NCBI GenBank assembly: GCA_025966315.1
Contig: JAOPUZ010000042.1
Span: 62,001-126,000 of the forward strand
Length of the DNA: 64,000 bases
DNA from: Frankiales bacterium
GTDB taxonomy: Bacteria; Actinomycetota; Actinomycetes; Mycobacteriales; Jatrophihabitantaceae
Direction of reading: 5' to 3'
Shown piece by piece: positions 1 to 64,000 of the stretch (the first letter of the stretch is position 1; each line of letters begins with the position of its first letter). The translations under genes and the position numbers were made by a program. Below the pieces are notes generated by a model that was not told the DNA's origin, made no database searches, and was given only the letters and a program-made list of their open reading frames with translations.

Positions 1-237
1 CTGAAGCCGTCGGCCGACGTCACCGACCGGCACCGCCCAGCGGGTGCGTACCTGCACGGTGACTCGGTCGGCGGCAACCTGGACGCCGGCGACCCTGCGT
101 CCCGGCAGATACGACATCGCTGAGCCGAGCTGACCGGCGTCCAGGTCGTCCACCCCATCGCAGGACCGCACGGCCGCGGCGACGGCGTCCACATCGACAC
201 CGTCGATCAGCTGCGGATTGGGATTGAGGCTGGTCAT
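1..237 (-). CDS. Asp23-associated small protein, partial (C-terminus off the window)
   Basis: The window opens inside this minus-strand gene. Seventy-nine codons are visible from an ATG at 237, beginning MTSLNPNPQLIDGVDVDAV. The start overlaps the stop of the Asp23 gene by four bases (ATGA), which implies translational coupling. The segment RVAGVQVAADRVTVQVRTRW resembles the beta-strand part of the short Asp23/Gls24-related proteins that accompany alkaline-shock genes in actinobacteria. The family call rests mostly on context, because the rest of the protein is missing. It probably works in the cell envelope with the Asp23 protein encoded just upstream. Confidence 0.6.
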   Translation of the reverse strand, partial: MTSLNPNPQLIDGVDVDAVAAAVRSCDGVDDLDAGQLGSAMSYLPGRRVAGVQVAADRVTVQVRTRWAVPVGDVGRRLQ

Positions 238-704
238 GACACGCGCGAAGGGTCGCCTTGTCCGTCGTCATCGGCGGGTAGGTACACATCATCGACGTTG
301 ACGTTGACTTCGACGACATCCATGCCGGTCATCCGCTCGACGGCTTGTTTGACGTTGCGCTGAATGCTCTTACCGAGTTCGGCGATGGATACGCCGTACT
401 CCACAACGATGTCTAGGTCAATCGCGGCTTGAGTTTCGCCGACCTCGACACCGACGCCTTGGTCGACCTTGGCGCCGGAGCTTCCTGGAATGCGTTCACG
501 GATCGCGCCGAAGGCCCGCCCGGTTGAGGTGCCCATCGCGTGCACGCCGCTTATCTCTCGGCAGGCAACGCCGGCGATCTTCGAGACCACGCTCTCAGCA
601 ATGCTGATCTTGCCCTCATCGGTGTTCAGGGCATCCTGGCCCGTGGGCTGCACCGACTTGCCGGACTCTGCGGCGGGACTGGCGGTGCGGGTTGATTGCG
701 TCAT
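234..704 (-). CDS. Asp23/Gls24 family envelope stress protein
   Basis: This 156-residue protein has the Asp23 core: a stretch beginning GKISIAESVVSKIAGVACRE, a beta-rich centre (AAIDLDIVVEYGVSI) and an end rich in alternating valines (VVEVNVNVDDVYLP). Asp23 proteins are abundant peripheral membrane proteins linked to cell-envelope homeostasis. The N-terminal 30 residues are polar and probably disordered. The ATG at 704 is divergent from the sigma-factor gene, so the shared intergenic region probably carries both promoters. The 3' end overlaps the next gene by ATGA. No catalytic activity is expected. Confidence 0.85.
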   Translation of the reverse strand: MTQSTRTASPAAESGKSVQPTGQDALNTDEGKISIAESVVSKIAGVACREISGVHAMGTSTGRAFGAIRERIPGSSGAKVDQGVGVEVGETQAAIDLDIVVEYGVSIAELGKSIQRNVKQAVERMTGMDVVEVNVNVDDVYLPADDDGQGDPSRVS

Positions 705-723
705 CTGTCGCTCTTTCGCGAAG

Positions 724-741
724 CCGGGCGTCGTCGCCCGG
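724..741. other. Short hairpin in the 5' leader of the Asp23 gene
   Basis: CCGGGCG (724-730) and CGCCCGG (735-741) form a perfect 7-bp stem around a 4-base loop, 20 bases upstream of the Asp23 start. It could affect translation or be part of an operator. No function can be assigned from sequence. Confidence 0.35.
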
Positions 742-868
742 GGTGTGAAGGACCGATCGCTGCTAAACCGCCTTCACCTAGTTAGACACCGCTCGAACAA
801 AAACATCGCACACCAATTCTTGTGTGGCATCGTGGTGGCCACGTTCAGATCAGAGCGAAGCCGCGGTC

Positions 869-1441
869 ATGGTCATCGAACGGGGATCGAACGGGGTGAA
901 TCCGGACGTAGACGACGCGTTTTTGGTCCAGCGAGCCCAAGAGGGGTATCTGGACGCGTTCACCGAACTCGTGAATCGGCACGGAAAGCTCGCGTATCGC
1001 GTCGCCTTACGGTTGCTGGGTAACCATCACGACGCCGAAGACGTCGCCCAAGAGGCGCTGGTCGCCGCGTGGCAGCAATTGCCCCGGTTCAAGGCCGAAT
1101 CGAATTTCTCAACCTGGCTGTACCGCATTGTGACCAGGCGCGCGTTGAATCGCATGACGCGAACCAAGCCGACCGACTCCACGGACCTGCTCGATGAACT
1201 CGACGAGGACAAAGCCAACGGCCCGGCCCTTTCAGCCGAACGCAACCAAGCCATTGACGCGGTAACCCAAGCCGTCACCGCCCTTCCGCCGGCTCAGCGG
1301 ATTGTTGTCGTCCTCTACCACTTCGAAGGACTGCGCTACGAAGACATCGCTCGCGTCGCCGATAGCACCGTTCCGGCGGTGCGTAGCCACCTGTTCCGGG
1401 CTAGGCGCACACTTACTCAGATGCTCGACGAGTGGAGATGA
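869..1441 (+). CDS. ECF-type RNA polymerase sigma factor
   Basis: The protein has about 190 residues. Sigma region 2 is near the N-terminus (QEGYLDAFTELVNRHGKLAY, then DAEDVAQEALVAAWQQL). Region 4 is near the C-terminus (LPPAQRIVVVLYHFEGLRYE, then VPAVRSHLFRARRTL). There is no region 1 or 3, as in ECF factors. I chose the ATG at 869; an in-frame GTG at 896 and a GTG at 824 are alternatives, and none has a strong ribosome site. The stop is followed three bases later by the zinc-finger/Asp23 gene, the usual position for a cognate anti-sigma factor. It probably drives envelope-stress genes, including its Asp23 neighbours. Confidence 0.9.
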   Translation: MVIERGSNGVNPDVDDAFLVQRAQEGYLDAFTELVNRHGKLAYRVALRLLGNHHDAEDVAQEALVAAWQQLPRFKAESNFSTWLYRIVTRRALNRMTRTKPTDSTDLLDELDEDKANGPALSAERNQAIDAVTQAVTALPPAQRIVVVLYHFEGLRYEDIARVADSTVPAVRSHLFRARRTLTQMLDEWR

Positions 1442-1444
1442 CCG

Positions 1445-2077
1445 ATGGCTGACTCCGAATTCTCGCTCCAGCGCATGCTCCGAGATGCGGAACTGCCGTG
1501 CGGTGCTGATCCGGATGAGCTCCTGCAACAGGCAGCCGATGGCCGTGGCGATGAGCTCAACGCCCACCAGGCCGAATGTGTGCACTGCCAGGCGGCGTTG
1601 CGGGAACTCACGCGCATCTGGGACCCAGTTCGCGCCAAAGCGGCCGAACCAGTCACTGTTCCGGCCGCCCTTCGGATGGCAGTTGCCGACCAAGTTCGAA
1701 AGCTGGTCAGCGACGTTTGGTACACGCTGCAGCTCACTGACGGGGGCGCCATCCGCATCGCCGCCCGGGTCGTGGCCAATCTCGCCCGATCCGCAGCTCG
1801 CACGGTGCCCGGGGTCAGAGTTGCTTTCGGCCGCAGCTCGGAAAGTCGGGCTGCGGGGTTGGCTGAGAAGGCAACGCTCGGGCATTTGCATCCGCACGCC
1901 GCCGTCGGTGTGCTGGGTCGCACCGCCGTCGTCGACCTTGCCCTCGCCGTGCAATACGGCGACGCGGTCGATGACATCGCACGCGAGGTTCAACGGCGTG
2001 TGATCAGCGAACTGGAAGACAGCGTCGGACTGATGAGCGTGACCGTAAACGTCACCGTCGACGACATTCTCACCTGA
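1445..2077 (+). CDS. Putative anti-sigma factor: zinc-finger motif fused to an Asp23-like domain
   Basis: The protein has 210 residues. Near the N-terminus is H41-x3-C45-x2-C48, the zinc-binding anti-sigma (ZAS) signature, with C19 as a possible extra ligand. After a linker, roughly residues 115-210 resemble Asp23: a central VVDLALAVQYGDAVDDIARE and a terminal SVTVNVTVDDILT that mirrors the end of the Asp23 protein at 234-704. The gene starts three bases after the sigma-factor stop, so the two are probably co-translated. I infer that it holds the ECF factor inactive while sensing envelope state through its Asp23 part. There is no transmembrane helix, unlike most ECF anti-sigma factors. Confidence 0.7.
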   Translation: MADSEFSLQRMLRDAELPCGADPDELLQQAADGRGDELNAHQAECVHCQAALRELTRIWDPVRAKAAEPVTVPAALRMAVADQVRKLVSDVWYTLQLTDGGAIRIAARVVANLARSAARTVPGVRVAFGRSSESRAAGLAEKATLGHLHPHAAVGVLGRTAVVDLALAVQYGDAVDDIAREVQRRVISELEDSVGLMSVTVNVTVDDILT

Positions 2078-2161
2078 GCACACTGAAGAATTAGCTGACT
2101 GGCTGGCCGACGCTGCTCGCACTCAGCGTTGTCCGTGCGGCCTTGCGATGCCGGGCGGGCG

Positions 2162-2305
2162 TCAGGTCAGGGTGTCGAGCCTGGCCAGCAGGCGCTTGAC
2201 GGCGTTCACCACGTCCGCCTCGTCATGACCGAAGTCCTTTTCAAACGCGATCAGCGCGTTTCTGAGTAGCTTGATTTCCGCTTCCGTCAATTCAATCGTT
2301 GCCAT
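2162..2305 (-). CDS. Small hypothetical protein, 47 aa
   Basis: A short minus-strand frame begins MATIELTEAEIKLLRNALIA and ends KRLLARLDTLT. The ATG at 2305 is preceded by TTGAGG at a good ribosome-site distance. The sequence is acidic and heptad-like, so it is probably one or two amphipathic helices. It has no cysteines and no membrane segment. It lies convergent to the sigma/anti-sigma pair. I do not recognise the family. Confidence 0.6.
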   Translation of the reverse strand: MATIELTEAEIKLLRNALIAFEKDFGHDEADVVNAVKRLLARLDTLT

Positions 2306-2395
2306 ACCTCAACGTACCAACCGTCGTCCTCGTCTCTCTGGATATCATGCCTTTTAGCGATTCGGCCGTCCAGAGCACCGGCGCAATAATGAGTT

Positions 2396-2953
2396 GTGGT
2401 CGATGAACACCTTTCGGGTGGTAACTCCGGCTCGGACGTGGTGCGCCGCGGCGACGTTGTCTACCGTCACGGCCCCCACCGCGAATTTGTGACGAGCCTG
2501 CTGCGCTATCTCGAATCGATCGGCTTTCCTTACGCGCCTCGTTACCTGGGCGTGGACGAGTCGGGTTGGCAGCTGCTCACCTACATGCCAGGGGACACGA
2601 CTGATCATCCGAGTCAGCGAGCAGCCGGCGCTTACGGCGCCGGCGGGTCGATGCTGCGCTCGCTGCATGAGGCCACGGCCGGTCATCCCCTCGCTGGTGA
2701 CGCCGAGTGCGTGATCCACGCTGATGCCGGCCCGTTCAACACGATCTTCCGGGACGGCCATCCGGTTGCCTTCATCGACTGGGAGCACGCTCGGCCCGGC
2801 CGGCGCATGGATGATCTTGGTTACCTGGCCTGGACCTGGTGCCTTCAGACCAACGGCGACGTCGCGATCGAGGATCAGACGCGGCACCTCCGTGAGCTGC
2901 GTGACGGCTATGGCGACGTTTCCGCTGATGACCTGATCCAGACCGCGCCATAG
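2396..2953 (+). CDS. Aminoglycoside phosphotransferase (APH) family protein, short
   Basis: The 185-residue protein has the kinase-like signatures of the APH/choline-kinase fold: the catalytic loop VIHADAGPFNTIF (H-x-D-x4-N) and the metal-binding FIDWEHARPG, equivalent to DFG. The N-terminal LSGGNSGSDVVRRGDVVYR fits the nucleotide-binding lobe. Relatives usually run about 50 residues longer, so the C-terminal helical part looks shortened. Translation probably starts at GTG 2396, with only a weak ribosome site. The substrate is unknown; this family phosphorylates small hydroxylated molecules. A strong hairpin follows the stop. Confidence 0.75.
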   Translation: MVDEHLSGGNSGSDVVRRGDVVYRHGPHREFVTSLLRYLESIGFPYAPRYLGVDESGWQLLTYMPGDTTDHPSQRAAGAYGAGGSMLRSLHEATAGHPLAGDAECVIHADAGPFNTIFRDGHPVAFIDWEHARPGRRMDDLGYLAWTWCLQTNGDVAIEDQTRHLRELRDGYGDVSADDLIQTAP

Positions 2954-2956
2954 CGT

Positions 2957-3001
2957 GGCCCGACTTCCCGCCTTCAGTCAAAGCCGCCGGGAAGTCGGGC
3001 C
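2957..3001 (+). terminator. Strong inverted repeat after the phosphotransferase gene
   Basis: GGCCCGACTTCCCG at 2957-2970 pairs perfectly with CGGGAAGTCGGGCC at 2988-3001, a 14-bp stem with a 17-base loop. It begins four bases after the stop codon. There is no T-run, as is common for high-GC terminators. Confidence 0.65.
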
Positions 3002-3023
3002 GCACGATGCAGACGCTTCATCG

Positions 3024-3054
3024 TTGACCTTCCTGTTGGGGGAAGGTGAAAGAT
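3024..3054 (+). promoter_or_regulatory. MerR-type promoter with overlapping operator
   Basis: A -35 box TTGACC (3024-3029) and a possible -10 box AAAGAT (3049-3054) are 19 bp apart, the overlong spacer typical of MerR-controlled promoters. The spacer holds a dyad ACCTTCC...GGAAGGT (3027-3033 and 3041-3047). It lies just upstream of the MerR gene, so autoregulation is likely. Confidence 0.7.
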
Positions 3055-3090
3055 CATTGGTGGGTGCGGCGCGAAAGGGAGGTGTGCCCA

Positions 3091-3903
3091 GTGACGGCGG
3101 AGCTGACCATTGGCGAGTTCTCGGTGATGACGCAGTTGAGCAAGAAAGCGTTGCGGCACTATCACGAGCTCGGATTGCTGGAGCCGGCCCACATCGACCG
3201 GTTCAACGGTTATCGCCGCTACGACACCCAACAGGTGTCGATCGCGCACATCATCCGTCGGTTCCGGAACCTGGGCCTGTCGGTGCCCGACATCAAGGCG
3301 GTATTGGCGACCGATGACGTGGTCAAGCGCAACGCGATCATCGCCAGTCACCTGCAGCAGATGGAGGACCAGCTGCTCGACACGCAACGGGCGGTCGCGG
3401 CGCTGCGCGAACTCCTGGCGCCGAACACCACAGCGTTGCCGGTCAGTTTCCGCTCGGTGCCGGTCGTGCCGGCCTGGGCCATCACGGACCTGGTTAACCT
3501 GGGGGACATCGACGCCTGGTTTTCGGACGCGTTTCGCGAGCTCCGCAGCGGGTTGAGCTCGGCCGGCAATGTCGCGAGCGGGCCGTCCGGCGGTCTGTAC
3601 GCGCAGGAGCTGTTCAGCGACGAGCTCGGCGAGGTGACCGTCTTCATTCCCACCCAAGCGGTCCTGGGCGCGACCGGCCGGGTCCGTGTGGTCGAGATTC
3701 CGGCGGCCGAGGTCGCGGTGGCCGTGCACCGGGGAACGCATGCCGAGGCGGATCGCACCTACGGCGCGCTGGGGACTTATGTCACCGAGCGGTTGCTCAG
3801 CATCGACGGACCGGTCCGCGAAAATTACCTCGAGCCCGACGGCCACACCGGTGAAGCGGTAACGGAGATCTGCTGGCCGGTCTTTCGGACGTCGACGGGC
3901 TGA
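3091..3903 (+). CDS. MerR family transcriptional regulator with C-terminal effector domain
   Basis: About 270 residues. The N-terminal winged helix reads LTIGEFSVMTQLSKKALRHY, then GYRRYDTQQV, followed by a long dimerisation helix (HLQQMEDQLLDTQRAVAALR). Residues from about 115 onward resemble the GyrI/BmrR-type small-molecule-binding domain, ending AVTEICWPVF. The GTG at 3091 is chosen because AAGGGAGG lies seven to eight bases upstream; longer versions lack such a site. A MerR-type operator sits between the -35 and -10 boxes at 3024-3054. Such proteins usually sense hydrophobic drugs or metabolites and activate an exporter or detoxifying gene. No obvious target besides itself is adjacent. 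Confidence 0.88.
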   Translation: MTAELTIGEFSVMTQLSKKALRHYHELGLLEPAHIDRFNGYRRYDTQQVSIAHIIRRFRNLGLSVPDIKAVLATDDVVKRNAIIASHLQQMEDQLLDTQRAVAALRELLAPNTTALPVSFRSVPVVPAWAITDLVNLGDIDAWFSDAFRELRSGLSSAGNVASGPSGGLYAQELFSDELGEVTVFIPTQAVLGATGRVRVVEIPAAEVAVAVHRGTHAEADRTYGALGTYVTERLLSIDGPVRENYLEPDGHTGEAVTEICWPVFRTSTG

Positions 3904-3941
3904 GGTGACGACCTGGCCGCGACCCGCCGTTGACGATGGGG

Positions 3942-6017
3942 TCAGCGGACCAGGATCGTGGCCAGTTGACGGGCCGCCTGCTGCGCACCGTGTCGCGCGA
4001 CGGGACGGAACGCGGGCCGTTTCTCGCGCGCGGCAATCATCGACGCCGCGAGGTCGGCCGGCGTAGTGCTCGCGAAGTCCATCCGCAGCCCCGCGCCGTA
4101 ATGGTTCAGACGGTGTGTGACGAAGTGTTGCTGCTCCCAGTGGTGGGCGAGCGGGAAGTAGATGAAGGGCCGGCGCGCGGCGACCAATTCCATTGTCGTG
4201 GACAGGCCACCTTGAACGATCGCGACGTCGGCACAAGCCAGGTGTTCGAACAGGGACGGCACGTAGCCGAGCTTGTCGATTCCCTCGGCGTCCGGAAGCT
4301 GCGTCGGATGCAGCCGTGGTCCGGTGACCATGACCATCCGGGCGTCCGGCTGGTCCTTGCGAACAATCGCGAATGCCTCGACCGTCAGTTCGAGCAGGTC
4401 GCGACCGACCGACGTTCCGCCGACCGCGGCGACGTAGAGCGGGTAGCCCGTGCCGTAACCGAGCCGCTTGCGCAGGGCGTTCGTGCGCCGATAGGGGACG
4501 GGGTCGAACGGGACGACGTACGGCACCGAGGTGTACCACTGTTTGGACCATTCACGGATACCGGGCAGCCCGGCGCCGAACGAAGCATCCGGGAGCTCGT
4601 CGAACCCGCCGATGAATACCGATCGGTCGCGGACGTAAGGAAATCGGGCGAGATGCTCGATCATTTCCGCGTTGTAGTCGGCGCAGAGTTCCGCCTCTCG
4701 CGGGTCGCCGCCCGGGTCGACCGGCAGGAATCCGATCACGTCGGTGAGGAAGGCGTACGGGGCGATCTTGCGCTCGGGGTTCTCGTGCAGGAAGTGGTCG
4801 ACCTCCCAGGATTCGTCGCCGACCCAGAGGTCGTACGGCGTTTCCCGCACGATGTCGTCGAACAACATGTAGTTGGCGCAGAAGATCTCGTCCATTCGGC
4901 GGAACGCGTAGAACGCGTGCAGATCGTGGTGGGTGGCTTCGCTCTCCCAGTGCGCGGACTCGGACGCCAGTTCGGCGCTAGCCGGGTGGACGATCTCGCC
5001 TTCGGCTTCGAGCACGGCCGTCACGGGTGGTTGCGCCAGCCAGTGGATCTCCAGGTCGCCGACGGATTCGCGAAGTGACCGGGCGATCGCGATATCGCGC
5101 AACACGTGTCCTAGTCCGATCGGCGAGCAGACCCACAGCGCCCGTCGCTTGCGTTCTCGAGCGAACAGCCAGGTACTGCGGCGTGGAGCGGCTGGCGTGT
5201 GCATGTCGACGAACTCCTTGATCAAGACGTTCACCAGGACGGGATGTCGGCCGTGCGGTAAGTGACCGGCGCCGTCCAATACGACCAATCGGCCGCCCGC
5301 CGCGGCGGCGAACCGGCGGCCGCGTTCGAGCGGCTGGCAATGGTCGTCGGTGCCGTGCAGCACGAGTACGGGGCAGCTCAGCGCATCCGACAAGGCGAGC
5401 GCCTCGGCCTCGTCGGCCGGCTTGAGTGGCGCCTGGCTGCGGGCGGCGAGGGTGTCGACGTCGGTCTGCAGCGTCCACTCGACCAGGTCGTCATACAGCT
5501 TGGACGAATACGGTTCAGGCGTCAGGCGCCGGCTGTGGTAATCGATCCACCCGGCGAAGTCATCGGTCCACTGCGGCGCGTCGACCGGGTCGAGCGGGCT
5601 CGGATTCGCCGACAGGGGATGGACGCCGGGAGCGATGGCCACCAGGCCGCGCACTCGAGTCGGGTGCTCGTGGGCCAGCAACATGGACCACTTAATGCCC
5701 GAGCAGAGGGCGACGACGAACGCGGACTCGGTACCGGTCGCGTCGAGCACGGCCGCGGCGTCGGCGGCATTGATCTCATCGGAGTAGGCGTCGGCGCCGA
5801 CCGGGCGTCCGGACCCGCCGTTGCCGCGGGCGTCGATCGTGATCACGCGAAAGTGCCGGGCGAGGTAGGGCACCTGTGCCTTCCATTGACGCCCGTCCAC
5901 CACGGGGAAGGTGCCCATCAGCAGCAAGGTTGTCGGCCCGTTGCCGAAGACCTCGTAGTGGACGGCCACCCCGTCGCGGTCGACCTCGGCGACGAGGTCA
6001 GGTTCGCGGGCCCGCAT
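3942..6017 (-). CDS. Alpha/beta hydrolase-glycosyltransferase fusion protein
   Basis: The protein has 691 residues. Residues 1-275 are an alpha/beta hydrolase closely related to the product of the gene just upstream; both begin MRAREPD. The nucleophile position reads VALCSG, with Cys105 where the paralog has Ser105. The acid (HGTDD, about 224) and His252 (DGAGH) are kept. Residues from about 292 onward form a GT-B glycosyltransferase of the MurG/UGT kind: CSPIGLGHVLRDIAIAR near its start and the nucleotide-sugar site VQGGLSTTMELVAARRPFIY near its end. The start overlaps the upstream stop as TGATG. It probably glycosylates a small product and may hydrolyse a linked ester or lactone. The fusion and the Ser-to-Cys change are unusual. 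Confidence 0.85.
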   Translation of the reverse strand: MRAREPDLVAEVDRDGVAVHYEVFGNGPTTLLLMGTFPVVDGRQWKAQVPYLARHFRVITIDARGNGGSGRPVGADAYSDEINAADAAAVLDATGTESAFVVALCSGIKWSMLLAHEHPTRVRGLVAIAPGVHPLSANPSPLDPVDAPQWTDDFAGWIDYHSRRLTPEPYSSKLYDDLVEWTLQTDVDTLAARSQAPLKPADEAEALALSDALSCPVLVLHGTDDHCQPLERGRRFAAAAGGRLVVLDGAGHLPHGRHPVLVNVLIKEFVDMHTPAAPRRSTWLFARERKRRALWVCSPIGLGHVLRDIAIARSLRESVGDLEIHWLAQPPVTAVLEAEGEIVHPASAELASESAHWESEATHHDLHAFYAFRRMDEIFCANYMLFDDIVRETPYDLWVGDESWEVDHFLHENPERKIAPYAFLTDVIGFLPVDPGGDPREAELCADYNAEMIEHLARFPYVRDRSVFIGGFDELPDASFGAGLPGIREWSKQWYTSVPYVVPFDPVPYRRTNALRKRLGYGTGYPLYVAAVGGTSVGRDLLELTVEAFAIVRKDQPDARMVMVTGPRLHPTQLPDAEGIDKLGYVPSLFEHLACADVAIVQGGLSTTMELVAARRPFIYFPLAHHWEQQHFVTHRLNHYGAGLRMDFASTTPADLAASMIAAREKRPAFRPVARHGAQQAARQLATILVR

Positions 6018-6904
6018 CAGGAACTCACCGACTCGACGAAGCGGCGCAGCAGAAGATTGAAGCGGACCGGGTGGCGGGCCGGCACACAATGTCCACCCCC
6101 GGCGAAGACCTCGACGGAGCAGCCGAGTGCATTGGCGAGCAGTTCCGACGTCTTGAGACCGATGATCCGGTCGTCGTCACCGTGCACGATCAGCGACGGA
6201 CAACGCACCAGCCGCGCCAATCGGGCGGCCTCCGGTTCCCCCACCGGGCTGTCCTCGACATCGCCGAGGTAGGGCGCACGTTCGATCGCGATCAACGTGT
6301 CGGCGTCGGTTTGCAGCGTCCATTCGACGGCATCATCGCGCTGCTTGGACGAGTGCGGCTCGCTGAACACCTCGCCGAAGAAGAACTCGGCGAAGCCGGC
6401 CAGGTCGCGCCTCCAGTACTCGGCATTGAACCGGCCCCAGCCGGCGTCGCTCACGCACGGATCGTCGAACTCCTGCACCCAGCACGCGGGAGCTTCTTGT
6501 TCCCAGCGCACGGTGGGAGCGACGAACACGGCGCCGGCCACCCGATCCGGCTGCGCGACCGCGAGTTGCAGCAGCACCCGGCCGCCCATGGACAGCCCGA
6601 CGCACACCGCCGCCGAGGTGTCGGTCGCGTCCAGCACCGCGACGGCATCTTCGACCAGCTCGGGGTCGGCATGGGCCAGTGGGTCTTGCGGGCGGTCGGA
6701 GCGGCCGTTGCCACGCGGATCGAAGACGATAACCCGGAAGTGCCGCGCCAGGTAAGGCACTTGCAGCTTCCAGACCCGCGAGTCCAGGGTGGCCCAGGTC
6801 GGCAGCAGCAGGACGGTCTGGGGGCCTTCGCCGTACTCCTCCCAATACAGGCGCACGCCGGACCGCACGGCATAGCCGCAACGGTCCGGCTCACGCGCAC
6901 GCAT
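6017..6904 (-). CDS. Alpha/beta hydrolase
   Basis: The 295-residue hydrolase resembles enol-lactonase or esterase-type enzymes. The nucleophile elbow is GLSMGG (Ser105), the acid lies in VHGDDD (about 243-245) and the histidine is in GGGH (272). The oxyanion-side motif and RVIVFDPRGNGRSDRP are typical. I start it at ATG 6904, because MRAREPD then matches the start of its fused paralog downstream. It lies in one minus-strand block with a LAL regulator, a methyltransferase and the fusion gene. The substrate is unknown. Confidence 0.88.
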   Translation of the reverse strand: MRAREPDRCGYAVRSGVRLYWEEYGEGPQTVLLLPTWATLDSRVWKLQVPYLARHFRVIVFDPRGNGRSDRPQDPLAHADPELVEDAVAVLDATDTSAAVCVGLSMGGRVLLQLAVAQPDRVAGAVFVAPTVRWEQEAPACWVQEFDDPCVSDAGWGRFNAEYWRRDLAGFAEFFFGEVFSEPHSSKQRDDAVEWTLQTDADTLIAIERAPYLGDVEDSPVGEPEAARLARLVRCPSLIVHGDDDRIIGLKTSELLANALGCSVEVFAGGGHCVPARHPVRFNLLLRRFVESVSS

Positions 6905-6950
6905 GCCGCTTACTCTTCCTTGTCCGGCGCCGAAGCGCAGCTGCCGAATG

Positions 6951-8000
6951 TCACGGACGCGCCTCGTACACGATGTTGATCGGGGTCTCGGCCGCCCGGC
7001 GGAAACGGGTGAAGCCGGCTCGCTCGGCGACCTGAGCGATCGCTCGCTCGCCGGCCTGGGCGCCGAGTGAGTAGCCGCCGGGTTGCGACATCGCGTTCGG
7101 CACGCAGAGGAACGTCGAAAAGTTGTAATAGACGCGCCCGACCGGATTGAGATTGTCCGACACCGAATCGCCCGCATAAGGCTCGACGATCAGCCAGGTA
7201 CCGTCCTCGGCCAGTGCCTGCCGGATGTGGGTCGCGGCACCGATCGGATCGCCCATGTCGTGCAGGCAATCGAACGTCGTGACGAGGTCGTAACCAGCGC
7301 CGGAGAAGGTTTGGGCTGACGCGACCTCGAAGGTGATCCGCTCGGCAACTCCGGCATCGGCGGCCCGCTTGGCGGCGAGCTCGATCGAGCCATCGTGGTA
7401 GTCGCAGCCGACCAGTGTGCTGTGCGGATATTGTTCGGCCATCAAGATCGTCGAGGCACCCAGCCCGCAGCCGACGTCGGCCACCCGGGCGCCCGAGCGA
7501 AGTTTGGTCTCTACGCCGTCCAGGGCCGGGATCCAGCTCGTCGTGAGATTGGCCAGATAGCCCGGACGGAAGAACTGCTCGCAGCCGACGAATACATCGC
7601 TGTCGTGTTCGTGCCAGCCGATGCCGTCCCCGGTGCGAAACGCATCGGTCACCCGCTGCTCGGCCCGCAGCGAACCAAGCGCGAGCACGAATGCCCCCGG
7701 TGCGTAGACGGCGCCGTCGGGGTTGGCGAGGACGAAGGCCTGCTCCTCCGTCAGTGAGTAGGTGTCGGCGTCCGCGTCGTAAGTGACGTAGCCGCCGGCG
7801 GCTTGGCCGCGAAGCCATTCGGCGATGTAGCGGGGATCGGTGTCGGTACGTCGGGCCAGTTCGTCGGATGAGCCGGGTTCGCCGGCGAGCGCTCGATAAA
7901 GGCCAAGCCGGTGCCCCACCACCACGTTTCCGGCGGCCATCGTCGCGCCGAGGTCGCCGACAAAGCGGTGCAGCATTTCCGTCAATTTCGTGTCGTCCAT
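6951..8000 (-). CDS. SAM-dependent methyltransferase with N-terminal winged helix
   Basis: The protein has 349 residues. The first 90 form a helical/winged-helix part typical of dimeric small-molecule methyltransferases (SSDELARRTDTDPRYIAEWL). The SAM site follows: ARVADVGCGLGASTI at 171-185, then a GCDYHDGS acidic loop and DLVTTFDCLHDMGDP. The architecture matches the actinobacterial family often annotated as methyltransferase or transcriptional regulator, such as mycobacterial Rv2258c. ATG 8000 has AGAGGAG upstream. It sits between the LAL regulator and the hydrolase genes, suggesting a tailoring methylation in the same pathway. Confidence 0.87.
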   Translation of the reverse strand: MDDTKLTEMLHRFVGDLGATMAAGNVVVGHRLGLYRALAGEPGSSDELARRTDTDPRYIAEWLRGQAAGGYVTYDADADTYSLTEEQAFVLANPDGAVYAPGAFVLALGSLRAEQRVTDAFRTGDGIGWHEHDSDVFVGCEQFFRPGYLANLTTSWIPALDGVETKLRSGARVADVGCGLGASTILMAEQYPHSTLVGCDYHDGSIELAAKRAADAGVAERITFEVASAQTFSGAGYDLVTTFDCLHDMGDPIGAATHIRQALAEDGTWLIVEPYAGDSVSDNLNPVGRVYYNFSTFLCVPNAMSQPGGYSLGAQAGERAIAQVAERAGFTRFRRAAETPINIVYEARP

Positions 8001-8100
8001 TGTGTTTTCTCCTCTGAGATCGGTGCGAGCCAGCCACTTGTCGTGGTGACCTGCACCATGTCTAGAAGTCGAAAGGGCGCACGGATATAGGGGGAACCCC

Positions 8101-10428
8101 CTACGGAGCCGATGGCGGCTGAGCGGCAACCCACGCGGCCACGCCAGCTCGACTTGGCATGCCCAGCCGGCCCATGATGTTGCTGACGTGGATCTCGGCG
8201 GTCTTCTCGCTGATCCCGAGCACGCGGCCGATCTGGCGATTGGTTTTACCGCTCGCGACCAGGTCGGCGACCTGGATCTGCCTTGTTGTCAGAACGACTG
8301 CGGTAGCCGTCTCGGCCTGCTTTGGCTGGGCGACCGCAACAGCCCATGCGAGGACAGCTGTCCGCGCGGCGGTACGTCCACTGTGCTTCTCGTGGTCGGC
8401 GGCGACGCGGCCAAGCGCCGCGCGAACCTTCGCATCCACGGCGCCCAGGCGACGCAACTCGTGCTCGGTGGGCCTGGTTGCGCCGAGATCCCGCTGAGTT
8501 TGGGCCGCACCGATCAGCCGGGCGGCGCTCGTCAGAGATTCGCGGACCGCAGCGATATGGGCCAGCGCTTCCAGGCACTCCGCGCCGCCGCGCCGATCTC
8601 CGACGCTCTCGTGCAGGACAAGTGATCGGACGAGCAGCTGGCCGGCCTCGTCGACCGCACCTCGATCGAGCAGTGCCGTCGCGAGACCTCGCGCCGACTG
8701 GGCAACGGCCCAGTCATAGCTGAGATCCTCGAAGTAGCTCAAAGCTTCTCGTAGCAATGGTTCCGCCGCTGAGCGGTCCGTCGCATCCTCGCCGTCGACG
8801 GCCAGCAGACCGAGATCGTAAGCCGACCAGGCCGTCCCCCGAACGCTGCCGCGGCGTTCGCAGATGATGCGCGCCGAGCGGTAGCAGCCAGCCGCGTCGG
8901 CGGCGTCGCCGAGACCGCGGGCCACGTGGCCGAGGAATGAGAGCGCTACGGCCTGGCGTCGTTCGTCCCCGATCGCTTCGCTGAGCTCGACCGCCGACCG
9001 AAGATCCTGATCCGCCCGGGTGAACTCGCCGCGCCCTAGTCCGATCACGCCGGCCGCGGTCAGCGTGGCCGCCCGGGCCTTCTCATCGAGGCCGCCGGGC
9101 ACGGCCTCGATCTCGTGCAGTGCGTCGAGCAGCGCGGCGCCGTTTAGCAGCGAGCCGTGCAGGTGGCCGTACCAGGCCAACGCGACGCCGAGCCAGGCTC
9201 GCTCCACGCTTGGCCCCAGGTGGTCGAACGCAGCGGCCAGATCCGGTTGCATCGCGTCGAACTCGGCCCACCTTGTGTTCTCCTCGTCCGTGCCGATGGT
9301 CGCCTCCCAAGCCGCTCCGATACCGGCGAAATAGCGCGCGTGGCGATCTCGAGTCAGGCCAAGCTCGCCGCTGCCAACGAGCTGCTCGCCCGCGAAGTCG
9401 TGGATGCTGGCCAACATCGTGAATCGCGCGGAACCCTCGCCCGCGGCGCGCTGAATCAGACTTTGGTCCAGCAATGATTCGATGGCAGCGAGAGCGACCG
9501 GTGCCGAGAGCCCGCACACGGCCTCGGCTGCGGCCATGGTCCACTCGCCGACAAGCACGGCAAGCCGGCGGAAGGCGGTCCGCTCCGCGTCTGGCAGCAG
9601 CTCGTGGCTCCAATCGATCGCCGCTTCCAGCGTGCGATGACGGGCCGGGGCGTCTCGTGGTGCACCGGACAGCCCAACCGTCCGATGCTCGAGGCGGAAC
9701 GCCAGCTCGCTCGGCGTGAAGACGCGCAGTCGAGCCGCGGCCAATTCGATTGCCAGCGGCAATCCGTCCAGCCGGAGGCAGATCTCGACCAGGGGACGAG
9801 CGGTCCGCTGGGTCAAGGTCACGTGGGCCGGCGCGCGGGCGAGGAGAAGTTCCACCGCCGGGTTGCCGGCCAGCCGGGCGACGTCCTCGGCTTCGAGTGC
9901 GACCGGCATCGGCAACGGTGGCACTGGGTACTCGACCTCGGCGAGTAGGTGCAATCGCTGGCGGCTGGTAGCCAGCACGCGCAGCCGAGGCAGCCGTTCA
10001 AGCAGGTCGGCGACGGCCGACGCGGCGTCGAGAAGGTGCTCGTAGTTGTCGACCACGAGCAGCATTTCGCGGCCGGCGAATGCGGTCACGACGGAGTCGA
10101 CGGACGGTGCGTCTCTGGCGTCGTTGGTGTCTCGGGTGCCTCGCGCATTTCGCGTGCTGGGAACGCCGATGCCTCGCGCGAGCTCAGCGGGCACCTGCGC
10201 CGCGTCGTGTACTGGGCCCAGGTCAACCCAGGCAACCCCGTCGGCGAAATCGCTCGCCATCGTGGCCGCCACCTCGAGGGCGAGCCGAGTCTTGCCGACC
10301 CCGGGTGGACCGGTCAGCGTGACCAGCCGGGACGGTGAGGCGGACAGAATGCCGCGCAGCGCGTCTACCTGTTCGGTCCGTCCGACCAACACGGACGTCG
10401 CGACCGGTAATGGGCGGCTGACAGCCAC
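8101..10428 (-). CDS. LAL-type LuxR transcriptional regulator with ATPase and TPR-like region
   Basis: The protein has 775 residues. An N-terminal STAND-type ATPase carries Walker A GPPGVGKT and a Walker B-like LLVVDNYEH. A long helical TPR-like middle follows. The C-terminal LuxR helix-turn-helix reads LTTRQIQVADLVASGKTNRQ, then IGRVLGISEKTAEIHVSNIM. Residues around 92-108 form a low-complexity Arg/Asp/Thr stretch that looks inserted between ATPase motifs. The start is GTG 10428. The regulator heads a minus-strand block and lies 100 bp upstream of the methyltransferase, so it is the likely activator of that operon. The ligand is unknown. Confidence 0.9.
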   Translation of the reverse strand: MAVSRPLPVATSVLVGRTEQVDALRGILSASPSRLVTLTGPPGVGKTRLALEVAATMASDFADGVAWVDLGPVHDAAQVPAELARGIGVPSTRNARGTRDTNDARDAPSVDSVVTAFAGREMLLVVDNYEHLLDAASAVADLLERLPRLRVLATSRQRLHLLAEVEYPVPPLPMPVALEAEDVARLAGNPAVELLLARAPAHVTLTQRTARPLVEICLRLDGLPLAIELAAARLRVFTPSELAFRLEHRTVGLSGAPRDAPARHRTLEAAIDWSHELLPDAERTAFRRLAVLVGEWTMAAAEAVCGLSAPVALAAIESLLDQSLIQRAAGEGSARFTMLASIHDFAGEQLVGSGELGLTRDRHARYFAGIGAAWEATIGTDEENTRWAEFDAMQPDLAAAFDHLGPSVERAWLGVALAWYGHLHGSLLNGAALLDALHEIEAVPGGLDEKARAATLTAAGVIGLGRGEFTRADQDLRSAVELSEAIGDERRQAVALSFLGHVARGLGDAADAAGCYRSARIICERRGSVRGTAWSAYDLGLLAVDGEDATDRSAAEPLLREALSYFEDLSYDWAVAQSARGLATALLDRGAVDEAGQLLVRSLVLHESVGDRRGGAECLEALAHIAAVRESLTSAARLIGAAQTQRDLGATRPTEHELRRLGAVDAKVRAALGRVAADHEKHSGRTAARTAVLAWAVAVAQPKQAETATAVVLTTRQIQVADLVASGKTNRQIGRVLGISEKTAEIHVSNIMGRLGMPSRAGVAAWVAAQPPSAP

Positions 10429-10665
10429 GGGTGGATCCTACGGTCAAAGGGCTCAGCCAGGGAAACCACACTCGGTCGGTGGGTGTGCGCGGGTTGTCGA
10501 GAGTTCAAGGCTGGTCCGGGAAGGACACGACGTGCGGGAGCAGCGGCCACACGCTCCGCAAGGCAAGGTTTCGTCCTGATGATGCTCGCGTTTGCTAAGG
10601 ACGTTTCACACCGTTTGTCGCTCAGCGGTGCCGTGGGATATCGTCACCGGACTGCCGGGCGCTCG

Positions 10666-10703
10666 GTTCGTCGGGCTTAGCGCAGTTCGTCGGGCTTAGC
10701 ACA
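10666..10703. repeat. 19-bp direct tandem repeat
   Basis: GTTCGTCGGGCTTAGCGCA is followed directly by GTTCGTCGGGCTTAGCACA, with one base different. It lies in the gene-free region, and no function can be read from it. Confidence 0.7.
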
Positions 10704-11039
10704 GGGCCTTGAAGGGTAGGGGATTTATGAAGTGATGCGACCTGCCCCTGTGCGTCGTTTGCGACGAGCGGGCCCGTCTTAAGTGCAGCTATTGAGCGGT
10801 AAACGTGATCGCGGCCAAGCCGAGTGGCAGGTGCGCTGAATCTTCTTCGCTGTTGACTTAGCTATTCTTCTCGACACAGCACTAGTTGCTTTTCGACGTT
10901 CGGCGTCAGCCGGTATTCGACTCAGGAATGCATTCATGTTCGGCAAGGAAATCAGGCTTCTGAGTCCGTTGGTGCCTGAAAAGTCGTACGTCTATGTCTT
11001 TCTTCTGGGCCCGTGGGTACAGGAGCGCAAATTTTAGAA

Positions 11040-11071
11040 CCCATTCGCAGAATGGGCTTCGCAGAATGGGC
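11040..11071. repeat. Hairpin with duplicated arm upstream of the secreted-protein operon
   Basis: CCCATTC-gca-GAATGGG forms a 7-bp stem (11040-11056). The 14-mer TTCGCAGAATGGGC occurs twice in tandem (11044-11057 and 11058-11071), so two alternative hairpins can form. It lies about 115 bases upstream of the secreted-protein start and could be an operator or attenuator. Confidence 0.5.
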
Positions 11072-11184
11072 CCTGACTCTCACAAACGAACTGATATTTT
11101 CCCCAGCGGAATAAACGGAAATGCCCTGCCCCTGCCCCTGCCGCTGGCTTGGGTAATCCGCTCGAAAAAGTTTCGGAGTGTGGC

Positions 11185-11679
11185 ATGCAACAAGCAGTAA
11201 AGAGATTCTGCGCACGACCTGTCCGGCGTCGCCTGGCCGTGGCGGGAGCAGTGTCCGCTGGGCTACTCGCCTTCGCGCCTGCGGCGAATGCAGTCGCCTG
11301 GTGGTCGATCAGCAATCCGCTGACAGCCACAAGCGGAGGTGTCGCGAAAGCGCAGGCGTATGGGCAGTTCGACAACGTGTCTTACAGCTATGCCAGGGTG
11401 AACAACAACGAGCGGGACCCCCAGCCCGGTGGTAACAAGGTGTTCGTGGACAACGCTTTCCAGTTCTACGCGCCGTCCGCGTCCGGCGTTATGGGGTGGA
11501 ACGTATACAGCACACAGCAGACGACCCGGAGCAACTCGGCATCGTGGTTGTACTACCCGAAGCAGACCTCGTTGTCGGAGGACTCGTCGCAGGCTCGGGC
11601 TCGCATCCACACCTGTGAGGACCAGTCTTTCTCCCCCGACCCGTGTTCGGTCAACGCGCTCCCTAGCTTTACGTACTGA
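11185..11679 (+). CDS. Secreted protein of unknown function encoded with an ABC transporter
   Basis: This is a 164-residue protein with a clear Sec signal peptide (arginine-rich start, hydrophobic core [12 protein letters not shown], cleavage near ANA-VAWW at about residue 36). The mature part is rich in Ser, Asn, Tyr and Trp, with two cysteines close together near the end ([16 protein letters not shown]). ATG 11185 has GGAG six bases upstream. The stop overlaps the ABC ATPase start as TGATG. This layout, a small secreted protein followed by an ATPase and multi-spanning proteins, recalls lactococcin-972-like bacteriocin cassettes. I see no clear sequence match, so export or immunity is only a guess. 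Confidence 0.7.
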
Positions 11680-12466
11680 TGAACATCGGGACGGAGGAAC
11701 CGCTGCTCTCCTTGCAAGGCATCCGCCACCAGTACTCCGCGCATCGGGGACAAGCCGGTCCGGCCGTCGATGACGTGAGCGTCGAGGTGGGGCCGGGCGT
11801 ACTGGGATTGCTCGGCCTGAACGGCGCCGGAAAGAGCACGTTGCTACGGATCGCAGCTGGTCTCCTCCGTCCCGTCGCAGGGTCAGCCACCGTGTGCGGG
11901 TCATCGCTGTACTCAGGCGCTCACCGCGCTGCCTTGACTCACTTGGGCTACATGCCGCAGGAATCGCGGTCATCAAACACCTCACCAGCCTCGACTACCT
12001 GCGTTACCTCGCCTGGCTTCGTGGTATGCCGGTCAGCGGCACCCGCCAAGCGGCGACAGAAACCCTGGCTCGTGTCGGACTCGCCGATCGTCATCGAACG
12101 AAAGTGCGAGCGTTGTCGGGCGGCATGGTGCGCCGTCTAGCACTTGCGCAGGCGATCGTGGCGGATCCTCACATCTTGCTGCTAGACGAACCCACGACCG
12201 GTCTCGATCCGGCCCAGCGGGCCGGTCTGCGACAGCTAGTCGCGGAGGTAGCGGTCGACCGCGCCGTGGTTTTTTCCAGTCACCTGATCGAAGACATCGA
12301 GGCCATCTGCGACCGTGTGATCGTCCTGCACGAAGGACAGGTGTACTTCGACGGCGCCCCGGACGCGCTGCGCATGCAGGCAGACGACCCGGCCGCTCCG
12401 CAGGCGACAGAGCAAGCATTCTTAAGGTTGATCTCCCGCCCCGCGGTTTCGGCGACCGGAGGCTGA
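11679..12466 (+). pseudogene. ABC transporter ATP-binding protein, interrupted by a frameshift
   Basis: The first part, from ATG 11679, carries the Walker A motif GLNGAGKST and runs to THLGYMPQE near 11965. Homology then continues in a different frame: [19 protein letters not shown], the signature [15 protein letters not shown], Walker B ILLLDEPTTGLDP and a His-loop SSHL, ending at 12466. The frame change is equivalent to one missing base near 11960-11975. I see no classical slippery heptamer there. All catalytic motifs survive and both partner genes are intact, so this is a recent mutation, a sequencing error or programmed frameshifting. An intact product would be about 262 residues and would power the two membrane proteins downstream. 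Confidence 0.8.
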
Positions 12467-12470
12467 TTCG

Positions 12471-13712
12471 ATGCCGTTCTTCTGGCTCCGGCGCGGGTCC
12501 GCGCGGGTCCTACTGCCTGTATTCGTTGCCGTTACGATCGCGGCCGTGCTTAGCCGGGGCACGCCGTGGCGTGGCGAGTGGGGTTGGACGGTCGATTGGG
12601 CCGGTGCCGCCGCCGATCTCCTCGGACCACTACTCGCCGGCGCCGTGGTGTGGGAACTATGGTTCGTTGGCCGCCACGGAGTAGCTGACCTCGTGCCGCA
12701 GACGCGCCGACGACGTTGGGCCGCCGTGACGCTCGTTGCGCCTTTGTGTCTCACCGCGATCGTCGCCCAACTGATCGCCACTGGTCTTGCCCTCGTGCTG
12801 ACGTCCACCACCAGTCCGGGCGGTCACATTCCCGTGGTACCGGTCGTCTTACCCTTGGTCCTACTGCTTGGCTACGCCGGAATCGGCCTGCTCGTGGGAT
12901 CCTGGATACCGACGGCACTGGCAGCACCGTTGACCGTGGTCGGAGCGTTCGCTCTCGGCCTGGCCGATCCAGCGGGGCTGCCGCGGCTGCTTCGGGTCGG
13001 GGGCTCGACCGGTTCGGTCGCGGGTCTGACCTGGTCCGTTCGGGTGGCTGGTCTGCTGATGATGTGCTGGCTCGCAATCGCCGCCTTCGGTGTGGCCTTC
13101 GGACTGCTAAGTCAGCCGGGAAGGACTCGTGCGGCACTCGCTGCGGTCGTGGTCGCCTTTGCGATGTTCGTGGGTGGCCTGGTCGCGCTCGACCGGGCAT
13201 CCCATGAGGTGCTCGTTGCCGACCGCGGCCGCATCCGGTTTGACTGCCTAGGAGATCGGCCAACCGTGTGCCTAGCCGACGAGACCCGCACCCATCTGTC
13301 CGCCGTCGCGGCTGAGGCCGATCGGTTGGCGCAGCCGCTATTCGCGCTCGGGGTGACGGTGCCGGCGCGTTACCGCCAGCAGTTGCCTTATGCGACGCCA
13401 GACCCGTCCGTCGGCTTGCTCAACCTGACCGACGATCCGACGTCGCCCGTGCAGGTATCCGGCTGGCTCGCGACACCGGCCGCCTGTCCGCAGTGGTTCG
13501 CTCCGGTACCGCCGATCGGGGCGCTGCCAGTGCCGTCGCTTATCGCCTACTGGCTGCGAATTCGATCTCGCCTAGAAACCGCTGACTCTAACTCTCCTGA
13601 GGGGCGTTGGGTGCATTCAGGCGCGTCGGCTGATGACTGGGTCCGGGTCAGCTTCGACGCACTTCGCCGGTGCGATCTCGACCATGTGTCGTTGCCGACC
13701 GGGCTCGAGTGA
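12471..13712 (+). CDS. Multi-spanning membrane protein with C-terminal extracytoplasmic domain, probable ABC permease
   Basis: The protein has 413 residues. About six hydrophobic helices occupy the first 250 residues, for example LLPVFVAVTIAAVL, VVPVVLPLVLLLGYAGIGLL and AALAAVVVAFAMFVGGLVAL. The last 165 residues are polar, contain several cysteines and probably face outward. The ATG at 12471 has GGAGG upstream and lies four bases after the ATPase stop. I infer an ABC permease for the secreted-protein system. The family is not recognised. Confidence 0.65.
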   Translation: MPFFWLRRGSARVLLPVFVAVTIAAVLSRGTPWRGEWGWTVDWAGAAADLLGPLLAGAVVWELWFVGRHGVADLVPQTRRRRWAAVTLVAPLCLTAIVAQLIATGLALVLTSTTSPGGHIPVVPVVLPLVLLLGYAGIGLLVGSWIPTALAAPLTVVGAFALGLADPAGLPRLLRVGGSTGSVAGLTWSVRVAGLLMMCWLAIAAFGVAFGLLSQPGRTRAALAAVVVAFAMFVGGLVALDRASHEVLVADRGRIRFDCLGDRPTVCLADETRTHLSAVAAEADRLAQPLFALGVTVPARYRQQLPYATPDPSVGLLNLTDDPTSPVQVSGWLATPAACPQWFAPVPPIGALPVPSLIAYWLRIRSRLETADSNSPEGRWVHSGASADDWVRVSFDALRRCDLDHVSLPTGLE

Positions 13713-14350
13713 CGCACCCGAGGCGCGCATCCGGCAGCCGCGCGACGACGGCCCGCGCCGCTGCCACCGTGATCCGCCTGATACTGCTAGGCCAGCTCGG
13801 TCGCATAACTCTGGCCTTGCTGGTGATCTTGCAGGGTGGCATAGGAGCTTTCGCCGACGTGCGCCTGCAGTTGCCGCTGGCCGGGCGTGGGCTGGCATTG
13901 CTATCGCTGCTGCCGATCGCGACTGCGGTCCTCGCGGGCTACTCCACAGCGTCCCGGCTCGGGACATTCGAAACTGGGCTGATCCGGCACTCACCGCGTC
14001 TACGGGCCGGCCTAGTCGTTGGCGTTCTGGTCGCCTGCAGCACTGGACCGGTCGTATTGCTGGCGCGAGGTGCTGACCTCCGTCTGCTGGAACTCACTGC
14101 GATCGAAGTTTCACTCGCGCTGCTCGCTGTAATCGCGCTTGGCGCGTTGGCCTGGCTGCCAGTCGTGTTGGCCGGCTTCGGCCACCTGATCTGGCGTTCA
14201 ACAGTTGCCGGCGGGGGGACGACCGACACCGCCAGTGCCTTGCTGTTACCAGGGCCAGCCGACATGACCGGTGTATTGACGGTCGCTGCCGTCGCGCTTG
14301 CGGCTGGGTGTTACGTCTGGCTCGGCCCACGGCAATCGCTCCCGGTATGA
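13709..14350 (+). CDS. Membrane protein, probable second subunit of the ABC system
   Basis: The protein has 213 residues with about five or six hydrophobic segments (LGRITLALLVILQGGIGAF, LALLSLLPIATAVLAGYSTA and others). The start is GTG 13709, which overlaps the previous stop as GTGA, so it is co-translated with the permease-like protein. It ends the operon, and a strong hairpin follows at 14383. Function is assigned by position only. Confidence 0.65.
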   Translation: MTHPRRASGSRATTARAAATVIRLILLGQLGRITLALLVILQGGIGAFADVRLQLPLAGRGLALLSLLPIATAVLAGYSTASRLGTFETGLIRHSPRLRAGLVVGVLVACSTGPVVLLARGADLRLLELTAIEVSLALLAVIALGALAWLPVVLAGFGHLIWRSTVAGGGTTDTASALLLPGPADMTGVLTVAAVALAAGCYVWLGPRQSLPV

Positions 14351-14382
14351 AGGTGCCCGTGCAGACACTAGGCCTCCCGCCG

Positions 14383-14429
14383 AATCGAGCAACATCTGGC
14401 ATCCCTGAGATGCCAGATGTTGCTCGATT
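14383..14429. terminator. Perfect 20-bp hairpin between convergent genes; copy 1 of a dispersed palindrome
   Basis: The arms 14383-14402 and 14410-14429 pair over 20 bp around a 7-base loop, followed by a T-rich run (TCTTCTTT). The left arm contains GCAACATCTGGCAT. It separates the plus-strand ABC operon from the minus-strand VOC gene and probably terminates both. A related copy lies at 36914-36960. Confidence 0.85.
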
Positions 14430-14446
14430 TCTTCTTTAGCGGCGGA

Positions 14447-14839
14447 TCAGGGCTGTTCGACCACCATCAGGGTGTGGCCGGTCGGGTCGCGGAACCAGAA
14501 CATCGGTGGCACGGGGTCACCCATCCGTGACACCTCGGCGTCGACGTCCACCCCGAGCGCCTTCATCTCGGCGTGAGTGGCGTCGATGTCGTCCGTGGTC
14601 AGCGTGATCCCCGTCTGCGTCGGGGTGACCGGACCGTCCTGCGGTGGCGGCGGCGCCAGCGCGATCCCGGTCGTCCCTTGCGGCGGGTACACCTCGACCC
14701 AGCGGTAGCCACCGCCGAAGGCGGTATCGGTCTGCTTCTCAAAGCCCAGCGATTCATAGAACTCGATCGCGCGATCCTGGTCGACCGTCGGGACACAGAC
14801 CAGACTGATCTCGCGGATCCGGGTTGCGGTAATGGGCAT
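14447..14839 (-). CDS. VOC superfamily (glyoxalase/bleomycin-resistance-like) protein
   Basis: The 130-residue protein has the paired beta-alpha-beta-beta-beta pattern of the vicinal oxygen chelate fold: RAIEFYESLGFEKQTD in the first half and a C-terminal FWFRDPTGHTLMVVEQP. This last signature is typical of the lactoylglutathione-lyase-like subgroup. ATG 14839 is preceded by AGGAGG at ideal distance. It stands alone. The substrate is unknown; relatives are dioxygenases, lyases or drug-binding proteins. Confidence 0.85.
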   Translation of the reverse strand: MPITATRIREISLVCVPTVDQDRAIEFYESLGFEKQTDTAFGGGYRWVEVYPPQGTTGIALAPPPPQDGPVTPTQTGITLTTDDIDATHAEMKALGVDVDAEVSRMGDPVPPMFWFRDPTGHTLMVVEQP

Positions 14840-14900
14840 CGTGGGCCTCCTGATGTAGTGGTTGTGCTGTCGCCAGCTAAGACTGGCAGCGATGGTCGAA

Positions 14901-15030
14901 CTAATCGGTCGCGGCGAATGGTTCCGCATTCGACGGTTCGAGCCGCGCCCGCCACAGTTGCGGGTACGTTTCGCCGGCTCGGAGTAGCTCGTCGTGAGTG
15001 CCCAGCGCACCGACGTCACGCCGGTAAGCA
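14901..15030 (-). pseudogene. Remnant of an ABC exporter: C-terminal end of the nucleotide-binding domain
   Basis: Reading the minus strand down to a stop at 14901-14903 gives about 40 residues containing LGTHDELLRAGETYPQLWRA. This is the hallmark tail of multidrug-type ABC exporters, the GTHDEL segment after the H-loop. Upstream, the frame runs into the stop of the NarL regulator gene and has no Walker motifs. Only the last piece of a once larger gene remains. Confidence 0.65.
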
Positions 15031-15046
15031 GGCGGCCGTAATGGGC

Positions 15047-15718
15047 TCACGGGCCGCCACGCCAATGCGCTATTCGGCGGTGATCAGGACTGAAACCGTT
15101 GCTGACTCCCCAGAGCACGGCCTGCGTGCGGCTGGCGACGCCGATCTTTCGATAGATACTGCGGATGTAGGACTTGATGGTGTTAGGGCTGAGGTAGGTC
15201 AGCGCGGCAACATCAGCATTGTTCTTGCCCTGAGTGATCAGCGCCAGGATCTCCGATTCGCGATCAGTCAGACCCTCGAGCCGTCCAGGCCAATCCAGCC
15301 CCGGAGCGCTACGGGCCCGAAGGGGCGACTCGCTCACAACCTGCTCGCCCGCATGGACAGCCTCGAGCGCGGTGACGAGCTCACGCGCGGGCAGCGTCTT
15401 GGACAGATACCCGTCGGCCCCCTGCTCGAGTGCGCTGCTCACCAGGTCCGGATGGAAGTTCCAGGTGTAGACGACGACGCGGCGTGCCCTTGGGTTCGCG
15501 ACCAGAACAGCGATCTCATCGTGATCGGACTCCGGCTGGGCGAAAGAGTCGTACAGGACGATGTCAACGGTGTCGGTCACGGCCTCGTTCGAATCAATCT
15601 CGGCAGTGACCACCCGGCCGCGGTACTGGTCGAGCATCCGCGCTACCCCTAGCAGCACCACGTCGTAGTCGTCGACCAGCGCAATGCTGATCGGCGAGCT
15701 TCGAGTCGACGCGGCCAT
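15047..15718 (-). CDS. NarL/FixJ-type response regulator
   Basis: The protein has 223 residues. The receiver domain has the acidic pair in IALVDDYDVV (16-17), the probable phospho-acceptor D57 in VLYDS, and the conserved lysine in YLSK. The C-terminal LuxR helix-turn-helix reads LTDRESEILALITQGKNNAD, then YLSPNTIKSYIRSIYRKIGV. There is no histidine kinase next to it, so it is an orphan regulator here. The small DUF6131-like membrane peptide is divergent from it. Confidence 0.87.
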   Translation of the reverse strand: MAASTRSSPISIALVDDYDVVLLGVARMLDQYRGRVVTAEIDSNEAVTDTVDIVLYDSFAQPESDHDEIAVLVANPRARRVVVYTWNFHPDLVSSALEQGADGYLSKTLPARELVTALEAVHAGEQVVSESPLRARSAPGLDWPGRLEGLTDRESEILALITQGKNNADVAALTYLSPNTIKSYIRSIYRKIGVASRTQAVLWGVSNGFSPDHRRIAHWRGGP

Positions 15719-15838
15719 GTTCCGACGATAACCTCCTTAGGGGTGTACCGCATCCGCCCTAGGGGTGCCTAGGTTTGGTCGGTCAGAGCGCCGTGGACCC
15801 GAACAAGCCGGTCCGCTCGCCGGGGTCAGGAGACTGTC

Positions 15839-15994
15839 ATGATCGTTCTCGGAATCATCCTGCTCGTCATCGGATTCATCGCTAAGGTCGCCATCCTCTG
15901 GACAATTGGAATCATCCTCGTCGTGATTGGCGCGATCCTCGCCGTGGCCGGCATGGCTGGTCGCGAAATCGGCGGCCGCCGACACTGGTACTGA
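15839..15994 (+). CDS. DUF6131-like small membrane protein, 51 aa
   Basis: The frame encodes 51 residues: MIVLGIILLVIGFIAKVAIL, a second hydrophobic helix (IGIILVVIGAILAVAGMAG) and the end REIGGRRHWY. The length and the RRHWY end match the DUF6131 family, common in mycobacteria and relatives. AGGAG lies just upstream of the ATG. The function of the family is unknown. It is divergent from the orphan response regulator. Confidence 0.82.
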   Translation: MIVLGIILLVIGFIAKVAILWTIGIILVVIGAILAVAGMAGREIGGRRHWY

Positions 15995-16036
15995 GGGCCC
16001 ATCACCGAGCCCGGGCACGGACGGCCAGTCTGGGTG

Positions 16037-17005
16037 CTAGTCGCGGGGCGCTGCGGGTGCCTGCTGTTGCTCGCGAGCACGTCGTTTGCCTTCGTGCATT
16101 GCTTGTACGCGGGCGATCGGTATCGCTCGACCTTCCTCGACCAAGTCGGCCGCTAGCGTTTGGGGCAACGGCAACAGAGTCGACCAGGACGCGGCCGTCG
16201 CGAGCAGGGCTGGCACGTTGTGCATGGTGAAATCGGACGGAGCTACCTGCTCCAGCTGGTCCCACGGCACCGGAAAAGACACCGGAATTCCGGCGCGAAT
16301 GCGTGGGCTGTAGGTGGCAACGACCGTCGCCGCGCCGACACGGGTGGAGTCCAGGAACACTTTGCCGCCTCGTTCCGCGCGGACATAAGCCGTGGTGGCT
16401 AGTGCTGGATCGAGCTTTTCTGCGCGCGCTGCGACTGCCCTTGTTACGGCTGCGGCCTCTTCGACGGTGGCGGCGGTGATCGGCACGAAGATATGGACGC
16501 CTTTCGCGCCGCTGGTCTTCACCAGTCCCGTCAAGCCCGCGGCGGCAAGGGTTTCGCGTACTAAGTAGGCCGCCTGCACCGCGAGCCCGAAGGCGCTTCC
16601 TTCGGGCGGATCGATGTCGAGCACGAGGTAGTTCGGGGAGTCCGGCTGATCGATGTGAAATAACGTCGGGTGGTATTCCACAGCGCGTTGGTTAGCGAAC
16701 CAGAGCAACGTTCTACGGTCGTTGCACAGTGCGTAGGACACATTGCGTCTTGAGGACTCAGCCCACATTGTCACCGTCGGCACCCAGGTGGGCGTGTACT
16801 TCGGAACGTTCTTCTGCATGAAGGGTGCTTGTCCGCGCAAGACCCGTAGTACCGAAAGCGGGCGACCGGTCAGCGCGGGGAGCAGGTGATCGCTGACAGC
16901 GTCGAGATAGTCGACCAGGTCACGTTTGGTCGCGGCAGCATCCGGAAACAGCGGTTGATCGAGATTGGTCAGTGGCACCCCGTCGCGCACTTCATCGGTT
17001 CCCAT
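16037..17005 (-). CDS. LigD-type primase-polymerase domain protein (NHEJ polymerase)
   Basis: This 322-residue stand-alone polymerase domain is of the archaeo-eukaryotic primase kind found in LigD. The catalytic acidic pair is in LVLDIDPPEG, the nucleotide-binding motif is KTSGAKGVHIFVPI, and the third acidic residue lies in VFLDSTR. The N-terminal LTNLDQPLFPDAAATKRDLV is the usual start of this family. ATG 17005 has GTAGGAG upstream. In end joining it fills gaps, often with ribonucleotides, together with Ku and a ligase. Neither partner is in this window. Confidence 0.88.
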   Translation of the reverse strand: MGTDEVRDGVPLTNLDQPLFPDAAATKRDLVDYLDAVSDHLLPALTGRPLSVLRVLRGQAPFMQKNVPKYTPTWVPTVTMWAESSRRNVSYALCNDRRTLLWFANQRAVEYHPTLFHIDQPDSPNYLVLDIDPPEGSAFGLAVQAAYLVRETLAAAGLTGLVKTSGAKGVHIFVPITAATVEEAAAVTRAVAARAEKLDPALATTAYVRAERGGKVFLDSTRVGAATVVATYSPRIRAGIPVSFPVPWDQLEQVAPSDFTMHNVPALLATAASWSTLLPLPQTLAADLVEEGRAIPIARVQAMHEGKRRAREQQQAPAAPRD

Positions 17006-17039
17006 GACGCTCCTACCCGATAGAGATCCACTTCGGAGG

Positions 17040-17098
17040 CGACAACCTCCCGCCAACCTAAGGTTAATCAGCCCGTCCGGTAAGTCGCTAGGTTGTCG
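17040..17098. promoter_or_regulatory. Nested inverted repeats upstream of the LigD-type polymerase gene
   Basis: CGACAACCT (17040-17048) is mirrored by AGGTTGTCG (17090-17098). Between them AACCT-A-AGGTT (17055-17065) forms a second, inner dyad, giving two AACCT and two AGGTT units in 59 bases. The site lies 35 bases upstream of the polymerase start, where an operator would be expected. Confidence 0.35.
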
Positions 17099-17162
17099 TC
17101 CGCTTATCGTCAGTAAGGTCCATTCGTCGAAGTGCGTGTCTGGTACAGCGCTCCACGAGCGC

Positions 17163-17300
17163 CTAGGACATTAACGTTGCCGAGAGCGTCACCAGGAAGT
17201 TCATGCCTGCGCGGATTACCGGTGAGGACCGCTCGTGATGGTGTAGAAGCGCGATTATCGGGTAATGCCAAAGGTAGAAAGCGTAGGTGTATCTGGCCCC
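17163..17300 (-). pseudogene. Remnant of an acyltransferase-3 family membrane protein
   Basis: About 45 codons on the minus strand include RYTYAFYLWHYPIIALLHHH, the late transmembrane signature (SYxxYLWHxP) of OafA/YrhL-type O-acyltransferases. A second hydrophobic stretch ends LVTLSATLMS at a stop (17163-17165). Intact members have about 350 residues or more and continue past this point with a FIERP-like end. Both ends are therefore missing. Confidence 0.6.
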
Positions 17301-17345
17301 GAACGGCCTTATCTGACCGAGCGATTGGGGAAGGAAGTGATCGCG

Positions 17346-19154
17346 ATGGCGACGCTGCTGTCGGTGAATGTCGGCCGACCGAAGAACGTCGATTGGAACG
17401 GCAGAACCGTCTACACCGGAATCTGGAAAGATCCCGTTGCCGGTCCGCAGCTGGTTCGCCGCTTGAACATCGACGGCGACGGGCAAGGTGACCTCAACGG
17501 CCACGGCGGCGAGCAACGGGCCGTGCTGGTGTACCAACGCGAGTCCTACGACTACTGGAGCCACCAACTCGGTCGCGACGATCTCACGCCCGGACAGTTC
17601 GGCGAGAACTTCACGATCGACGGGCTACCGGACGACGAGGTCTGCATCGGTGACCGTTACCGCATCGGCGCGGCCGAATTCGAGGTGACCCAACCACGAG
17701 TGACCTGCTTCCGCGTCGGAATGCGGCTGGGTGTGCCGACGCTGCCCGCGTTACTCGTCGCCCACCATCGGCCGGGCTTCTATTTACGAGTCATCACCGA
17801 AGGGTTGGTGCAGGCCGGGGACCAGATCGTCCGGACCCGGCGCGGCCCACACGAACTGAGCGTCGCCGACATCGACGCGCTGCTCTACCTGCCTGACCGC
17901 GACCCGGGCCTGCTTCGAACCGCCGTCGACATCCCCGCTCTGAGCCCAGGCTGGCAAGGCTCCTTCGAGACGCTCCTCGCCGAAGCCGAAGCCGAAGCCG
18001 AAGCCGAAGCTGAAGCTGAAGCCGACGCCGACGCCGACGCCGAAGCCGAAGCCGAAGCCGGGACCGGGGCAATGGCCGACGGCGGGGCCCGCATCAGACC
18101 GGCCTCGCTGACGATCGGAGTCGAGCCGGGATGGAATGGTTTCCGTCCGCTGCGGGTAACGCAAATTGTGGCCGAGACGCAGACGGTCCACTCGATCCAG
18201 CTGAGCTCGCTGGACGGCGAACCGCTGCCGAGCGGCCGACCCGGCCAGTTCCTCACCCTCCGGGTACCGGGCGCTGGTGATCCGGCGCCCGTCCGCAGCT
18301 ACTCGCTGTCCGCGGACCCCACGGGCGGCAGCTACCGGATCAGCGTGAAGCGCGAAGCGCACGGCCTGGTCAGCGGCTACCTTCATGCCGCGCTGCGGGA
18401 ACAGTCGGTGCTGGATGCTGCCGCGCCGCGCGGGGAATTCGTGCTCAGCGACGACGACGGGCCGGTGCTTCTCATCTCCGCCGGGATCGGCGCAACGCCG
18501 GTGCTGGCCATGCTGCACCACCTGCACGCCCAGCGCAGCACCCGCGAGATCCACTGGATTCACGCTGCACATAACGCTGACCAGCACGTGTTCGCCGAGG
18601 AAGCCCACCGGCTCATCCGGGCTATGGCCAACGGCCACGAGCACATCTTCTACAGCACCTCGGCCACCGGCCGCCTCAACTCGGGCAAGCTGTCGAACCT
18701 CGCGCTGCCCGCACACGCCGGTGCCTACATCTGTGGCCCGGCCGCCTTCATGGCCGATATCCAAACCGCCCTGCTCGAGCTCGGCCTCGATCCCGGACGG
18801 ATCCACACCGAACTGTTCGGCGCACTCCCATCAATCAACCCCGGGCTGGTCGACATCACGCGGGTGTCACCACACCAGCCCAGTGGACCCACCGGAACCG
18901 GCGCGCTGGTCACCTTCGCTCGCAGCGGCCTGTCCGTCCGCTCGTCCGAGCGTTACTCCACGGTGCTTCAACTGGCCGAAGCCTGCGACGTCCCGACCCG
19001 CTGGTCGTGCCGAAGCGGGGTTTGCCACACCTGCGTCACCCCGATCATCTCCGGAACTATCAGCTACGACCCGGCACCGCTCGAGCTACCCAGCGATGGT
19101 CAAGCGCTGATCTGCTGCGCGCAAGCCGCCACTGACCTCGTCCTCGACCTTTAG
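17346..19154 (+). CDS. MOSC domain-ferredoxin reductase-[2Fe-2S] fusion protein
   Basis: The protein has 602 residues. Residues 1-205 are a YiiM-like MOSC domain: NGHGGEQRAVLVY, and VTQPRVTCFRVG with the likely cofactor-binding Cys. A linker of alternating Ala and Glu/Asp residues follows (about 212-238, an in-frame repeat). Then come an FAD-binding barrel (RSYSLS), an NAD-binding domain (ISAGIGATPVLAML, and CGP later) and a C-terminal plant-type ferredoxin with C-x4-C-x2-C (CRSGVCHTC) and a fourth cysteine near the end. The family transfers electrons from NAD(P)H through flavin and iron-sulphur to a molybdenum cofactor, for example to reduce N-hydroxylated bases. ATG 17346 has GAAGGAAG upstream. 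Confidence 0.88.
   Translation: MATLLSVNVGRPKNVDWNGRTVYTGIWKDPVAGPQLVRRLNIDGDGQGDLNGHGGEQRAVLVYQRESYDYWSHQLGRDDLTPGQFGENFTIDGLPDDEVCIGDRYRIGAAEFEVTQPRVTCFRVGMRLGVPTLPALLVAHHRPGFYLRVITEGLVQAGDQIVRTRRGPHELSVADIDALLYLPDRDPGLLRTAVDIPALSPGWQGSFETLLAEAEAEAEAEAEAEADADADAEAEAEAGTGAMADGGARIRPASLTIGVEPGWNGFRPLRVTQIVAETQTVHSIQLSSLDGEPLPSGRPGQFLTLRVPGAGDPAPVRSYSLSADPTGGSYRISVKREAHGLVSGYLHAALREQSVLDAAAPRGEFVLSDDDGPVLLISAGIGATPVLAMLHHLHAQRSTREIHWIHAAHNADQHVFAEEAHRLIRAMANGHEHIFYSTSATGRLNSGKLSNLALPAHAGAYICGPAAFMADIQTALLELGLDPGRIHTELFGALPSINPGLVDITRVSPHQPSGPTGTGALVTFARSGLSVRSSERYSTVLQLAEACDVPTRWSCRSGVCHTCVTPIISGTISYDPAPLELPSDGQALICCAQAATDLVLDL
17979..18059 (+). repeat. In-frame GCC-GAA/GAC hexanucleotide repeat encoding the interdomain linker
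   Basis: Eighty-one bases are made of GCC or GCT alternating with GAA or GAC, encoding 27 residues of (Ala-Glu/Asp)n. It lies exactly between the MOSC and reductase domains. Copy number may vary between strains by slippage without breaking the frame. Confidence 0.9.
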
Positions 19155-19157
19155 CTA

Positions 19158-19184
19158 TCAACGGCGGCGCCGGGACGCCGTTGA
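19158..19184 (+). terminator. Hairpin after the MOSC-reductase gene
   Basis: TCAACGGCG (19158-19166) and CGCCGTTGA (19176-19184) form a 9-bp stem with a 9-base loop, starting four bases after the stop codon. There is no T-run. It is a likely terminator. Confidence 0.6.
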
Positions 19185-19421
19185 ACGGTCACAAGACGAT
19201 GCCGGCGGAACTGCAACACGACCGCGGGCCCGGGCACCGTCTTCAGGCCTCGTCGATCTCGACCTGAGCTTGAAAATCTGTGCGTCGGTTAAGGGCCAAT
19301 AGGGTGGTTGCGAGGTAATGGGCAAACACCGAACGTATGTAGTTCATCCTTTCGTAAGGTGATCGAGGGCGCTGCTCCGCGATGCTCACCGGGTTCGTAT
19401 CCGGCTAACGGGAGCAGATCG
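19185..19421. other. Upstream region of the phosphate locus
   Basis: About 240 bases without a supported gene precede the first gene of the phosphate locus. An in-frame TTG at 19308 could extend that gene upstream, but it has no good ribosome site. I looked for PhoP-type direct repeats (GTTCAnC units 11 bases apart) and found no convincing pair. Confidence 0.4.
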
Positions 19422-19979
19422 GTGGAATCACTAGCGTTACCGAACGCCCGCAAGGCGCCCAGGTTCATTTTCCTATCCGACCGACGACCACGTTCGGCTT
19501 GGCATGACTCGTCCGCAGACGCCTCCGGACGCTTCGGCTGGCGCTTGATTGCGGCCAACAATCGTCCGATGGGTCGCTCGTCGAGCGCTTTCGACTCCGT
19601 CGAGGCCTGCCAGCAAAACGCTCAGCGGCTACGAGAAAACGCCGACCGGGTCTCCACGACGGTGTTATTTCGTTCCTCGGATTCGCGCTGGATATGGACC
19701 GTTTTGCTGGACAACGTGCCGTCCGCTGTCTGTGTGCACTTCTACAACCGTCGAGTTGAGTGCGTGCGCGCACTAGCCCAGTTCACCTCGGCCATCCGGA
19801 TCGCGGACCCGACCGTCACCGAACTACGGGACCTCGGACCGAACGCCCTGCGCGCCTACGACGAGGGACTCGGTGACAACCTGACGGTGGCGAGTGTGAC
19901 ACCCAGCCCGGCCCGGACCACGATCACCAACCGAATGCGGATCGCCAACGGGCTGCCGATTGTCGCCGTCGGAAGATGA
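19422..19979 (+). CDS. DUF1508-like hypothetical protein at the head of the phosphate locus
   Basis: About 185 residues from GTG 19422, chosen because GGAG lies seven bases upstream. Two similar halves can be seen: FGWRLIAANNRPMGRSSSAF and WIWTVLLDNVPSAVCVHFYN, each followed by a helix with spaced Arg and Ala. This recalls the small DUF1508/YegP fold, whose function is unknown. The last bases overlap the pstC start as ATGA, so it is translationally coupled to the transporter. A cytoplasmic regulatory role is possible but unsupported. Confidence 0.6.
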   Translation: MESLALPNARKAPRFIFLSDRRPRSAWHDSSADASGRFGWRLIAANNRPMGRSSSAFDSVEACQQNAQRLRENADRVSTTVLFRSSDSRWIWTVLLDNVPSAVCVHFYNRRVECVRALAQFTSAIRIADPTVTELRDLGPNALRAYDEGLGDNLTVASVTPSPARTTITNRMRIANGLPIVAVGR

Positions 19980-21037
19980 GGCCGTTGATCGGATTAGCCG
20001 ACGTTGCCGACGACCACCCGGACTCGGACGTCGACGAGGACGATCCGCGCCCGCTCGAGTCCGCGCTCGGACGTGACGACCGGGTGTTTCGCGGTCTGCT
20101 GCGGACCGGCGGACTGACGGTACTGACCATCATGGTGCTGGTCGGGGTGTTCCTGCTCTACAAGGGTGGCTCGGCGCTGCGGTCAGCCGGCTGGTCGTTC
20201 TTCAGCGTGAGCAGTTGGCAACCGGACGCCGGCCACGGGCATTTCGGGATCGCCGGCGTGCTGCTCGGCACGGTGCTCATCGCGCTGGTCGCGATCTGCA
20301 TCGCGGTGCCGCTGGCGACCGGGACCGCCCTGTACATCTCCGAATACGCCCCCCGCCGACTGAAACAAACCCTGATCAGCCTGGTCGATCTGATGGCGGC
20401 CGTACCCAGCGTGGTGTACGGATTGTGGGGATTCTTTCTGCTGCAGCCCGACGTACTGGTGCACGGCGCCGAAGGAAAGGGTCTGCCCCGATGGCTGGCG
20501 ACCTACTTCGGCTGGGTGCCGTTTCTGAAGGTGGACGGCTACCAGCCCCGCGATCCGCTGGCGACGCCGACCGTGCTGACGTCCTCGACGCTCATCGCCG
20601 GCGTGGTCGTGGCCATGATGGTGACGCCGATCATCTGCTCGATCATGCGTGAGGTGTTCTCGCAGGCCCCGGTGGGCGAACGGGAAGGCGCCTTCGCGTT
20701 GGGGGCCACCCGCTGGGGCATGATCCGTTCGGTCGTCCTGCCGTTCGGCAAGGGTGGGATGATCGGCGGTGCGATGCTCGGACTCGGTCGCGCGATGGGT
20801 GAAACGATCGCCGTGTACATGATCATCTCGCCGCTGTACGCCATCCAGCCTCACATCCTGCAGAGCGGGGCCAGCTCGGTTTCGGCTTTGATCGCGTTGC
20901 AGTACGGCGCGGCAACGCCGTTCGGCACGTCGGCCCTGATGGCCGCCGGACTCGCCCTGTTCCTGCTGACCCTGGTCGTCAACTTCGGCGCGTCGGCGAT
21001 CGTCGCCCGTAGCCGTTCCGGCGCGGCAACGGGCTGA
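19976..21037 (+). CDS. pstC: Phosphate ABC transporter permease PstC
   Basis: The protein has 353 residues. After a polar, acidic N-terminus of about 40 residues come six transmembrane helices. The central permease motif is REVFSQAPVGEREGAFALGA, TRWGMIRSVVLPFGKGGMIG, with the GETIAVYMII segment typical of PstC. Another hallmark is LVDLMAAVPSVVYGLWGFF. It pairs with PstA to form the channel for inorganic phosphate. The start overlaps the preceding gene by ATGA, and pstA begins five bases after the stop. Confidence 0.93.
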   Translation: MRPLIGLADVADDHPDSDVDEDDPRPLESALGRDDRVFRGLLRTGGLTVLTIMVLVGVFLLYKGGSALRSAGWSFFSVSSWQPDAGHGHFGIAGVLLGTVLIALVAICIAVPLATGTALYISEYAPRRLKQTLISLVDLMAAVPSVVYGLWGFFLLQPDVLVHGAEGKGLPRWLATYFGWVPFLKVDGYQPRDPLATPTVLTSSTLIAGVVVAMMVTPIICSIMREVFSQAPVGEREGAFALGATRWGMIRSVVLPFGKGGMIGGAMLGLGRAMGETIAVYMIISPLYAIQPHILQSGASSVSALIALQYGAATPFGTSALMAAGLALFLLTLVVNFGASAIVARSRSGAATG

Positions 21038-21042
21038 TCGCA

Positions 21043-22359
21043 ATGACCACTCTGCAGGAACCGCCCCGCACCGTGGTGCCGGCGGTGAGCGGGCCGCGAC
21101 TACCCGATCTGGCGATCACATCCGACCAATCGCTCGCGGGCGCATTCGATGACGGAGCGGATCCGCGCAACGAGCCCGAGCACCGTCGCAGCTCAGGGCT
21201 ACGAAATTCGGATGTCTTCTCGCTGCTCGGCGCGGCCGGCGCCGCGTTCGGCTTCACCGCCTTGTTGTTCAACAAGCTCGCGCCGTTGTCCGGAGTGCTC
21301 GGCTTTATCGTGGTCAGCTGGTGCAGCTTCATTCTGTTCTACGGCTTGCTGGTTTCCCTCGACGAATCCGGCCCGGCGGTACGTGACCGGCTGGCGTCGG
21401 TGCTGGTGCACAGCCTGGCCTTCCTGCTGCTGTGCGCGCTGGTCGTGGTCGTGGTCTTCACCCTCGTCCGCGGGCGACGTGCGTTGTTGCACACCAATTT
21501 CTTCACCCAGGACGTGCAGAACGCGGGGCCGCTGCAACCGCTCTCGGTCGGCGGCATCCTGCACGCCATCGTCGGCACCCTGGAGCAGATCGGGCTCTCC
21601 CTGCTGTTCTCGGTACCACTCGGCCTGGTCTGCGCTGTGTTCCTGAACGAGGTGCCTGGCCGGTTCAGCCGCTTCGTTCGTACCATCGTCGAGGCCATGA
21701 CTGCGTTGCCGTCCATCGTGGCCGGTCTGTTCATCTACGCCAGCGTCATTCTCATCCTGCATCAGGACAAGTCCGGTTTTGCCGCGGCGCTCGCGTTGAC
21801 GGTGATGATGCTGCCGATCATCATCCGGGCCGCGGACGTGGTGATCCGGCTGGTGCCCGGTACGTTGCGGGAGGCGTCGCTGGCCACCGGAGCATCCCAG
21901 TGGCGAACGGTCTGGCACGTGGTGCTTCCCACCGCGCGCTCGGGCCTGGCCACCGCGGTAATCCTGGGTGCGGCCCGCGGAATCGGTGAGACGTCGCCGG
22001 TATTGCTGACCGCCGGGTATACGGCCGCCATGAACGCCAATCCCTTCGTCGGGCCGCAGGTTTCGCTGCCGCTGGCGACGTTCGAGTTCGTCCGGTCGCC
22101 GCAGCCCAACGTCATTGCCCGTGGCTTCGGGGCGGCGGCCACGCTATTGCTCCTGGTCCTGGTGCTGTTCATCGTCGCTCGGTTGATCGGCGGCCGGGCG
22201 CCTGGCGTGTTGACGAAACGGCAGGAGCGCCGCCGCGCTGCGGCCAGCCGCCGCGACGCCCGCCGGTTCCGGGCCAGCGAGTTCAGCGGTACGGACCACG
22301 CATACCCACCCACCGACGAGCCGTCCGATCCAACACGCCCCGAAGGGCCCGCACTGTGA
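21043..22359 (+). CDS. pstA: Phosphate ABC transporter permease PstA
   Basis: The protein has 438 residues, longer than the usual 280-300, because of an N-terminal extension with two to three extra transmembrane helices (residues about 60-150) and a charged tail of about 45 residues. The PstA core is clear: VEAMTALPSIVAGLFIYASV, the EAA-like loop LREASLATGASQWRTVWHVV, and GAARGIGETSPVLLTAG. It forms the phosphate channel with PstC. The stop overlaps the next gene by GTGA. Confidence 0.92.
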   Translation: MTTLQEPPRTVVPAVSGPRLPDLAITSDQSLAGAFDDGADPRNEPEHRRSSGLRNSDVFSLLGAAGAAFGFTALLFNKLAPLSGVLGFIVVSWCSFILFYGLLVSLDESGPAVRDRLASVLVHSLAFLLLCALVVVVVFTLVRGRRALLHTNFFTQDVQNAGPLQPLSVGGILHAIVGTLEQIGLSLLFSVPLGLVCAVFLNEVPGRFSRFVRTIVEAMTALPSIVAGLFIYASVILILHQDKSGFAAALALTVMMLPIIIRAADVVIRLVPGTLREASLATGASQWRTVWHVVLPTARSGLATAVILGAARGIGETSPVLLTAGYTAAMNANPFVGPQVSLPLATFEFVRSPQPNVIARGFGAAATLLLLVLVLFIVARLIGGRAPGVLTKRQERRRAAASRRDARRFRASEFSGTDHAYPPTDEPSDPTRPEGPAL

Positions 22360-24047
22360 CTTTCCGCCGCCTCGGCCGAGTACTTTCCCGTTGTACCGCC
22401 GTACTGATCGTGCTGCTATCACTCGGGCTGCTGGCCGGCGTCCCGGCCCAAGCGGCGTCGGTGTACGTCCCGATCAGCGGCGCAGGTTCCACCTGGAGTT
22501 CCAACGCAATCGACCAGTGGCGACGCAACGTCACGCAGTACGGCATGCAGGTCAACTACAACCCGACCGGGTCGTCGGACGGCCGCAATCAGTTCACCAG
22601 CGGGACGGTTGACTTCGGCGTGTCCGAGATCCCGTACGGCCTGACCGACAACGGGGTAACCGACTACCCGCCTAAGCGGGGTTACGCCTATATGCCCATC
22701 GTGGCCGGCGGTACCTCGTTTATGTACAACCTGAAAGTCGGCACCAAGCAAGTCACCAACCTCCGGTTGTCCGGGCAGACGCTGTCCAAGATCTTCACCG
22801 GCGTCATCACGAACTGGTCGGACCCGGCGATCAAGGCCGACAACCCCGGCCTCGGCCTGCCGGCCCGCAAGATTGTGCCGGTGGTGCGCTCGGATGGTTC
22901 CGGTACGACGGCACAATTCACCACCTGGATGGCGAGTCAATACCCCGCGCTGTGGAACGCCTACTGCTTGAAGGTCGGACGCAAGTCCCCGTGCGGCCAG
23001 ACCTCGGTGTGGCCGGTAGCGCCGGGAACCGCATTCACCGCCCAGTCCGGATCCACCGGAACGGCGGGCTACGTGGCGCAGGCTCAGAGCATCGGCGCCA
23101 TCACCTACGTCGAGTATTCGTACGCGCTCAATTCTGGATTCCCGGTGGCGAAGATCCTGAACCAGGCCGGTTATTACACCGAGCCCACCGCCCAGAACGT
23201 CGCCGTTGCGCTGCTCAAAGCCAAGATCAACGACGACCCGAAGTCACCCAACTACCTGACCCAGGATTTGACCAACGTGTACGTCAATCCAGACCCGCGT
23301 ACCTACCCGTTGTCCAGCTACAGCTACATGATCATCCCGACCAAGATCGAATCCAAATTCACCACTAATAAGGGATATACGCTGGGCGCGTTCTCGTATT
23401 ACTTTCTTTGTGAAGGCCAACAGCAGGCCCCGAATCTGGGTTATTCGCCGCTTCCCATCAACCTGGTCCAAGCCGGGTTGGCCCAGGTACGCAAGATTCC
23501 CGGGGTCGACGTACAGAGCGTGGACATTGCCAAGTGCAACAACCCCACCTTTTCCAAGGACGGGACGAACACCTTGGCCAAGAATGCCCCGCAGCCCTCG
23601 CCGTGCGACAAGATCGGCGTCACCCAATGCAGCAACGGCACCGGCGGCGCCAAGAACACCAGCAACGCCAACACCGGTACGCAAACCGTAGCCAGCGGAA
23701 ATTCGACCAGCGGCAGCAACCAAGCCGATCCCGCGAACACGCCCGGCGGTGCGCGGACGGGTTCATCAGGTGTCGCTAAGCCCGGAGCCAAGCCAACCAA
23801 GTCCGTCGCCGCCGGGTCTGGCGCGATCACCGGGGCGCCCGACCCCGCCAGCGATGCGGGCGCTGCTGGCACGAGCGATCCGGCCGGGGATGCCAACGCC
23901 CTGACGGTGGCGGCTGTTCCGGTGGCCTTGTCCGCCAACAACGGATCCGCTACCGATCAAGCCATGATGGCCATCGCGGCCGCGATGTTGTTGCTGCTCA
24001 TCACCGGTCCGCCCTTACTCGTCCGGCTGATCCGAGGTCGACGATGA
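22356..24047 (+). CDS. pstS: PstS-like phosphate-binding protein with C-terminal membrane anchor
   Basis: The protein has 563 residues, far longer than typical PstS (about 370). The signal peptide ends VPAQA-ASVYV without a lipobox cysteine. The binding-protein core shows SGAGSTWSSNAIDQWR, FGVSEIPYG and the phosphate-loop-like VRSDGSGTTAQFTTW. After about residue 400 comes a Ser/Gly/Asn/Pro-rich linker. A C-terminal transmembrane helix (MMAIAAAMLLLLITGPPLLV) and arginines follow. It is therefore probably tethered by its C-terminus rather than by lipid. The start is GTG overlapping the pstA stop. Phosphate is the probable ligand, inferred from the loop and the context. Confidence 0.82.
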   Translation: MTFRRLGRVLSRCTAVLIVLLSLGLLAGVPAQAASVYVPISGAGSTWSSNAIDQWRRNVTQYGMQVNYNPTGSSDGRNQFTSGTVDFGVSEIPYGLTDNGVTDYPPKRGYAYMPIVAGGTSFMYNLKVGTKQVTNLRLSGQTLSKIFTGVITNWSDPAIKADNPGLGLPARKIVPVVRSDGSGTTAQFTTWMASQYPALWNAYCLKVGRKSPCGQTSVWPVAPGTAFTAQSGSTGTAGYVAQAQSIGAITYVEYSYALNSGFPVAKILNQAGYYTEPTAQNVAVALLKAKINDDPKSPNYLTQDLTNVYVNPDPRTYPLSSYSYMIIPTKIESKFTTNKGYTLGAFSYYFLCEGQQQAPNLGYSPLPINLVQAGLAQVRKIPGVDVQSVDIAKCNNPTFSKDGTNTLAKNAPQPSPCDKIGVTQCSNGTGGAKNTSNANTGTQTVASGNSTSGSNQADPANTPGGARTGSSGVAKPGAKPTKSVAAGSGAITGAPDPASDAGAAGTSDPAGDANALTVAAVPVALSANNGSATDQAMMAIAAAMLLLLITGPPLLVRLIRGRR

Positions 24048-26596
24048 TGCGCGGGCCGATGGCAGCGCACTCCCGCCGGGTCCGGCGCCCGAGGCTGCGC
24101 GCGGCGGTGGTCTTCGGATGGATCGGTGCGCTGGCCGCGACCTCGTTGTGGATGTCGCCCAGTGGGACGGCAGCCACGGCTCCGTCGACCGCCGGGCCGG
24201 GCCTGACCGATTCGGCCATGACCCGCGCCGGCGACGGCAACTTCGCGGGGTTGAAGGTGACGGTGGGCCAGACCAAGGACCTGATCAACCAGGTCGTCTC
24301 CGTGACCTGGACCGGCGGCACCCCGACCCGGCCGTCCTCAGTCAATGCCAGCGCCAATTACCTGCAGATAATGCAGTGCTGGGGCGACGACCCGGCTGGT
24401 CCGGACCGGACCCAGTGCCAGTTCGGCGCGACGCTGGACACCGGGCTGGTCGGTGGGCAGGGCAACCATGCCACCGACCGGCAGGTCAACTACAACCCGC
24501 CGACCATCGATCCCAAAGAGACGATTCTGTCGACCGACGGGCAGAACGTCGGCGTCCCGTTCGACTCGGTCACCGACCCCAAGACACCGATCCGGGGCAT
24601 CGGGGGTAACCAGTTCTTCGACGCCAATACCACCAATGACATACCGTTTGCCCGTACCCGGCAGGACGGCACCGGCCAGCAGTTCTTCGAGCTGCAGGCG
24701 GCGCGGGAAGCGCCCGGGCTCGGTTGCGGAACCCCATTGAAGGCCTCCGATGGCACAACGGTCGGACGGTCGTGTTGGTTGGTCGTCGTTCCGCGTGGAG
24801 ACACCGAGGTCAACGGTGACAAGGTCTTTCCCGATGGCGGTGGGCCCAACAACGCGCTGCGCAACCTGGTGTCCTCGCCGTTGAGTCAGACCAACTGGGA
24901 TGCGCGGATCGTGTTTCCGCTGCAGTTCGAGCCGGAAGGCAACGTCTGCCCGGTCGGCGCGGTCGAACGCCGGATGATCGGCCAGGAAGCAATCACCGAA
25001 GCGGTTACCCGATGGCAGCCGGTCCTGTGCAAGAGCACCGGCACGGTCTACGGGTTCTCTCAGGTGCCCGATGACGCAGCCCGCCGGCAACTGGTATCCG
25101 ACGATCCGTCGATGGTCTTCACCGGCCAGGCGGTCCCACCCGATTCGGTACCGGCCAAACGCAGCGTGGTGTACGCGCCGGTCGCGGTGTCCGGCTTGGC
25201 CATCGCCTTCGACATCGAGCGGCAGTCCAGCTTTGACGCGACGCCACAAGTGGCGGCCCAGGACGGTGAGCGGCTCAGCACCCTCAATCTCACACCCCGC
25301 CTGGTGGCGAAGCTGTTGACCCAGTCATACCGTTACTCGATACCGGACCGCAGCGCCGCCTACCTGGCCGGCAATCAGCGCGACCTCACCACCGACCCAG
25401 ACTTTCTGCAGTACAACCCCGTGTTCAAAGAGCTGAACTTTCCGAACAGCTTTGCGATCGGGAACATGGTGATGCCGTTGGGTCTGTCCGACTTGGCCTC
25501 GGAACTCTGGACCTGGATCGCGGCCGATCCCGAGGCCCGGGCCTTCATGGCCGGCAAGCCGGATCCGTGGGGCATGACGCTCAACAAGAATTACGACGGC
25601 ACGCCACTGACGCTGAACAGCTATCCAATGAGCGACCTCTCGTGTGTCAAGCCCGGTCCGGATCCGACCGAGGTCTGTGCCCTGGACGAGCGTCCGCTGG
25701 CCAACGACATGCACGCCGGCATCCGTGGCGTCAGTCGCGGTGACACCGGCGGCAAGAACGGCATCGACAACACGGTCACGCCGCCGGTGCTGACCAAGAC
25801 CCCGCGCCAGGCCCAAGGCCAGACGGCACTCATCGGGGTGGCTGACGTCGCGACGGCCGCTCGGTACGGACTGCCCACCGCGGCCTTGCGCAACTCGGCC
25901 GGCAAGTTCGTCACCCCGACGACGTCGGCTTTGCTGGCCGGGGTCACGGCTATGAAGCCGTCCGAGGTGCCGGCAGTGTTGCGCCCTGATCCGACCACGG
26001 CGAGTCCGACGGCCTATCCGTTAACGGCAATCTCGTATGCGGCGACCGTGCCGGCCGCGATCGATGCGGCGGCCGGCAAGGACTTCGCCGCATTCCTGCG
26101 TTTCGCCGCCGGCAACGCTCAGCAGCCTGGGGTGGCTATCGGAACGTTGCCGTTCGGCTATGCCCCGCTGCCCGCGAAGTTACGAAGTCAGACGGTCAAG
26201 GCGGCGGCCCTGATCGAGTCGAGCGCGGGCAAGCCGACCACCGTCGCAAGTCCGGCGTCGGGAGCGAACCCACGGGCATCGGTGAGGGTGCGCCGTCCGG
26301 ACTCGGAATTCGTTGGAAACGGCAACGATCCGGACGCGACGAGTGCTGAAAACCCTGCTGCCGTAGCGGATTCGCCCGCCGTCGCGCCCGCACCCGCAGG
26401 CTCGAAAGCCGGCGCCGCCGACCCGTCCTCAGCAGGCACGCCGAGTCCGCAGCGCTCCCTCACGCTGGTGGGGGCGGCTACTCCGGCGACCTCGGCCGGT
26501 GCCGGTGGTTACGTGGTGTTGACGCTGGCGGTGCTCGCCGCCACGGGAATCCTGATCGGCCCGGTGTATTTGCGGCTGGCCCGACGCCTCCGGTAG
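24044..26596 (+). CDS. Large membrane-anchored substrate-binding-like protein of the phosphate locus
   Basis: The protein has 850 residues. It has an N-terminal signal or anchor (LRAAVVFGWIGALAATSLWM) and a C-terminal transmembrane helix (GGYVVLTLAVLAATGILIGP) followed by RRLR. In the middle, VVYAPVAVSGLAIAFDIERQ and LTPRLVAKLLTQSY resemble the hinge region of PstS proteins, but the domain is interrupted by long insertions. Many cysteines suggest disulfides. The region before the anchor is Ala/Pro/Ser rich. The ATG overlaps the previous stop by ATGA. I infer a giant accessory phosphate- or phosphoester-binding protein; the exact ligand is unknown. Confidence 0.6.
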   Translation: MMRGPMAAHSRRVRRPRLRAAVVFGWIGALAATSLWMSPSGTAATAPSTAGPGLTDSAMTRAGDGNFAGLKVTVGQTKDLINQVVSVTWTGGTPTRPSSVNASANYLQIMQCWGDDPAGPDRTQCQFGATLDTGLVGGQGNHATDRQVNYNPPTIDPKETILSTDGQNVGVPFDSVTDPKTPIRGIGGNQFFDANTTNDIPFARTRQDGTGQQFFELQAAREAPGLGCGTPLKASDGTTVGRSCWLVVVPRGDTEVNGDKVFPDGGGPNNALRNLVSSPLSQTNWDARIVFPLQFEPEGNVCPVGAVERRMIGQEAITEAVTRWQPVLCKSTGTVYGFSQVPDDAARRQLVSDDPSMVFTGQAVPPDSVPAKRSVVYAPVAVSGLAIAFDIERQSSFDATPQVAAQDGERLSTLNLTPRLVAKLLTQSYRYSIPDRSAAYLAGNQRDLTTDPDFLQYNPVFKELNFPNSFAIGNMVMPLGLSDLASELWTWIAADPEARAFMAGKPDPWGMTLNKNYDGTPLTLNSYPMSDLSCVKPGPDPTEVCALDERPLANDMHAGIRGVSRGDTGGKNGIDNTVTPPVLTKTPRQAQGQTALIGVADVATAARYGLPTAALRNSAGKFVTPTTSALLAGVTAMKPSEVPAVLRPDPTTASPTAYPLTAISYAATVPAAIDAAAGKDFAAFLRFAAGNAQQPGVAIGTLPFGYAPLPAKLRSQTVKAAALIESSAGKPTTVASPASGANPRASVRVRRPDSEFVGNGNDPDATSAENPAAVADSPAVAPAPAGSKAGAADPSSAGTPSPQRSLTLVGAATPATSAGAGGYVVLTLAVLAATGILIGPVYLRLARRLR

Positions 26597-26805
26597 ACGC
26601 GGCCACCGGTGCGCGCCGGTGCGCGCGTGGTAATCGACCGCGCCCGCTAGGACTTGAGGATTCCCGTTAGGAGAAAGCTAAGTGTTTGCCTGCCGGACGT
26701 TTCTCGTAACCGGCGGCGTACCGGGAGTTTGGTTGCACGCTTCTGTACTGCTCATGCGTTGCTGACGCCGGGTCAGGACGAGCATTACAGAGGGAGACAG
26801 TGCAG
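26597..26805. promoter_or_regulatory. Gap of about 210 bases before the secreted binding protein, possible internal promoter
   Basis: This is the largest gap within the phosphate locus up to the PHP gene. It starts with a GC-rich imperfect repeat (CCGGTGCGCG twice) and becomes less GC-rich towards the strong ribosome site AGGGAG at 26791. No gene is supported. An internal promoter here would explain how secreted proteins could be made in excess of the permease. Confidence 0.4.
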
Positions 26806-27795
26806 ATGAGAATTAGCAGGAATCGCAAGGCTTCACTCCTTGCCTGCATCGCAATCAGCGCCGGGGTCATCGCGGCCTTGCAGAGCGGTACGGCGCAGGC
26901 GGACCCGCCGGCCGGCACGTTCGGCCAGTTGGCCGGCGTTGGCTCGGACACCACTCAGGGTGTCATGAACGGTCTGGCCACCGCGATCGGCGGCGGCACG
27001 GTCGCTTCCTACGACGCGGTCGGCTCAGCCACCATCAGCACCAAGTCGGGAACGACCTGCACCATCACCCGCCCCAACGGTTCCGGCCCGGGCGTCGACG
27101 CGCTGGTCGCCTCGAACGCCGCTAGCAACAACTGCGTCGACTTCGCCCGTTCGTCCTCGGACAACCGCAGCAGCTACGCCGGCAAGGGCCTCACCTACAT
27201 CCCGTTCGCGCAGGACGCCGTGGCGTACGCAGTCCGCTCGGACAGTGGCGTCAGCAAGAAGCTGACCACCGCCAACCTGAAGTCGATCTACACCTGCGCG
27301 TTGCCCGCCGCTACCCAGGCCAACTTCAAGCCGATGCTGCCGAAGTCCGGTTCCGGTACCCGCAAGTTCTTCCTCCAGTCACTGGGCCTCACCGACACGG
27401 CGACGTACACCACCGACAACCCGTGCGTCAGCCAGGTCGACGGTTCCGGCAATCCCTTCGAGGAGAACACCGGCACCCTGCTGACCGACCCCAAGCAGCT
27501 GGTGCCTTACTCGATCGCTGTCTACCAGTCGCAGGTCAACGGCACGGTGGCCGACGTTCACGGCTCGGCCGTACTCGCCCAGGTCAACTCCATCGCGCCG
27601 CTCGAGTTGAACACCGACTCCAGCTTCAAGCGTGAGGTCTTCAACGTCATCGAGAGCTCGGACGTGAACACCGCCCCGTTCAGCACCACCTTCAAGGGCG
27701 CCACGTCGTCGGTCTGCGCCAACGCCGCCACCATCGAGAAGTACGGCTTCGCACTCGACCCGAACTGTGGTTCAACCACCCTGGTCACCCCGTAG
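26806..27795 (+). CDS. Secreted PstS-like substrate-binding protein
   Basis: The protein has 329 residues with a Sec signal peptide (SLLACIAISAGVIAALQSGT, then AQA-DPP). The mature part starts LAGVGSDTTQGVMNGLATAI, as in PstS-like proteins, and has FARSSSDNR, the hinge AYAVRSDSGVSKKLT and a phosphate-loop-like LPKSGSGTRKFF. Several cysteines suggest disulfides. There is no lipobox and no C-terminal helix, so it should be released or wall-bound. ATG 26806 is chosen over GTG 26800 because AGGGAG is nine bases upstream. It may pass phosphate to the anchored binding proteins. Confidence 0.75.
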   Translation: MRISRNRKASLLACIAISAGVIAALQSGTAQADPPAGTFGQLAGVGSDTTQGVMNGLATAIGGGTVASYDAVGSATISTKSGTTCTITRPNGSGPGVDALVASNAASNNCVDFARSSSDNRSSYAGKGLTYIPFAQDAVAYAVRSDSGVSKKLTTANLKSIYTCALPAATQANFKPMLPKSGSGTRKFFLQSLGLTDTATYTTDNPCVSQVDGSGNPFEENTGTLLTDPKQLVPYSIAVYQSQVNGTVADVHGSAVLAQVNSIAPLELNTDSSFKREVFNVIESSDVNTAPFSTTFKGATSSVCANAATIEKYGFALDPNCGSTTLVTP

Positions 27796-27840
27796 TCCTC
27801 GTAGTCCCCACCCCATAGAACTCTGACGAAAAGGATTTCG

Positions 27841-29466
27841 ATGTCCACAAAGCTCACCAAGCGCCTGGTTGGCGCTGGGGCCCTGGCCGCGACGGCCTCG
27901 TCCCTGATGTTCCTCGGAGCGGGAGCCGCCAATGCGGCCATCGCTCCGGGTAGCGGCGCCGGCGGCGGCACGCTGACCGCAGCGTCGTTAGCAACCGGTT
28001 CCGACCTCAGCGCGCCGACGGTTGTCACCTCGGGCGGCTGCGGCACCGATGGCGCCGACTCGTTCCTGATGCGGTTGTACGGTGCGGGGTTCTCATCCGA
28101 CGGCTTCGTCATCACGACGCCGACCGACGCCGGATTCAGCACCAGCGCCCCGATCACGGCCTCCTTCGGACTCACCTTCAAGGATGCCGCGACGCTGGCC
28201 GGGACGACGATCCAGACCGGTGAATACGACCTGCGACTGCAGTGCGTCGATACTCTGGGCGACGTCTTCACCGACTTCACCACCGAGGTCGACTTCACCA
28301 GCCCGACCGCCTACAGCTTCAAGACGGCCGGACCGACGCAGGTCACGACCGCCACGTCACTCACCGTGACCCCGGGCACGTCCGCCAGTGTCGGCGATCC
28401 GGTTACGCTCACCGCCGCCATCACCCCCGCCGCGACTGGCTCGGTTCAGTTCAAGGATGGTGCGGCCAACCTCGGTTCGCCGGTCACGGTCGCCGCCGGT
28501 AGCGCCTCGCTGGTGACCAGCGCCTTGACTGCGGCGACGCACAGCCTGTCGGCTGTCTTCACCCCGACCGACGCGGCGGCCTTCACGAGCTCGACTTCGG
28601 CCGTCATCAGCTACCCGCTCAACGGCACGACGACGCCGGGCGCGACCGCCACCACGACGACCTTGGCGGCGGACAACACCTCCGTCGCCACGGGCGATCC
28701 GATCACCTTCACCGCGGCGGTGGCTCCGGCCGACGCCGTGGGCAGCGTTGACTTCAAGGACGGCTCGGCCACGATCGGCAGCCAGCCCGTCGCGGCTGGT
28801 ACGGCTTCACTCACCCTGAGCTCGCTCAGCGTGGGCCCGCACTCGATCACCGCGACCTTCGTCCCGACCGACGCCACGGCGTTCGGGACCTCGGACTCGG
28901 CTGCCGTCACGGTTACGGTCACGGGCGTTGTCACCCCGCCGACGACCGGCAACACCGACGTGCAGAACATCCAGGGCACGGTCGATGCCGGCACTGTCAC
29001 GGTGTCGACCCCGTACACCCCGACCAGCCCGCTCGACCTGGGCACCTTGGCGTTGAACAGCGACGCCACTTTGCTCAGTGCCAGCAAGCCGTTCGAGAAC
29101 ATCACGGTCACCGACACCCGGGTTGGCGCGACGAACCTGGGCTGGAGCATGACGGCCAAGTCCTCGAACCTCATCAGTGGCACGGACGCGATCAACGGTG
29201 AGAACGTCGGCCTGACCGGTCTGACCAAGAACCTGGTTGCCGGTAACGCGCAGGACGGCTCCACGGTCACCGTGACCAACGTCCCGGCCGCCAATGGCGT
29301 GTCCGCCGCTGACGCCGGTACCGCCGGTCTCAAGAGCGGACCGACGGTTGCTGCCGCCACCGCCGGCCGCGGCACGATCGGTCTGAGCGGCCAGCTCACG
29401 CTGAACGCGCCGACCTCGACCAACCCGGGTCTGTACAAGGGCACCGTGACGTTCACGATCTCCTAG
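27841..29466 (+). CDS. WxL-like surface protein with two Ig-like repeats
   Basis: The protein has 541 residues. A signal peptide ends near residue 32. Residues 34-162 form a domain shared with the protein at 31120 (GGCGTDGADSFLMRLYG; cysteines 67 and 135). Two Ig-like repeats follow at about 173-258 and 270-361, each with GDPxTxTA and VGSVDFKDG-like strands. Residues 380-541 resemble a WxL domain: LDLGTLALNSD, VTDTRVGATNLGWSMTA, and the end GLYKGTVTFTIS. WxL domains bind the cell wall non-covalently. AAAGGA precedes the ATG. The next gene encodes a DUF916-like partner, which supports the reading. There is no sorting signal and no anchor. Confidence 0.7.
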   Translation: MSTKLTKRLVGAGALAATASSLMFLGAGAANAAIAPGSGAGGGTLTAASLATGSDLSAPTVVTSGGCGTDGADSFLMRLYGAGFSSDGFVITTPTDAGFSTSAPITASFGLTFKDAATLAGTTIQTGEYDLRLQCVDTLGDVFTDFTTEVDFTSPTAYSFKTAGPTQVTTATSLTVTPGTSASVGDPVTLTAAITPAATGSVQFKDGAANLGSPVTVAAGSASLVTSALTAATHSLSAVFTPTDAAAFTSSTSAVISYPLNGTTTPGATATTTTLAADNTSVATGDPITFTAAVAPADAVGSVDFKDGSATIGSQPVAAGTASLTLSSLSVGPHSITATFVPTDATAFGTSDSAAVTVTVTGVVTPPTTGNTDVQNIQGTVDAGTVTVSTPYTPTSPLDLGTLALNSDATLLSASKPFENITVTDTRVGATNLGWSMTAKSSNLISGTDAINGENVGLTGLTKNLVAGNAQDGSTVTVTNVPAANGVSAADAGTAGLKSGPTVAAATAGRGTIGLSGQLTLNAPTSTNPGLYKGTVTFTIS

Positions 29467-29543
29467 TACTGCTCGCACTTCCAGTACCTGCATCACGGCT
29501 GGTACTGGCACGACCGCAACAGTGAGCCGAAAACCGCAGATAT

Positions 29544-29587
29544 CGGCGGGGGCGGGCTGGGCCGAGAGGTCCTGCCCGCCCCCGTCG
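29544..29587 (+). terminator. GC-rich hairpin between the WxL-like and DUF916-like genes
   Basis: The arms 29544-29557 and 29574-29587 pair over 14 bp (including one G-T pair) around a 16-base loop; the core is GGGGGCGGGC. It lies within the phosphate locus, so it may be a partial terminator or an mRNA-stabilising structure that lowers expression of downstream genes. Confidence 0.6.
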
Positions 29588-29688
29588 GCGTTTCCTGACG
29601 GCCTGGCTGGCCAGTGGCGGCGTCGCGGCCGTTCGTCGTTCATCGCGAGTTGGCTCATGGTTGTTCCGCGACAGATTCCCTGCCTGAC

Positions 29689-31026
29689 ATGAGAACCCTT
29701 ATCCCGGTGGGCGAATCTCGCTTCGCCCACCGCCGGCGAGGGCCCGCGGCGCGGGCGACGGTGTTGCTGGCCGTACTCGCGTTCCTGCTCGTGCTGGCCG
29801 GCGGCACGGCCGTCGCGGCTGGACCGAGCGGCCCCGCAGTGCCCCCGCCGTCCAACGTCTCGGGACCGACGACCACGGCGCCGGGCAGCACGAGCCCGCC
29901 GAGCACCACCGGTAAGCCGAGGGCGGTCAGCAAGAACGCGACCTTCGGAGTGCAGCCGGCCAACGCCAAGAAGCCTGACGCACGCCCGTTCTTCTCCTAC
30001 GCCGCAACGCCCGGGGCCAGCGTCATCGACCACGTGGCCGTCCGCAACCCCGGTGCCGTTCCGATCACGGTCGCGCTCTATGCCTCGGACGCCTCGACCG
30101 CACCGGACGGCAGTTACAACCTCAGCCTGGCCGGGGGCCGCAACTCCGGTGTCGGTAGCTGGGTCCGGCTGGCGAACGGCGCGAAGTCGGTAACGGTGGC
30201 CCCGCGTACGAACGTCATCGTGGCCCTGCGGCTGACCGTGCCGGCCAACGCCGAACCGGGTGATCACGCCGGCGGGATCGTAGCCTCCCTCGGATCGGAA
30301 GCCCAGACGTCCCAAGGGGACAAGGTGAATCTCGATCAGCGGGTGGCGTCGCGAATCTACTTGCGGGTCAGCGGCCCGCTGCATCCGAAGCTGCAACTGG
30401 ACGACTTCCGAGTGAGCTACCACCCGACCGGATCGATCGGGAACCCGGCCCGGTCCGGCCTGGTCACGATGACCTACCTAGTCCGCAACACCGGCAACGT
30501 CCGGCTCTCGGCCGATCAACGGGCCACGGTGAAGGGGCTCATCGGGGGTACCCGGCGCGCCGACCTGCTCGCCCGGTTGCCTGAGGTGTTACCCGGCAGC
30601 TCCGTCCAGGTCACGGCCGAGGTGCGCGGTGTACTCCCGGCGGTGCGCATCACGGCGACCGCCACCGTGACGCCTCGCTCGGAGAACAACGCGAGTGACC
30701 CGTCGCTGTCAAGGGTCGCCCAGTCGGCCAGCCTGTGGGTACTGCCCTGGCTCGCAATCGGCTTGTTCGTACTGGTCGTTCTCATCGGGCTGTTGCGCTG
30801 GCTCCGCCGCCGGCCGGTCGACGCCGGCCCCCAGCACGGACCCGGTACTCGGGGCGGCGGTACCGGCGCCTTGGCCGTCGCCGGATCGGCCGCGCATGGT
30901 GCGGGAAAGCCGACCGAAAACCGGCCGCTGGTCATCGACCGTACCGAGTCCAGCTTGAGCCCCGTCCGGTGCCACTTGAGCCGGCGCGCGTCGTTCGTCG
31001 TTCATGTCGGCGTACCGGGACGTTAG
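29689..31026 (+). CDS. DUF916-like (WxL-associated) membrane-anchored surface protein
   Basis: About 445 residues from ATG 29689. An N-terminal signal segment lies at 23-44 and a Pro/Thr/Ser linker at 45-80. A domain from about 83 then reads ATFGVQPANAKKPDARPFFS, DHVAVRNPGAVPITVALYAS, followed by a second beta domain with NTGNVRLSADQ. A transmembrane helix at about 348-370 (LPWLAIGLFVLVVLIGLLRW) is followed by arginines. This order matches DUF916/DUF3324 proteins, which accompany WxL proteins and bind peptidoglycan or WxL domains. The ribosome site is weak and the start is uncertain. Confidence 0.72.
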   Translation: MRTLIPVGESRFAHRRRGPAARATVLLAVLAFLLVLAGGTAVAAGPSGPAVPPPSNVSGPTTTAPGSTSPPSTTGKPRAVSKNATFGVQPANAKKPDARPFFSYAATPGASVIDHVAVRNPGAVPITVALYASDASTAPDGSYNLSLAGGRNSGVGSWVRLANGAKSVTVAPRTNVIVALRLTVPANAEPGDHAGGIVASLGSEAQTSQGDKVNLDQRVASRIYLRVSGPLHPKLQLDDFRVSYHPTGSIGNPARSGLVTMTYLVRNTGNVRLSADQRATVKGLIGGTRRADLLARLPEVLPGSSVQVTAEVRGVLPAVRITATATVTPRSENNASDPSLSRVAQSASLWVLPWLAIGLFVLVVLIGLLRWLRRRPVDAGPQHGPGTRGGGTGALAVAGSAAHGAGKPTENRPLVIDRTESSLSPVRCHLSRRASFVVHVGVPGR

Positions 31027-31119
31027 CGCGGCAACCGGAGGGTTCCGGTGAACGAAATCCTGAGCCGCACGAGTCGATCCTGCCCGTCATCCACTCGACA
31101 AGAGAAGGAAGAGCACTGA

Positions 31120-32271
31120 ATGTCCAAGCTCAAGTATCGGCGCCTTTACGCCGCGGCTGCCACGATCGCGGTTGCGGCAGCCACCACGGGAACCTTGCTG
31201 CTGGCCAGCTCTCCGGCCGGGGCCGCTATCCCACCGGGCACCGGGGCCGGGGGCGGCAAGCTGACGCCCACCTCGCTGGCCACGGGCACTGACCTCAGCG
31301 CGCCGACAGTGCTCACGTCGGGTGGTTGCGGGACGGACGGCGCGGACTCGTTCCTGATGCGGTTGTACGGCCACGGATTCTCCCCAGACGGCTTCGTCAT
31401 CCTTACGCCGACCGACGCCGGTTTCTCCACGACAAATCCGATTCCGGGTTCATTCGGGCTGATCTGGAAGGACGCAGCGACTCAGGCCGGCACCGTGATC
31501 CAAGCCGGTGAGTACGACCTGCGACTGCAATGTGTCGACACCCTAGGCACCGTCTTCACAGACTTCACCACCTCGGTCGTCTTCAGCGACGCCACGCACT
31601 ACGCCTTTGCCGGGTTCGCTCCGCCGACGTCGCCGCCGGCCACCTCCACGCACCCGACGACGACGGCGCCGCACACCAGCGCTCCCGCTACCACCAAGGC
31701 GACGACGACGAAGCCGCACACCACGGCGCCGGCGACGACCAAGGTGAGCACCACGGCGGCGCACACCAGTGCGGCGCCGACCACGAACGCGAGCACCGCG
31801 GCACCGCACACCACGGCGGCGAACCCGAGCACCGCTGTCGATGGGGTTGACGCCTCGGGCAACGCTCTCAGTGACAGCCCGGCACTCGCGCCCGGCGACT
31901 CGGTCACGTTGTCGGTGGCCGGCTTCGCGCCCGGCGCCACGGTCAGCGCCACCTTGCGTTCCACTCCGCAGAGCCTGGCACCCACCACCGCGGACGCCAG
32001 CGGGGCGATCTCGTACAACTTCAGCGTGCCCAGCACGCTGGAGGCCGGCTCGCACACTCTCACCTTCACCGCCGGCGCCGTCAGTCGGGTCTTCGACTTC
32101 ACCGTCAGCGGTGACCCGGCCGGTACCGGTACCGATTCCGGCGGCCAGTTGAGCAACACCGGTGCACACGTCGCGGTCGCCGGCGGGATTGGCGTGCTCT
32201 GCATCGTTGCCGGCGGGGTCGCGGTACTGGCTGGCCGCCGGCGTGGGTTGCTGCACGGCCGCCGAAGCTGA
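31120..32271 (+). CDS. Surface protein with LSNTG sorting-like signal and Thr-rich stalk
   Basis: The protein has 383 residues. After a signal peptide, residues 36-163 repeat the domain of the WxL-like protein (AIPPGTGAGGGKLTP, GGCGTDGADSFLMRLYG; cysteines 70 and 138 with identical spacing). A Thr/Pro/Ala/His-rich stalk made of imperfect TTTAPHTSAPATTK-like units spans about 170-238. A further beta domain (SPALAPGDSVTLSVAGFAPG) follows. The tail has LSNTG at 344-348, a hydrophobic stretch and GRRRGLLHGRR, the layout of a sortase substrate (LPxTG/LAxTG class). The next gene encodes a sortase-fold protein. Confidence 0.78.
   Translation: MSKLKYRRLYAAAATIAVAAATTGTLLLASSPAGAAIPPGTGAGGGKLTPTSLATGTDLSAPTVLTSGGCGTDGADSFLMRLYGHGFSPDGFVILTPTDAGFSTTNPIPGSFGLIWKDAATQAGTVIQAGEYDLRLQCVDTLGTVFTDFTTSVVFSDATHYAFAGFAPPTSPPATSTHPTTTAPHTSAPATTKATTTKPHTTAPATTKVSTTAAHTSAAPTTNASTAAPHTTAANPSTAVDGVDASGNALSDSPALAPGDSVTLSVAGFAPGATVSATLRSTPQSLAPTTADASGAISYNFSVPSTLEAGSHTLTFTAGAVSRVFDFTVSGDPAGTGTDSGGQLSNTGAHVAVAGGIGVLCIVAGGVAVLAGRRRGLLHGRRS
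31640..31830 (+). repeat. Thr-rich stalk repeat in the LSNTG surface protein
   Basis: Imperfect repeats of units encoding T-T-x-P-H-T-x-A-P-A-T-T-K form the stalk. They are built from ACC/ACG, GCG and CAC codons. This is a typical extended, possibly glycosylated spacer between a surface domain and the wall. Confidence 0.7.
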
Positions 32272-32282
32272 TTCGCTCGACT

Positions 32283-33269
32283 ATGCCAGTCATCGGATCC
32301 GAGGTGCGGACGGCGCCCAAACCGACTTTGCCGTTCCATCACAAAGGCAAAGTACGCCGTCGTCGCTGGTCGATCAGGCCCCGCAAGCCTGTTCGACCGG
32401 CCGCGACGAGCCGGGCTCCGTTGGCTCTCGGGCCGTATCTGACCGGCAGTGCGCTGACCGTATTGGGAGCGCTGCTGGCCGCGTTCCTGCTTCAACTGCT
32501 GGTGCTCAGCCCGGTGCAACACGCCCAAGCCCAGCGGGTGTCCTACGCCAGCCTGCGGTCGGAGCTGGCGCAGGCCATCGCGCCCGTCGGCCAGGTGGAC
32601 GGCGACAGCCGGGTGCTTGCCCTGGGTAGCCCGGTCGCGCTGTTGGAGATACCCGCCCTCGGCTTGCGCGAGGTCGTCGGCGAGGGCACCACCGCGGGCG
32701 TTCTCACGGCTGGCCCGGGGCACGAACGCGATTCGGTGTTGCCGGGGCAGGCCGGTACCAGCGTGATCTTCGGGCGACGGGCGGCCTATGGCGGTCCGTT
32801 CCGGCACCTGGAGCAGCTACGGCCGGGAGACCGGATCACCGTGCAAACCGGGCTGGGCAGCCATACCTACGCGGTGCTCGGCGTACGACGTGGCGGCGAT
32901 CCGCAACCGCTGGCGCTGTCTGGTTCGTCCGGGCGCTTGACCCTGGTCACGGCGACCGGGCCGGCCTACCGGCCCACCGGGGTGCTGCGGGTGGACGCCG
33001 AGCTGACCTCGCCCGCTCAGGCGCATCTCGTGCCGGTCATCCCGGTCGGGGGCGTCCCGGCCGCTGAACGCGCGCTGGCCGGTGACCAGAGCGAGTGGCT
33101 GGCCGTGATGCTCTGGGGCCAGTTACTGGTGGTGCTCACCTTGCTGCTGGTCTGGGTGCGCTCCCGGTGGGGACGCTGGCAGAGCTGGATCGTCGCCGTT
33201 CCCGTTCTCGGCGCCGTCGGCGTGCAGGTCGCCGATCATGTCAGCCGGTTGCTTCCCAATCTGCTCTGA
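32283..33269 (+). CDS. Sortase-fold membrane protein lacking the catalytic His and Cys
   Basis: The protein has 328 residues. It has a basic N-terminus, a transmembrane helix at about 54-74, a sortase-like domain at about 110-242 and further hydrophobic segments near the C-terminus. The sortase framework is clear: [17 protein letters not shown], then [20 protein letters not shown] and LRPGDRITV. The catalytic His of the usual GHR motif is Arg165 here ([10 protein letters not shown]). The catalytic Cys of the LVTC motif is Ala224 (LTLVTATG), and the catalytic Arg is not in place. It is therefore unlikely to be a transpeptidase. It may bind the LSNTG protein or act as a scaffold. Confidence 0.75.
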
Positions 33270-33319
33270 GCCGTTCTGTGCCGCACGTCCGGAAAAGGTT
33301 GTCCCGAAAGGTCATGCCG

Positions 33320-34198
33320 ATGAGTGCCAGTGCCCCCGCAGGTCCCGAGTTCGTCACCGATCGGATCAGCCCGCTGTCGACCAGCACCGCGGCGGACGGC
33401 TACCTCGTTGCCGTGCCGCAGCCGCTGGCCGGTATCGAGGCCCGTGGTGTGTCAGCCTGGTTCGGCGACCGGAAGGTGCTCGACCGGGTGTCGCTGCTCA
33501 TGCCGGCCGGGCAGGTGACGGCGCTGATCGGCCCGTCCGGCTGCGGTAAGTCGACGTTTCTGCGGATCCTCAACCGGATGCACGAACTGATCCCGTCGGC
33601 ATCCCTGGCCGGTGAGGTGCTGCTCGACGCCGAAGACATCTACGCGCCGCAACGCCGCTTGACCGAGGCTCGGCGCCAGATCGGCATGGTGTTCCAGAAG
33701 CCCAACCCGTTCCCGGCGATGTCCATCTACGACAACGTGGTGGCCGGGTTGAAGCTGACCGGCACAAAGGTCTCGCGTAGTGACCGGGACGTGCTGGTGC
33801 AGGAATGCCTGTCCAAGGGCGGCCTGTGGAACGAGGTCAAGGACCGGCTGCGCCAACCCGGCGGCGCCCTGTCCGGCGGCCAGCAACAGCGGCTCTGCAT
33901 TGCCCGTTCGCTGGCCGTCCGTCCGCGGGTGCTGTTGATGGACGAGCCGTGCTCGGCGCTGGATCCGACCTCGACCCGGCGCATCGAACAGACCATCGCC
34001 GAACTGGCCGCCGAGGTGACCATCGTGATCGTCACCCACAACATGCAGCAGGCGGCCCGGGTGTCCGATCAATGCGCCTTCTTCCTGGGCAGCCAATCGA
34101 CTCCAGGCGTCATCGTCGAATACGGCCCCACCGACGCGATGTTCTCCGAGCCGCAGGACAGCCGGACGCTTGACTACGTCAACGGCCGGTTCGGCTGA
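33320..34198 (+). CDS. pstB: Phosphate ABC transporter ATP-binding protein PstB
   Basis: About 292 residues from ATG 33320, with AAAGG upstream; ATG 33314 is possible. A polar N-terminal extension of about 38 residues precedes the core. Walker A is GPSGCGKST. The PstB-specific [20 protein letters not shown], the signature [16 protein letters not shown], Walker [14 protein letters not shown] and the H-loop VTHNMQQA are all present. It energises the PstC-PstA channel. It is separated from pstA by six genes, whereas in the usual order pstS-C-A-B the genes are adjacent. Confidence 0.93.
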
Positions 34199-34464
34199 CG
34201 CCAGTCGGGCCTGACCGGACCCGCGGCGAAGCGGCCGGGATGGCCAGCTTTCGATGGCCCTGAGCGGAAAGCTCGAATCGGGTAGATCGCGGGGTCGTCC
34301 GCTGATCGTTGCCCGATCGTCGTTCTCTGTTCACCGGGGCGCTAGGACATTAGCCAGCCAGAAGCCCCAAGGTCTGTGAAGTAACTAAGCGTTCACGCCG
34401 ACCTGCGTCTGCACGCGTCGGCGCGAATAAACACAAGACACGTCCACCGAGCCGCGGAGCATCG
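34199..34464. other. Intergenic region before the PHP phosphoesterase gene
   Basis: About 265 bases without a supported gene. It contains a possible PhoP-like half-site pair GTTCTCT-GTTCACC near 34325, but the 7-base spacing does not match the known 11-base repeats. A separate promoter for the phosphoesterase is likely here. Confidence 0.4.
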
Positions 34465-36282
34465 ATGAGCCACGATGAACACACCCATAGCCATGGAACG
34501 CACAGCCATGGCGCCGGACAACCGCACACCCACCCCCACGATCACGTCCACCCCGCCGAGGAGTCCTCGCCGGCGCACGTCGAAGCGATCGACTTGATTC
34601 GCCCCGACTCCGAGCTGAGCCCGAACGGATTGAACCGCCGTAATTTCCTGCGCGCCAGCGGGCTGCTGGGCGCCGGTGCGGCGGCGGCCTCGGTGTTCGG
34701 AATTGCCGATTCCGCGGCCGCCTCGCCGGTCGAATCGGGCGCGCCCAGCCGGGGTCGCGAGAACCAGGGTGGTTACCAGTGGCTGTCCGGCGATCATCAC
34801 ATCCACACCCAGTACAGCAATGACGCGCAGTACCGGGTCAGCGACCAGGTCCGGCACGCGGCGCAGAACGGCCTGGACTGGATGGTCATCACCGATCACG
34901 GCAGCGTCGCGCACGCCAAGTTCGGCGTCGACAAGGTCAACCCGGACATCAAGGTCGCGCGCAAGAACTTCCCGGACACGCTGGTCTTCCAGGGTCTGGA
35001 GTGGAACATCCCGGCCGCCGAACACGGCACGGTGTTCGTTGCCCCTGGACCCAACGAGGTCGCCGTCCTCAAGCAGTTCGAGAACTCCTACGACGGGACG
35101 GTGAACAACGCCGGGCCGTCCACGCCCAAGAACGAGGCTTTGGCCATCTCTGGATTGGCCTATCTCACCCAGGCCGTGCGTCAGCGCCGGGTCGGTGATG
35201 CCCTGATGCTGGCCAACCACCCGTCCCGCAAGGGCATTGACAGCCCGCACGAGATCCGCGCCTGGCGCGACACCGCACCGGGGATTGCCGTCGGCTTCGA
35301 AGGCGCTCCCGGTCACCAGGCCGGTGGCATCAAGGCGCCCGGCCCAGCCGGTGGCCGCGGTGAATACGACTTCTCGCCCAGCCCGGACTCGTTCGCCGGA
35401 TTCCCGTTGGAGAGTTACCGCACCTGGGGCGGCTTCGACTTCATGACCTCCACCGTGGGCGGCCTCTGGGACAGCCTGCTGGCCGAGGGAAAACCTTGGT
35501 GGATAACGGCAAACTCCGATTCGCACAAGGTGTACGCCGACTGGTCCAAGAACCCGGTCGACAACAATGCGGACGCCCCGTGGGACAGCGCCGGCGACAC
35601 GTTCAACAACTTCGGCCGGTTCGGTGACCCGGTCTACGCCGACGGCATCCAGACCGCGAACGCCGATTTCTGGCCCGGGTACTTCAGCCGGACGCACGTC
35701 GGGTCGACCGGGTTCAACTACGGCGCCGTGATGAGCGGCATTCGCGCCGGGCGGGTCTGGGTCTCGCACGGTGACCTGATCGCCGGCTTGGACATGCGGG
35801 CCGGCGTCAAGGGAAAGCACGGGCCCGGAACGGCGCTCGGCGGCAAGTTGGCGGTGCGCGAACGTGAGACGGTGACCCTCTCGATCAAGATCACGCTGGC
35901 CGACGGCCCGAACTTCGCCCAGTTCACTCCGAAGCTCAACCGAGTCGATTTGATCGTGGGTGACATCCTCGGACCGAACACCGACCGGGACGCGTTCACC
36001 ACCCCGAACACCAAGGTCGTCAAGTCCTGGGACACCAGCAAGTCAGTGGGAACCGTGACGCTGACCTACAGTTTCCCGCGGGTGGACCGGCCCTTCTACG
36101 TTCGGATTCGGGGAACCGACGCGAACCGCACGGCTCCCGGTTACCTGGGCGCTGGGGTCGATCCGATCGGGCCGGCTATCGACATCGTCGGCGACGCCGA
36201 CCCGTGGGCCGACCTGTGGTTCTACTCGAACCCGATCTTCGTGCTCACGCCCAGCCCGCTGCCGTACAACCGCGCTCGATAA
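34465..36282 (+). CDS. Tat-exported PHP-domain phosphoesterase with His-rich N-terminus
   Basis: The protein has 605 residues. Residues 4-29 hold eleven His in HxH-type clusters (HTHSHGTHSHG, HTHPHDHVH). A twin-arginine signal follows (LNRRNFLRASGLLGAGAAA, 57-73). The PHP metallo-phosphoesterase motifs come next: SGDHHIHTQYS (about 108-118), VITDHGS (141-147), ANHPSR and ITANSDSHK. The C-terminal third is beta-rich. PHP enzymes bind three metals and cleave phosphoesters. Export in folded form suits a metalloenzyme, and its place after the pst genes suggests it releases phosphate outside the cell. The His-rich segment before the Tat motif is unusual. Confidence 0.82.
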   Translation: MSHDEHTHSHGTHSHGAGQPHTHPHDHVHPAEESSPAHVEAIDLIRPDSELSPNGLNRRNFLRASGLLGAGAAAASVFGIADSAAASPVESGAPSRGRENQGGYQWLSGDHHIHTQYSNDAQYRVSDQVRHAAQNGLDWMVITDHGSVAHAKFGVDKVNPDIKVARKNFPDTLVFQGLEWNIPAAEHGTVFVAPGPNEVAVLKQFENSYDGTVNNAGPSTPKNEALAISGLAYLTQAVRQRRVGDALMLANHPSRKGIDSPHEIRAWRDTAPGIAVGFEGAPGHQAGGIKAPGPAGGRGEYDFSPSPDSFAGFPLESYRTWGGFDFMTSTVGGLWDSLLAEGKPWWITANSDSHKVYADWSKNPVDNNADAPWDSAGDTFNNFGRFGDPVYADGIQTANADFWPGYFSRTHVGSTGFNYGAVMSGIRAGRVWVSHGDLIAGLDMRAGVKGKHGPGTALGGKLAVRERETVTLSIKITLADGPNFAQFTPKLNRVDLIVGDILGPNTDRDAFTTPNTKVVKSWDTSKSVGTVTLTYSFPRVDRPFYVRIRGTDANRTAPGYLGAGVDPIGPAIDIVGDADPWADLWFYSNPIFVLTPSPLPYNRAR

Positions 36283-36286
36283 CCAG

Positions 36287-36907
36287 ATGAACCCTGCTAC
36301 GGGACCGGTCCTGGCGATCGATACGCCGTTGACCACCCTGGCCGAGGCCGAACATTCGCTGTTCGGCCTCGGCCAGGCGGTCGTGTTGCCCGCCGACGCC
36401 CTGGTGTGCACGCACGAAGTTCGCGATGCCGCGCCGCACTACGCCTTCTCGATCACCTTCAGCGGCCCGGTCAGCGAGACGCTGCGGGCTCGGCTCATCG
36501 AGTACCTCGGCGATTGGCCGATGATGTTCGACGCCGGCCCGGTCGGATCGGATGTACCCGTTGGGTCGCAGCTGGCCGTCGGCGTCGGGTCGGATCTTGG
36601 CGTTGGCGTTAGCCAAGCGCTCGACGAGGTGAGGCGACGCGCGGGCGGCCGGGCCGTTCGGTTCCCGGGCAGAGAGGCGCTCACCGGCTCGTTGCCGATT
36701 GCCGCGGTGCTGGCCGACTCGGCCATCGACCGGATGACCCTGCTCGGTGGCGGCACAATCGCGCCGGACTGGCAGTTGACTACCCGCGACTTCGTCCGGC
36801 CTCGCTGGCAGCAGGGTGACCTGGTCCTGGCCGTGATGCCGGCCGGCTCGGGGACCGTTGCCCCGTTCGAGGTACCCAATCCGACCCCTTGCTGCGGCGG
36901 CCACTGA
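36287..36907 (+). CDS. Hypothetical protein with C-terminal CCGGH motif
   Basis: The protein has 206 residues and starts four bases after the phosphoesterase stop, so it is probably co-transcribed. There is no signal peptide or membrane helix. It begins LAIDTPLTTLAEAEHSLFGL. The last residues, PNPTPCCGGH, form a potential metal site (two Cys plus His). The middle contains SDLGVGVSQALDEVRRRAGG. I do not recognise the family. Its position between a metal-dependent phosphoesterase and a metal-efflux pair makes metal handling a reasonable guess only. Confidence 0.65.
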   Translation: MNPATGPVLAIDTPLTTLAEAEHSLFGLGQAVVLPADALVCTHEVRDAAPHYAFSITFSGPVSETLRARLIEYLGDWPMMFDAGPVGSDVPVGSQLAVGVGSDLGVGVSQALDEVRRRAGGRAVRFPGREALTGSLPIAAVLADSAIDRMTLLGGGTIAPDWQLTTRDFVRPRWQQGDLVLAVMPAGSGTVAPFEVPNPTPCCGGH

Positions 36908-36913
36908 GCTCCG

Positions 36914-36960
36914 AATTGTGCAACACCTGGCATCAGTGGGATGCCAGATGTTGCACGATT
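36914..36960. terminator. Imperfect 20-bp hairpin between convergent genes; copy 2 of a dispersed palindrome
   Basis: The arms 36914-36933 and 36941-36960 pair except for one mismatch and one G-T pair, with a 7-base loop. The right arm ATGCCAGATGTTGC is identical to that of the hairpin at 14383-14429. It lies between convergent genes, as does copy 1. Confidence 0.8.
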
Positions 36961-36991
36961 CGACCGCCCGCGGCGGGGTCGCGAGGCCTTC

Positions 36992-37354
36992 TCAGTCGTG
37001 CGTGGGTTCGCCGCTGACCTGGTGGTCGGCATGGAAGAGGGCCTCGGACAGCAATGCCCGCACGTGCCCGCCGCGCAACCGGTAGACGACCCGTTGGCCG
37101 TTACGGGTGCCTTCTACCAAACCGGCGAAGCGCAGCTTGGACAGATGTTGGCTGGCCACAGTGGGACGGCAACCGGCGATGGCGGCCAGGCTGGCCACGT
37201 CCAGCTCGGCGTCGCGGAGCGCCCAGAGCATTCGGACCCGGGTCGGGTCGGCCAGTAACGCGAACGAGACCACGGCAGCCGCGACCTGGCCATCGTTGGG
37301 CGTGTCCGGGTGCAAGGCCGGGATTGTGGCGGGCTTGGCTTTGCGGGCGGTCAC
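36992..37354 (-). CDS. ArsR/SmtB family metal-responsive repressor
   Basis: About 120 residues from GTG 37354; an upstream ATG at 37390 would run through the operator region. The helix-turn-helix reads SLAAIAGCRPTVASQHLSKL, then the wing GTRNGQRVVYRL. Near the C-terminus, GGHVRALLSEALFHADH gives H-x10-H-x2-H. This matches the alpha-5 metal site of SmtB/CzrA/NmtR sensors (D-x-H-x10-H-x2-H/E), with the first Asp missing. It probably represses the divergent CDF exporter until zinc, cobalt or nickel accumulates. Confidence 0.85.
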   Translation of the reverse strand: MTARKAKPATIPALHPDTPNDGQVAAAVVSFALLADPTRVRMLWALRDAELDVASLAAIAGCRPTVASQHLSKLRFAGLVEGTRNGQRVVYRLRGGHVRALLSEALFHADHQVSGEPTHD

Positions 37355-37377
37355 GACTGGATAGTATCGCCTCTTAA

Positions 37378-37395
37378 CACATATTCGCATGCGTG
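37378..37395. promoter_or_regulatory. Probable ArsR operator in the ArsR/CDF divergent region
   Basis: The 18-base imperfect dyad CACATATTCGCATGCGTG (CAC-nn-AT-n-CG-n-AT-nn-GTG) lies between the two divergent starts. Its size and AT-rich half-sites fit SmtB-type operators. Assignment is by position and symmetry. Confidence 0.45.
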
Positions 37396-37449
37396 AAGGT
37401 CTTGATAGGCTCGACGGCGACGGTCACCCCCGCGAGGAGTATCTGAACC

Positions 37450-38499
37450 ATGAGCCACGCCCTGCGTCATCCGGCTGCGGTCGAGGTCGAGCACCACGAC
37501 CACGATCATCATGAGCACGCCGACCATGATCATGAACATAACGGCACCCGTTGGTCGCGGCTCACGCACGAGGTGTCCGAATTCCTCGGCGGGCACTCCC
37601 ACGACACTGCCGACCAGCTCGACGAGGCACTCGAGGCCGACTCCGACGGTCGGCGTGCGTTGCTCATCAGCCTGGCCGGCCTGGCGGTTACGGCCGCCAT
37701 CCAAGCCGTGGTCGTGGTGCTGTCCGGGTCGGTGGCCCTTCTCGGAGACACCCTGCACAACGTTGCCGATGCCCTGACCGCGGTCCCGTTGCTGATCGCG
37801 TTCCGGCTGGCCCGACGAGCACCCACGAGCCGCTACACCTATGGCTTTGGCCGGGCCGAGGATCTCGGCGGCCTGTTCGTGATCGCCATGATCACGCTGT
37901 CCTCGTTGCTGGCCGGATATGAAGCGATCGACCGGCTCCTGCACCCGCGCACGGTGACCCACCTGTGGGCGGTGGCCGGTGCCGCGGTCGTCGGTTTCGT
38001 CGGGAACGAGATCGTGGCCCGTTACCGAATGCGGGTGGGCCGGCGCATCGGCTCAGCCGCCCTGGTCGCGGACGGATTGCACGCCCGCACCGACGGATTC
38101 ACCAGTCTGGCCGTCCTGCTCGGTGCGGTCGGGGTCGGGTTGGGCTGGCGGGCGGCCGACCCGATCATTGGCCTGGTGGTCACCGTCGCCATCCTCGGTG
38201 TGCTGCGTTCAGCGATCCGGCAAGTCGGCGCCCGGCTGATGGACGCCGTCGATCCCGGCTTGGTCCGGCAGGCGAGCGAAGCCGTCCGCTCGGTCGAAGG
38301 CGTGCTCGATGTACGCGAGTTGCGGATTCGCTGGATCGGGCACACGCTCCGCGCGGAAGCCGCCATCGACGTCGACCCGGCGCTCACCCTGACTGCGGCT
38401 CACGACATCGCCCATCACGCTGAAGCGCACCTGCTCACCGACGTCCGTCGGCTGACTGCGGCGACCGTGCACGCCAGCCCGGCCGGCGCTCACGCGTAG
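37450..38499 (+). CDS. Cation diffusion facilitator (CDF) metal exporter
   Basis: The protein has 349 residues. The N-terminus is a His/Asp-rich metal-binding tail (HHDHDHHEHADHDHEH), and GGHSHD follows. Six transmembrane helices carry the two CDF metal-site motifs: LLGDTLHNVADAL (helix II, D and HxxxD) and VADGLHARTDGFTS (helix V). The C-terminal domain (residues about 255-335) has the ferredoxin-like cytoplasmic fold of CDFs. It exports zinc or a similar divalent metal by proton antiport. GAGGAG lies 13 to 18 bases upstream of the ATG. It is divergent from the ArsR sensor. Confidence 0.92.
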   Translation: MSHALRHPAAVEVEHHDHDHHEHADHDHEHNGTRWSRLTHEVSEFLGGHSHDTADQLDEALEADSDGRRALLISLAGLAVTAAIQAVVVVLSGSVALLGDTLHNVADALTAVPLLIAFRLARRAPTSRYTYGFGRAEDLGGLFVIAMITLSSLLAGYEAIDRLLHPRTVTHLWAVAGAAVVGFVGNEIVARYRMRVGRRIGSAALVADGLHARTDGFTSLAVLLGAVGVGLGWRAADPIIGLVVTVAILGVLRSAIRQVGARLMDAVDPGLVRQASEAVRSVEGVLDVRELRIRWIGHTLRAEAAIDVDPALTLTAAHDIAHHAEAHLLTDVRRLTAATVHASPAGAHA

Positions 38500-38521
38500 C
38501 CTGCGAAAAACGCGATCGAGG

Positions 38522-40411
38522 TCATCGTCGCAATCGTCCGCGTCCTGGCTCGCGTACCGGAGGCGGCGCATCGAACACCGATGGCGGGATCGTCAGGTGG
38601 CCGAGGTACGAGCGTGCCGCGTTGATGACTTTGCTTCGATCGTGGGTGTAGATGAATTTATAGCGACGGTCCGCGTCCGCTCCGCGGTCACCGATGTCTT
38701 GAGCGACGAGGGCGGCGGCGTAGTGCGGGCCTACTACGATCGTTACCCATTCCTGGCACATTCGGCTACTGCGCTTGAGGGGCGCAATCTGTAGCCCGGG
38801 CCACGTTTGGGCCTCCAATCCTTCGGCCAGCACAAGCGTGTACGCATTGCGCGTCGCAAGTTGCCGGTAACGGGTCAGGCTACGGGCACCGAAGAATTCG
38901 GCGCGTTGAAAGCACGTCAAGAGTGCGCAAGCCTCGTTGTGTTCGACGCTGTGCGATTCCAGATGGGCGGCCAGCCCGACAAGCAGATGCTTCGGCGAGA
39001 TCGTGACGGTGCACGATTGCGCGAGCACCTCGAAGGGGGTGTCTCCGACTAGGGGCATCGGGCGCTGCACGAGCGGTATGGGGTCGCGCGGAGCCGGCGT
39101 CGACTCGGGCAGCGGTTCTGGCTTGCCGAATCGGTAACCCTGTCCGTAAGTGGCTCCGTAGAATTGGGCGAGCCGTTGCTCCTCCTCCGTCTCGATACCC
39201 TCGCCGATGATGACCGCGCCACGGCGTTCGGCGTAAGCCCGAACCGCGGCCGTGGCTTCGGCTACTTTGAGCAGTCGAACCTGGCGCAACATGGGTATGG
39301 CCAGCTTCAGCGCATCGGGCTGCAGAAAGGGCAGTAAGCCGACCGACGAGCCATCCGCGTTCAGGTTCACGGCGACGCCCCAGGCGTCGCGGCGGGCACG
39401 GTCGCTGGCGCGCAGCAGGCTCGGAAGGTAACTGTTGCCTACCCGGTCGATGACCTCCAGCACGATGCGCAGATCGCGGCGGGCGTACTCATAAGCGGGT
39501 CGAAGATCCTCTGGACAATCCAACTCCAACCCCGCTGGTTCAACATTGATGAACCACGAAATGCTGGGGTGCAGTCCGCTTGCGGTGGCCGCCTCCATGG
39601 CGTTGACCCGACACACCCAGTCCAATTCGCCCAGGCGTCCGACGTCATGCGCGGCTGAAATCAACGCCAACGGCGACTCGAGCGGCGTACCGGCCGGGCC
39701 GCGTGCGAACGCTTCGAAACCCACGACGGCGCCGGTCTGCAGATGGACAATTGGCTGGAAGAGCGTATGCACCGCACGCTGATCGATGATGAGATCGATC
39801 GGGGAGTCGCGGTTGCGCTCCGTGCCGTCTGCCGTGGGGTGGCGAGGACTGGACGGGTCAAGCTGCGGGCGACTCGGCACGGCACGGCGCGCCTCGAGCG
39901 TGGCCATGATGTCATCGCGGACCTCGCTCAGGCGACTGGTGCCTTCTTCGAAGTCGTCCCGCTGCCGAGGGGAAAGAAGACATAATGCTCCGAGCCCGAT
40001 GCCATCCCGGTCAATCAACGGCGCGGCGGCGAAGAAGCGAACCTTTCCGCTCGTCCCGTTAACCAATGAACTCAGTTGCAGGGCAGGGTGAGCCGCGGCA
40101 TCGGCGGTGGCGAAGACGCGGTCGCCGTTGCCTTGACGCAGTACCCACTCAACGAGACCCTGTTCGCGGGCCACGATTCTGACCGGCAGTGGTAGTGACG
40201 TTGCGACGACCACTTCATACGGTCCGTCGAGCACGAAGACGATGGCTATATCCGCACCTGAATATCTTTGTGCCCGGTCAACAAAGACCATCAGTTCGGC
40301 GTCGTCTTCGGATGTCCGACTTTGCCGATCCAGGCCATGATCCAGGATGGCGCCTTGCCGGGCCTGCTCGGCAACGGTCGTCTCGGCCGCGGCTTCATCA
40401 TCGGAGGGCAT
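38522..40411 (-). CDS. GAF-EAL-DICT signalling protein with degenerate EAL domain
   Basis: About 629 residues from ATG 40411. A GAF-like sensor (about 40-165) is followed by an EAL-like domain: FQPIVHLQTGAVVGFEAFAR keeps the first Glu, and GEGIETEEEQ and YGQGYRFGKP are recognisable. The metal-binding DDFGTGYSS motif is replaced by NLNADGSSVG, and KID by KLA, so phosphodiesterase activity is unlikely. The C-terminal part (DTPFEVLAQSCTVTISPKHL onward, ending with FIYTHDRSKVINAARSYL) matches the DICT domain found with c-di-GMP proteins. It probably binds c-di-GMP or a partner rather than cleaving it. It lies directly downstream of an active GGDEF-EAL gene. Confidence 0.8.
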   Translation of the reverse strand: MPSDDEAAAETTVAEQARQGAILDHGLDRQSRTSEDDAELMVFVDRAQRYSGADIAIVFVLDGPYEVVVATSLPLPVRIVAREQGLVEWVLRQGNGDRVFATADAAAHPALQLSSLVNGTSGKVRFFAAAPLIDRDGIGLGALCLLSPRQRDDFEEGTSRLSEVRDDIMATLEARRAVPSRPQLDPSSPRHPTADGTERNRDSPIDLIIDQRAVHTLFQPIVHLQTGAVVGFEAFARGPAGTPLESPLALISAAHDVGRLGELDWVCRVNAMEAATASGLHPSISWFINVEPAGLELDCPEDLRPAYEYARRDLRIVLEVIDRVGNSYLPSLLRASDRARRDAWGVAVNLNADGSSVGLLPFLQPDALKLAIPMLRQVRLLKVAEATAAVRAYAERRGAVIIGEGIETEEEQRLAQFYGATYGQGYRFGKPEPLPESTPAPRDPIPLVQRPMPLVGDTPFEVLAQSCTVTISPKHLLVGLAAHLESHSVEHNEACALLTCFQRAEFFGARSLTRYRQLATRNAYTLVLAEGLEAQTWPGLQIAPLKRSSRMCQEWVTIVVGPHYAAALVAQDIGDRGADADRRYKFIYTHDRSKVINAARSYLGHLTIPPSVFDAPPPVREPGRGRLRR

Positions 40412-40488
40412 AGTCAAGTCGCTTCTTTCGCGTTTGCAAGAGGCCTGCCGGCCCGGCTGCATCGACGAAACGACAGCTTAACGCGTGG

Positions 40489-42825
40489 CTAGCCGGTGCG
40501 TCGGGGTTTCCGGAGCGGAATGACACTCGCTTCGGTCACCGGCGACGCGCTCAGGTTGTCCGCGTACCAGCTCTCGAATTGCGCCGCCGGGACGGGTCGC
40601 TGGTAGAGATATCCCTGCACTGCGTCGGTGCCGATTGCGTCGAGGAACTGCGCCTGCTCGGGCCGTTCGATTCCTTCGGCGACGGTGTACAAACCCAACT
40701 CCGTACTCACGCGCACGATTGCGCTGATGACGGCTCGGTCGATCGGGTTGTCGAGGACACCGGCAACGAACGTCCGATCAAGTTTGAGGACGTTGATCGG
40801 AAGCGACCGGAGTGTGGTGAGAGATGAATATCCGGTGCCGAAGTCATCGATCCCGATCTGGACGCCATGACTGGCCAGCAGCTTGAGACGCGCGATGGCC
40901 TCGGTGGAATTGAGAACGACGGTTTCGGTGAGTTCGAGCACCAGGGCATGCGGCGGGATTCCGGATTCGCGAAGACAATCGGTCACCGTCCGCACGAAGT
41001 CGCCGCGATCAAGTTGGGTCGCAGACACGTTGACGTGCACAGCGAGGGGCGAGCCTGGGTTCGAGGCTCGCCACCCCGCGGCGTCCGAGCATGCCTGCCG
41101 CAGCACGAATTCACCCACATCGATGATGGCGCCGGTGCGTTCGGCGATGTCGATGAAGTCTGCCGGCGGCAGCAGCCCCCGTTCCGGATGCTGCCAGCGA
41201 ACCAAGGCTTCGACCGCCGTGCAGCGTTTATCGGTCAGCGACAGGATGGGCTGGTAGTGCACAATCAGCTCGCCGGCAGCAGCTGCCGCGGAGAGCTCTC
41301 GTTCGAATGTAACCCGAGACGCCGTCTCGTTCAGTAGCCCGTTCTGGAAGATCTCGACTCGGCCCTTTCCGCAAGCCTTGGCCGCATACATCGCGACATC
41401 GGCCTGGTGCACCAAGGCATCGAGATCGACGTACGCATCGGCGACCGTACCGGCGATGCCGATGCTGGCACCGATCCGGACCGTGTGGTCACCGAGCTGA
41501 ACGGGCTCGGCAATCGCGTCGACCATTCGCTGGGCAATCCGCTTCGCGGTGTCATCCGAGACGCCGCGGAGGAGCACCGCGAACTCGTCACCGCCGAGGC
41601 GAGCACAGGTGTCCTCGGGACGGCTGGCACTGTTCAGTCGCCTCGCGACCTCGCCCAGCACGTCGTCGCCGACGCGGTGGCCCAAGATGTCGTTGACGTT
41701 CTTGAAGTCGTCCAGATCCAGGAACAGCACGTGCAGTGTTGTACCGGACGACCCGTGGTCGATCTGGCTGGCCAGTTCGGAAGTGAAAGCAGCGCGGTTG
41801 GCCAAACCGGTCAGTGAGTCGATTCGCGCTTGGACGGTGAGTTCCTCATGTACGTCACTGTTGCGCCGGGCCAGCGCGACCTGATTGGCCAGGCTTTGCA
41901 CGGCCAGCAGCACCCCGTCGGGTACGCGCTTGGGCGCACCGAGGGCCATGAAGGCACGGCTCTGGTCGGGTATCGCGACGCAATGCCACCGCAGTGTTGC
42001 GCCCACAGCGGCGTCTAATGCGGCGTCATCGGCAATGTGGTGGCTGCCATCGGGCCGCACGCTCACCGCGATGGCCGGCAACGTGGCCGGCACGCTGGCG
42101 AAGGTGCCGTCGGCACCTGCCACCTGCAGAACGCCATGGTCAGGAATCACCTTGAGCAGTCGAAGCCCAGGCGAGGTAAGGCAGATTTCGCTGGCCGCGC
42201 GCCAGGCCAGCGTCTGGATCGCCGCCAGATCCGTCAGGCCGAGCAGTTCGGCGCCCGTTGCGGTGAGCACGGCGTCGCGACGCAGAGCTTGTGCCCTGGT
42301 CATCAGCCCGGTTCCCAGTTGACGCGAAACGATGACCGTAACAAACATGAAGGGAAAGATGCCGACCAGGGGTGCGACTGCAGGGGTCACCGCGTGACCT
42401 GGGATCAACAGCCACAACGGCAAACTCAGCCCGATGCCGACCGCATACAGACCGCATCGAGTCACAGCTCGCCAGGTCGAACCGTAGAGCGAACGAAACC
42501 ACCCGAAGCCAAAGGCAATCGCCAGCGCGGTCTGCGGATCGGTGCAGGCCAGCGCGAACCCAGCGATAGCGATCGCATCGACAGGATCGAGGAACAGCGG
42601 GGCCCGCTTGATCCGGTAGCCCCACAGGCAGGAAGCAGCCAACGTGAGCGTAGCGATCACGGCAAGTAACCGCGCACTCCAGGACCCGGCAGTCAGCGGC
42701 ACCGGCAGACAGATCAGCAGCGATACCAACACGAGCACCGCGAACAACCATCGGGTGTTCTCGACGATCTCCTGCGGGCGGCGCCACGATGAGTGCGACA
42801 ACCATCGGTCGTTGCGAGTACTCAA
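40489..42825 (-). CDS. Membrane GGDEF-EAL c-di-GMP enzyme
   Basis: The protein has 778 residues. Five to six N-terminal transmembrane helices (residues 27-170) precede a GAF-like region. The GGDEF domain has the intact active site RLGGDEFAVLL, and the EAL domain has AVEALVRW, VLELTETVV, GIDDFGTGYSSL and KLDRTFV. Both cyclase and phosphodiesterase activities are possible. The most likely start is TTG 42825, which lacks a strong ribosome site. It forms a pair with the degenerate EAL protein downstream (78-bp gap) and probably sets local c-di-GMP levels in response to a membrane signal. Confidence 0.92.
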   Translation of the reverse strand: MSTRNDRWLSHSSWRRPQEIVENTRWLFAVLVLVSLLICLPVPLTAGSWSARLLAVIATLTLAASCLWGYRIKRAPLFLDPVDAIAIAGFALACTDPQTALAIAFGFGWFRSLYGSTWRAVTRCGLYAVGIGLSLPLWLLIPGHAVTPAVAPLVGIFPFMFVTVIVSRQLGTGLMTRAQALRRDAVLTATGAELLGLTDLAAIQTLAWRAASEICLTSPGLRLLKVIPDHGVLQVAGADGTFASVPATLPAIAVSVRPDGSHHIADDAALDAAVGATLRWHCVAIPDQSRAFMALGAPKRVPDGVLLAVQSLANQVALARRNSDVHEELTVQARIDSLTGLANRAAFTSELASQIDHGSSGTTLHVLFLDLDDFKNVNDILGHRVGDDVLGEVARRLNSASRPEDTCARLGGDEFAVLLRGVSDDTAKRIAQRMVDAIAEPVQLGDHTVRIGASIGIAGTVADAYVDLDALVHQADVAMYAAKACGKGRVEIFQNGLLNETASRVTFERELSAAAAAGELIVHYQPILSLTDKRCTAVEALVRWQHPERGLLPPADFIDIAERTGAIIDVGEFVLRQACSDAAGWRASNPGSPLAVHVNVSATQLDRGDFVRTVTDCLRESGIPPHALVLELTETVVLNSTEAIARLKLLASHGVQIGIDDFGTGYSSLTTLRSLPINVLKLDRTFVAGVLDNPIDRAVISAIVRVSTELGLYTVAEGIERPEQAQFLDAIGTDAVQGYLYQRPVPAAQFESWYADNLSASPVTEASVIPLRKPRRTG

Positions 42826-42996
42826 AGAACAACCCCGCTCATTCGGCGGCCCGGCTGACCCCGTGGGCCCCGTGGCTTTGCGGCCCCGCCTCGCGACGGG
42901 TGTGCCATTGTCGTAATCGAGGCTCTAGCGAGCCGTCTACGTCTTATCGGCACGAGCGGCTCAGACTTGATCGGGTGGTCCGTACGAATTCAGCCG

Positions 42997-44493
42997 TTAT
43001 CGTTCGTTTGATTGTGCATCGTGCTGAAGCAGCGGAAGTCGCACGGTAAAGGCGGTCCTTCCCGGTTCGCTCGTCACCGTTACCGTGCCTGAATGCGCGC
43101 GGGTGATCGCGTCGACGATGGCCAGCCCGAGGCCGCTCTCGCCGCTGGTGTGTTCTCGAGCGCTATCGGCGCGGACGAATCGTTCGAAGACGTGGGGTAG
43201 CACTTCGGCGGCGATTCCAGGTCCGTTGTCGGCAATGATCAGGACGGCGCTGCGCGCATCGTGGGTGAGCGAAACGGATACACCGGTGCCTGCGGGGGTG
43301 TGCTCGACCGCGTTGGCGAGCAGGTTCACGACAACTTGCCGAAGTGGGTTTTCGTCCCCGGTGACGGTGATTTCACGCTCGGGTAGATCGAGCTGCCAAT
43401 GGTGATCGGCGCCGAGGGTCTGCGCATCGATCACGGCGTCGAGCACCAGGCGGGTCAGATCGACGGCCACGTGTCCCAGTGCGCGGCCCGAATCCAGCCG
43501 CGCAAGCAGTAATAGGTCATCGACCAGCGCACCCATGCGGACCGATTCCGCGCTGATGCGGGTCAAGGCCAGTTCCACCTCGGCGCCAAGATCATGCCCG
43601 GTCATGTGGGCGTACTCGGCGTGGCTGCGGATAACCGCCAGCGGCGTGCGGAACTCGTGACTGGCGTCGGCGACGAACTGACGAAGCAGCGTCTCGGTGG
43701 TTTGCCTTTCGGTCAAAGCTGATTCGATGTGCTCGAGCATGCTGTTGACGGCGCCGGTGACTCGGCCGACTTCGGTGCCGGGAGCGTTGTTGAGCAGCCG
43801 GGCCGGCAGCTGAACTTCGCCGGTGCCCAACGGCAGGTCGGTGACGCTGTGGGCAGTTCGCGAGACACGATCGAGCGGGCGCAGCGTTAGCTTGACGCAG
43901 ATTGCCCCGGCCAGGGCGGTCAAGGCCAGAGCGACGATGAAGACGATCACCTCGATGAGGGTCAGCCGGGCGATCGTGTCGTCGACGCCGCGTTTCGGCA
44001 GGCCGGTGACCTGCAGGTCGTTGTCGGCGCCGGCGGTCACGATGATGCGGTATTCGCCAAGCGTGGGTAGCCGGACGTCGCGCGCACCCCCTAGCTGCAG
44101 CTGGGCGATGACGGCACGATCGGCGGCCGAGATGCTGCTGGTCGTGGATTCGTCGGTGACGATTCCGGCGGCCGTGACCTGTCCCGCCGAGATTCGGGCG
44201 CCGAGCGTCCCGCTGGCCTGGCCCACGACCGAGCTGTAGTTGTTGTCGGCGTCGTGGTCACTGGGGTGTTCGAGCGAGACGGCGTACCGGTTGCCGGCCG
44301 AGGCCAGTTGCTGATCGAGCCGGTGGACGAGATAGGCGTGCAGTGCCAGCGAGGTCACCACGGTCAGGATGGCACAGCTAAGGAACAGCAGGCCGACCAA
44401 CACCGCGGTCAGCCGGCTTCGCAGGCTCAGGCGGTGCACGCGGCGCCGGATCATCGCCGTCCACTGGGCGGGCGGGGCGGGCGCGACCCTCAT
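42997..44493 (-). CDS. Two-component sensor histidine kinase
   Basis: The protein has 498 residues. A transmembrane helix (about 29-53) is followed by an extracytoplasmic sensor of about 125 residues and a second helix (about 176-200). A HAMP-like linker, the H-box FVADASHEFRTPLAVIRSHA and the ATPase motifs follow (N-box VVNLLANAVEHTP, G1 IIADNGPGIA, G2 GESGLGLAIV). This is the MprB/TcrY-like layout common in actinobacteria. It overlaps the response-regulator gene by four bases (ATGA). The signal is unknown. The neighbouring redox genes suggest metal or redox state. Confidence 0.92.
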   Translation of the reverse strand: MRVAPAPPAQWTAMIRRRVHRLSLRSRLTAVLVGLLFLSCAILTVVTSLALHAYLVHRLDQQLASAGNRYAVSLEHPSDHDADNNYSSVVGQASGTLGARISAGQVTAAGIVTDESTTSSISAADRAVIAQLQLGGARDVRLPTLGEYRIIVTAGADNDLQVTGLPKRGVDDTIARLTLIEVIVFIVALALTALAGAICVKLTLRPLDRVSRTAHSVTDLPLGTGEVQLPARLLNNAPGTEVGRVTGAVNSMLEHIESALTERQTTETLLRQFVADASHEFRTPLAVIRSHAEYAHMTGHDLGAEVELALTRISAESVRMGALVDDLLLLARLDSGRALGHVAVDLTRLVLDAVIDAQTLGADHHWQLDLPEREITVTGDENPLRQVVVNLLANAVEHTPAGTGVSVSLTHDARSAVLIIADNGPGIAAEVLPHVFERFVRADSAREHTSGESGLGLAIVDAITRAHSGTVTVTSEPGRTAFTVRLPLLQHDAQSNER

Positions 44494-45215
44494 GGGCTCG
44501 GCTTCAGGACGTAACCGATCCCCCGAACGGTATGGATCAGCGGCGGCCCACCGTTGTCGAGTTTCTTGCGGAGATAGCTGACGTAGAGCTCCACAACATG
44601 CCCGCCGCCGCCGAAGTCGTAGCTCCAGACCCGATCGAGTATTTGCGCCTTGGACAACACCACGCGCGGGTTGCGCATCAATAATCTGAGCAGCTCGAAC
44701 TCGGTCACGGTCAGCTCGACGAGATCCTCACCGCGGCGGACCTCCCGCGCGTCCTCGTCCATTCTGAGGTCACCGACGACAAGGCCGTTGTCCTCGATTG
44801 ATCGGGCCAGGCCGGCACGCCGGACCAGTCCCCGCAGCCGCGCCGACACCTCCTGAAAGCTGAACGGTTTAGTGACGTAATCATCGCCGCCGGCGGTGAT
44901 TCCGGCGATCCGGTCCTCCAATGAGTCCTTCGCGGTGAGGAACAGCACGCAGACCGCGGGGTTCTGTTCTCGCAGCCGGCGCAACACGTCCAGCCCGCTG
45001 CCGTCGGGCAGCATGACGTCCAGCACCACGACATCGGGCTTGAATTCCGTCGCGACCGCGACCGCGATGGCACCGGTGCGGGCTTGGGCCGCAACCCAGC
45101 CCTCGTAGGTCAACATCCGGATCAGCACATCGGCGAGGTTGGGTTCGTCCTCGACGACTAGAGCACGGAGCGCGCTGCCATCGGGTCCGAACAGCGGCGT
45201 CGTAGGTTGGCTCAC
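44490..45215 (-). CDS. OmpR-family response regulator
   Basis: The protein has 241 residues. The receiver has the acidic pair VVEDEPN (22-24), phospho-acceptor D66 (VVLDVMLPDG) and lysine in VTKPF. The C-terminal winged helix reads ELTVTEFELLRLLMRNPRVV, then VELYVSYLRKKLD and HTVRGIGYVL. It is partner to the overlapping histidine kinase gene and divergent from the ferric-reductase-like operon, which is its likely target. Confidence 0.93.
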   Translation of the reverse strand: MSQPTTPLFGPDGSALRALVVEDEPNLADVLIRMLTYEGWVAAQARTGAIAVAVATEFKPDVVVLDVMLPDGSGLDVLRRLREQNPAVCVLFLTAKDSLEDRIAGITAGGDDYVTKPFSFQEVSARLRGLVRRAGLARSIEDNGLVVGDLRMDEDAREVRRGEDLVELTVTEFELLRLLMRNPRVVLSKAQILDRVWSYDFGGGGHVVELYVSYLRKKLDNGGPPLIHTVRGIGYVLKPSP

Positions 45216-45399
45216 CGAGCAAGCATGACCTATCTCGACCGGCCTGAACCTCTGAGTCTGCTCTCAAGACCCTCAGCTCGGCTCGCCTGCGAGACGCGCA
45301 GTCAGCATGCGCACAGCAAGGCCAGAGGATTCACAGAGCAAGGCAGGCCACAGTGTCCAGGAACGGGTGGCGATGGCTGCGGACGAAAGGACAGGCGCG

Positions 45400-46770
45400 A
45401 TGACCGTGACGGCCCAGAAGCACCACACTCCAGCGACGGCAGCCGGTCCGGCGCCGGTGCGGATCTCGGCTGAAGTCGCGCTCGGCGTAGTCGCCGTGGG
45501 TGCCCTCGCGGTCACGTTCCTTTGGTGGAATGACACTTTTGCCGTCCACGGCTTCGGTGATTGGCTGACCAACGCCGGCCGGCTGACCGGTTTGTGGGCC
45601 GGCTACGCCATCGTCGTGTTGCTTGCCCTGATGGCGCGACTACCAGCGTTGGATCGCGGCGTCGGGGCTGATCGGCTGGCGCGCTGGCATGCGATGGGCG
45701 GCCGCTACACGGTCTGCCTGGCCGTGGTGCACACGCTGCTGATCATCTGGGGCTATGCGATCACCGCCCATACGAACGTCATTCACCAGACCAGCACGCT
45801 GATCACGAGCTACCCCGATGTGCTGATGGCAACGGTCGGGCTCGGGTTGCTGGTCGCCGTCGGCGTGACGTCCGCTCGGGCGGCCCGCCGTCGATTGAGT
45901 TACGAAACCTGGCATTTCGTCCATCTCTATACCTATCTTGCGGTCGCTCTCGTGTTCAGCCATCAATTCGCCAACGGCGCGGACTTCATCAGCAACGCGC
46001 CGGCTCGCTGGCTGTGGTCGGCGATGTACATCGTGGTCGGCGCTTTGCTGCTCTGGTACCGGCTGCTCGTCCCGGTCTACGGTGCGATCAGATATCCGAT
46101 GCACGTGGCCGGGATCACGCGGGAAAACCGCGACTCGGTGTCGGTCTACGTCACGGGTCCGGCCATTGCTCGGTTACGCGCGAGCTCGGGGCAATTCTTC
46201 CGGTGGCGATTCCTCAATCGCGAGCTGTGGTGGGCGGCAAATCCATATTCACTGTCGGCAGCACCTCGTCCGGACATGTTGCGGATCACGGTCAAGATGG
46301 GCGGGGTGCACAGCCGCGCGCTGCTCAATCTGACCCCGGGTACCAGGGTGTTTGCCGAAGGCCCGTACGGCGCGCTGACTCAGGATCGACGCCGGCGCCG
46401 CAAGGTGCTGCTCATTGCCGGTGGCGTGGGCATCACACCGCTTCGGGCGCTGTTCGAATCCCTGCCGGGAGATCCCGGCGACGTCACGTTGCTGTACCGC
46501 GCGCGGACGCCGGCTGACGTGGTGCTGCGGAAGGAGATCGAGGCGATTGCTCAGCACCGCGGCTGGTTCGTCTACTACCTGATCGGTTCGTCACGCCGAG
46601 ACGAGCACGATCACCTGTCCGCGCCACGCCTTCAGCGTCTCGTCCCCGACCTGCGTGAGCAGGATGTCTACCTCTGCGGCCCGGAGGCCATGATGGCCAG
46701 CACCCGGAAGTCACTCATCGCGGCCGGCGTGCCCCGTCGTCACATCCACCACGAATCGTTCAGTTTCTAA
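45400..46770 (+). CDS. Ferric-reductase-like membrane flavocytochrome
   Basis: About 456 residues from ATG 45400, with GAAAGGAC upstream; ATG 45373 is an alternative. Six transmembrane helices carry paired His for two haems (RWHAMGGRYTVCLAVVHTLL and ETWHFVHLYTYLAVALVFSH). An FAD-binding domain (ANPYSLSAAP) and an NAD(P)H domain (LIAGGVGITPLRAL, YLCGPEAMMAS) follow. Such proteins pass electrons from cytoplasmic NAD(P)H through FAD and haem to an external acceptor. The next two genes encode an FMN-carrying protein and its flavin transferase, so the acceptor is probably that protein. Confidence 0.9.
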   Translation: MTVTAQKHHTPATAAGPAPVRISAEVALGVVAVGALAVTFLWWNDTFAVHGFGDWLTNAGRLTGLWAGYAIVVLLALMARLPALDRGVGADRLARWHAMGGRYTVCLAVVHTLLIIWGYAITAHTNVIHQTSTLITSYPDVLMATVGLGLLVAVGVTSARAARRRLSYETWHFVHLYTYLAVALVFSHQFANGADFISNAPARWLWSAMYIVVGALLLWYRLLVPVYGAIRYPMHVAGITRENRDSVSVYVTGPAIARLRASSGQFFRWRFLNRELWWAANPYSLSAAPRPDMLRITVKMGGVHSRALLNLTPGTRVFAEGPYGALTQDRRRRRKVLLIAGGVGITPLRALFESLPGDPGDVTLLYRARTPADVVLRKEIEAIAQHRGWFVYYLIGSSRRDEHDHLSAPRLQRLVPDLREQDVYLCGPEAMMASTRKSLIAAGVPRRHIHHESFSF

Positions 46771-46778
46771 GGGCACCC

Positions 46779-47291
46779 ATGAAACGAGTCATCTTCTCCG
46801 TCGTGAGCACCATTGTCGGCTTGGTCGCGCTGCTCAGCTTCAAGTCACAGAATCACGCCACGGTCGGCGCGGCCCTTCCGTCCGCAGGGCTCGGCGCCAG
46901 CTCAAGCCCGGCGCCCGGCGCCAGCTCAAGCCCGGCGCCCGGCGCCAACCCCGCACCCGCCAGCAGCACCGCCGGCGAGCCTTCCTCAGCCGCCTCGACG
47001 CCCGCCTCGGCCTCGAAGACGTTCGACGGATCGGCCGTGCAAACCCGTTACGGAACGGTCCAAGCAGCGGTCACCGTCCTCGGCAGCAAAATCACGAACG
47101 TCTCATTTCTGCAGCTCAGCGCCAACGACGGTCGGTCGGCCGACATCAACAGTCAGGCCGCACCCTTGCTGCTGCAAGAGACATTGAGCGCGCAGAGCAG
47201 CAACATCAATACGATCTCGGGGGCGACGTTCACCAGTGAGGGCTACCTGCAATCGTTGCAGAGCGCCCTCGACCAGGCCGGGATCAAATGA
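46779..47291 (+). CDS. Exported FMN-binding domain protein
   Basis: The protein has 170 residues. An N-terminal hydrophobic segment (VIFSVVSTIVGLVALLSF) exports or anchors it. A Ser/Pro/Ala linker includes two copies of GASSSPAP. The FMN_bind domain (about 84-168) contains NTISGATFTSEGY, with Thr150 as the expected site for covalent FMN attachment by ApbE (S-G-A-T). It lies eight bases after the ferric-reductase-like gene and overlaps the apbE-like gene by ATGA. It is probably the extracytoplasmic electron acceptor. Confidence 0.9.
   Translation: MKRVIFSVVSTIVGLVALLSFKSQNHATVGAALPSAGLGASSSPAPGASSSPAPGANPAPASSTAGEPSSAASTPASASKTFDGSAVQTRYGTVQAAVTVLGSKITNVSFLQLSANDGRSADINSQAAPLLLQETLSAQSSNINTISGATFTSEGYLQSLQSALDQAGIK
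46896..46945 (+). repeat. 24-bp tandem repeat in the FMN-protein linker
   Basis: Two identical copies of a 24-base unit beginning GGCGCCAGCTCAAGCCCGGC encode GASSSPAP twice. This in-frame linker repeat could change copy number. Confidence 0.8.
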
Positions 47292-48067
47292 CGCAGCGGT
47301 CCGCGACCAACATCGACCTGGTGCCGCGCCCAACCACGCTTCGTCGGGTCGAGCACTGCATGGGAACGGTTTTCTCGATCGAGATCGGCGCGCCCGGCTG
47401 TGATCCGCTCGTCGTTGAGGACGTCATCCGGTGGCTGCATTGGGTCGATGCGACGTTCTCGACCTACCAAGCGGACAGCCAGCTCAGCCGGTTGGGCCGG
47501 GGCGAACTGGGCATCGACGATTGCGCTCCCGAAGTCGACGAGATCCTCACCCGCTGCCAGCTTCTCGAGACCGAAACATCCGGATATTTCTCGGCCCGTG
47601 CCGCCGGGCGCCTCGATCCGTCCGGCCTGGTCAAGGGCTGGGCCATTCAACGAGCCAGCGACCTGCTCACCGCGGCTGGTTCTGCCAATCATTGTGTGAA
47701 CGGCGGCGGCGACGTTCACTGCGCGGGGACGGCGGCCGGGGGTGGACCCTGGCGGGTCGGCATAGCGGACCCGTTGCAGCGCGGCCAGCTGGTGGCCGTC
47801 GTCGCCGGCTCGGACATCGCCGTCGCCACCTCGGGTAATGCGGAGCGCGGTGCGCACATCATCAACCCCCACGACCGGACGAGCCCCATCGCGATCGCGA
47901 GCGTCACGCTGGTCGGCCACGAGCTGGGTGCCACCGACGCCTACGCGACGGCCGCATTCGCGATGGGGGAGGACGCGACCGCCTGGATCGACACTCTTGC
48001 CGGCTACCGTGGCCTGGTCGTGTTCGCCGACGGCCGGCAATGGGCGTCCGCGGATTTCGCCCGCTGA
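47288..48067 (+). CDS. apbE: FAD:protein FMN transferase (ApbE family)
   Basis: The protein has 259 residues, somewhat shorter than proteobacterial ApbE (about 330). Motifs: HCMGTVFSIEIGA at the start, DPSGLVKGWAIQRASDLLTA, NHCVNGGGDVHCAG, and a C-terminal GATDAYATAAFAMGEDA with the metal-binding DAYAT region. The enzyme transfers FMN from FAD to a Thr or Ser of the target; the substrate is almost certainly the overlapping FMN_bind protein. There is no signal peptide, so flavinylation probably takes place in the cytoplasm or at the membrane before export. Confidence 0.92.
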   Translation: MTQRSATNIDLVPRPTTLRRVEHCMGTVFSIEIGAPGCDPLVVEDVIRWLHWVDATFSTYQADSQLSRLGRGELGIDDCAPEVDEILTRCQLLETETSGYFSARAAGRLDPSGLVKGWAIQRASDLLTAAGSANHCVNGGGDVHCAGTAAGGGPWRVGIADPLQRGQLVAVVAGSDIAVATSGNAERGAHIINPHDRTSPIAIASVTLVGHELGATDAYATAAFAMGEDATAWIDTLAGYRGLVVFADGRQWASADFAR

Positions 48068-48254
48068 CCCCCACTGACTCCAGCTGACACCCACTGACTC
48101 CCTGACTCCTGCGGCGTCCTCCGGGATTTGTATCAGGGTGCGGCCAAGGTCGCTCCGATAGGCAGCCGATCAAGTGGAGACGCGAGCTGTGGACGACCTG
48201 AACCGCTGACGTGATCGGTCCGACCGCGCGCCCGTCGACCGAAGGACTGATCCG

Positions 48255-48875
48255 ATGATGCTCAACTTCACCGCACCCGTGCGTGTTCGGCTTCGACAGC
48301 TGGCCTGCGGCACGGCTGCGGTTGCGTTGCTTGCCGGCTGCGGCGGCAGCGCCAAAACGGCAAATCCGGCGGCGTCCGAAGGCCCGAACGCCAGCAGCGC
48401 CACGCAGGCCGGCGATCTGTCGGCGCTGTCCAGTGTTGCCTCGCCGTCGACGGGCGGGGCCGCGTCGAGCCGCGTCACCTCGATTGATGTCTGCGCGTTG
48501 CTCAGCCCGGCCGATGCCGCCGCGGTGGCCCGGGACCGAGGATTGAACGGCGCGCAAACGGCGGCCACGAAGTACTCCCTGACCACCACCCCGCAACCGG
48601 GCACCAATCCCAATCAGCCGACGTCGGGGTGCAAATTCTCGATCGACGGCGAAGGAGCGAGCGGCACCGTCGTCATACTCGTCCAGGCCGCGGAGAACTT
48701 CTCGCTCTACAGCACGGACGCGAGCAAGGTGCCCGATCTGGGCGACGAGGCCTACGACAACGGCAGCAGCACCGTGGTCCGCGTAGGCGACCTGATGCTG
48801 TTGACGAGCGAGAATTCCTTCAGCGACCAGTTCGTTGCTGACCTGTACCGCAAGATGGTCCCGAACCTGAAGTAG
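48255..48875 (+). CDS. Probable lipoprotein, DUF3558-like
   Basis: The protein has 206 residues with a lipoprotein signal peptide and lipobox LLAGC (Cys about 29). After a low-complexity Ser/Ala linker, VCALLSPADAAAVARDRG and SGCKFSIDGEG provide two cysteines that probably pair. This resembles the DUF3558-type lipoproteins of actinobacteria. AAGGAC precedes tandem ATG codons; either may be used. It is convergent to the GT4 gene. Function unknown. Confidence 0.75.
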   Translation: MMLNFTAPVRVRLRQLACGTAAVALLAGCGGSAKTANPAASEGPNASSATQAGDLSALSSVASPSTGGAASSRVTSIDVCALLSPADAAAVARDRGLNGAQTAATKYSLTTTPQPGTNPNQPTSGCKFSIDGEGASGTVVILVQAAENFSLYSTDASKVPDLGDEAYDNGSSTVVRVGDLMLLTSENSFSDQFVADLYRKMVPNLK

Positions 48876-48900
48876 CAATCAGCAACCTAGGATCAGGCCA

Positions 48901-50070
48901 CTACCTCAGCTCGGCCGAGGCCAGTGTCGAACGCGCGGGTGACCGTTGGCCCGGTCGGGTAAGCCGTGCGGCCCGTTCGTACAGCTGGTCTGCGGCCTGG
49001 GTCACCCTGGCCCATGACTGCGTCGGGACGCTGGCTACGTTGTGGTCGCTAATGGTGGAGCGCAGTGCTGGCGCGCGGACGAGGCTGGTGATCGCGGCAA
49101 CCATTTCACGGTCGCTGTTGACAAGCAGACCTTCACGACGATCGGAGATGAAATCCGATATGCCGGTTCGGGAAAAGGCCACCACGGGTAGCCCGGCGCA
49201 CCGCGCCTCCAGTGCGGCGATGCCGAAAGACTCCAACGTAGCGGGCGAGATGTAGATGTCGGCTGATGAATACCGCTGCCTGATCTGCACAGCCGAAAGT
49301 GTGCCGAGCAGCGTGACCCAGCCCAACATGTGATGGGCGCGCAGATAATCCAGCATCTTCGCGCGCAACGGGCCGTCGCCGATGATTGTCAGGGTCAGGC
49401 CCAGTTCAGCGGGAACGGCTGCCCGCACTTCGCGCATCATCCGCAGCAGTTGCATGGGACGCTTGCGGTGACTCAACCGCATCGTCGTCACCACGCCGAC
49501 CGCGTCGCGCCGGACGACAGCCCGGCCGCCGGCTCGCCACCACTGCGTCGAAACCGCATTGGGCAGTACCGAGACCGGCGCTCGCTTGAGGCTTGTGGCC
49601 AGTTCGGCGGCCGCGACGGAACTGACCGCTGACCAGGCCAGCGGCCAGCGTCGCCAACCGAGTAAGGCGTCGGCACCGGCGAACACCGGGGCGGCGTAGG
49701 ACCAAAGCGAATGCAGGGTGAGCGCGGTCGGCACGGTTCCCGCGCACGATCTGGCGACCAGAAAGGCCAACGGCGAAAAGGTCGAGGCGTGCACGTGGAC
49801 GGCATCGAACTTGCCGGCCAGGACGGCATCGCGTCCTTGCCGCGCCGCGCGGTACTGGATGCGTCCATCGCCCGAATCGGCCGACGGGTCGCCGGCGTCG
49901 GGTCGGCGTACCGGAAAGGACGACGGCGCTGACTCCGGTGGGGCGCCCACCGACGTAATCACCTCGACGTCATGGCCCACTTCTTGTTGAGCACTCGCCA
50001 ATCCATGAACTTGCCGTTCGATGCCGCCTATTCGAGGTAAGTAGCAGTCACTGACGTGGGCGATTCTCAT
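48901..50070 (-). CDS. GT4-family glycosyltransferase
   Basis: The protein has 389 residues of the GT-B fold. The N-terminal MRIAHVSDCYLPRIGGIERQ is the acceptor-side signature of GT4. LTLTIIGDGPLRAKMLDYLR and SPATLESFGIAALEARCAGL carry the E-x7-E donor-site motif. There is no membrane helix. It lies 33 bp downstream of the uppP gene on the same strand, so it may work on a polyprenyl- or phospholipid-linked glycan. The exact sugar and acceptor are unknown. Confidence 0.88.
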   Translation of the reverse strand: MRIAHVSDCYLPRIGGIERQVHGLASAQQEVGHDVEVITSVGAPPESAPSSFPVRRPDAGDPSADSGDGRIQYRAARQGRDAVLAGKFDAVHVHASTFSPLAFLVARSCAGTVPTALTLHSLWSYAAPVFAGADALLGWRRWPLAWSAVSSVAAAELATSLKRAPVSVLPNAVSTQWWRAGGRAVVRRDAVGVVTTMRLSHRKRPMQLLRMMREVRAAVPAELGLTLTIIGDGPLRAKMLDYLRAHHMLGWVTLLGTLSAVQIRQRYSSADIYISPATLESFGIAALEARCAGLPVVAFSRTGISDFISDRREGLLVNSDREMVAAITSLVRAPALRSTISDHNVASVPTQSWARVTQAADQLYERAARLTRPGQRSPARSTLASAELR

Positions 50071-50103
50071 ACGCTGGCCCGTGAATTCGCTCGGTTCATG
50101 GAG

Positions 50104-51078
50104 TCACCGGTTCACTAGAATCAACGCGGCGACGCCGCCGACGACGCAATACCACGCGAATGGGCGAAGTGATCGATTCTCGAAGTACCGGCTCAGAAAG
50201 CGCACGCTGACGTAGGCGGCTAGGCCCGACAGCAGGCTGCCGAGCAGTACCTGCCCACGGATGCCATTGCCGAGTGGGCCCATCAAGTCCGGAACCTTCA
50301 GAACTCCAGCGGCCAGAATGACTGGCGTAGCGAGCAGGAACGAGAAACGCGCGGCCGCTTCGTGGGACAGGCCGCGAAACAACCCGGTGGCCATAGCGGC
50401 GCCGGAACGGCTGATACCCGGGGCGAGCGCGAGAATCTGGGCCGCGCCAACCGCCAGCGCCTTGGCCAGCGGAAGCCGGCTGAGCGTGTGGTCGACCTCA
50501 TCGATGACCGCGACGGATTGTGTGCCTGCCAGCTCGGGTGAGCCGGCCGCGGATCGGGCTGCGACCGTTGATTCGTTGTGGTTGGCAACCGAGTAGGCGC
50601 CCGCAGCGGCTGCTGCCCTTCCTTGCTTCCACTTTTCGGACGCGAAGAGAATGAAGCCGTTCACAATGAGGAAGATCGCGGTGGGTGAAGGTTTGGCCAG
50701 CACGGTGCGCAGGGTGTGTTCTAACAGCAGGCCCGCGATTCCCACCGGAATCGTGCATACGACGAGAAGCCAGCCGAGTCGTTCGTTGTCCTCGGTGATT
50801 CGGCGGTATCTGATCGACGTCATCAGTCCCTTGAGGATCGACAGCCAATCACGCCAGAAATAGATGATGAGGGCGAGGGCGGTGGCAACGTGCAGCCCGA
50901 CGATGAAGGCAAGATAGGGGGACTCGGCGTCGCTGACGTTGAGGTCGCGCGCCCAACTGCCGCCGATGATGGCGGGGATAAGGACGCTGTGCCCGAGGCT
51001 GCTGACCGGAAACAGCTCGGTCACACCTTGCGCTAAGCCGATCACGCTGGCTTCGAGCCAACCGAGATGCGCAGTCAC
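50104..51078 (-). CDS. uppP: Undecaprenyl-diphosphatase UppP/BacA
   Basis: The protein has 324 residues, longer than the usual 270 because of an Ala/Ser-rich cytoplasmic loop insertion (about 155-185). Both catalytic motifs are present: GVTELFPVSSLGHSV and ALAPGISRSGAAMATGLFRG. It dephosphorylates undecaprenyl pyrophosphate to recycle the carrier lipid for peptidoglycan and other glycans. The start is GTG 51078. A second, partial uppP begins at 63884. Confidence 0.93.
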   Translation of the reverse strand: MTAHLGWLEASVIGLAQGVTELFPVSSLGHSVLIPAIIGGSWARDLNVSDAESPYLAFIVGLHVATALALIIYFWRDWLSILKGLMTSIRYRRITEDNERLGWLLVVCTIPVGIAGLLLEHTLRTVLAKPSPTAIFLIVNGFILFASEKWKQGRAAAAAGAYSVANHNESTVAARSAAGSPELAGTQSVAVIDEVDHTLSRLPLAKALAVGAAQILALAPGISRSGAAMATGLFRGLSHEAAARFSFLLATPVILAAGVLKVPDLMGPLGNGIRGQVLLGSLLSGLAAYVSVRFLSRYFENRSLRPFAWYCVVGGVAALILVNR

Positions 51079-51157
51079 CAGCTAACCAACTTCCACTGAA
51101 GAATTAGCACAGCGGCGCTGCACCAGGTCATCTTCGAAGCCGGTTGATGTGGTGACT

Positions 51158-51198
51158 ATGTGAGCGAGCGTTGGTGGTGACGCACGACCCGCTCACAT
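51158..51198. promoter_or_regulatory. Inverted repeat between the divergent uppP and DMT operons
   Basis: ATGTGAGCG (51158-51166) and CGCTCACAT (51190-51198) form 9-bp arms 23 bases apart in the divergent promoter region. It could be an operator or a hairpin. Confidence 0.4.
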
Positions 51199-51233
51199 GA
51201 TGCGTACACGTAACGCCTTTTATCGTTGGGCCC

Positions 51234-51356
51234 ATGTGCTCTTTGCGCAGTCACGGTGAGAACGCCGCGGCGTCGAATCGAACCGTCGACCGCGGGGCTC
51301 GAATCGTGCTCAACCGGCCCGACGCGCTTGTTGCGGTGCTGGAGAATCCGCGGTGA
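51234..51356 (+). CDS. Possible 40-aa leader ORF coupled to the DMT transporter gene
   Basis: An ATG at 51234 opens a 40-codon frame ending GARIVLNRPDALVAVLENPR. The stop overlaps the DMT start as GTGA. The downstream chain of genes is joined by the same kind of overlap, which favours a real coding frame. Its own ribosome site is weak, and no family is recognised. It may be a translational leader. Confidence 0.4.
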   Translation: MCSLRSHGENAAASNRTVDRGARIVLNRPDALVAVLENPR

Positions 51357-52246
51357 ACAACACTTGGCTCGTGATCACGCTCAGTCTCGGCTCGGCTTTC
51401 GGTTTTGCCGTGTCGACCAATCTGAAGCATGCCGGCGCGGCCGAGTCGGTGACGTTGCCCAAGCTCACCGTGACCACGATCGCTCGCTTCGTTCGCAGCA
51501 TGGCGTCACATCCGCTCTGGCTGCTGGGCATTGTCGCGGATTCGGTGGGTTTGGTGCTGCAAGTCCTGGCGTTGCATCTCGGGGCGCTGGCGGTCGTGCA
51601 GCCGCTCCTCGTTTCAGGATTGCTGTTCTCGGTCGCGCTGCGATACCTGCGGGCCGACGCGTCCCGGCGCTCCGATCTCGGGTGGGCCGCCGTACTGACG
51701 GCGTCGTTGGCCGGGTTCATCCTCGTGGCCGGGACGGGATCCGGCGTGCAGCCCCACGATGGGCCTGATCGGTTGCCGGCGGTGGTGGCCGCGCTCATCG
51801 GTGCCGCGGTCGCGGTGACGTCGGTCGGGGTGGCCCGGCGGCTTCGAACAGCCATGACGTCGGCTGCGCTGTTGGGCGTGGCCGTGGGCCTGCTGTATGC
51901 GGCGGATGCTGCATTACTCAAGACCGTGAGCGATCAGGCCGTACTTGGCCTCACCCGCCTGATCACCTGCTGGCAGCTCTATGCGGTGATCGTCGTTGGG
52001 GTGTTGGGACTGGTGCTCACCCAGTTGGCGTATCAGTCCGGCCCATTGACCGCGAGCTTGCCGGCCATGTCGGCTGTGGATCCGCTGGCCAGCATCGCCA
52101 TCGGAGTCTTGATATTCGACGAGCATGTGCGTCGCGGGCCCTGGACGGGCGCCTTGCTGGCTGTGCTGCTCGCGATACTGGCGGTGTCGATACTGCATTT
52201 GGGGCGTCGCCAGGCCGAACCGGCACTGAGCGCGAGCAACGTGTGA
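51353..52246 (+). CDS. DMT/EamA-like membrane transporter
   Basis: The protein has 297 residues with nine or ten transmembrane helices in two halves. It resembles the drug/metabolite transporter superfamily, including the magnesium-transport-like NIPA group: WLVITLSLGSAFGFAVSTNL at the start, ALHLGALAVVQPLLVSGLLF, and SLPAMSAVDPLASIAIGVLI near the end. The GTG start has GGAG upstream. The stop overlaps the deacetylase start by GTGA. The substrate is unknown. Confidence 0.8.
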   Translation: MNNTWLVITLSLGSAFGFAVSTNLKHAGAAESVTLPKLTVTTIARFVRSMASHPLWLLGIVADSVGLVLQVLALHLGALAVVQPLLVSGLLFSVALRYLRADASRRSDLGWAAVLTASLAGFILVAGTGSGVQPHDGPDRLPAVVAALIGAAVAVTSVGVARRLRTAMTSAALLGVAVGLLYAADAALLKTVSDQAVLGLTRLITCWQLYAVIVVGVLGLVLTQLAYQSGPLTASLPAMSAVDPLASIAIGVLIFDEHVRRGPWTGALLAVLLAILAVSILHLGRRQAEPALSASNV

Positions 52247-53178
52247 CCGGCGCGGAAAAGCCGGCGCGATTCACACTGGTGTCCTTTCACGCGCACCCGG
52301 ACGACGAAGCCTTACTCACTGGCGGAACGTTGGCTCGCGCGGCCGCCGACGGACACCGGGTGGTGCTGGTTGTCGCGACCCGAGGTGAGCGTGGTTTAGC
52401 TGGCTCCGTGGCCTCGGCTGACCCGGCTGACCCGGCTGACCCGGCTGACCCGGCTGACCCGGCTGACCCGGCTGACCCGGCTGACCTAGGGGCGAGCCGG
52501 TCACTCGAGCTGGACCGAGCCGCCCAGGCACTCGGCTGCCATCGGGTGGTGAACCTCGGATACGGCGACTCGGGAATGCGCGCGGAGTTCGACGGTTTCT
52601 GCTCGGTTGCTGTGGACGAGGCGGCTGAACGGCTGGCCACCGTCCTCGTCGAGGAGGCCGCGGACGTCCTGACCAGCTATGACGCGGCGGGCGGCTACGG
52701 CCATCCGGATCACGTTCAAGTATGGCGAGTCGGGCAGCGGGCTGCTGCGTTGGCGGGCACTCCGGTGGTGCTTCAAGCCACCGTCGACCGCACCGCGCTG
52801 GTTCGGGCGCTGCGCTGGGCGAAGCGGCTACGGTTACTGCCGCGAGCACTATCGCCGGCTGCGTTCGATGCCGCGTACAGCGCACGGTCGACAATTACCC
52901 ACCGAGTCGATGTGCGCTCGGTTCTGGCCGCAAAGCGGGCCGCGATGGCCGCGCACGCCAGCCAGGCCAGTGGCGGTCCGGACTTGCGGACGTTGGCCAT
53001 GTTCCTTCGATTGCCACCGTGGCTGTTCGCGCTGGCGTGCGGACGGGAATGGTTCGTACAGGTAGGGCGCGTAGCCAGTGAGCAGGGACCCTCAGATGAC
53101 ATCTTCGACGATCGGCGCGCCGTTCACGCACAACATAATGGCGCTTCTACCGTGATCCGTGGGAAGGTCGGCACGTGA
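52243..53178 (+). CDS. PIG-L family N-acetylglucosaminyl deacetylase-like protein
   Basis: The protein has 311 residues. The zinc-site motif is SFHAHPDDEALLTGG, with the second part in YGHPDHVQVWRVG. In members of known function this family removes acetyl from GlcNAc-linked compounds such as mycothiol precursors or GPI intermediates. Residues about 59-82 are eight Ala-Asp-Pro/Leu repeats inserted after ATRGERG, close to the active-site face. The C-terminal AKRAAMAAHASQ is typical. It is coupled by GTGA overlaps to genes on both sides. The substrate is unknown. Confidence 0.88.
   Translation: MTGAEKPARFTLVSFHAHPDDEALLTGGTLARAAADGHRVVLVVATRGERGLAGSVASADPADPADPADPADPADPADPADLGASRSLELDRAAQALGCHRVVNLGYGDSGMRAEFDGFCSVAVDEAAERLATVLVEEAADVLTSYDAAGGYGHPDHVQVWRVGQRAAALAGTPVVLQATVDRTALVRALRWAKRLRLLPRALSPAAFDAAYSARSTITHRVDVRSVLAAKRAAMAAHASQASGGPDLRTLAMFLRLPPWLFALACGREWFVQVGRVASEQGPSDDIFDDRRAVHAQHNGASTVIRGKVGT
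52417..52488 (+). repeat. In-frame 9-bp tandem repeat, eight copies, in the deacetylase gene
   Basis: GCTGACCCG is repeated seven times without change, followed by GCTGACCTA. It encodes (Ala-Asp-Pro)7 and Ala-Asp-Leu. A perfect repeat of this kind is prone to slippage, but length changes keep the frame. Confidence 0.95.
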
Positions 53179-53948
53179 GTACTACCGCGTTGTTCATTGC
53201 GGTCTTCCTCGCCTGCGCCGTCGAGGCGGTCGAAGCGACGACGATTGTGCTGGCGGCCGGGACGACCCGCGACTGGCGCTCGGCGCTGGCCGGCGTGCTG
53301 TGCGGCCTGGGCGTCCTCGCGGTGATCGTCGCGGTGCTCGGGCCGGCGGTATCGAGAATCCCGTTGCAGTCGCTCCGGCTCGTGGTCGGTGGACTGCTCC
53401 TGGTCTTCGGTCTGCAATGGCTACGCAAAGCGATCTTGCGCGCGAGCGGCTACAAAGCCCTGCACGACGAGTCGGAGATCTTCGCTCGACAAGTCCACGC
53501 GGCAGCACAGGCGCCGGCCGGTCGGCGTGGTGTCGTGAGCGACTGGTACGCGTTCACCCTGTCCTTCAAAGGCGTTGTGCTCGAGGGGCTCGAAGTCGTG
53601 TTCATCACCCTGACCTTCGGCAGCAATCAGCATGACATCCCGCTGGCGGCTAGTGCGGCAGTCAGCGCGGTTGTGCTGATCGCCATAATCGGTTTTGTGA
53701 TCCGGGCGCCGTTGGCACGGGTGCCGGAAAATACGATGAAGTTCGTCGTCGGTGTCATGCTCACCGGCTTCGGTGTCTTCTGGGGTGTCGAGGGCGCCGG
53801 TGGAAAATGGCCCGGTTCAGACGCTGCATTACTCGTACTGGTGCCGGCGATCGCCGGGTACGCCCTGATGATTGTCGCTGTTCTGCGGCGCCGAGGCTCG
53901 GGGCAAACGCACGCTGCTGTCGCTAAAGAGCGCGGGTCGATCGCTTGA
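53175..53948 (+). CDS. GDT1/TMEM165-like membrane protein
   Basis: The protein has 257 residues and six to seven transmembrane helices arranged as two repeats. Each repeat starts with a Glu-containing motif: ACAVEAVEATTIVLAAG and GVVLEGLEVVFITLTFG, comparable to the E-x-G-D signature of UPF0016 cation transporters, with the Asp replaced. This resembles the COG4280 group of predicted transporters. Manganese or calcium transport is plausible. The start is GTG overlapping the deacetylase stop. Confidence 0.7.
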   Translation: MSTTALFIAVFLACAVEAVEATTIVLAAGTTRDWRSALAGVLCGLGVLAVIVAVLGPAVSRIPLQSLRLVVGGLLLVFGLQWLRKAILRASGYKALHDESEIFARQVHAAAQAPAGRRGVVSDWYAFTLSFKGVVLEGLEVVFITLTFGSNQHDIPLAASAAVSAVVLIAIIGFVIRAPLARVPENTMKFVVGVMLTGFGVFWGVEGAGGKWPGSDAALLVLVPAIAGYALMIVAVLRRRGSGQTHAAVAKERGSIA

Positions 53949-54148
53949 TCTCGAGACTACGGGCCTTCGCTGCCTTCTGGTACGACTTCGTCATCGGCGA
54001 CGACTGGCGGGTGGCCGTGGGCATCGTCGTGGCCTTGGCGGTTACCTACGGGGTCAGCCGGTCGAGCCTGGCCAGCTGGTGGATCGTTCCCGTTGCGGTA
54101 TTGATTCTTTTGCCGTACAGCCTGTGGCGTGCCACCGCCAGAAAATGA
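53945..54148 (+). CDS. Small membrane protein, 67 aa
   Basis: The protein has 67 residues and two hydrophobic helices (VAVGIVVALAVTYGVS and SWWIVPVAVLILLPYSLW). The start TTG overlaps the previous stop (TTGA), and it ends the operon. It may be a subunit of the GDT1-like transporter encoded just before it. No family is recognised. Confidence 0.7.
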   Translation: MISRLRAFAAFWYDFVIGDDWRVAVGIVVALAVTYGVSRSSLASWWIVPVAVLILLPYSLWRATARK

Positions 54149-54176
54149 CCGCTGCCTGGCAGTTCACGTTTCTTCG

Positions 54177-54989
54177 TCAGGCTTCCTCGGCTGACAATGC
54201 GCTGACAGTGTTGAACGGACGCTGTATGTCGCTGCGTTTCACCGCGACGTAGGCCACCAGGGCGATGATCCCGATCAACGCCACACCGGTTACCGTGCCG
54301 TCGCCGAAGCCGAGCCCGCCGCCGAACGAATGAGCCTTGCCGAACCAGTCGGCGAATGATGCCCCGAGCGGTCGCGTGAGTACGTAGGCGAACCAGAAGG
54401 CCGCAACCTCGTTGAGCCCGAAGCCGGCAACGCCGATGGCCGGAACAGCCATCACCACGGCGAACAGAATTCCCGAAGCAAAGAAACCAAGATGCATTTC
54501 GGTCGCGGTCAGGTCGCCGGCCGCGGTGCCGAGGGCAAAGGTGACCAAGACGGTGATCCAGTAATAGACCTCACGCTTGCGAGTGGTGATGCTGTGGATC
54601 GACAGCGTGCCCTCGCTGCGGTACCAAAGCAGGAAGACGACGGCCAGCGCGGCGGCGTAGAAAAGGGTCGAACCCGCGTAGGGCAGACCGAGCCCGACAT
54701 GCAACGCGTCGGCCACCATCGTCCCGAAGACCGCGACCATGGTGACGGCAAACCAGTAGACGACGGCGATGTAACGGGTCGAGCGGAATTGCAGCCACAT
54801 CGCGACGACGAATCCGAGTACGCCGATGAGACCGGCCAACACCAGGTTGGCCTGGCCCAGGAAGTCGGATGCGGCCTCGCCCGTCCCGGTGGTGAGCACC
54901 TTGATCACCCAGAACAGAATGGTGATTTCAGGTACTTTGGCCGCGAGCGGCTCCTGACGCCAGGCCGCCGCCCTGCTCGCTGAACGCAC
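54177..54989 (-). CDS. COG4705-type integral membrane protein
   Basis: About 270 residues from GTG 54989, chosen because GGGAG lies upstream. It has seven to eight transmembrane helices. Conserved motifs repeat with small changes: ITILFWVIKVLTTGTGEAAS, DALHVGLGLPY, ALGTAAGDLTATEMHLG and FAYVLTRPLGASFADWFGK. This matches the COG4705 family of unknown function, widespread in soil bacteria. The repeated TTxxGE/TAxGD pattern suggests a transporter with internal duplication. Confidence 0.82.
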   Translation of the reverse strand: MRSASRAAAWRQEPLAAKVPEITILFWVIKVLTTGTGEAASDFLGQANLVLAGLIGVLGFVVAMWLQFRSTRYIAVVYWFAVTMVAVFGTMVADALHVGLGLPYAGSTLFYAAALAVVFLLWYRSEGTLSIHSITTRKREVYYWITVLVTFALGTAAGDLTATEMHLGFFASGILFAVVMAVPAIGVAGFGLNEVAAFWFAYVLTRPLGASFADWFGKAHSFGGGLGFGDGTVTGVALIGIIALVAYVAVKRSDIQRPFNTVSALSAEEA

Positions 54990-55205
54990 GTTCTTTCTCC
55001 CTTGCCAAGACGCAGCCGAACCGATGTTCCACCAGACCACATGGTGCCGTCGACAAAATGTGAGGGTGATGTGTGTCCGTCCTGCACCGGAAAGTCCTAC
55101 TCTCACGTCGCCATGACGGCGAGAGAGAAGGACTTTCGTGCCGGCGCCGCGCTGCATGTGGCGTAAACTGAGGTATTTACCCGCCCCAGAGCACGGGAGG
55201 CCGCC

Positions 55206-55877
55206 ATCAATTCAAGCTCGATCGTCGCCGTCAATACGATTCGACTGCCGTCAATCAAGCAGTTCGCGCGCCATGGCGGTCGCCAGCTCCTCGAAGGAGT
55301 AATCGCGCCAACCGTCACCTTCTACGTGATGATGACAGTCTTCGGGCTTCGTCCGGCGTTGCTGGCCGCGCTCGGTCTGTCGTACAGCGTCTTGGCGATT
55401 CGAGCTCTGGGCAAGGGCCGCACGTCGGGCATCATCATTCTCGGGGCGGTACTCATCACGGCGCGAACGGCGATAGCCTTTTCGACGAACAATGCCTTCC
55501 TGTATTTCCTGCAGCCAAGCCTGGGCAATTTCCTGCTCGCGTCGGCGTTTCTGGTCTCGGTGGCGAAAAGCCGGCCGTTGACGCGCATGCTCGCCGACGA
55601 CTTCTGCTCGTTCCCGAAGAGCCTTTCGGGTCACGACGGATTGCATCGATTCTTCTGCCGGTTGTCGTTGCTGTGGGCGGTCGTCTGTGCGGCAAATGGC
55701 GTCGGCAGCCTGCTGTTGCTCATCTACGGATCGCTCGGCAACGTCCTGTTCTTACGGCCGGTGATTTCTTACGGCTTGATCATCACGGGTATCGCGATCT
55801 CGTACATGTGGTTCCGCCGCTCAATGGGAGCGGTCGGCCTCCGTGTGCGGTTCGGCGCCGAGCCCGCCACCATCTGA
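55206..55877 (+). CDS. VC0807-like integral membrane protein with probable non-AUG start
   Basis: From 55206 the frame reads xNSSSIVAVNTIRLPSIKQF, then ARHGGRQLLEGVIAPTVTFY. This N-terminal part belongs to the family (LPSxRxLLRHxxxxLLEG). Transmembrane segments and a conserved FFCRLSLLWAVVCAANG follow, for about 223 residues. Between the upstream stop (55164) and the first canonical start (GTG 55326) there is no ATG, GTG or TTG in frame. A strong GGGAGG (55195-55200) precedes an ATC at 55206. Initiation at ATC, or a sequence error there, best explains this. The family function is unknown. If only GTG 55326 is used, the protein has 183 residues. Confidence 0.65.
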   Translation: MNSSSIVAVNTIRLPSIKQFARHGGRQLLEGVIAPTVTFYVMMTVFGLRPALLAALGLSYSVLAIRALGKGRTSGIIILGAVLITARTAIAFSTNNAFLYFLQPSLGNFLLASAFLVSVAKSRPLTRMLADDFCSFPKSLSGHDGLHRFFCRLSLLWAVVCAANGVGSLLLLIYGSLGNVLFLRPVISYGLIITGIAISYMWFRRSMGAVGLRVRFGAEPATI

Positions 55878-55907
55878 CGGCCGCACCTCGCAGGCCGGGA
55901 CGTCGGA

Positions 55908-56735
55908 TCAGGCGTCGTATCGAGTCAGCCGAACGGCGGCTAGCGCAACCGCCACGGCGGTCCAGGCACACAGGACGGCCAGCCCCACCCATGGCGAAAG
56001 GTGGCTTCCTTCTGGGTGACCCCAGAACGCCTCGCCGGCATTGGCCGGCAGATACGGGCCGATCTTGTCCGACCAGCTCTTTGGCAAGAGACCAAGAATT
56101 GGTGGGATTACGAAGAACAAAGCCACCAGACTCGATATCCCCGCAGCCGTGTTACGCAACAGGCAGCCGAGCGCCATGCCGATGATTCCGACCAGCAGCA
56201 GGTAGACCCCAGCCGCAATGACCATGCGCAGCGCACCCGGGCTCGAGATGCCCACCCGCAGATTGTGCCCGGTGAGAAGAGCCTGTCCGAGGAAGAAGGA
56301 CACGAACGTGGACACGATCGATGCTGTCCCGACGACACCGGCGAACACCGCAATCTTGCCCCAGAGCACCGGCAGCCGTTTGGGGGCCGCGGTGAGCGAT
56401 GCTCGGATCATCCCGGTCGCGTATTCGCCGCTGATCAACAGGACACCGAGCACGCCGACGGCGAGTTGCGAGATCAGGATCCCGTTGAGGCTGCTGGCCA
56501 CCGCGTTGAAACTGGCCCGGTCGCCTGGCTCCAGGCGCGTCCAATGCGACGCCGTGACCGCGCATATCAGGGCGCTGACCCCGATCGTCAAGATGATTGA
56601 AACCAGCAGGATGATCTTGGTCGAACGTAATGAGCGGAACTTTGTCCACTCCGACTTGATGACGCGCGCCTGGGTTACTTTCATACCTGGGAACGCCGGG
56701 CGGATATCGGCGGAATGCGTTGCGGCGGCGGTCAT
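55908..56735 (-). CDS. ABC-2 type transporter permease
   Basis: The protein has 275 residues with six transmembrane helices. The start VIKSEWTKFRSLRSTKIILL is the typical SEWxKxRSxRST motif of actinobacterial ABC-2 permeases, and LLISGEYATGMIRASLTAAP is the conserved gate region. The ATG overlaps the ATPase stop by ATGA. With the ATPase it forms an exporter. A BlaI-like operator upstream of the operon suggests cell-wall stress or antibiotic control. Confidence 0.9.
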   Translation of the reverse strand: MTAAATHSADIRPAFPGMKVTQARVIKSEWTKFRSLRSTKIILLVSIILTIGVSALICAVTASHWTRLEPGDRASFNAVASSLNGILISQLAVGVLGVLLISGEYATGMIRASLTAAPKRLPVLWGKIAVFAGVVGTASIVSTFVSFFLGQALLTGHNLRVGISSPGALRMVIAAGVYLLLVGIIGMALGCLLRNTAAGISSLVALFFVIPPILGLLPKSWSDKIGPYLPANAGEAFWGHPEGSHLSPWVGLAVLCAWTAVAVALAAVRLTRYDA

Positions 56736-57691
56736 CGCGGGTCTCCGGAAGTGACCGGGCGGTCGTCGGCACTGTGCGACGGGGTCACGCCATGGGCATG
56801 ATATTCAACGGCATTCCGGGTCAGTTCCATGAATGCCTCTTCCAGTGACGCCTGTTGTGTGGACAGCTCGTGAATACGCAGGCGATTTTCCCAGGCGACG
56901 TCGCCGATCTGTTCAGCGCTGAGCCCATGCACTTCGATCTGTCCGGGCGCGATAGCCGACACGGTGACGTCGGGACTTACCAGCAGTTCTCGCAGCTCAC
57001 TGGATTGCGGAGATCGCACCACAACAACATTGCCGGAGGCCTGGGCTACGAACTCGGCCACCGTGGTGTCGGCAATCAACTGGCCCCGGCCAACCACAAT
57101 CAGGCGCTGCGCGGTGAGCGCCATCTCGCTCATCAAGTGCGAGGACACGAAGACCGTTCGCCCTTCTGCCGCCAGGCCTTTCAGCAAATTGCGAACCCAC
57201 AGGATGCCCTCGGGATCCAGTCCGTTCACCGGTTCGTCCAGGATTACCGTCTGCGGATCACCCAGCAGGGCCGAGGCCACCCCGAGTCGTTGGCCCATGC
57301 CGAGGGAGAACCCGCCGACCCGCTTCTTGGCCACCTCGCTGAGTCCGACGAGGTCTATCACCTCGGCCACCCGGCGGCTCGGGATGCCATTGGTTTGCGC
57401 CAGTGCAAGCAGGTGGTTGTACGCCGAGCGACTCGTGTGCACCGCCCGCGCCTCCAGCAGGATCCCGAGTTGGGCCATCGGCGCGCTCGCGTCACGATAA
57501 CGGCCGCCGTTCACTGACACCGTGCCCTCGGTCGGGGCGTCCAGGCCGGCGATCATTCGCATCGTGGTGGATTTTCCGGCGCCGTTGGGACCCAAGAATC
57601 CGGTCACGATGCCTGGCCGCACGGTGAAGGTGAGGTCCTTGACGGCGACCTTGTCGCCGTAGCGCTTGGTTAGGTTGTGAACCTCGATCAT
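56732..57691 (-). CDS. ABC transporter ATP-binding protein (DrrA/CcmA-like)
   Basis: About 319 residues from ATG 57691, with AGGAG upstream. Walker A is FLGPNGAGKSTTMRM, the signature is FSLGMGQRLGVASALL, Walker B is TVILDEPVNGLDPEG and the H-loop is VSSHLMSEM. The C-terminal extension (LRELLVSPDVTVSAIAPGQ onward) is typical of drug-export ATPases. It forms an operon with the permease downstream. A 21-bp dyad like the BlaI operator lies 120 bp upstream. Confidence 0.93.
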   Translation of the reverse strand: MIEVHNLTKRYGDKVAVKDLTFTVRPGIVTGFLGPNGAGKSTTMRMIAGLDAPTEGTVSVNGGRYRDASAPMAQLGILLEARAVHTSRSAYNHLLALAQTNGIPSRRVAEVIDLVGLSEVAKKRVGGFSLGMGQRLGVASALLGDPQTVILDEPVNGLDPEGILWVRNLLKGLAAEGRTVFVSSHLMSEMALTAQRLIVVGRGQLIADTTVAEFVAQASGNVVVVRSPQSSELRELLVSPDVTVSAIAPGQIEVHGLSAEQIGDVAWENRLRIHELSTQQASLEEAFMELTRNAVEYHAHGVTPSHSADDRPVTSGDPR

Positions 57692-57810
57692 CAACTGCTC
57701 CTGTAAAGAATCGACTTGGTACGTAAGAGGAAATGGCCACGGCACAGCCACGCCACACCCGGAGCGTGGCGGTAGGGAGCCTCCCGATGAGGCGCCCCTT
57801 TTTGGCTTCC

Positions 57811-57831
57811 TACTACATTTGGCATAGTAAG
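57811..57831. promoter_or_regulatory. BlaI-type operator upstream of the ABC exporter
   Basis: CTACTACA...CATAGTAA is a 21-base dyad matching the site next to blaI (63689-63709) at 17 of 21 positions. It lies 120 bp upstream of the ATPase start. BlaI/MecI repressors bind TACTACA-type half-sites. Confidence 0.65.
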
Positions 57832-57918
57832 TCGATCAACCTGAGAGGACGGTGATTGCTCGTCATGTCGAGGTCTTGAGGCGGGACACCTACGCCGCCC
57901 AACCGATCGCGATCGTTG

Positions 57919-58647
57919 TCACATGAGAGCCGAGCTCCTCGGCAGGGTCTCGCCACGACCTGGGCGCCACCGAAGCGTGCGGTATCGGCGCAGGAAGAAC
58001 CACGCGGCCGCGTCGATGAATACGCCCAGTGCTATTCCGGCGATTACATCAGTGACCCAATGCACGCCGAGCACCACGCGGCTCGCGGCAATCACGATGA
58101 TCAGCACGCCCGTGCCGATCTCAAGTGCGCGCCGAGGTCGTCCGAATTGGGTCGTACCCAGAACCAGCATGGTGAGCATCCCGTAGATCGCCGTGCTGTT
58201 CGTTGCGTGACCGGACGGGAAGGCATAACCGGCGGCGTGAGCAATGGTGCCACCGAGTGGCCGCGGCCGTGCCACTAGCCGCTTGACCACCGCAACAGCG
58301 CCGGATGACACCAGCGCGACGCCAATCAGTTGGCAGCCAGCGACCGGGCGTCGGCGCAGGCAGAACACGAACGTGGAAAGGATCACCACGATGCTCAGCC
58401 ACATGGTGGATCCGAAGAACGTCATCGCGCGAGCAGCGCGCACTGCGGTGTCGTTGTGCCGGGCGTAGGAGTCCACCCGAGCCGCGACGAACTCGTCGAC
58501 CCGGTTGTTGTGTGATCGAGTCGCCACCATCGAAAGCAGCACGCAGAACAGCAGGAGAGCGGCGATCCCGATACCTGCGACCGTCCGCGGATCAGGCGTG
58601 CGCGCGAGCAGCACCCCGGACTTGGCTGGAGCCCGGGAGCGGCGCAT
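57919..58647 (-). CDS. PAP2-family membrane phosphatase
   Basis: The protein has 242 residues with five to six transmembrane helices. The three phosphatase motifs are complete: KRLVARPRP, PSGHATNS and SRVVLGVHWVTDV. Members dephosphorylate lipid phosphates such as phosphatidic acid, phosphatidylglycerol phosphate or polyprenyl pyrophosphate. It could complement the UppP enzymes in this window. It is divergent from the hydrolase gene at 58895. Confidence 0.92.
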   Translation of the reverse strand: MRRSRAPAKSGVLLARTPDPRTVAGIGIAALLLFCVLLSMVATRSHNNRVDEFVAARVDSYARHNDTAVRAARAMTFFGSTMWLSIVVILSTFVFCLRRRPVAGCQLIGVALVSSGAVAVVKRLVARPRPLGGTIAHAAGYAFPSGHATNSTAIYGMLTMLVLGTTQFGRPRRALEIGTGVLIIVIAASRVVLGVHWVTDVIAGIALGVFIDAAAWFFLRRYRTLRWRPGRGETLPRSSALM

Positions 58648-58894
58648 GAGAAAGAGTCTCGGCAGCGCTGATGAAAGGACGATGTGACGCTCAGTCGAGT
58701 TCAGACCCTGACGAAAGGGGCTGACACGAGCAGGATCGTGCGTTTTCCTATCCGACCGGCGTGGTGATCATGTCGATCGCGTCGGTGAACGCCGGAGACC
58801 TCCCTTGATGTTGGACGGCGTTAACATGCCGCGGCTACGTTGTGCTCACCACGAGATCGCCTCGCGTCAGACCCTCAACCGGTAGGAGCGCACC
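58648..58894. promoter_or_regulatory. Divergent intergenic region (PAP2 / hydrolase)
   Basis: About 250 bases with no supported gene. It must hold promoters for both neighbours. A weak hairpin CACGA...TCGTG followed by CGTTTT lies at 58725-58740. Nothing else stands out. Confidence 0.4.
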
Positions 58895-59767
58895 GTGCCC
58901 GATCAACCTGCATCCGATCAGCCCGTTCACATGGGCCCGTCCACCGAGAAACAGGTCGCCCAGGCCAACGCCAGTGGCGCTACGCCGGTCGTCTTCATTC
59001 ACGGCCTCTGGCTGCTGCCGAGCAGCTGGGACCGCTGGGCGGCGGTCTTCGCCCAAGCCGGTTACGCACCGGTGACTCCGGGTTGGCCGGACGATCCGGC
59101 GACGGTCGAAGAGGCGAACGCGCATCCCGAGGTTTTCGCCAACAAAACGATCGGCCAGGTCGCCGACCACTACGAATCGGTCATCAAGACGCTGACCAGG
59201 AAGCCCGCGGTAATCGGACATTCTTTCGGTGGCTTACTGGCCCAGATTCTGGCCGGCCGCGGTTTGTCGGCGGCGACGGTCGCGATCGACGGGGCACCTT
59301 TCCGGGGGGTGCTCCCGCTGCCCATCTCGGCCTTGAAGTCGTCATTTCCGGTGCTGGGCAACCCGCTCAACCGGCATCGAGCGGTGCCGCTGACCTACGA
59401 CCAGTTCCGCTTCGCCTTCGCCAACGCCGTGAGTGAGGACGAAGCCAAGGAGCTGTACGACACGTTCGCCGTACCTGCCGCCGGCGCCCCGCTGTTCCAG
59501 GCCGCCACCGCGAACCTCAATCCGTGGACGGAGGCCAAGGTCGACAGCGACAACCCCGATCGCGGGCCGCTGCTGATCGTGTCCGGTGAACTCGACCATA
59601 CGGTGCCGCGGTCGATCTCCGAAGCTGCCTTCAAACAGCAAAAGGACAATCCCGGCGTCACCGAATTCGTGGAGATTCCTGGCCGTGGGCACGCCCTGAC
59701 CATCGACAGCGGCTGGCACGAGGTCGCTGACGTGGCCGCGAAGTTCATCGGGCGTTTCCTGTCCTGA
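58895..59767 (+). CDS. Alpha/beta hydrolase
   Basis: The protein has 290 residues. GGTAGGAGC precedes the GTG start. The fold motifs are VVFIHGLWLLPSSWDRWA (oxyanion), VIGHSFGGLLAQ (nucleophile Ser in GHSFGG), LLIVSGELDHTVP (acid) and IPGRGHALTID (His). It resembles non-haem haloperoxidase/esterase-type hydrolases. There is no signal peptide. It stands alone between a PAP2 gene and an LLM oxidoreductase. Substrate unknown. Confidence 0.88.
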   Translation: MPDQPASDQPVHMGPSTEKQVAQANASGATPVVFIHGLWLLPSSWDRWAAVFAQAGYAPVTPGWPDDPATVEEANAHPEVFANKTIGQVADHYESVIKTLTRKPAVIGHSFGGLLAQILAGRGLSAATVAIDGAPFRGVLPLPISALKSSFPVLGNPLNRHRAVPLTYDQFRFAFANAVSEDEAKELYDTFAVPAAGAPLFQAATANLNPWTEAKVDSDNPDRGPLLIVSGELDHTVPRSISEAAFKQQKDNPGVTEFVEIPGRGHALTIDSGWHEVADVAAKFIGRFLS

Positions 59768-59866
59768 GGCCCGTCGACCCGATCCCGCTGGAGTTTGGCA
59801 GCGACCCAGCGACTGACCAACGTCGCCGCAAGAAATTTCACTGGGCCGAGTGCCGCTTCGGCTAAG

Positions 59867-60889
59867 TCAGTGCGGGGCCGGCCGCCAGCCCAGCGCCGGG
59901 CCGAGCTCAGTGGCGATGTCGGTGAGGATCTGGACGTAATCGTCGTGGGCGAAACTGAACGGCAATGCGAAGGCGACCTCGTCGATTTCGCGGAACGCCG
60001 GGTGTGAATAAAGCCGGTCGGCGATCTCCGCCGAGGTCCCGACCAGATCGGGGGAGAACATCATCCGCGCCGGCCCCTGTGGGGCGGCGGTCCGCGGCGT
60101 CCGTGCCTGGGCGTATTGCCGGTACTTCGAACGCTGGTCGGCCGAGGCGTGGTCGGTGGGAATGACGACCAGGCCTTGGGAAACCCGGGCCCGGTCGCCG
60201 TCGGGATGGTGGGCTCGGAACTGTCGTACGTGGGAAAGCTGGATGGCCGCGAAGTCGTCGGATTCCTCGGCCTTGACGACGCTGCTGGTCAGGAAGTTCA
60301 TGCCGTGCTCGCCGGCCCATTGGGCCGACTGCAGGCTGGCGCCGCCGTACCACAGGCGCTGCGCCAGGCCTTGGGCATGCGGCTGGACCCGGTCGGAGAA
60401 CACCTCGATTCCCTCGACACCGCTGAAGTCGGTGGCCGGTTCGCCGCGGACGAGGCGCAATAGTCGTCCGACCCGTTCGTAACTGAAGTCCTCGACGTCT
60501 GCGGTGTCGGGATAGAGAGCCGATTTGACCTGCTCGTAGTGCATCGGCGGACCGACGCTGACCCCGGGATTCAGGCGACCGCCGGAGAGGATGTCAACCG
60601 TGGCCAGGTCTTCGGCGAGGCGAAGCGGATTTTCCCACCCCAGGGGGATGACGGCCGTGCCGAGTTCGATCCGGCTGGTCCGTTGGGAGGCGGCGGCCAA
60701 CACGGCGACCGGGGACGAGATGCCGTACTGAAGGTGGCGATGCCGGACCCACGCGCTGTCGAAACCAAGCCGCTCACCTAGTTCGATGATCGCCAGCGTC
60801 GACTCGTGACCGGCACGAGGGTCGGCGCCGTCGAATAGGCCGATGGTAAGAAAACCCAGCTTCTTCAAGGCTTTTGCGGGCACGGGCAC
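59867..60889 (-). CDS. LLM-class flavin-dependent oxidoreductase
   Basis: About 340 residues. GTG 60889 is chosen because AAGGAG lies six bases upstream; a TTG at 60922 is less likely. It has the luciferase-like monooxygenase barrel: FLTIGLFDGADPRAGHESTL, LGERLGFDSAWVRHRH, IELGTAVIPLGWENPLRLAE and LWYGGASLQSAQWAGEHGMN. It uses FMNH2 or F420. The His and Arg pattern is like alkanal/N-oxygenase members. Substrate unknown. Confidence 0.9.
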   Translation of the reverse strand: MPVPAKALKKLGFLTIGLFDGADPRAGHESTLAIIELGERLGFDSAWVRHRHLQYGISSPVAVLAAASQRTSRIELGTAVIPLGWENPLRLAEDLATVDILSGGRLNPGVSVGPPMHYEQVKSALYPDTADVEDFSYERVGRLLRLVRGEPATDFSGVEGIEVFSDRVQPHAQGLAQRLWYGGASLQSAQWAGEHGMNFLTSSVVKAEESDDFAAIQLSHVRQFRAHHPDGDRARVSQGLVVIPTDHASADQRSKYRQYAQARTPRTAAPQGPARMMFSPDLVGTSAEIADRLYSHPAFREIDEVAFALPFSFAHDDYVQILTDIATELGPALGWRPAPH

Positions 60890-61162
60890 AGTGGTCTCCT
60901 TGGTCTTTTTCGTCCTCGTCAATTCTGCCGCATCAGGTCCGGGGCTTGTTGCGCTCGCCCCGTTCGAAGTGGTCGCGGCCCAGCAGTGGTTGATTCAACT
61001 CTGGGACACCGCCTTGGCCGGCTACCCGAGGCCGTCCAGGAAACGGCCGCCGCGCGCGCACGGACCGAGCCCAGCGATTCCGACTACGCCCCTAGGGCTA
61101 AGGCACCCAAGATCGTTCCGGCTCGTCGAAGGGGAGCGTGATGGCCGAACTGACTGCTATCC
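60890..61162. other. Gene-poor stretch upstream of the SRPBCC remnant
   Basis: No gene is supported. A plus-strand frame with plausible codon use (EVVAAQQWLIQLWDTALAG near 60967-61023) has no start and no recognised family, and may be another decayed fragment. Confidence 0.3.
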
Positions 61163-61320
61163 GTCGCGAAATACGGGAAACCGGCCGCCAGCTGGGGCAG
61201 TGTCACCCGCTGGGAGCCGCCGTCGCTGGTCGCGTTCAGCTGGCACCCGGGGTCCTCCCCCGAGGGGGCGAGCCGAGTGACCGTCGCGTTCCTCCCGTCG
61301 GGGGACAGCACGTTGGTCCG
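61163..61320 (+). pseudogene. Remnant of an SRPBCC/AHSA1-like protein
   Basis: A plus-strand frame without its own start reads SWGSVTRWEPPSLVAFSWHP, then SRVTVAFLPSGDSTLVR. This is the central WEPPxxLxFxWHPG signature of AHSA1/START-like proteins. The normal N-terminal half and the C-terminal helix are missing, and the frame continues into unrelated sequence. It is probably a decayed gene. Confidence 0.55.
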
Positions 61321-61533
61321 TTGCCCCGATCAACTCGCGGTGGCACACCGGCTGGCGACCCAGGACGACGCCGGCGTCGCCGGCGGCTTCTTCACCGTTA
61401 CGGTTCGGCCGTGGCACGTGGTCATGCACGCCAGAAGCGGGCGAGGTGAACGCGGTCAGGCGGCGGTGCGTAACGTGATCAAGGCACTGAACAGACAGCG
61501 CGCGTTGCCCCATCCTCAGGGAGTGAAGCATCC

Positions 61534-61698
61534 ATGCTCGCGTTCATACTGCTGCTCATCATTGTTTGGATCGCGCTGGGCATCATCGGTGCTGTCGTGC
61601 ACGGCCTGTTCTGGTTGTTGATCATCGCGGCCCTGCTGTTCATTGGCACCATGGTTTTCGGTGGTGCACACCTAGGTCGGCGTCGTGGCCGCGGTTGA
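61534..61698 (+). CDS. Small hydrophobic membrane protein, 54 aa
   Basis: The protein has 54 residues: MLAFILLLIIVWIALGIIGA, a second hydrophobic helix (LFWLLIIAALLFIGTMVFGG) and a basic end (HLGRRRGRG). GGGAG lies upstream. It resembles the short hydrophobic proteins with two helices and an Arg/Gly-rich tail common in actinobacteria and often stress-induced. Function unknown. Confidence 0.7.
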   Translation: MLAFILLLIIVWIALGIIGAVVHGLFWLLIIAALLFIGTMVFGGAHLGRRRGRG

Positions 61699-61769
61699 TC
61701 GATTCCGCCCCGCTCGTGTCCTAAGCTGCCCGAGAGGTAGGCAGCGGGGCCACCACGAGGAGCGGGCAG

Positions 61770-62279
61770 ATGAGTGATCCATTCGTTGGCGTTTGGCGCA
61801 ACAATCTCGATAAGTCGCAAGCCTGGGATCCGGCTGAGGGTCGATGGGTACACGACGAGATCGGCCGCGAGGACGTGAAGATCGAAAACCACGACGATGT
61901 TCACGATTACGAGAACATCATCGGTCTCAATCCGTCCTACAAGATCGGCTACCGCGCCCGCTACGACGACATGACGAACTGGGTGCCGTACGAGGTACGG
62001 GCCATCGTCGACGACGAGGCCTCCGAGCCCGACAATGCCGATGGTCATTCCGGACGCCCCGGTCAGGTTCCGGTCTGGACCGTCGGGCAACTGCTCGCCT
62101 ACGTCACGGTGGTCCGCGTCAACGAGCGATTCCAGTACCGCATTGCCCGGAATCCGGATCGAAGCGCCAGCCACATCATGCAGCGACACCTCGCCGATGA
62201 CGGCTTGTCCTACGTATCCACGGTGATCTCCGCGGCGGGCGTCCCGAGCCTGATCAGGGTGTTCGACCGGCTTACCTGA
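61770..62279 (+). CDS. Hypothetical cytoplasmic protein, 169 aa
   Basis: The protein has 169 residues. GAGGAG lies upstream of the ATG. It begins MSDPFVGVWRNNLDKSQAWD and has many aromatic and acidic residues. The pattern FVGVWRNNLDKSQ recalls lipocalin-like or START-like stand-alone proteins that begin with FxGxW, but the match is weak. There is no signal peptide and no helix. A hairpin follows the stop. Confidence 0.7.
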   Translation: MSDPFVGVWRNNLDKSQAWDPAEGRWVHDEIGREDVKIENHDDVHDYENIIGLNPSYKIGYRARYDDMTNWVPYEVRAIVDDEASEPDNADGHSGRPGQVPVWTVGQLLAYVTVVRVNERFQYRIARNPDRSASHIMQRHLADDGLSYVSTVISAAGVPSLIRVFDRLT

Positions 62280-62299
62280 CCGGCAGTCCACTCGAACAA

Positions 62300-62337
62300 G
62301 AGTGATCCGAGCAAGGGTGTCGTCGACACGATCACTC
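62300..62337. terminator. Hairpin between convergent genes
   Basis: GAGTGATC (62300-62307) and GATCACTC (62330-62337) form an 8-bp stem, with an inner short palindrome GTGTCG-t-CGACAC. It lies between the hypothetical gene and the convergent M56 gene. Probable bidirectional terminator. Confidence 0.5.
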
Positions 62338-62371
62338 GCGAGGCTTATGCAACTGGGGGTGCCGTTCCTGG

Positions 62372-63292
62372 TCAGCTGAAATAGGCGTGTTCGGCCAGCT
62401 CGATCAGCCCGTGGGTTCGGATGGCCACGACGGCAGCGGCAAGCCAGCACAGCGGGACGACCAGGGCCAACAGAGCCGCCAGTTGGCGGCGTTGAGTCGG
62501 CGGCGCGGACAGCAAGGCGCGGACGCGCAGTACGACGTCGCCGTCGGAGATCCCCAGAGCGGCGCGGGTCATCGGCTGCCCGGTCGAGCACGCCAATGCC
62601 GCCCGGGCCAGACCGCGGGCGGCGAGCGCGCGATCACCGACATCGCGCGCGGCAACTTCGTCCGCCCATCTTTCAACGGATACCCGGACGGCGCTGACGG
62701 AGGCACGAACCAGCGGATTCGCCGCCGCGGCGACCTCGCACAGCTGCACGAACAGATAGTGGTGGTGGCGTACGTGCGCGGCCTCATGGGCCAGCAACAC
62801 TCGGCGTTCGCCGGCAGACAACGCCCGCAACATCGAGGTGGACACGACGATTCGTCCGTGCAGCCCTCCGACGGAGTAGGCCGTCGGCGAAGCGTTCTCG
62901 ATGACGACCAGATTGGACTGCGGAACCTCGAGGCCGCGCAGGGCGTAGCGCGCCGCCGCAATTGCGCTGATCGATCGCAGGCTGCGAATCAAAGCCATGC
63001 TCAGTAGCAAGCTCACCACCAGCGTCGCCAGCACGCCGAGCCAGACCGGTGGCGCCCCGCCGTGTTCGATGATCGGAGCCGACCAGTGCCCGAGCTGAGC
63101 TGCCTCGGGCAGCCGGGCCAGCGAGATGACGGCCGCGGCGGACAGGATGAGGCCGCAGGTGACTGAGACAGTCAGGCTCAGCACGGTGAGCAGCCAGCTG
63201 GCCCAGGCGGGCGGCAGCGCGCGCGAAATGAACGCACTCGTGAAATGTAGCGCCAGCGCAAACACGAAGGGAACGATCGCGAACAGGATCAC
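62372..63292 (-). CDS. M56-family (BlaR1-like) membrane metalloprotease
   Basis: The protein has 306 residues with about five transmembrane helices. The zinc motif is LLAHEAAHVRHHH (HExxH), with a downstream Glu in ERWADEVAARD. No penicillin-binding sensor domain is attached, as in many actinobacterial M56 proteins. It overlaps the BlaI gene by GTGA. It probably senses cell-wall or antibiotic stress and leads to cleavage of BlaI. Confidence 0.9.
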   Translation of the reverse strand: MILFAIVPFVFALALHFTSAFISRALPPAWASWLLTVLSLTVSVTCGLILSAAAVISLARLPEAAQLGHWSAPIIEHGGAPPVWLGVLATLVVSLLLSMALIRSLRSISAIAAARYALRGLEVPQSNLVVIENASPTAYSVGGLHGRIVVSTSMLRALSAGERRVLLAHEAAHVRHHHYLFVQLCEVAAAANPLVRASVSAVRVSVERWADEVAARDVGDRALAARGLARAALACSTGQPMTRAALGISDGDVVLRVRALLSAPPTQRRQLAALLALVVPLCWLAAAVVAIRTHGLIELAEHAYFS

Positions 63293-63672
63293 GGCTGCTC
63301 GTCGCTGCGTGCCAACAGTTCGGCCAGCAGTTGCTCGTCGTCGGGATTGAGCTCGGCGACGAATCTAGTCAGCACGCTCGCCCGGTCGGTCCCGTCGGCG
63401 AGCAGCTTGTGCATCTGGTGAGCGGTGACGTTGGCGCGCACGCCCTCGGCGTCGCCGGCGAGTGAATACCTGAACGCCCGCCCGCGCAGACAGCGATCGA
63501 GCGCGCGCTTGTCGTGCAGGCGGGACAGCGTCGTCATCACCGTCGTATAGGCGAGGTCGCGGCCGAGTTCGGCCTGTACTTCGGCGGGTGTCATCGGGCG
63601 CCCCGTCGAGACCAGGCAGGCCAGAATCTCTTGCTCGAGCGCACCGCGGGACCGATTTCCCTTTGCTGGCAT
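63289..63672 (-). CDS. blaI: BlaI/MecI-family repressor
   Basis: The protein has 127 residues. The winged helix reads LEQEILACLVSTGRPMTPAE, VQAELGRDLAYTTVMTTLSR and GRAFRYSL. The C-terminal dimerisation helices follow. It binds TACTACA-type dyads; one lies directly upstream (63689-63709), so it is probably autoregulated. The overlapping M56 protease gene is the probable inactivator. Confidence 0.92.
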   Translation of the reverse strand: MPAKGNRSRGALEQEILACLVSTGRPMTPAEVQAELGRDLAYTTVMTTLSRLHDKRALDRCLRGRAFRYSLAGDAEGVRANVTAHQMHKLLADGTDRASVLTRFVAELNPDDEQLLAELLARSDEQP

Positions 63673-63688
63673 CCGGACCCCTTTCCGT

Positions 63689-63709
63689 CTACTACAATTG
63701 CCGTAGTAG
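63689..63709. promoter_or_regulatory. BlaI-type operator between blaI and the small ORF/uppP
   Basis: CTACTACA...CGTAGTAG is a 21-base dyad with the classic TACTACA half-sites. It lies 17 bp upstream of blaI and 68 bp upstream of the small ORF that precedes uppP, so it may control both directions. Confidence 0.8.
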
Positions 63710-63776
63710 TTGCCGCTGCTACCTGCATTCTTCCATGGCGGTCAGTTTTGCAGCCGGCTAAGCAAATGGAGGCTCG

Positions 63777-63887
63777 ATGCTTTCGTCACAGTTACTTGCG
63801 GTGAACGTGCCCAGCCAACGCAGCCTGCTCGCCCGTACGCCCTTCGTGCCGGCGCTGAACCACCCGGACGGCGGCCCCGACCGATGA
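63777..63887 (+). CDS. 36-aa leader ORF overlapping the second uppP
   Basis: An ATG at 63777 has TGGAGG five bases upstream. It encodes MLSSQLLAVNVPSQRSLLAR and ends GGPDR. The stop overlaps the uppP start as ATGA. The frame has good codon use for its size. It is probably a translated leader that couples initiation of uppP. No family is recognised. Confidence 0.55.
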   Translation: MLSSQLLAVNVPSQRSLLARTPFVPALNHPDGGPDR

Positions 63888-64000
63888 GCGGCAACCTGGG
63901 CTGGCTCGAGGCCGGCGTCATTGGGGCGTTCCAAGGCGTGTCAGAGCTCTTTCCGGTTTCGAGTCTGGGCCACAGTGTGTTGATCCCGGCGCTGGTGGGC
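63884..64000 (+). CDS. Undecaprenyl-diphosphatase UppP, second copy, partial (runs off the window)
   Basis: Thirty-nine residues are visible: MSGNLGWLEAGVIGAFQGVS, then ELFPVSSLGHSVLIPALVG. This is the N-terminal signature of UppP and is very close to the start of the copy at 50104-51078. It is translationally coupled to a 36-aa leader and faces blaI, with a BlaI-type operator between. It is probably induced under wall stress, whereas the other copy shows no such site. Confidence 0.88.
   Translation, partial: MSGNLGWLEAGVIGAFQGVSELFPVSSLGHSVLIPALVG

Follow-up and report, generated by a model that had tools for sequence, protein, structure and literature searches.

A clade of sortase-fold proteins without the catalytic triad is linked to a specialised Pst-type phosphate operon in Actinomycetota

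Sortases are known for their cysteine chemistry. The described systems that stand closest to the locus considered here are the class E sortases, represented by SrtE1 (5cuw) and by the NCBIfam model NF033747, the Pst phosphate ABC operons, and the WxL/DUF916 (Csc) clusters of Firmicutes, in which DUF916/WxLIP proteins occur together with sorting-signal and large secreted proteins, as described in excerpts of the Csc literature (PMC9772566). The catalytic residues of SrtE1 are His251, Cys320 and Arg329, and modelling places Tyr229 of the β3/β4 loop, Ala249, Thr318, Ile331 and residues 291-299 at the LAXTG peptide, according to the SrtE1 study (PMC5148588). Here we describe a protein encoded in a stretch of 64,000 nucleotides from a Frankiales bacterium (contig JAOPUZ010000042.1, hereafter the window), which has in common with the class E enzymes the barrel, the N-terminal transmembrane (TM) helix and the GPGH and LTLxT framework, but differs from them in being without the catalytic His, Cys and Arg and the LAXTG tyrosine, in scoring below the class E cut-off, in a β6/β7 loop that is shorter in alignments, and in two extra C-terminal TM helices. 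We refer to it as a pseudosortase.

The gene starts 11 bp after the stop codon of a gene for a secreted LSNTG protein (Table 1). A first-pass annotation, made from the letters of the sequence, had described an open, well-coded frame with an intact sortase framework, and had proposed structure prediction as a check. Both descriptions hold: the frame is open, with a GC3 of 0.82, its product matches the Pfam family Sortase (PF04203; E 1.8e-14, 54 bits against a cut-off of 26.6), which is its sole Pfam match above cut-off, and its AlphaFold2 model is a sortase barrel (pLDDT 89.7, pTM 0.81). The top VIA-align match of this predicted model is SrtD (4d70, Z 18.5), and the comparison with SrtE1 (5cuw) gives a Z of 15.7 and an rmsd of 2.1 over 130 residues. 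The best NCBIfam model is the class E sortase NF033747, whose score of 69.2 bits falls well short of the 160 bits set as cut-off. Both PF04203 and NF033747 are matched at E 0.001 by 37/37 rows of an alignment of the window protein with its relatives (A1, below), the NF033747 score being known for the window row only. The protein probably consists of a cytoplasmic tail (residues 1-47), a first TM helix (TM1) within helix 49-96, the barrel at about residues 110-245, and two C-terminal TM helices, TM2 (271-296) and TM3 (298-323), with LLPNLL at its end. These two helices had escaped the first-pass annotation, as had the Pst operon in which the gene lies and the fact that loss of the triad is conserved.

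Aligned with active class E sequences, 21 of 21 of which carry H/C/R in the three catalytic columns, the window protein has R165/A224/V234. The earlier reading of Arg165 in place of the catalytic His and Ala224 in place of the Cys is thus right, numbering included, and its remark that the catalytic Arg is absent from the expected position is borne out by Val234. The protein is almost certainly catalytically dead by the sortase mechanism. A relocated cysteine as nucleophile is ruled out because the translation contains no Cys at all, and His147, conserved in the pseudosortases, is equally so in active enzymes. That the protein might be a cryptic enzyme with another nucleophile could be argued from Thr223, which is present in 97% of rows, and from the Ser found at the Cys position in 18 of 46 pseudosortases in the tree below, but 26 of the same 46 have Ala there, the His is gone from all of them and the Arg from 45, and active enzymes keep the near-invariant Thr223 equally well, which leaves this reading very improbable.

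Table 1. Genes of the Pst-type operon in the window and codons at the former catalytic positions of the pseudosortase.
Feature	Position	Strand	Evidence
PstC permease	19976..21037	+	TIGR02138 245.2 bits, cut-off 196.45
PstA permease	21043..22359	+	TIGR00974 212 bits, cut-off 193.45
PstS, C-terminal TM-like anchor (anchor by eye)	22356..24047	+	TIGR00975 203.4 bits, cut-off 205; Pfam PBP_like_2
P850, large membrane-tethered PstS-like protein	24044..26596	+	AlphaFold2 pLDDT 82.3; Foldseek 8ods E 5.1e-13
P331, secreted PstS-like binding protein	26800..27795	+	NCBIfam ptsS_2 E 6.7e-6, 25.5 bits, far under cut-off
Secreted protein with Big_3_5 repeats	27841..29466	+	Big_3_5 E 1.3e-26; C-terminal part WxL-like by eye only
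WxLIP/DUF916-domain protein (start uncertain)	29614..31026	+	PF06030 32.2 bits, cut-off 27.3
Secreted LSNTG protein; hydrophobic stretch and RRR tail, sorting-signal-like	31120..32271	+	Read from sequence
Pseudosortase, 328 aa, ATG start	32283..33269	+	Pfam, AlphaFold2 model, alignment A1
Arg165 codon (catalytic-His position; G-R-R for G-H-R)	32775..32777	+	Alignment, column counts
Ala224 codon (catalytic-Cys position; LVTA for LTTC)	32952..32954	+	Alignment, column counts
Val234 codon (catalytic-Arg position)	32982..32984	+	Alignment, column counts
PstB ATPase (in-frame ATGs 33314 and 33320)	33320..34198	+	TIGR00972 336 bits, cut-off 343.2

A search with the whole protein in 298 genomes of the same order returned at least 36 further loci, from 32 genomes, whose matches run through the C-terminal tail to residue 325-328. 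In the alignment of these with the window (A1), 37/37 have R or K in place of the His and A, S or T in place of the Cys, and the third column is never Arg. The next 21 matches of the same search end by residue 265, and all 20 sequences examined among them carry GHR and TTC...R; it is coverage and the active site that part the two sets, which E-values fail to do (1.2e-20 against 1.9e-20). As A1 was too diverse for the purpose, a collection with one genome per species was scanned with A2, a closer subset of A1, giving 385 relatives, of which 80 were retained. These and the window have R at the His column in 81/81, a column that is biased in this set because one of the two scan patterns demands R there; Cys and Arg are absent from the two remaining columns in all 81. 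In a phylum-wide draw of 396 genomes only 11 had a match at E 1e-22, the window's own genome among them, so that the family is patchy; nine of the ten further matches are without His and Cys, and the tenth, L191, is an active enzyme. A search for plasmid-borne relatives gave no match at E 1e-20.

An intact triad in orthologues at the same locus would, in the first-pass annotation, have marked the window copy as a decayed enzyme, yet all aligned sequences of the pseudosortase clade (the window, the 36, the 80 and the 9) lack both His and Cys. Nine of nine close pairs have a dN/dS of 0.10-0.44, pointing to purifying selection. Decay, or a pseudogene, might be suspected where catalytic His, Cys and Arg are all missing, but is extremely improbable because the same losses recur across one clade, dN/dS is far below 1 and the family matches listed contain no in-frame stops. 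As far as the sequences tell, loss of the triad is a conserved state, and the suggestion of a non-catalytic sortase-fold protein under selection is upheld.

The pseudosortases form a single clade. In a maximum-likelihood tree of 82 rows computed with the catalytic columns removed, 46 pseudosortases lie beyond one branch with a support of 100/98; their His column holds R in 44 and K in 2, their Cys column A in 26, S in 18 and T in 2, and one has kept the Arg, against H, C and R in all 36 active rows. The tree rows exclude the 80 collection-scan loci and take 14 of the 30 loci L218-L247, plus L191; two further sortases of the window's own genome (L002 and L003, class F-like by eye) were excluded both from the tree and from the column comparison below. 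L191 is active (AGHR, TTC...R) and has the same two-helix C-terminal tail, ending in ...RLLPANY, and a search with it led to further active two-helix sortases (the set comprises L191/L218, L219-L225, L230, L233, L235, L236, L243, L245 and L246). These class E-like enzymes are homologous to the pseudosortases along the same tail but, unlike them, have an intact triad in 15/15 tree rows, and pstC, pstA, pstS or P850 lie near them in 0/14 loci. When the tree is drawn from all columns and rooted on 21 class E rows, the pseudosortases nest among the 15 active two-helix rows; the class E rows are weakly grouped, and L192 forms a long branch of unsure placement. One of the two earliest-branching pseudosortases of the all-column tree, L190, still carries the Arg, though its His and Cys columns hold R and S, and it lies in the company of pstC, pstA, pstB and pstS. 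The data fit a single origin in which the Arg was lost later than His and Cys. We infer that this origin was from an active class E-like sortase already provided with a two-helix C-terminal tail, and that the loss of His and Cys, then of Arg, may have fallen around the time of joining the pst genes. L191, with no pst gene in 19 kb apart from a weak ATPase match (77.8 bits), offers a possible picture of the ancestor, as an intact sortase with a two-helix tail outside a pst operon.

In the window the gene order is pstC, pstA, tethered pstS, P850, secreted PstS-like protein, Big_3_5 protein, WxLIP/DUF916 protein, LSNTG protein, pseudosortase and pstB. The likeness to a Pst phosphate ABC operon lies in the joint presence of pstS, pstC, pstA and pstB, with PstC and PstA above curated cut-offs and PstS and PstB marginally under theirs; beyond the usual Pst set, there are three PstS-like proteins, surface proteins and the pseudosortase. 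Going by the family names, phosphate is the probable substrate. P850 (850 aa) has no Pfam match and a partial NCBIfam PstS match under the cut-off (E 5.2e-10), and its predicted model has a PstS fold with extra β parts and a C-terminal TM helix, its top Foldseek match being the PstS 8ods. The WxLIP/DUF916 protein, above the PF06030 cut-off and the only match to that family in its own genome at E 0.01, recalls the Csc clusters of Firmicutes, as do the sorting-signal-like and large secreted proteins. Unlike those clusters, the window cluster is joined to a Pst transporter; no Pfam WxL match was found at E 0.1 in either the Big_3_5 or the LSNTG protein, resemblance to WxL domains being by eye, and the part of the Csc description consulted makes no mention of a pseudosortase (PMC9772566).

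Several further features of the region may be recorded. The Big_3_5 and LSNTG proteins have in common, by eye, an N-terminal domain of about 130 aa (GGCGTDGADSFLMRLYG...), for which there is no Pfam match. On the 3' side of pstB, 34465-36282 encodes a PHP-domain protein, possibly a phosphoesterase, which has a His-rich N-terminus and matches a Tat signal, and the genome has a second pstC-like locus (a pair) on contig C74. Control of the operon through a PHO box is unsupported: with a PHO-box consensus, no site with at most three mismatches was found 5' of the window pstC or of the PHP gene, and the excess of such sites in pstC-upstream regions of related loci (19/49, against 170/980 random stretches) is not built on here.

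The association with pst genes extends across the family. The set of 126 loci consists of 121 distinct pseudosortase loci, the second members of four duplicate pairs and L191, which is active, and many of the pseudosortase loci are shorter than the full extent. By score thresholds, at least one of pstB, pstC, pstA, pstS and P850 is found on the same strand in 114 of the 121 and at least three in 87, numbers that rise to 120 and 94 with either strand, and to 120 and 105 with either strand, a looser threshold and six components including P331. Profile building drew on the window and on the loci retrieved first; among the 88 loci that did not enter it, at least one same-strand component is present in 88 and at least three in 66. 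pstB is the next gene after the pseudosortase in 88/117, and P850 is matched by its profile in 99/121. Among control loci of class E/F sortases, 0/23 reach the pst thresholds, two having weak ATPase matches. An ABC ATPase is often found near the active two-helix sortases (L248-L261), CcmA-like by eye in three loci; the weak 'pstB' matches at 10 of these 14 (37-89 bits), like that beside L191, were rejected as other ABC ATPases.

The seven loci without a same-strand pst gene, L063-L069, form one branch, and six of them have nearby pst genes on the other strand, perhaps belonging to an ordinary pst operon. Of the 121 loci, L066 alone has no pst gene in its 19 kb, whichever strand is considered. 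At L063, in the same divergent branch, the pseudosortase lies between a subtilase (PF00082, 6659-8548) and a protein of about 800 aa without a Pfam match (9647-12067).

The window protein is very probably a dedicated part of its Pst operon, while linkage to pst genes alone is no proof of membership in the complex. Its relatives are likewise without the triad and mostly lie in the same kind of phosphate-uptake cluster, and we therefore read it as a conserved non-enzymatic part of the system and not as a broken enzyme. In our preferred reading, to which we give a probability of about 60%, it is a sortase-fold protein, non-catalytic and anchored in the membrane, that serves a specialised actinobacterial (Actinomycetota) Pst-type phosphate ABC transporter as a subunit with an adaptor role. 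The barrel would sit on the outer face of the membrane and, together with TM1 and the TM2-TM3 hairpin, would hold the PstS-like and surface proteins of the operon, or set their position, at the PstC-PstA channel, and the former active site, with the arginines of the family (columns 148/149/165), would bind an acidic partner or an anion in place of a sorting signal. To this mechanism as proposed we attach a little less than even odds. Points against the reading are the seven loci that lack a same-strand pst gene, the Glu of the window at column 148, the lack of a PHO-box-like site ahead of the window operon, and the enrichment of sorting-signal ORFs in family loci (below), which speaks for a receptor. 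The pseudosortase could also be a regulatory partner, a heterodimer subunit or decoy that steers an active class E sortase to the Pst complex, with which its fold and family and the intact class E sortase encoded in the genome would agree; since its constant neighbours are the pst genes, we consider this quite improbable.

The first-pass annotation had suggested a possible non-catalytic receptor or scaffold for the LSNTG tail. The C-terminus of the LSNTG protein has the pentapeptide motif, hydrophobic stretch and basic tail of an LPXTG-type substrate, and scores 18.8 bits, under the cut-off of 27, with the NCBIfam LAVTG-type domain. Across the family, an ORF with a sorting signal by a simple rule is found in 76 of the 126 loci (the four duplicate pairs and L191 included), against 5/23 control loci of class E/F and 3/14 of active two-helix sortases; it lies immediately upstream in 57 of the 121 loci with more than 600 bp of upstream sequence, and the commonest form of the signal is LASTG (24). 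The association is thus real, though not constant: the remaining loci have no such ORF by this rule, and in several the pseudosortase gene directly follows P850. A receptor or chaperone would bind the LSNTG/LASTG tail uncut, for the active class E sortase to take over, and a peptide-bound C-to-A sortase has been crystallised, as the title of 8t8g states.

The residues that line the substrate site argue differently. Our column comparison includes L001, the intact class E sortase of the window's own genome, 20 of the 21 same-order matches next in rank (without G146) and, of the 80 collection-scan loci, the 59 whose start is tidy, with Tyr229 of SrtE1 set at column 148 from the Y229-H251 spacing in 5cuw. 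Tyr occupies this column in 21/21 active rows, Arg in 70 of 93 distinct pseudosortase rows, and Glu in the window, which is thus without the β3/β4-loop tyrosine of class E. At column 163 (Ala249), Ala in 21/21 active rows is replaced by Met, Tyr, Phe or Leu in 81/93 pseudosortases, and the Arg329 position is mostly aliphatic or small. In at least 70% of pseudosortase rows Arg or Lys has been gained at columns 148, 149, 165, 202 and 218, and Arg or Lys has been lost at columns 169, 180, 228 and 234; total charge thus changes little, the mean number of Arg and Lys in columns 110-245 being 12.5 against 10.9, and it is the placing of charge that differs. Aligned to SrtE1, three of the five columns of gain (148/149/165) would fall in what was the active site, where the arginines may cluster, and the other two at the end of β6 and the start of β7; an earlier placement of R202 along the S4 subsite was dropped, as a gapless count against 5cuw puts it at the β6 end.

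Replacement of the class E LAXTG contacts (roles after PMC5148588) and the acquisition of arginines where the active site used to be disfavour a canonical receptor for the LSNTG tail, which we hold to be unlikely. The window's own genome encodes L001, whose 19-kb stretch also includes a LASTG protein (L070), and this enzyme could process the LSNTG tail. The link to an LxxTG protein drawn in the first-pass annotation is thus supported in part. The gained arginines would suggest an acidic or anionic partner for the former active site. R165 at the His position and, in most relatives, R148/R149 at the former LAXTG-tyrosine loop have led us to a further, tentative and on balance doubtful idea, in which the active site has become an anion-binding arginine pocket. 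At the membrane this pocket would sense phosphate, polyphosphate or a wall polymer rich in phosphate, or capture it, and would gate the Pst transporter. If true, a protein-anchoring enzyme would have been recast as a sensor or subunit of nutrient uptake.

Among the matches listed by a full-text literature search, judged by title and the start of the abstract, none described pseudosortases as a natural family or placed a homologue of sortases within a pst operon, and the word 'pseudosortase' was absent from the top-ranked papers; most subscription papers lie outside the scope of the search, and absence from it is no proof. There is good support for a conserved clade of pseudosortases that is tied to a specialised Pst operon; that they act as adaptors, or possibly as subunits that bind anions, is our inference. 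The finding points to an actinobacterial surface assembly, for which we found no description in the literature searched, in which a Pst transporter is joined by surface proteins and by three proteins of the phosphate-binding type. A single clade without the Cys and tied to phosphate-uptake genes would constitute a natural pseudosortase family, whose members could, through their profile matches, be counted as sortases, and would be evidence that a sortase barrel is able to work as a binding or adaptor domain.
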